Source: Chrysochromulina tobinii (lineage: Eukaryota; Haptophyta; Prymnesiales; Chrysochromulinaceae). Taken from it: a DNA stretch of 21,380 bases. Positions 1 to 21,380 of this stretch are shown piece by piece. The stretch spans positions 1-21,380 of the forward strand of contig JWZX01002083.1 of NCBI GenBank assembly GCA_001275005.1, read 5' to 3'. Numbering within the stretch: position 1 is the first letter of the stretch; each line of letters begins with the position of its first letter. Made by a program: the position numbers and the translations under genes. The notes under the pieces are model-generated. The model worked only from the letters and a program-made list of their open reading frames with translations, had not been told where the DNA came from and did no database searches.

Positions 1-412
1 ATCGCCTGATTCACACCTCATGTATTGGTGTGAAAGTTCGGAGCCTCGTTTCACAGCCTTGCTACACATATTGGGAGCGCCACCCCGATCCGTCCTCACG
101 TCATCGACATTCTAGTAAGCTCGTCACGGATCTCGGCGATCTGCGCGCCCGGCGCTACGGCGCGCTCTCGTCGCCGGCCGCGCCGAGGAGCCGCATGGCC
201 CCGCTCACGCACGCATAGTCGGCCATTGTTGTACACACGAGCGCCGGTTCGTCCTTAGGCGTGTAACCACGATGTGGGTGACAGTACGTTTCCGTCCCTT
301 CATACTGCCACTGATTTGCTGCCACTTATTTGACGATACTCCTCAGTGCGCGCCGCCGCCCCGAGATTCAATCTGAGACAAGCGTCGACGCCCGCCACAC
401 TGAGATGCAATC
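1..412. other. Left flank, no gene recognised
   Basis: No convincing coding region, RNA gene or mobile element is visible on either strand. The part from about 347 to 412 lies just downstream of the minus-strand aldo-keto reductase stop. It holds a diverged copy of that gene's last coding bases: a GC-rich CGCGCCGCCGCC block next to a GAGATGCAATCT-like block occurs around 347-373 and again, better conserved, at 420-444. Confidence 0.5.
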
Positions 413-1813
413 TCACAGGGCGCGCCGCCGCCGAGATGCAATCTTATTGATCTCCCGAATATCCGCGGGCGCAAGTCTGAAGTTGAACAGGTCCAGATTC
501 TCGGCCGTGTACTTGGCGACCGTGTCTGGGTCGTCGCCCGTTCCGACAGCGAGTGTGCAGCCGCGTTCGAGGATCCAGCGCAGGCACACTTGAGCCACAC
601 TGACGTTGTGCGCTGCCGCGATGGCTTTCATCGAGGTATCGTCAAACGGACAGTTCTTCATCGGACTCCACGCCTGATGAGGGAGGCCATCAGTGGTCAT
701 CAGTGGTCATCAGTGGTCATCGGTGGTCATCACATCGGACGCCACGCCTGCTGAAGGACGAGGCCATCAGTGGCCATCAGTGGCCATCCGAGGCCATCAG
801 AATGGCAATCAGAGGCCTTCGGGATGGTATTCAGAATGGCAATCATCACCTCGTACGAGATGTTGTGCGCGAGATTGTACGAGATCGCCTCGTCGCGCTC
901 GCCACACTGCTTGTCCTGCCCTCCGACCGACAGGTCGCACTGGTTGACCGAGGGCCTCACAGTAGCCACCTTGAGGAGAGCGTCGATCTGCGGCGGGTTG
1001 AAGTTGCTCAGACCGATCGCACGCGTGAGGTTCAGGGCGACGGCCTGCTCGAGACCTTTCCACAGCGCGACGTTCTCGGGGTCGCTCGCCGGATGATGGA
1101 TCAGCATCAGATCAAGCTGCACGACAGCGAGCGTGCGGATCGCCAGCTGCACCTGCTCGAGCGCGTACTAGGGCGATCAGAGGTAGCCGCAGGTACTCAT
1201 CAGCACTCAGAGGGTATCGGAGCCCATCGGAGGCCATCGGAGCCCATCGCACCTGCTCGAGCGCATAGTCGGGCGAGCACCCGCCCGGGCAAGGGACGTG
1301 CACCTTGCTTGTCATGAAGAAGGCGGAGCGCGGCGTGCTCGCGAGGACGCCCGCAATGTCCGTCGTCGAGGCGTAGTCGTTCGAAGTATCGATGCCTGAG
1401 CCCCCCGCGGCGAGCCATGCCGGGATACCCACCTTCGGATCCGAGCCGCAGCAAGTGCCAAGGTTGATCGACGGCATCAGGACGCCCGGAGCGATCTCGA
1501 CGGTCTTGCCGGTGGCCCTGACCCGCGGCTCGCAGCAATAGAAAAAGTCGTCATACTTGGTGACATCCTTGGACGCGCAATTTGCGAGCGCGTAGCCTTG
1601 CTCCGAAAAGCAGCCGTACTCCGGTTCGTGGCAGCAGTAACCCGGTTGGCCGCCGAGGCCAGGGACGTTGAGCTCGGTGTCGCAGCGAGCGCCGCTCTCG
1701 GGTGCGGGGCACGCATCCATGCAAGAGCCAAAATTATCGAAGCACGTCGGAGGTATAGCCAGAGCCGTGGCTAGCGACACAAGGAGCAGGGCAATCAGCA
1801 TCGATTGCGGCAT
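413..1813 (-). CDS. Secretory aldo-keto reductase, three exons
   Basis: Predicted NADPH-dependent aldo-keto reductase (AKR, TIM barrel). Exons on the minus strand are 1813-1253, 1152-850 and 673-413, joined in phase 0 by GT-AG introns to give 374 residues. Residues 1-20 are a clear signal peptide (MLIALLLVSLATALA core). Residues 24-95 are a Cys-rich segment with CC pairs that is not part of the usual AKR fold. The barrel starts near residue 113 (MPSINLGT). The catalytic tetrad is visible: D142 and Y147 in GIDTSNDY, K170 in MTSK, H206 in LMLIHHP. Later AKR signatures are GLSNFNPPQI, NQCDLSVG and a cofactor-side AVGTGDDPD. About 180 bp separate it from the divergent selenoprotein gene. The C-terminus (EINKIASRRRRAL) is uncertain because the final coding bases are duplicated downstream, so another small intron could exist. 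Family assignment is firm; substrate unknown. Confidence 0.87.
674..849 (-). repeat. AKR intron 2: decamer repeats with an internal exon-3 copy
   Basis: GT-AG intron of 176 bp. The sense strand carries two runs of the decamer CTGATGGCCA/CTGATGACCA. Between them lies a copy of the start of exon 3 (CAGGCGTGGCGTCCGATG against CAGGCGTGGAGTCCGATG at the true acceptor). Splicing joins NISYE to AWSPMKN, as expected for an AKR. Confidence 0.8.
1153..1252 (-). repeat. AKR intron 1: exactly 100 bp of phased decamers
   Basis: GT-AG intron. On the sense strand it divides into ten decamers, several of the form CTCCGATGGC/CTCCGATGGG/CTCTGATCGC. Its last bases repeat the end of exon 1: TACGCGCTCGAGCAG in the intron against TATGCGCTCGAGCAG in the exon. 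Both copies are followed by GTGC, so donor and acceptor edges are duplicates 100 bp apart. Splicing joins YALEQ to VQLAIRT, which restores AKR similarity. Confidence 0.8.
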
Positions 1814-1992
1814 GTGATGCCAGGCTAGACCCTCTATTTACATGCATTCAACTTTGCGTTTGGCGTCGTGCTGACGCGTCATTCTTGGAGGTGGATTCCG
1901 TTCCGCATGACAACTTACGCGAAGAAGTCTTCGTCGACAAGTTCTTCGACACCTCATCTTCGTGCACAAGCAGCCCATCCGAGCCGCCCGCC
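1814..1992. promoter_or_regulatory. Short divergent intergenic region (inferred shared promoter)
   Basis: These 179 bp separate the start codons of the minus-strand AKR and the plus-strand selenoprotein. Both genes must be transcribed outward from here, or from inside the neighbour's 5' end. No TATA box is obvious. A small perfect inverted repeat CGAAGA-AG-TCTTCG lies at about 1920-1933. The shared promoter is inferred from geometry only. Confidence 0.4.
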
Positions 1993-2646
1993 ATGCTCGC
2001 GCTCGTACTCGCGCTTGGCCTCGGGAGCACCGACATCAATTGCAACATCTTCGATGAGACGATGGTCTGCGACAACGAGCGTGCGCGGCTGCGCCGCGCG
2101 GAGATTCGCACATGCTCTGGCTGACAGCTCAACCACTACCCGGAGGTGGCGAGCTTTGTGCGCGATACAGGCCAGGCGGACCGCTACAAGGACCTCGAAA
2201 TCAGCTACATCGACCACCATAACCCAGACCTCGTACTCTTCGATGGCTCTGGCGAAGAGGTCCAGCGCATCGACCTCACGCGCATCCGCACGCTCGCCAA
2301 CATCCACAAGTTGCTCACGATGCTTGGGATGAAGGAGCTGTGCCGCGATCTGAACGATTCGTGTGTGGCGTGGAAAACCTCGGGGCAGTGCACCGCCAAC
2401 CCGGGCTACATGCACACGACCTGTCGGGCCGCGTGCGGCCTCTGCTCCGACAACGCGACCGCGGACACGAGTGTCCAGTGCGTGAACGCCAGCCCGGACC
2501 GCGATTGCGAGTATTGGTCCACGATTGGCGAGTGCTCGAAGAATCCTGACTTCATGGGCACGGCATGCAAGCGCTCATGCGGCCTGTGCCAGCCGGACGT
2601 CAAGAGCGACGACGACGACGACGACGAGTTCAAGGACGAGTTGTAG
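1993..2646 (+). CDS. SELENOM: Selenoprotein M-like ER protein with two ShKT domains and KDEL
   Basis: Predicted thioredoxin-fold ER oxidoreductase of the SelM/Sep15 family, 217 residues if the TGA at 2122-2124 is read as selenocysteine. The chosen ATG at 1993 puts a hydrophobic signal peptide (MLALVLALGLG) at the N-terminus; an in-frame ATG at 1885 would add 36 residues before it and is less likely. The redox motif is C41-S-G-U44 followed by QLNHYPEV, matching the SelM CxxU site and its following helix. The fold continues through HHNPDLVLFDG and ends near residue 112. Two six-cysteine ShKT domains follow (C117, 124, 133, 144, 148, 151 and C163, 172, 181, 192, 196, 199), then an acidic DDDDDD tract and C-terminal KDEL, the ER-retention signal. 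SelM proteins are usually about 145 residues, so the ShKT tail is an extension. Read as an ordinary stop, the TGA would split the conserved motif from its fold. No introns are needed. Confidence 0.9.
2122..2124 (+). other. UGA selenocysteine codon (Sec44)
   Basis: This TGA lies in frame between TGC TCT GGC and CAG CTC AAC, giving C-S-G-U-Q-L-N. The frame stays open for 173 further codons with clear SelM, ShKT and KDEL features, so recoding is far more likely than termination. Confidence 0.9.
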
Positions 2647-2859
2647 CGAGACAAGTAAACGACACCACAGTAGGCAACCATAGGCAGAGGCTCGGGCGAC
2701 AAGATGGCGGCAGCAGCGTGCTGGCACTCTTGGCGGCTGCCCGTGCAAAATTCATTCAGTCAGTTACCTTGGTCCAACTGCTACAACTCTTTGCACCTCT
2801 TGGCGGCAGCCCATGAACCGTGCGTTTACAAGGGGGGCACGCGGCAAGACCGAAGATGC

Positions 2860-2953
2860 GCGCACACTTGAGAAGCACATGATGGCTGAGCGCCGCAACG
2901 CACCTAAAATGCGAGGGGCTCAGACGGAGAAGAGCTTTTGTTCAAGTGTGTGC
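2860..2953 (+). promoter_or_regulatory. Candidate form-2 SECIS element in the selenoprotein 3'UTR
   Basis: Starts 214 nt after the stop codon. Helix 1: 2860-2871 pairs with 2942-2953 (twelve pairs with one G-U), continued by GAAGC 2872-2876 with GCTTT 2934-2938. The quartet is ATGA at 2879-2882 facing GGAGA at 2926-2930. Helix 2 includes CTGAGC 2886-2891 with GCTCAG 2918-2923. The conserved AA of the apical region is 2897-2898, 14 nt after the quartet. An extra mini-stem CGCA 2899-2902 with TGCG 2910-2913 closes a CCTAAAA loop, which defines form 2. This is folding by eye; the quartet 3' side is the least certain part. Confidence 0.72.
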
Positions 2954-3423
2954 AGCGTTGTAAGCGTCTCAGACAGACACAGGTTTTGTAAAGCGCTCTC
3001 GGCACTCTCGGCAATTGACTCTCGGAGGACTGGGACGTCCACTTGCGCCCCGGACCCGCGACGCGGTTCCCATGGCGGTTCCGCAATGAAACGAAAGGTG
3101 CTTTAGTTGGCCATGTAGTTGGCGTCCCCGCCCCGGCCGAGGGCCGTCACCTTCGACCTTGCCGAGGGCCTTGCCGCTCAGACGCTGTTTGAGCGCGTGT
3201 TTTGTGTTGTGTACCTGCGTGGGGATGGAGCGAGCGGACGCTGGGTTCAAGTTCAAGTTACTTCATAAACAACAGACAACCTAACGGAAGCCTATCGAAT
3301 GTGCTCTCGAGGCTAGCAGTGGGGGTGAGAGTCGACGGAGATGATGAGACACAATGGAAGGATCACGAACGGGAGGGAGACCAGGAGGAGACACGCCACA
3401 GGGTGCTAGCCTGCGTGCCCTCA

Positions 3424-3567
3424 GTTCAAGTTCAAGTTCAAGTTCAAGTTCAAGTTCAAGTTCAAGTTCAAGTTCAAGTTCAAGTTCAAGTTCAAGTTCA
3501 AGTTCAAGTTCAAGTTCAAGTTCAAGCAGCACTTGAACTTGAACTTGAACTTGAACTTGAACTTGAC
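3424..3567. repeat. (GTTCAA)17 / (CTTGAA)6 microsatellite hairpin
   Basis: About 17 units of GTTCAA run from 3424 to 3526. A five-base CAGCA spacer follows, then about six units of the reverse complement (CTTGAA) from 3532 to 3567. The right arm pairs perfectly with the adjacent part of the left arm, giving a stem of about 36 bp with a very small loop. It sits roughly 100 bp upstream of the LIM start codon. A two-unit relative occurs at 3245-3258. Confidence 0.9.
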
Positions 3568-3668
3568 GCTGCGCGCGAAAAAAGTCGGTACATGTATGTT
3601 TCGGTTTCGGTGGCATGTTTCCAAGTGTGACTCTCTGAAAGTGATCGGCTCGGCGAGTCCGCGAACGC

Positions 3669-5447
3669 GTGCAATACATGGGGGACTCAGAAGAATGGGA
3701 CACGGACCCGGACTTCACGGCGGCCCCCGATCGGCACGGGCAGGGTTCCTCGATGGCCGGCGTGACCAATCCATACACCGAGAAGGTACCAGAGGAGCCC
3801 AAGGGGCCCAGCGCACGGGCGCTTGAGTATGGTGCGGGAGCGGTCGCGGAGAAAGAAATACCCAAAGTGGTCAAGCGCACGACCTCGTTTGGCGGCGGCG
3901 GCGGCGAGAAGTGCACGATCTGCAACAAGACGGTGTACGCTGCCGAGCGTGCCGCTGCGAATGGCAAGCCGTACCACAAGGAGTGCTTCCGCTGCGCCAC
4001 GTGCAACGTCAAACTCACGAACAACTTCTGCGTGGATGCCAACTCAGGCGCGCTGCTCTGCAAGCCCCACTTTATGCAAAATGTGCGGGAGAACCCGGCC
4101 GTGGCGGGCAAGGCCGACTCGGCACGGCGCGAATCGATCATGCCCGTGCCCGAGGAATCGCCCGCGACGGCGCCCGCCCCAATGCCGGCACCAGCACCAG
4201 CACCCGCACCCGCACCCGCACCCGCACCCGCAGCCCCACCCACGCCCGCGCCCGCCGCGCCTGCGGCGCCGGCAGCCTCGCGATTCGGCGGCGGTGGTCA
4301 AAAGTGCGCGCGCTGCGGCAAGACGGTGTACGCGGCCGAGATGGCGACGGCACAGGGCGATATGTACCACAAGGACTGCATGCGATGCCTCACATGTAAC
4401 GTGAAGCTCGGTGGTCAGTACTGTGCCGACGCCAACGGCGGCCTCTTCTGCAAGCCGCACTTCGTGCAGGGGCTGCGTGCGAGCGGTGGCAAGTACGACA
4501 TGAGCGGGGACGCCTCCTCCGCGGCCGACAAGGCAGCAACGGACGAAGCGGCGGCGGACAAAGCGGCGGCGGAGAAAGCAGCAGCCGAGAAGGCAGCGGC
4601 TGACAAGGCGAAGGCGGAAAGAGCAGCAGCCGAGAAAGCAGCGGCCGACAAGGCGGCGGCTGACAAGGCGGCGGCCGAGAAGGCAGCGGCCGAGAGGGCG
4701 GAGGCCGAGAAGGCGGCGGCGGACAGGAAGGCGGCCGAGAAAGCAGCGGCAGACAAGGCGGCGGCGGAGAAGGCAGCAGCCGAGAGGGCGGCGGCCGAGA
4801 AGGCAGCAGCTGAGAAGGCAGCAGCTGAGAAGGAGGCAGCGGCCTTGGCAGCAGCGGCTGCCGTGCGCGCTGCCGCGGTCGCGGCAGTGCCCGCAGCGCC
4901 CCCACCCGCGCCTGCGCCCACGGCGGCGCCAGCCATGCAGAATGGGAACGGAACCCATTCGACGAAACAGACGAAACTCGATGCGACGTGGCTGCGATCG
5001 GCGTCGTCGCCAAGGGAAGCGGAACAGCGAGGAGCGCTACTGGCCTTCATGCAGGTGAGATCTCCCTTGATCTCCCTTGATCTCCCTTGATCTCCCTTGA
5101 ACAGCGAGGAGCGCTACTTCATGCAGGTGAGGGTGCCACTGAGTGCCACTGAGTGCCACTGAGTATCACTAAATGCCTCTGATTATCACTGAGTGCCACG
5201 GATTGCGTGCCTGTTCTTACCTTTGCGCAGCGCGAGCAGCTACGGATCTCCCTTGATCTCCCTTGATCTCCATTGATCTCCATTGATCTCCCCTGATCCC
5301 CCTTGATCCCCCTTGATCTCCCTTGAACAGCGCGAGCAGCTACGGGTCTCCGATGTGCTTCGGCTCGCCGCGGGGCTGCTCGACAATGAGGGGAAGCTGT
5401 CAGAGTTGCCTAATATGGATCTGCCCGGTCAGCCCTCATACGTCTGA
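3669..5447 (+). CDS. Two-LIM-domain protein with Pro-Ala rod and EKAAA helix
   Basis: Predicted zinc-binding LIM adaptor of the CRP/paxillin-like kind, probably acting in actin or scaffold complexes (family inference). Two exons, 3669-5054 and 5331-5447, phase 0, give 500 residues; an ATG three codons in (3678) is an equally good start. LIM1 ligands are C82, C85, H103, C106 and C109, C112, C131, H134. A Pro-Ala rod spans about 169-203. LIM2 ligands are C213, C216, H234, C237 and C240, C243, C261, H264. Residues about 285-395 are a near-uninterrupted pentad repeat AAAEK/AAADK, expected to form one long charged alpha helix. A PA-rich spacer follows, then a tail REQLRVSDVLRLAAGLLDNEG ending in PSYV. 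The two LIM domains are similar, suggesting an internal duplication. The intron is complex (separate entry), so the exact junction near residue 462 is the main uncertainty. Confidence 0.85.
5055..5330 (+). repeat. LIM-gene intron: nested decamer blocks with both exon edges duplicated
   Basis: GT-AG intron of 276 bp. A first block of CTTGATCTCC decamers (5057-5098) is followed by a copy (5099-5131) of the last exon-1 bases and donor (5022-5059). Next comes a middle section with GTGCCACTGA decamers ending in TTTGCGCAG. A copy of the exon-2 start (5228-5245) follows, then a second CTTGATCTCC block, then the real exon-2 start (5328-5345), exactly 100 bp from its copy. It reads like an older intron with a decamer block later added at each edge. 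Confidence 0.8.
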
Positions 5448-5903
5448 CGAGGAGCTGTGAAGACTATATGGTTCAGATGCTGAAGACCCAAGCTGGTGGT
5501 GCGAGTGGGAGGGAACTGGGGGGGTGGCAGGGAGAGGGGAATGAGGGCAGAGGAGTCACGATGGCTCCCTCTCTGCGCGCTCTGGGTCAGAAGGCGAGCG
5601 CGTGTGGACTGAGAGAGGAGCGACGTGGCGATGGTCGGGGGGGCGGAGGAGGATGTGACGGGGTAGGAGGCAGGGCCGCGCGCGCTAACGAATCGGAGAT
5701 GGAGATCTCCCTTCCGTTGTGCCGTTTGTGGGGTCCGGTCAGGACACACTGTTCGGTTACGAAATCGTTCATAAGCGCTCTTGTGGAAACACGAGACGTG
5801 TGTTTCACGCCAGGGTGAACATGTGTTTCACAACCAAAGTTTAGAATTTCACAGCAGTAGCGCGCGGCGCGGGAACATCTCGGGCGCCCACCGACCGCAA
5901 CCA
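5448..5903. other. Intergenic region upstream of POLD1, G-rich
   Basis: No gene seen. The plus strand at 5507-5547 has five or more runs of three or more G with short spacers, a possible G-quadruplex; further G runs lie at about 5637-5685. Near 5800-5835 TGTTTCAC occurs twice close together. The last part must contain the POLD1 promoter and 5'UTR. Confidence 0.5.
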
Positions 5904-8900
5904 ATGCCACCCACGTTCAACAAGCGACCTGCGGACGGCGGCGGGAGCGCGGACGCAAAGCGTCCAGCGCGCCCGCGCCCGGACGATGACGACGACGAAG
6001 GCTTGGACGCGGATGAGATGATCGAGGAGGAGGAGGATCTCATGATGGAGGACGGGATGCTGCCGATGCCCGAGGAGGATGAGCCCCTCGTACTGCTCGG
6101 CCAGGCGGACATGGCGAAATTCGAGCGCGAGTGGCGCCGGCCACCGTTGCCGGCTCTTGACCCGGCCGTCGACAGCATCGACTTCCAGCAGATCGAGGCC
6201 GACTACTCGAACGTGCCGTCGGCGCCCGAGTTCGCGCGCGGCAGCACCGAGCCCAAGGAGGCGGTGATCCGCATCTTCGGCGTGACGCAGGGCGGGCACA
6301 GCGTGTGCGCGCACGTGCATGGGTTCAAGCCCTACTTTTACGTGCGCGCGCCCGCCGGCTTCACCAAGGACGGCGTCCCCGGCTTCAAAGCAGCACTGAA
6401 GGCGCGCCTCAAGGCTGCGTTACCGGCCAAAGATGGGCAGCAGAGTGAGTGCGTGCTGCACTGCGACACGGTGACGCGGCAGTCCATCATGCACTACGCG
6501 TTCAAGGAGTCCGCCACCTTCATCCGGATCGTCGTCGCGCTGCCCACGATGGTCGCCACCGCACGCCGGTTGCTCGAGCAGGGCCTGCCGCTCCCCGGCA
6601 TCGGCTCAGTGACCTTCGAGACGTTCGAATCGAACTGCGTGTTTGTGATGCGCTACATGGTGGACCGCTCGATCGTGGGCTGCAACTGGCTCACGCTGCC
6701 CGCCGGGACCTGGCGGCAGCGCGGCGCCCTCAGTGGCGGCAGCGACGGCGACCCGGGCGGGAGCAGCGGCGACGCGCCGAAGCCAGCGACACACTGCCAG
6801 CTCGAGATCGATATCTGGTTCGCAGATGTGATCTCTCATCAGCCCGAGGGCGAGTGGATGCGGATCGCGCCCATGCGCATCCTCTCCTTCGACATCGAGT
6901 GCTCGGGGCGTCCCGGAATCTTCCCGGAACCGGAGAAAGACGCGATCATCCAGATTGCGAACCACGTGACGCTGCAGGGCTCCACCCAGCCCGTCCTCAA
7001 GAACATCTTCTGCCTCAAGGAGACGGCGCCGATCTCGGGCGCACAGGTGCTCGCTTTCGAGACCGAGGCTGAGATGCTCCGCTCGTGGCACCAATTCGTG
7101 CTCGCATGCGACGCCGACATCCTCACGGGGTATAACATCGGCAACTTCGACCTCCCATACCTTCTCGGGCGCGCCGCCACGCTCAAGATCGGCTCGTTCC
7201 CATATTTGGGTCGCGTCAAGGGGATGGTGACCAAGGTCAAGGAGAAGATGTTCCAGTCCAAGCAGACGGGCTCGCGGGAGATGAAGGAGATCAACATCGA
7301 GGGGCGCGTGCAGTTCGACGTGATGACGGTCCTCATGCGCGACTATAAGCTCTCCTCCTACTCGCTCAACGCCGTGTGCGCTCACTTTTTGGGCGAGCAA
7401 AAGGAGGATGTGCACCACTCCATCATCTCGGAGCTGCAGGTGATGACCTCTGATGACCTCTGATGACCTCTGATGACCTCTGATGACCCCTGATGACCCC
7501 TGATGACCCCTGATGACCTCTGATGACGTCCATCATCTCGGAGCTGCAGGCGGGCAGTCCCGAGACCCGCCGGCGCCTCGCGGTGTACTGCCTCAAGGAC
7601 GCCTACCTGCCGCAACGGCTGCTCCAGAAGCTCATGTGCATCATCAACTACGCCGAGATGGCGCGCGTCACGGGCGTGCCACTCTCCTACCTCCTCACGC
7701 GTGGCCAGCAGATCAAGGTCATGTCGCAGCTCTATCGCAAGGCCAAGTCGCTCGGCCTGCTCTTACCGGTTTCGTCACGCAAAGGGGCCGAGGGCGAAAA
7801 GTTTGAGGGCGCGACCGTCATCGACCCTATTAAGGTGAGTGTGAATGCCCACGATGGCGCCTTCGATGGCGCCCCTGATGGCGCCTCCGTCTGCCACTGA
7901 CTGGTGCGACCGCCCTCGACCCAAATTAGGGCTTCTACCCGGACCCGATCGCGACGCTTGACTTCGCTTCGCTGTACCCGTCCATCATGATGGCACACAA
8001 CCTGTGCTACTCGACGCTCGTGCGCCGCTCCGAGTTAGGCAAGCTCAACCCCGACGAGTATGGCAAGTCGCCCACGGGCGACTGTTTCGTCAAGGCGTCC
8101 ACCCACAAGGGCATCCTGCCGCAGATTCTCGAAGAGTTGCTCACCGCTCGTAAGAAGGCAAAGGCCGACATGAAGGCGGAGAAGGCCAAGGGGAAGGACT
8201 TCGATCCGCTCACCTATGCTGTGTACGATGGGCGTCAGCTTGCACTCAAGATCTCGGCCAACTCCGTCTACGGCTTCACCGGCGCCCAGGTGGGCCACTT
8301 GCCTCGAAGTGTGCATGCATGCATGCATACATGGGATGGGTGGGCCACTTGCCTCGATGTGCTTCTCATTGCCTCTCATTGCCTCTCTCATTGCCTCTCT
8401 CATTGCCTCTCATTGCCTCTCATCGCGGCGCACAGGTGGGCCAATTGCCATGCCTTGAGATCTCGTCCACGGTGACCGCGTATGGTCGCCAGATGATTGA
8501 CGACACCAAAGCACAAGTCGAGTCTCACTTCAACCGGGCCAACGGTTACGAGCACGACGCGATCGTGGTCTACGGAGACACCGACTCGGTCATGATCAAG
8601 TTCGGCACGTCGGATCTGGGTACGTCAATGAAGCTTGCCCAGGAGGCGGCCGACCGGGTGACGAAGACGTTCCTCAATCCCATCAAACTCGAGTTTGAAA
8701 AGTGCTACCACCCGTACCTGCTCATGAACAAGAAGCGATACGCTGGCCTCCTCTGGACCAATGTGGAGAAGTACGTCTTGAGTGCATCTGGATTGCATCT
8801 TGATTGCATCTGGATTGCATCTTGCGTGCATCTGGATTGCATCTGGGCCCCGTCTGAAGAGTTCTGATTGCGCACATCATCAGGTACGACAAGATGGACT

Positions 8901-10007
8901 GCAAGGGCATCGAGACGGCGCGCCGTGATAACTGCCAGCTCATCCGCGAGATCATGGACACCTCCCTCAAGGCGATCCTGATCCACTCTCGCCCCGACCT
9001 AGCGGTCGCGTACGTCAAGCAGCAGATCTCGATGCTCCTCATGAACGAAATGGACATGTCAAAGCTCGTGATTACCAAGGCCCTTACGAAGACCTCCGAC
9101 CAGTACGCTGTGGGGAACAAGCAAGCTCACGTCGAGCTCGCCGCGCGCATCAAGAAGCGAGATACGAATCTCGCGCCCAAGGTGGGCGACCGCGTGCCCT
9201 ATGTGATGATCAAGGCGGCGAGCGGCGCGAAGGCGTGGGAGAAGGCTGAAGATCCGATCTACGTGCTTGAGAACAACATCCCGCTCGATACGGACTGGTG
9301 GGCTGATGGCGGCTGATTGCGATGGATTGCGATGGATTGCCCAGGGAGTACAGGCGCCAATCCAGACGACCTCTGATTGCCTCCCTCATCAGTACCGGCT
9401 ACAGACGCCAATCCAATTGACCTCTGATTGCCTCCCTCATCAGGTACCTCTGATGGCCTCGGATGACCTCGGATGACCTCGCGGATGACCCCCGAGTGCC
9501 TCCCTCAGTGCCTCCCTCATCAGCGGATGACCCCTGAGTGCCTCCCTCATTAGGTACATGGAGCACCAGCTGCAGGAGCCCATCAAGCGTCTCTTCGAGC
9601 CTATCCTGCCCGACAACCTCGACTCACTCCTCAAGGGAGACCACACTCGCAAGATTAAGAAGGCGATGCCCACCACCGGCGGCCTGATGGGCTTCGTCGC
9701 CGTCACGCAGCGCTGCCTCGGGTGCAAGGCATCCTTGCCTGCAGGCGCGCCGACGACCGAGGGTGAGGCGGCCCTCTGCGCTGCCTGCAAGCCCAACGAA
9801 GGAGACGTCTACCTCGCGAAGCTGCAGCAGCACGCGAACTGCGAGAGGCTCTATTGGCAGTGCTTCGTGCAATGCCAGCGTGTCACGGGCGGCAGCTATC
9901 AAGACATCATCGGCATCGCGCGCGATTCCCCACTGTACATGCAGATGAAGAAGGCGCAGAAGGACCTCAAGGAGGCGCGCGAGATGCTCGCCCGCTTCGG
10001 CGTGTGA
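5904..10007 (+). CDS. POLD1: DNA polymerase delta catalytic subunit, six exons
   Basis: B-family replicative polymerase with 3'-5' proofreading; the main lagging-strand enzyme in the nucleus. Exons 5904-7439, 7550-7834, 7930-8289, 8436-8770, 8884-9297 and 9554-10007 keep frame and give 1127 residues, close to the 1107 of human POLD1. The start follows an untranslated leader and opens MPPTFNKRP with basic and acidic tracts. Exo I is FDIECSG (D330, E332), Exo [14 protein letters not shown] (D416), Exo [12 protein letters not shown] (Y525, D529). Polymerase motif A is DFASLYPS (D618), motif [10 protein letters not shown] (from 714), motif C YGDTDS (D775, D777). CysA is intact (C1030, C1033, C1051, C1054). 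CysB is abnormal: only C1083 of the four expected iron-sulfur ligands is at its usual place. The ending MLARFGV resembles the family end. Five introns, most rich in decamer repeats. Confidence 0.95.
7440..7549 (+). repeat. POLD1 intron 1: eleven decamers, 110 bp
   Basis: The clearest decamer intron. It starts GTGATGACCT and continues with CTGATGACCT or CTGATGACCC in phase, nine decamers in all. It ends with a copy of the last 21 bases of exon 1, so 7419-7440 and 7529-7550 are identical 22-mers 110 bp apart. Removing it joins SIISELQ to AGSPETRR. Each unit offers a CTGAT/CTGAC branch-site-like core and pyrimidines. Confidence 0.9.
7835..7929 (+). repeat. POLD1 intron 2 with GATGGCGCC repeats
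   Basis: A 95-bp intron with a textbook GTGAGT donor and a TTAG acceptor. It contains three copies of GATGGCGCC about 12 bp apart, a relative of the decamer but less regular. No exon-edge duplication is obvious. Splicing joins DPIK to GFYPDP just before polymerase motif A. Confidence 0.8.
8290..8435 (+). repeat. POLD1 intron 3 with CTCATTGCCT decamers and exon copies
   Basis: A 146-bp GT-AG intron. It begins with GTGGGCCACTTGCC, a near copy of the exon-4 start GTGGGCCAATTGCC, and repeats it at about 8340. It ends GGCGCACAG, a near copy of the exon-3 end GGCGCCCAG. Between are ATGCATGC alternations (about 8312-8328) and six CTCATTGCCT-type units. Splicing gives [17 protein letters not shown], the conserved junction after motif B. 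Confidence 0.85.
8771..8883 (+). repeat. POLD1 intron 4 with CTGGATTGCAT repeats
   Basis: A 113-bp GT-AG intron in phase 2. The sense strand carries about five copies of CTGGATTGCAT, an 11-bp variant of the decamer, and ends CATCATCAG. Donor and acceptor are both followed by GTACG, a minimal edge duplication. Splicing gives [12 protein letters not shown]. Confidence 0.8.
9298..9553 (+). repeat. POLD1 intron 5, longest decamer intron
   Basis: A 256-bp GT-AG intron in phase 2. It contains GGATTGCGAT units at the 5' end, then two tandem copies of a roughly 60-bp segment, each ending CTGATTGCCTCCCTCATCAG. CGGATGACCT units and more CCTCCCTCAT copies follow. At least three internal CATCAG or CATTAG sequences mimic the real acceptor at 9551-9553, so alternative 3' sites are plausible. 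Splicing gives DTDWYMEHQL. Confidence 0.85.
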
Positions 10008-10198
10008 GCTCGCGATCTGGAGCTCGAGCTGGAGCTCGCAATCTTGAGCTCGCGATCTGGAGCTCGAGCTGGATCTCGCAATCTGGAGCTCGCGATCTGG
10101 AGCTCGAGCTGGAGCTCGCGATCTGGAGCACGCGATCTGGAACTCGAGCTGGAGCTCGCACGAGGCGAGATGCGCGCCCGCTACGGCGCGTGTGGAGG
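10006..10198 (+). repeat. GAGCTCG satellite after POLD1, flanked by copies of the coding end
   Basis: Units GAGCTCGCGATCTG (14 bp) and GAGCTCGAGCTG (12 bp) alternate from the stop codon to about 10169. The block is flanked by a diverged duplication: the last coding bases (about 9972-10005, GAGATGCTCGCCCGCTTCGG) recur at about 10166-10192 (GAGATGCGCGCCCGCTACGG). This has the same repeat-between-copies plan as the introns. Confidence 0.8.
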
Positions 10199-10675
10199 CA
10201 GCCCGTGGGCGGTGCGAGAGGCGGTGCGAGAGGCGGTGCGAGAGGGGCGTTGGCGGCGTTGGCCACGGCCGCCGGCGGCGGCGCGGCAAGTGGATTGCAA
10301 CCCGCCATGGCGGGCGCGCCAATACGCCCGGCAGCTCGCAAGTCGCTCTCGCGAGCACAGGAGGCGAGCCGAGTGGGGTAAATATTTGTGCATGGACCAT
10401 GGTGGCATGAACAGGAGGATGTCGTGCGGCCACGCCCACACGGACTTACACGGACTTTACACGGACCTAAAGGGACTTAAACACGGACCTAAAGCACTGT
10501 AAAATTCCGCGATCTTTGGGGGACTGAAGATCGGGCTCAGACTACAGACTTCACGACTAAGAAAAGTCACGTCATGGACACGGTAAAAATGTGACAGACT
10601 GACACCCGTGACAGGACGTGGGCTCGCATATAAACGGGAAAAAGTTGCCCCTTGGCGAAATTCTCGTTACTCGTT
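10199..10675. other. Intergenic region between POLD1 and the retrotransposon
   Basis: No gene seen. Small tandem repeats: GGTGCGAGAGGC three times at about 10209-10245, and an ACACGGAC(C/T)TA-type repeat at about 10437-10495. POLD1's 3'UTR and polyadenylation site should lie here, but no signal stands out. Confidence 0.5.
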
Positions 10676-10688
10676 AATGAGCAAAAGT
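10676..10688. repeat. Target-site duplication, 3' copy
   Basis: AATGAGCAAAAGT, identical to 17905-17917. It directly abuts the short TTAC/ACTT-rich tail of the minus-strand retrotransposon. Confidence 0.75.
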
Positions 10689-10841
10689 AAGTAAGTAGTA
10701 AGTAACCAACGCCAACAGGCAGCGCACACGTGGCGAGGGGGTCTCCCCCAGGCATACAAAGCGTGTACGGTGTTCAGCAACGCGGGAGTTGAAACTGATG
10801 AAAGCCATCAGTCAACCCTCGGTTGCGGCTCGAGAGCTGCG

Positions 10842-13800
10842 TTACACAAGCGCCCCTCTCGCCCGATCTCGCAGTCGTGAGCTCCATTGCATGCGCTCTC
10901 TCTCTCTCTCCTGTCTCTGCCGCACCTCGTCTCGCCGCGCGGCTCGCCGACTGGGCGCCTGCGCACCGCGCGCCCCAAACAGCTCGCCTTCGAGCTTTCT
11001 CGCCTCGTCCCGTAGGTCCTTCGAGAGATATGTGACGCTGACCCAAGATGCTTCCCAGAGATCCCCGTCGGAGTCCTCACCTTCCCATTCCACGAGTACG
11101 TCCAGAGGACGACCGCGCCGCCCCTCGTGACGGCGCACCGCCGCAATGCGACGCACCGCCCACCGCCCTCCATCATCCGCCTCCTGACCAGCAATGACGG
11201 GGCCCATTGCCACGCGTTGCCGAACTGCTCGCCTGGCTCGTTGCACTTCCTGTCGACGCCGCTTCACACGTTGAGGATCCCGTCTGGGTTCGATCTCAAT
11301 CATCACAGTGTCGCCCACTTCACTCGCCTCCTGACCACTCAACGTGTGACAGGAAAGGACCTGCTCCGGCCCGTAGAACAACTGCCCGACTCTAATGAAA
11401 TGACCGAGTCGTAGGTTGCGAATGCCCAGCGCCTTCCACTCACCAGCACTCAAGACCTGCTTGAGTTCGAGGAGGGCCCGCAGTCCCTCGTGACGCAACT
11501 CGAACCGCTCTTCCGTTTCGGCTTCTGTCAGGATGAGCCACCTGGTGCCGTCAGCCATGCACGCCCAGCGCCGCATGCCCTCTCTTTGTGCCGCGAGCGC
11601 CCGGTTCCTTTTGATTCTCTCCCTCTTACAGAGGCAACGGTCAAACGCGGCCCACCCACCCGTACGGAGCCAACGCCGCCACGCCAGCCGTTGCCGTGCT
11701 CGCAACGTCGCGACACCTTCACGAGCTCTCGGAACTTCCTGCTGTCGCCCAGTAGAACCCTCCAGCAATTGCTCGCGCAAAGAGTCGCGCGCCGGCCCAT
11801 GGACGATGCGCCTGCCGCTTCTGCCTAGCCCCTGCGCCAGCATCATTCGCCACGCCAACCACGCCCGTAGCCGCAGCCACTCGCCAGGCGCATCGTCCGC
11901 CTGCTCGTCATCGACCATAGCAAGCCTCCTCTCAACTTCCTTGCGAAGACGTCGTCTCTCGCCAGTCGTAACCTGCGTGACGAACTCTCTTGCACTCCGC
12001 AGATCGCGCAGTGCCGCCGCCCTGCGTGCTGTGGTGAGCGTAAGCGCCCGGCTCCAGGCTGTGAAGATCTTGCCGAGAAGGCGAAGATCGCCAAGGCGCC
12101 CCCAAAACGCCCTCCTCCCCTCTGCACAGTTCTCCTTGCCTAGCTTCTGCAGCCGACACCCACTCAGCACCATCTCCGTCAGCGCTAATCTCCACCGAAC
12201 GTTGGTGTCCGCCCCCGAACCGGAGAGACGCACGGCACCAGCGGCACCTGCCCGCAGCCACTCGGTCTCCCAAGCCTCAGTGATTCCCCTTTGAATCCGA
12301 TTCCTGAGGCTCTGTTGTTGGGCCGCTGACCCTATGGCCCTGTCCTCCGCCTCCCAACCATTCATTCCTTGGTGTATGAGCAAAATGAGGTCGTCGAGCT
12401 GACTGTGTGGGACAAGCTCGCGTCCCTTCTGCAGAGACACCATGCATCGCCGCGCTGCCACCGCCGCCAATGCATACGCCTTCCGTGCCGCCAACAGCGG
12501 CGCACCTGTGCACTCGAATTGAAAGTGCCACCAAGTGGGTGGACGTTCCGCCAGCGCAAACCACCTGCCCTGCCAGCCGACCGCATCTCCAGCTCTCACC
12601 GCACCTCCGCCCAGAGCTGCTTGATCCTGCGCCGAGATCTCACAGGTTGCACCAGGTTGCGCGCTCAGCTGCGTCGCAATGAGGTTTGCAAGCCCAGGGA
12701 TCTGCAGCACCCGTCGCCGCGCCACCGCGGAAGAGTGAATCTCCCGCCACCGCCCCTCGTGATCAGTGCAGCCAAAGGGGCACCACTCGGCCGCCAGCAC
12801 CCGCCGCGCCCGCAGCTCTGCGTATGGTTGATCCACGTATTGACACCGCCGTGCTGCGATCTCATCGCATATCTGATGCGCCTCCGGCGTCATTCCCAAC
12901 AGTTGCACGTGTTCGTCAGGGTCACGTAGGATCGTGTCCTGCACCCGACCGCGTAAGCGCTGCGCCACGACGCGACTCATTCCGTTCATTGCGTATGCCT
13001 GCGCCGGGCCCTTATGGTCCGGAAAGGTGATCGAGGCGAAGGCGATTTTGCCTCGTGGGACCGGGTAATCATCGTCTACCCCGAAGGTGTCGCACATCAC
13101 GTCGACCCACTCGTTGACCGGCTCACCTACGTGCGACGTCTGCCAAATTAGCACCAAGGCCGCCACTCGCCGCCGAAGACGCTCAAAGTGCTCGAGCAGT
13201 TCGGCAGCCAGCCGATCCCCGCGTGCACGTGCGCTAAGCCGTCCAAAGCGGAGCATCGCCCTTACCGGCGACGTAGCATCGAAAACGATGATGATCCTCT
13301 CCTCCGTCCCTCGCGAGGTCGCATCAGTGAGCGCATCAAGTTGTGCAGCGAGCTCGGCTATGTAATTGTCCTCGTTCACGTCCTCCTCGCAAATCCGCCC
13401 TCCGAGGACCCGACCCTCGTGATCGATTGCGGCTCTCGTGGCGATTTTTGTCGCCCCGTTGTCAGTCTTGACCTCCCGCCACCCACCATCCAGCGTGTAG
13501 ATGCGTGTCGCCTTGATGCGCGCTGACCAAGTCGTCAGCTTCTCCCACAGGCAGCGCTGCGCGGACAGTTGAACGTGCGTCGCCTGCCTTTTGATCCCGT
13601 CACCCGGAAGAACCTCAACATCGCCGAGCGCCAACCGCGCGCGTGCCACGAGCTGCACCGCCGGGTCGAGTTGCGCTAACTGCTGAAGTTCGAGTCGCGC
13701 ACCGTCCCTAGAGCAAAGATAGCCCGCCGCATCGAATTGGAACCGTGCTCGCATCTCGCACGCACGTTCCATCCAGCCCGCAAGAAATCCTTGATCGTCA

Positions 13801-13961
13801 ACGTCCAGGCGACACAGCCACGATGCTTCGCCACCTCGTGGTTCCTCCGCGCTGTCGATGTCACAGAACACTAGGGTCACCCTGTACCCCCCACCTTGAC
13901 AGGCTGAGTGCCAGTGCCGATCGCGCCGCTGCGCGCTGAGAGGTGTCCGCGACGTCCGCAA
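10842..13961 (-). CDS. Retrotransposon 3' frame: RNase H and chromodomain-like protein
   Basis: A 1039-residue frame overlapping the end of the RT frame by about 100 bp, in the +1 register. Residues about 150-292 are an RNase H domain: D158 in YTLDGG, E203 in YIAELAAQ, D228 in IIVFDATS, then H277 and D287 in SHVGEPVNEWVDV, so the D-E-D-D set is complete. RNase H would degrade the RNA strand after reverse transcription. The middle is Arg- and Ala-rich without a recognised domain. Residues about 932-992 look like a chromodomain: RWAVRRIAAVRRHEG, then VLVEWEG, then LWEASW, with aromatic residues at the three expected cage places. Chromodomains target LTR chromoviruses to modified histones; one on a LINE is unusual. 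The ATG at 13961 may not be used: translation could come from the upstream frame by slippage at a G6 run, or the split may be a one-base mutation. Confidence 0.85.
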   Translation of the reverse strand: MRTSRTPLSAQRRDRHWHSACQGGGYRVTLVFCDIDSAEEPRGGEASWLCRLDVDDQGFLAGWMERACEMRARFQFDAAGYLCSRDGARLELQQLAQLDPAVQLVARARLALGDVEVLPGDGIKRQATHVQLSAQRCLWEKLTTWSARIKATRIYTLDGGWREVKTDNGATKIATRAAIDHEGRVLGGRICEEDVNEDNYIAELAAQLDALTDATSRGTEERIIIVFDATSPVRAMLRFGRLSARARGDRLAAELLEHFERLRRRVAALVLIWQTSHVGEPVNEWVDVMCDTFGVDDDYPVPRGKIAFASITFPDHKGPAQAYAMNGMSRVVAQRLRGRVQDTILRDPDEHVQLLGMTPEAHQICDEIAARRCQYVDQPYAELRARRVLAAEWCPFGCTDHEGRWREIHSSAVARRRVLQIPGLANLIATQLSAQPGATCEISAQDQAALGGGAVRAGDAVGWQGRWFALAERPPTWWHFQFECTGAPLLAARKAYALAAVAARRCMVSLQKGRELVPHSQLDDLILLIHQGMNGWEAEDRAIGSAAQQQSLRNRIQRGITEAWETEWLRAGAAGAVRLSGSGADTNVRWRLALTEMVLSGCRLQKLGKENCAEGRRAFWGRLGDLRLLGKIFTAWSRALTLTTARRAAALRDLRSAREFVTQVTTGERRRLRKEVERRLAMVDDEQADDAPGEWLRLRAWLAWRMMLAQGLGRSGRRIVHGPARDSLREQLLEGSTGRQQEVPRAREGVATLRARQRLAWRRWLRTGGWAAFDRCLCKRERIKRNRALAAQREGMRRWACMADGTRWLILTEAETEERFELRHEGLRALLELKQVLSAGEWKALGIRNLRLGHFIRVGQLFYGPEQVLSCHTLSGQEASEVGDTVMIEIEPRRDPQRVKRRRQEVQRARRAVRQRVAMGPVIAGQEADDGGRWAVRRIAAVRRHEGRRGRPLDVLVEWEGEDSDGDLWEASWVSVTYLSKDLRDEARKLEGELFGARGAQAPSRRAARRDEVRQRQERERERMQWSSRLRDRARGALV

Positions 13962-16900
13962 GGGCTCTGGTGAAAGCCACGTAGAAAGAGGCGCAACTGA
14001 TCGCCCACAGGTGCCGTCGACCTCCTACCGCACCACCCCCGCCCTCATACAGCAAGCACGATGGCGTAGTCGCGTCTCGTCGCGCTTTTTTGTTGAACAT
14101 TCTCCTCCACTCCTTTTCGATATCTTCCATCCACTCGAAGGGGTAATACACTGTGCTGCATTTGAAACCCGCAAGCCCCTGGAAGAGCCCATTCGTGACC
14201 AAGACCATGTCACCTTGCGACGGTTTGTGCATACGGGCCACGCGCCCAATTGCAACCCTGAGCTGTTTTTTGAGCGAGTCGCGCGCCGCCCCATCTCCGC
14301 CCATGGCAGCGCGAAGAACGCCCAAATGCTTGTAGGCCTCACTCCGCGAAAGAACCGGCACGCGAGTACCGTCGAGTGTGATTAGCTGCGGATCGGAAAT
14401 GTCAGTTTCCCCCCCCTGCTCATCTCGACGCACGCCCGTGACCACCGTCTTTAGCTTGCCTTTAATGCCCAGTTTCGAACCGGAAATCGGAACCCAGACG
14501 CTCCATATTGCCCAGGCCCGCCTGAGATCCGCCTCACTCCCAAACGTCCCGGCCCAATCGTCCGCGTATGCGAGGCTTGCAATCGCTCGAATGCATCCCT
14601 CCTCGTCGTCCCCGAAACCAAAGAGCTGCACCCCGTGAACGTGAAGTTTGATGGCCCACAGAACTGAATTGAGGAAGATTTTCGCTCTGTCGGGAGAGAG
14701 AACCTCCCCCATGAGCGCCCCCATGTGGTTCCTGAAGGAGGCGCTGAGTCCGATAGAGGTATCGAACTGACACTCAACCGCCTCAGCCGCAACGGCTCGC
14801 CCTGCGCCGTAAATTTGTCCGACTAACTCAATCACCTGCGGCGGCAAACCTACAAGAGCCTCGGCGACCGTGAGAGCTTCCCGGTCAATACGCGGAAAGA
14901 ATGTCGCCAAGTCGACATAGAGTATCCATAACGATTGTTGCAGCCTTTCCGCCTGCTGAATCACCGCAGCTAAGGGAAGCCCGGCGTCGACTGTACCATA
15001 CCCTGGCAGCCATCCGCATTGTTCCGACCGCAGTCTGCCCGTAATAAGCCGATACGCTGTAGCCCGTACCATGTGCATGACAAGCTTCATGTCCTGCGCC
15101 ATCAGCGCAATCTCCCTTCTTTCGGAGATAAGCGCCTGATTGTTGGGAGGCGGCTTCGCGAGCAGTACATAGATGACCTTCCGCCACGATGGCGGGAAGT
15201 CGCCTCCCTGCAGATCCGCCATGAGGCAATCATAGAACGCTCTCTTGACTTCGCGATCTGAATGAATGAGGAGCTCGATGGAGAAGCCGCCATACCCTAC
15301 TGCCTTTCCCCTTGGCACCCGTTTGAGCACCTGAAGAAAGACAGGGAACGTGAGCTCCTTGACTAGCTCCCACTCGCCGCCATCTCTCCCTCGTAAAGTC
15401 TCGTAGGTTGGACAGAATACGTTGCAGAACGCCTGAAAAGCCTCGAGGATCGGCGGAGTGGACGCAAAGCCTTTGACGAGTCTGTCTCCCTCCCGTGCGA
15501 GCCCACGTAGAAAGGCGTCCGGATCCTCCGCCGCGAGCACCGGTGCACTGCGTACATCATCCTGCGGATGAAACCGGTCAAACGCAAGGCTAGTACGTCG
15601 CGGGCGGATTGCCTCCCACGCTCTCATTGCCACGTGCGCTAGGTCCTTGCTTCCCTTGCCCTCGACGATGCCCAGCGACAGATCCCGGAGTCGCTGATCG
15701 TCCCGTTGTTGCCTGCGCACCAATCTCCGGTTCGCGCTCGTCCAGCATTTTCGGCATCGCTTGATGATCTTGGCCCAGCACACGTCGTCTCCTGCTCCCT
15801 CGTACCTCGCTCGAATGAGCCAGAGGCGTGAGTGGTAATTGAAGAGACCCCCGTGCACATCGTGCGGCGACAGGCCCCGATGTCGAGCCGCGTAGGCCTC
15901 CTGCAGCCATCTGCGCCATCTATGAGCCGTCTCTAGAGGCCGTTCCTGACGGCGCTTCCTTGCCTCCGCTGCCGCCTGTTCCGCCACCCTTCGCAGTCGC
16001 TGCACCGCAGCGGATGTGGCGTGTACCGCGCCTTGCGCCGTGAGAATGTCCTCCAGTACATCCCCTTCCCGCACTCGATCCTGGTATTTTTTCTTGACGC
16101 GCTCATCGCCACGTGGCAGTGCCGAGCGCGGTCGTTGTTCGCCCCTGAGCTCCAAATCCAGAATTTCTCTTGAGAACGTGACCCACGCATGATCTGACAG
16201 TGATTTCGTCGTGTTTGCTTGATTGTCGGCGAAATCCACCACTGTCCGTCGCCAAAGTCCACATTCGGCCCCTATCATCACGGCACCATCGATCATGGAG
16301 CCATATCCATCCAAGTTGTTCACCTCTGCAACGTTGCCACCCTTCCGTGTCCAGACTATCAGCGGCTTCGAAGCGATCGGCGGGACGTACTCCACCCCCG
16401 GCTGCGAGATGTAATCTCTGAACAGCCGATCGTTGGCCGTCAACGCCGTGTGCGATGACCGCCACGCCTCATCCGCCACGTAATTGAAGTCACCCACCAC
16501 GAGGCAGCCCTTAACAGCCTGAGATGCGTCAGTCGCCCACAAGTATGTGGCCTGCAGCTGTTTCTCAAAGCTTGAGGAGCCACCGTGATGTAAGCCGTGC
16601 ATCGCTGCAATCCGCGTGTGAAGCTGCTCCATCTTCGCACGCCCTCTGATCCATACGCCGAGCACCCTTTCCTCGAGTCGTATGTACCGCTCAATGCTAC
16701 ATGTCGCCTGTTTGACGAGCACGGCAATACCATTGGTGAAGGAGTCGCCACTCTGCAGCTGCTCGCGCTGACTGCCACCCTCTCCCACGATCCAACGTGC
16801 GACGTAGCCGATCTTTTTTGCCAATGCGCGCAGCCCGTAAGTCTCCGCCGTGAACGCCTCCTGTGAGCCCATTACCTCCAGTAGAAAGCAGACGTCAACG

Positions 16901-17709
16901 TCCTCCTCCTGTAAACGCCGCATGATCCACTGCATCTTTGCCCGTGATGCCTCGCGCGTAGGGCCCGCTTCGGCATGGAGCTCTCGTGCATTCCAGAGCA
17001 CAACGTTGAACATTTCAACCACTGTGTTCCCGCGAAGCGCACGCATCCGCCTCTTCCATTTCTTCCTGCTAATGTGCCATCGAAGCCGTCGTCTCCGTAT
17101 GCTGTCCAAGTTCGCCGGTACGCTGTGCATACGACTCACCGTCCATCGTGGCTTCGGAGCACGTTGCGACCGCGGCATGCGAACAGTCTCAATAGGCCCG
17201 CCTCCTTGCCGCCCATGCGTCTCTGGATCTGGTCCCATTTCCACCCGAGACTGAGCTTGACGACTTGGCCCATCCCACCTCGGACTCGGTTCAGGCTCAG
17301 GTTCGAGTTGCTGAGCCGCAACCGGAGATGGTGTTGGCTCGAATCTGTCGCCGAGAGCCTGCACACAGCTCCAAAATGTGTGCCCCCCGTCCTCGCAACC
17401 CGTCAGCCGATGCGCCATCTTCACCATTTGCATGTTCCCAGGGTCTTGCCGTGCTCCGTAGCACTGCAACACGGCTGTATCATAGCAACGTATTGCCCCC
17501 GCGTCATCGCGCCGTATATCCAACGTCGTGCAGCAGCGCGCAGCGCTCGCATCGCATTGCGGGACGAGGAGGGCGAGCGCCAGGATCGTCACATGGAGTG
17601 CTCGTGTGAATGGCCGACTTATCGCAGCGTCGCCAAACTTGCCTTGCCCATCTCGGCGCGCCCTCGATGACTCTCGAGTTTTGACCGAGTTTTGACGCGG
17701 CTGTATCAT
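13861..17709 (-). CDS. Retrotransposon endonuclease-reverse transcriptase
   Basis: A 1282-residue frame from the first ATG inside the element; the frame is also open further upstream, past the element's edge. Residues 38-51 are strongly hydrophobic and followed by a Cys-rich stretch (seven Cys to about residue 115), then basic linkers. Apurinic-type endonuclease: NVVLWNAREL near 235, the catalytic Glu in FLLEVM near 278, GDFN 406-409, YGSMIDG near 469-475 and SDH 505-507. It would nick the target for target-primed reverse transcription. Reverse transcriptase: GKAVGYGGFS near 801, motif A YVDLATFF near 931, a divergent motif B LMGEVLSP near 999 and motif C YADD 1048-1051. The frame stops shortly after the thumb region, just past a run of six G (plus strand C6 at 13887-13892). 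All catalytic residues are present, so the enzyme could be active. Confidence 0.9.
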   Translation of the reverse strand: MIQPRQNSVKTRESSRARRDGQGKFGDAAISRPFTRALHVTILALALLVPQCDASAARCCTTLDIRRDDAGAIRCYDTAVLQCYGARQDPGNMQMVKMAHRLTGCEDGGHTFWSCVQALGDRFEPTPSPVAAQQLEPEPEPSPRWDGPSRQAQSRVEMGPDPETHGRQGGGPIETVRMPRSQRAPKPRWTVSRMHSVPANLDSIRRRRLRWHISRKKWKRRMRALRGNTVVEMFNVVLWNARELHAEAGPTREASRAKMQWIMRRLQEEDVDVCFLLEVMGSQEAFTAETYGLRALAKKIGYVARWIVGEGGSQREQLQSGDSFTNGIAVLVKQATCSIERYIRLEERVLGVWIRGRAKMEQLHTRIAAMHGLHHGGSSSFEKQLQATYLWATDASQAVKGCLVVGDFNYVADEAWRSSHTALTANDRLFRDYISQPGVEYVPPIASKPLIVWTRKGGNVAEVNNLDGYGSMIDGAVMIGAECGLWRRTVVDFADNQANTTKSLSDHAWVTFSREILDLELRGEQRPRSALPRGDERVKKKYQDRVREGDVLEDILTAQGAVHATSAAVQRLRRVAEQAAAEARKRRQERPLETAHRWRRWLQEAYAARHRGLSPHDVHGGLFNYHSRLWLIRARYEGAGDDVCWAKIIKRCRKCWTSANRRLVRRQQRDDQRLRDLSLGIVEGKGSKDLAHVAMRAWEAIRPRRTSLAFDRFHPQDDVRSAPVLAAEDPDAFLRGLAREGDRLVKGFASTPPILEAFQAFCNVFCPTYETLRGRDGGEWELVKELTFPVFLQVLKRVPRGKAVGYGGFSIELLIHSDREVKRAFYDCLMADLQGGDFPPSWRKVIYVLLAKPPPNNQALISERREIALMAQDMKLVMHMVRATAYRLITGRLRSEQCGWLPGYGTVDAGLPLAAVIQQAERLQQSLWILYVDLATFFPRIDREALTVAEALVGLPPQVIELVGQIYGAGRAVAAEAVECQFDTSIGLSASFRNHMGALMGEVLSPDRAKIFLNSVLWAIKLHVHGVQLFGFGDDEEGCIRAIASLAYADDWAGTFGSEADLRRAWAIWSVWVPISGSKLGIKGKLKTVVTGVRRDEQGGETDISDPQLITLDGTRVPVLSRSEAYKHLGVLRAAMGGDGAARDSLKKQLRVAIGRVARMHKPSQGDMVLVTNGLFQGLAGFKCSTVYYPFEWMEDIEKEWRRMFNKKARRDATTPSCLLYEGGGGAVGGRRHLWAISCASFYVAFTRALADVADTSQRAAARSALALSLSRWGVQGDPSVL

Positions 17710-17904
17710 AGACAAAGACTCGACACATAGTATGCCGCCTAATAGTATGCCACCTAATGCCCCCTTCGACGCGGTATGGCCATGGTTCTCGACCGCGTCT
17801 GAGACCCAAGAGACCTCCGATGCGCTCTCATCTAAGCCCGGCGTGCTCGGACGCTCTCCGCCGGCGCTGCACTTCTGCCTCTGCGAGACAGGCTGTTCCC
17901 CGTG

Positions 17905-17917
17905 AATGAGCAAAAGT
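17905..17917. repeat. Target-site duplication, 5' copy
   Basis: AATGAGCAAAAGT, identical to 10676-10688, at the 5' boundary of the minus-strand retrotransposon. Confidence 0.75.
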
Positions 17918-18297
17918 TCTTCCGGACCAATATAGGAAATATAGGAGATTATAGGACCCAAGGAAAAGCTACCCGACCCCCACCCCTATGATGAGCAGAG
18001 ATGCCTGCAATGAGCGCAGTTGGCTCCTGGCCCGCCCGCGAACAAGAACCCTAAACCACAAAGCTCAAATACTCACATATATTACTCACACATGCACAGT
18101 TCTCAGTTGACGCATCTCTTCACCCTGTGCAAAACCAACAGCATGGACGGCGCATCCGTGTACATGCAATCATCAATCACCATCTGCTCCTCCACCCTCT
18201 GCCATTCCACAATCGTCGTACCCAACATGTACGTCGATTGCGCATGGACACCGCGCACGGAGAGCCCAGACGCTGTTGGGTGTCCGCCTCCATGCTC
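17918..18297. other. Intergenic region between retrotransposon and WD40 gene
   Basis: No gene seen. It holds a small ATAGGA(AA/GAT)T repeat near 17931-17952 and an A/T-richer stretch around 18050-18110. It is the 3' flank of the minus-strand WD40 gene and should contain its 3'UTR. Confidence 0.5.
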
Positions 18298-21200
18298 TCA
18301 CATCACCTCGAGGTGGTACAGCTCCCCTGACTGCGCGCCGGCAGCAATCCTCGGCCAACTCACAGCCACACACGAGATCGGACTCGGCGCATAGAATGCG
18401 CCACCCCCGTCCTTCATGCGAATTGTCGAGCCATCGCGCACCGCACCCTCGGCCTCTTTGCTGAAGGCCACGCCTGGACGCGAATCGAGCAGGTTGAACG
18501 AATCTGCATCCCAGACTTTGATCGTCTGGTCATCTGATCCAGACACGATCATGGTCCCGTCCGGGGAAAAGGCGACCGACCTGATGCAGTGGCTGTGGGC
18601 ACTCGTCTTCTCGCTCAGCAGCCCCAGCGCGCCTGAAATACAAGCCAGCAGGCGTCACTTTTGGCCAATGAGAGGCAATTTTGTGGACTCCGGCGCACCC
18701 GATTCCCAGACTTTGATCGTCTGGTCCCACGATCCCGACACAATCTTGCTCCCATCCGGGGAAAAAGCCACCGACGTGATTGACTCGCTGTGGGCGGCCA
18801 CCGACGTGATTGACTCGCTGTGGGCGTTCATCTTCTGGCTCAGCAGCTCCAGTTTGTCTGCCAGGCAAGCCAACAGGCGTCAGTTTTGGCCAAGGAGGGG
18901 CAATTTTGACTCCCCGGCGCACCCGAATCCCAGACTTTGATCGTCTTGTCGTCCGATCCCGACACAATCTTGATCCCGTCCGGGGAAAACGCCACCGACC
19001 TGATGAAGTCGCTGTGCGCGTTGGTCTTCTCGCTCAACAGCTCCAGCCCGTCTGCCGGACAAGCCAACAGGCATCAGTTTTGGCCAAGGAGGGGCGATTT
19101 GAGGGTTGGGTTCCGGCGCACCAGATTCCCAGACTTTGATCGTCTTGTCGTACGATCCCGACACAATCTTGGTCCCGTCCGGGGAAAACGCTACCGACGT
19201 GATCTCGCGGCTGTGGGCGTTCGTCTTCACGCTCAACATCTCCAGTTTGTCTGCCAGACAAGCCAACAAGCGTTAGTTTTGGCCGAGGAGGGGCGATTTT
19301 GAGCTTGCGGCGCACCTGAATCCCAGACTTTGATCGTCCCGTCGTCCGATCCAGACACGATCTTGATCCCGTCCGGGGAAAACGCCACCGACTGGATGAA
19401 GTCGCTGTGGGCGTTTGTCATCTCGCTCAACAGCTCCAGTTTGTCTGCCAGGCAAGCCAAATGGCGTCAGTCTTCGCCAAGGAGGGGCGATCGAGGCTCC
19501 GGCGCACCAAAATCCCAGACTTTGATCGTCCTGTCGTATGATCCCGACACAATCTTGGCCCCGTCCGGGGAAAATTCCACCGATGTGATGACTTCGCTGT
19601 GCGCGTTCGTCTTCTTGCTCTGAAGCTCCATCTTGCCTGCCAGACAATCCAACAGGCATCAGTTTTGGCCAAGGAGGGGCGATTTTGAGCTCGCGGCGCA
19701 CCCGAATCCCAGACTTTGATCGTCATGTCGCGCGATCCTGACACAATCTTGGACCCGTCCGGGGAAAACGCCACCGACGTGATGGCCTCGCTGTGCGCGT
19801 TCGTCTTCTCGCTCAGCAGCTCCAGTTTGCCTGACAGACAAGCCAGCAGGCGTCAATTTTGGCTAAGGAGGGGCGATTTTGAGGGCTCCGGCGCACCCGA
19901 ATCCCAGACTTTGATCGTCTGGTCATCTGATCCAGACACGATCATGGTCCCGTCCGGGGAAAACGCCACCGACTGGATCCAGTCGCTGTGGGCGCTCGTC
20001 TTCTCGCTCAGCAGCTCCAGGTTGCCTGCCAGGCAAGCCAGCATGCGTCAGTTTTGGCCAAGGAGGGGCGATTTTGAGGGCTCCGGTGCACCCAAATCCC
20101 AGACTCTGATCGTGAAATCGTGCGATCCCGACACAATCTTGGTCCCGTCCGGGGAAAATGCCACCGAACTGATGAAGTAGCAGTGCGCGTTTGTCTTCTC
20201 GCTCAACAGCCCCAGCGCATCTGCCAGACAAGCCAGCAGGGGTCAGTTTTGGCCAAGGAGGCGTGATTTTGAGGGCGAAGCACACACCAGAATCCCAGAC
20301 TTTGATCGTCTCGTCGTCTGATCCCGACACAATCTTGGTCCCGTCCGGGGAAAACGCCAACGACGTGATGTTGCTGCTGTGCGCGTCCGTCTTCTCGCTC
20401 AACAGCTCCAGTTTGTCTGCCAGACAAGCCAGCAGGCGTTAGTTTTGGCCAAGGAGGAGCGATTTTGGACTCGCGGCGCACCCGAATCCCAGACTTTGAT
20501 CGTCTTGTCGCGCGATCCCGAGACAATCTTGGTCCCGTCCGGGGAAAACGCGACAGAGAAGATCCTGCCGCTGTGGGCGTTCGTCTTCTCGCTCAGCAGC
20601 TCCAGCTTGCCTGCCAGACAAGCCAGCAGGGGTCAGTTTTGACCAAGGAGAAGTGATTTGAGGGGCAAAAGCGCACCCGATTCCCAGACTTTGATCGTTC
20701 CGTCCTCGTATCCCGCGGTGATCAAGCCTCCCTGCTCGTCCTCAAAGACGGCCACACTCTTGACGTCGCTTGTGCCCTCGAGCTCCTTGAGGAGCTCTTC
20801 AGAGTCCGCGTCGTACACGTACACCGTCTTCCCCGCGCCGCCCACGATGCGCGTCGACGAGACGGCGACCGACCACACGCTGCCCTCGTGCGCAAAGGTG
20901 GCGACGCACGGGTCGTCGGTCAGCGGTTTGTTGCGCCACATGACGAGGCGCTGCAGCGGCGCCCTCTGCAGCAGGTCGAGGACGACGCTCGTCTGCGGCT
21001 GCTGCAGTGCGAGTTGCGCGACCGCCTTGCCACCCTCGCGCTGCAGGACGCTGCGGTAGCGCCCGACAAAGCGCTTGAGCCTCGGGTACTCTGCGGGCGC
21101 GCCGGCGGCCTCGGCGACAATCGGCAGCCACGCACTGGGGAGGCCCGCGTGCGCGAGCGCGGTCACCAGGCACGCGCGCCACCCCTCGCCCATCACGCCA

Positions 21201-21380
21201 CCAAGGCCCGCCGCCTCCACGAAGCGCTCGCCAAAGGCGTCGCCCTCCTGCACACCCATGAGCACAGCGTTCGTCCACCACGGGTCGCCCATGCGGAAGT
21301 TGGCAAGGGCGCGCCCGCTGCCGTCGGCCAGCGCGCGCATCGCGTAAAACTCCTGGAACGAGAGGTGGAAGGCCTGCATC
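18298..21380 (-). CDS. NACHT-like/WD40 receptor, 3' part, twelve exons in the window
   Basis: STAND/NLR-like sensor whose N-terminal NTPase lies beyond the right edge. The first exon in view (from 20677 rightward) has [14 protein letters not shown], typical of the C-terminal end of NACHT modules, then a helical region and two diverged WD repeats. Ten single-repeat exons follow on the minus strand: 20610-20482, 20416-20288, 20220-20092, 20025-19897, 19830-19702, 19636-19508, 19444-19316, 19250-19122, 19051-18923 and 18857-18699. The last exon, 18632-18298, carries one typical and one diverged repeat and ends YHLEVM. Internal exons are 129 bp (43 residues, pattern [31 protein letters not shown]) except one of 159 bp. 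All introns are 63-71 bp, GT-AG and phase 1. About fourteen blades in total would fit two seven-bladed propellers. Such propellers act as ligand sensors in STAND proteins; the ligand is unknown. Confidence 0.9.
18699..20676 (-). repeat. Ten tandem exon-intron units of about 195 bp (one WD repeat each)
   Basis: Each unit is one WD exon plus one intron of about 65 bp. Units repeat every 190-198 bp, apart from one of 227 bp that holds a 30-bp internal duplication. Introns resemble each other as closely as exons do: most share a CCAAAACTGACGCCTGCTGGCTTGTCTG-type 3' half, including a CTGAY branch-site-like core. The whole unit, not just the coding part, has therefore been duplicated or homogenised. 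Confidence 0.9.
18767..18826 (-). repeat. In-frame 30-bp tandem duplication inside one WD exon
   Basis: 18767-18796 and 18797-18826 are identical. It adds ten residues ([10 protein letters not shown] twice), making this exon 159 bp instead of 129. The insertion would lengthen the first strand region of that blade. Confidence 0.95.

Follow-up and report, generated by a model that had tools for sequence, protein, structure and literature searches.

Exon-bounded WD40 cassettes shared by NLR-type and smaller propeller genes suggest a diversified recognition repertoire in the haptophyte Chrysochromulina tobinii

The window analyzed here, a stretch of 21,380 nucleotides from Chrysochromulina tobinii, is the entire contig C1004 of a genome that was searched as 53,154,812 bases in 2253 contigs. 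It carries a minus-strand gene that enters at the contig end (21380) and terminates with a stop codon at 18298. In order, the gene consists of a first visible exon, ten exons with one WD unit each, and a terminal exon with an eleventh unit at its start; the eleven introns between them are all phase 1 and GT-AG and measure 63 to 70 bp. The first visible exon (20677..21380, open at the contig end) encodes a post-NACHT-like helical segment, a helical linker, and two divergent WD blades, assigned through the WD40 Pfam family and through the homologous segment that comes after the NACHT-like domain in ankyrin-repeat paralogs. The units that follow are given here with the residues of two short motifs. 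Unit 1 (20482..20610; HSGR, RDK) lies behind intron 1 (20611..20676, 66 bp), unit 2 (20288..20416; HSSN, DDE) behind intron 2 (20417..20481, 65 bp), unit 3 (20092..20220; HCYF, HDF) behind intron 3 (20221..20287, 67 bp), and unit 4 (19897..20025; HSDW, DDQ) behind intron 4 (20026..20091, 66 bp). They are succeeded by intron 5 (19831..19896, 66 bp) and unit 5 (19702..19830; HSEA, RDM), intron 6 (19637..19701, 65 bp) and unit 6 (19508..19636; HSEV, YDR), intron 7 (19445..19507, 63 bp) and unit 7 (19316..19444; HSDF, DDG), intron 8 (19251..19315, 65 bp) and unit 8 (19122..19250; HSRE, YDK), and intron 9 (19052..19121, 70 bp) and unit 9 (18923..19051; HSDF, DDK), the nine unit exons up to this point measuring 129 bp each. 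Beyond intron 10 (18858..18922, 65 bp), the exon of unit 10 (18699..18857; HSES, WDQ) is 159 bp long because 30 bp are duplicated in tandem and in frame at 18767-18826. Finally, intron 11 (18633..18698, 66 bp) leads to the terminal exon (18298..18632), in which unit 11 (HSHC, DDQ) is followed by an NLR-type tail (...LYHLEVM) and the stop codon TGA at 18298-18300.

The repetitive nature of the array is far beyond chance, with a TRF score of 2416 at a period of 194. A preliminary description of this DNA had listed the residue pair behind each HS motif and the residues on either side of the Asp in each GSxDx motif, and all 11 pairs and all 11 flanks were recovered in the sequence. It had also stated that each repeat forms its own 129-bp exon with phase-1 introns on both sides. 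This is true of 9 of the 11 units, the exceptions being unit 10, with its 159 bp, and unit 11, which forms the beginning of the terminal exon and is not followed by an intron. The logic of one unit per exon extends to the fetched DNA of related arrays, where introns were located by DNA profile, independently of the reading frame. Specifically, of 120 exons lying between two successive introns, 118 had a length divisible by three (110 measured 129 bp, and the two exceptions 128 and 131), whereas 164 full-length introns were spread over all three length classes (79, 50, and 35). Because exon lengths but not intron lengths are multiples of three, and because diversity at the first and second positions of framework codons lies far below that of introns, the unit exons are coding.

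Matches to the spliced window protein were dominated by generic WD40 proteins. One database relative, P0052, is a single reading frame that aligned from the helical linker through the units with 59% identity over 433 residues, and its C-terminal tail formed a second aligned segment against the tail of the window gene. An Rfam search of the window returned nothing at gathering scores. The number of blades in the NLR form is ambiguous: the 11 units and the two divergent blades, with one or two more possible in the tail, give a total of 14 or 15, and the double propeller proposed for HET-E is not claimed for it.

The preliminary description called the window gene an NLR-type receptor. This label relies on homology, since the contig ends (21380) ahead of any NTPase; it draws on paralogs with an upstream NPHP3_N or NACHT domain and on the post-NACHT-like segment in exon 1, while the window itself contains no NTPase. 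The first 172 nt of exon 1 are 74 to 77% identical to three ankyrin-repeat paralogs (C1434, C883, and C1206), with a weaker likeness up to about residue 95. In those paralogs, the matched segment lies just after a NACHT-like domain and before the ankyrin repeats, the domain itself being a partial match of 23 to 25 bits, just under the cut-off of 26.7. Three paralogs with WD arrays (C145, C1908, and C1123) carry an NPHP3_N domain upstream on the same strand at 102 to 105 bits, and Pfam reports NPHP3_N (1.3e-27), NACHT (2.5e-6), and the APAF1_C helical domain (3.1e-6) in C145. Beyond the start of exon 1, the window gene is similar in its linker and blades to P0052 and to the NPHP3_N type. Since its start matches the ankyrin-type paralogs and the rest matches the other kind, the gene looks like a hybrid of two kinds of NLR whose own NTPase would lie off the contig. 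In addition, the C-terminal repeat sensor of NLR/NACHT-type STAND receptors is present here as the WD40 array.

At the genome scale, 27 of 34 NACHT matches exceeded the cut-off, which suggests that C. tobinii holds an NLR repertoire, although some of these matches may be other P-loop proteins. In controls with prokaryote genomes, NPHP3_N passed the cut-off in 5 of 14 and NACHT in 3 of 14, so that single weak matches to either family mean little. Among named proteins, the NLR part of C145 was closest to proteins of Prymnesium parvum (51% identity over 71% of the query) and of C. tobinii itself (67% over 30%), with Triparma farther away at 34%. The P. parvum NPHP3_N/NACHT proteins are alike in the NLR part, but two of their models show few WD units and no homogenized array. 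Pfam found no HET domain at E 0.001 in C145 (a partial protein) or in two of the P. parvum relatives.

The WD units form a large family. When a 195-bp unit was used as query, at least 230 matches were obtained in the genome, own array included, a lower bound that comes from scoring the best candidates. The matches listed fall on at least 35 contigs; DNA from 31 of these 35 yielded 203 units at 50 bits or more, including 189 of standard length without a stop. The units are common to two main types of genes, an NLR type and a smaller WD40 type. The NLR-type tail (DSFNLLETRPG...LYHLEVM) had 11 matches, nine of which cover at least 68 of its 70 residues. Genes of the smaller type have a first unit that starts with LIN or alike and end in a C-terminal tail of 48 residues. 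This tail was matched 29 times, on 28 contigs, and all but one of the matches are nearly full. None of the NACHT matches (34) or NPHP3_N matches (5) fell on these 28 contigs. Thus, the expectation that the diversified pool would be mainly of NLR type does not hold: most arrays sit in smaller genes, about 28 of them, which mostly have seven units and in which no NACHT domain was detected, and in most arrays no signaling domain was seen.

Among the 21 smaller genes whose start was fetched, 17 had seven units, three had five, and one had six. In 14 of them, an ATG and GT-AG introns were found at every expected place, while in the other 7 a GT-AG intron was missing somewhere. The regular seven-unit genes (n = 12) have a predicted length of 352 to 357 residues. 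Because the ATG directly follows a sequence resembling a splice acceptor (TTCGCAG-GATG), a further exon may lie upstream. The conserved block in front of the ATG has, by eye, no single reading frame that is kept among paralogs, and for this reason we took the ATG as the start. Two loci depart from the two main types: C2164 combines a smaller-type start with an NLR-type tail, and contig C1350 carries seven units in a third context. For the 48-residue tail, a search of 5.8 billion proteins gave six relatives at the sensitivity of the tool, and Pfam gave no significant match (best E 0.23). With an intron as query, the best 40 of 169 candidates were scored, and all 40 lay on contigs that carry unit arrays; among these 40, therefore, we saw no sign of the intron as a free mobile element. 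A scan of viral contigs turned up one distant WD40 relative (37% identity).

Across the 189 units from 31 contigs, variability is concentrated in five codons, namely 14, 15, 17, 33, and 35. These have 14, 20, 16, 16, and 13 residue types and entropies of 3.10, 3.86, 3.22, 3.44, and 2.27 bits, respectively. Next come codons 1, 4, 42, 3, and 10 (1.88, 1.80, 1.66, 1.51, and 1.29 bits), codon 16 has 1.05 bits, and most of the codons outside the five are nearly fixed. Mean pN is 0.586 at the hot codons versus 0.052 at the other codons of 11-42, and the 189 units carry 180 distinct five-residue signatures. The preliminary description had counted the residue after PDG (codon 26) among the hypervariable ones. 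It does vary within the window, but over the 189 units its entropy is 0.57 bits, compared with 2.27 to 3.86 at the hot codons.

The introns that lie between the coding units and are homogenized with them give this genome its own neutral control. Selection was assessed by comparing diversity with that of introns. At the first and second positions of hot codons, diversity was 0.61 (contig bootstrap 0.589-0.625), compared with 0.199 (0.185-0.210) in introns, a ratio of 3.07 with a bootstrap 2.5% bound of 2.85. Third positions of the framework were at the intron level (0.195), and its first and second positions reached only 0.038. Intron diversity is uneven, with 0.318 in the first 20 or so columns and 0.127 in the remainder. 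The same pattern holds inside the window, where the hot positions of its 11 units have a diversity of 0.562 versus 0.181 for 9 of its 11 introns. Synonymous diversity, measured at two-fold residues, averaged 0.140 at hot codons and 0.119 in the framework. Since hot first and second positions exceed introns while synonymous diversity is ordinary, selection on residues is favored over a mutational hotspot, and local hypermutation is not needed. Our results point to diversifying selection on the hot codons. They also bear out the proposal of fast diversification at a predicted binding face: by the sequence rule of PMC3419727, codons 15, 17, and 33 correspond to R1-2, R1, and D-1, predicted contact residues, and these hot residues would thus lie on the WD40 top face.

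Two other accounts of this variability were considered. Residues on the top face of a propeller are free of many constraints of the fold, and the hot positions could accordingly be unconstrained surface residues of recently amplified repeats. That explanation is hardly credible, as loss of constraint would have to lift diversity to about three times that of introns (at the lower bound, 2.85 times), when framework third positions merely equal introns. Alternatively, a targeted mutator could rewrite the five codons in the manner of diversity-generating retroelements or somatic hypermutation, an idea that the extreme and sharply bounded variability, with all of 20 residue types at codon 15, does invite. 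Yet synonymous diversity at the hot codons is not raised overall (it is highest at codon 17, at 0.312), and their third positions (0.40) are less diverse than their first and second (0.61). We regard such a mutator as extremely improbable.

Our data also reveal how the units relate to one another. Framework nucleotide identity was 0.880 within arrays and 0.877 between them (162 units). The nearest neighbor of a unit was in the same array in 8.6% of cases versus 2.9% by chance, a weak excess which implies some limit to free exchange. Units that occupy equivalent places in two arrays were not closer than shuffled ones (0.138 vs 0.151; 97 units, 17 arrays), and with no positional homology of this kind, arrays have not been copied whole with their order kept. 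Linkage was measured at 14 two-allele sites that are common in a set of 147 units: mean r2 was 0.192 at distances of 1-10 nt, 0.016 at 11-30 nt, 0.010 at 31-60 nt, and 0.006 at larger ones. Of these sites, five lie in codons 1-4 and dominate the short distances, but a repeat with 38 sites in the same units agreed (0.197 at 1-10 nt, then 0.043, 0.010, and 0.008 beyond 60 nt), as it did without codons 1-4 (0.208, 0.058, 0.010, and 0.008). Given an r2 of 0.007 for unlinked sites, linkage is gone past about 30 bases. With units almost as alike between arrays as within them and linkage lost over so short a distance, sequence seems to be exchanged genome-wide among units, and the pattern fits short-tract conversion between the units of the whole genome. 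Recurrent mutation could be an added source of low linkage.

A single burst of amplification, followed by independent divergence without ongoing exchange, would likewise leave units unstructured by position and almost unstructured by array. It is most improbable nonetheless, because r2 declines with the logarithm of distance (correlation -0.54, with none of 2000 permutations as low) and 635 of 703 site pairs show all four allele combinations. Mixed strains or chimeric joins could mimic both diversity and shuffling, the number and order of units can be misassembled, and Podospora WD40 arrays of this kind could not be reconstructed from Illumina assemblies (PMC12222747). Against an artifact of this sort, 77-mers recur at just 1.4% of positions in the fetched arrays and nowhere within the window array, and such rarity means that chimeric assembly hardly explains a decay of linkage within 30 nt. 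Furthermore, exactly seven units were counted in 17 of the 21 smaller genes with a fetched start. An assembly artifact is therefore a very unlikely source of the overall pattern.

The closest known pattern is that of the fungal HNWD NLRs (het-d, het-e, and het-r of Podospora anserina), which are NACHT-type proteins with highly alike WD40 units and concerted evolution between loci, as here. The strongly selected codons 7, 9, 25, and 27 of Podospora flank the conserved codons 8 and 26 (PMC1805685). In C. tobinii, codons 15 and 17 flank Ile16 and codons 33 and 35 flank Asp34, so that the likeness to HET-E and HET-D noted in the preliminary description becomes quantitative: the spacing of codons 15, 17, 33, and 35 equals that of 7, 9, 25, and 27. 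The two systems also share very high unit identity, which in the alga is 0.88 in the framework both within and between arrays, and diversifying selection at the four corresponding codons. Codon 14 is hot as well in the alga, while Podospora has further, less strongly selected positions. Signatures are numerous in both: 69 HNWD units have 55 combinations over four codons, and our 189 units have 180 over five. Other features set the alga apart. Its units are phase-1 exons of their own with introns that are homogenized too, most of its arrays belong to smaller genes without a detected NACHT domain, no HET domain was seen in the partial protein C145, and the lineage is distant. Moreover, its units hardly cluster by locus, whereas Podospora units tend to (PMC1805685; PMC2873952).

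Brown algae offer a second comparison. PMC11378527, which cites Zambounis (2012) and Teng (2023), describes ROCO-LRR candidate immune receptors that have one repeat per exon with the phase kept uniform, shuffled exons, sites under positive selection on the face that binds, and repeat-only genes that are possibly a reservoir; NB-ARC-TPR candidate receptors are reportedly of a similar kind. One repeat per exon with uniform phase is shared with C. tobinii, but the brown-algal sensor is built of LRR or TPR repeats, with phase-2 72-bp exons and a ROCO GTPase core, whereas here it is WD40. Alternative splicing is reported for the brown-algal receptors (PMC11378527). Nearly identical WD40 units also occur in prokaryotic highly repetitive WD40 proteins (PDB 2YMU; PMC5587647), with 14 matching repeats in 2YMU, but proteins of that type are encoded by prokaryotic genes. 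We assign the arrays to neither the fungal nor the brown-algal system, because they lack the clustering by locus of the former and the LRR or TPR sensor of the latter. Instead, we read them as a new combination of traits of fungal NACHT-WD40 and brown-algal exon-shuffled receptors.

The explanation that we consider probable is a recognition repertoire of NLR and smaller propeller genes, built by gene conversion and selection acting on cassettes. The window gene would be the 3' part of an NLR-type receptor, and its sensor a WD40 propeller domain built of exon-intron cassettes that can replace one another. Such cassettes, numbering at least 230, would be spread over a few NLR-type genes and about 28 smaller ones, which mostly have seven units and encode about 352 residues. 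Conversion of short tracts among the cassettes of many loci would keep framework and introns alike while dealing out variants, and diversifying selection on five codons per blade would alter the top binding face. The sequence tests above support this much, that is, blades as cassettes, conversion as the mixer, and selection on the binding face. As for function, we infer a recognition role for the propellers and, with it, any immune role: the top face may bind variable proteins of pathogens, parasites, or non-self cells, and in the NLR form, which would be the signaling form, ligand binding may release NACHT oligomerization. The smaller propellers may serve as sensors, adaptors, decoys, or cassette donors.

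It is also conceivable that the same pool of propellers serves a nonimmune kind of recognition, such as mating, cell-cell allorecognition, or the choice of many targets by adaptors, with the NLR genes as a side branch. Several observations lean in that direction, including the predominance of the smaller-gene tail over the NLR-type tail (29 matches vs 11), the isolation of the 48-residue tail from Pfam families with its six database relatives, and the fact that HET-D and HET-E, which have the closest codon pattern, act in allorecognition. Yet the hot codons of NLR-type units (39 units; 2.96, 3.31, 2.73, 2.71, and 2.17 bits) have nearly the same entropy as those of other units (138 units; 3.06, 3.87, 3.26, 3.53, and 2.21 bits), and the NACHT matches above the cut-off suggest a repertoire of NLRs, even if 3 of the 14 control prokaryotes pass too. 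On balance, a nonimmune task seems unlikely, though it carries some weight. A bolder version of the preferred reading, in which a repertoire of NLR and smaller propeller genes is built by conversion and selection, can be put forward tentatively. A single pool of intron-bounded cassettes, at least a couple of hundred across the genome and near linkage equilibrium, might feed the NLRs and the approximately 28 smaller genes alike; conversion might then drive an anticipatory repertoire, with the smaller genes as its reservoir and soluble arm.

In the literature on haptophytes, as judged by titles and the openings of abstracts and with most subscription journals outside the scope, we found no described NLR repertoire or arrays of this kind. 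If our interpretation is true, a free-living phytoplankton cell would possess a hypervariable combinatorial receptor system in which selection and gene conversion are directly measurable within one genome. More generally, the coincidence of selected codons between fungi and this alga suggests that distant eukaryotes reached or kept the same structural solution, the WD40 top face.

The receptor gene is adjoined in the window by an ORF on the reverse strand (13861-17961, -) in which a domain search found an endonuclease domain (Exo_endo_phos) together with a reverse transcriptase domain (RVT_1), the latter slightly under the cut-off. This ORF is a non-LTR retrotransposon-like element. Domain searches also recovered, on the forward strand, a DNA polymerase family B exonuclease domain (5781-7463, +; E 4.6e-59) and a LIM-domain ORF (3669-5090, +). 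The left half of the window is rich in hexamer and decamer tandem arrays, which occupy many sites across 688-10503; an example of the hexamer arrays is a perfect AGTTCA array at 3423-3526.

Elsewhere in the genome, the WD40 units occur in further arrangements. The unit search identified two arrays of similar spacing on contig C492 (5294-6256 and 12541-13696; sequence was read for the first), and this pair is possibly a recent segmental duplication. The seven units on C1350 (25829-27117, L075) are flanked by Ala-rich sequence and represent a third protein context. On C2164 (about 16000-16921, L033), four units are combined with a smaller-type start and an NLR-type tail, forming a natural hybrid of the two gene types.

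In the NLR of the C145 paralog (L069:2939-6295) and in the Prymnesium relatives P0140 and P0141, a RelA/SpoT-like stretch separates the NACHT from the helical region; in C145 it was recognized by eye only, and in the Prymnesium proteins the Pfam matches to PF04607 (6.3e-5 and 1.8e-4) were under the cut-off. Finally, the ankyrin repeats of the NACHT-like proteins encoded on C1434, C883, and C1206 (L003, L004, and L005) are, by eye, almost identical apart from a few variable residues. Perhaps these repeats constitute a second hypervariable repertoire.
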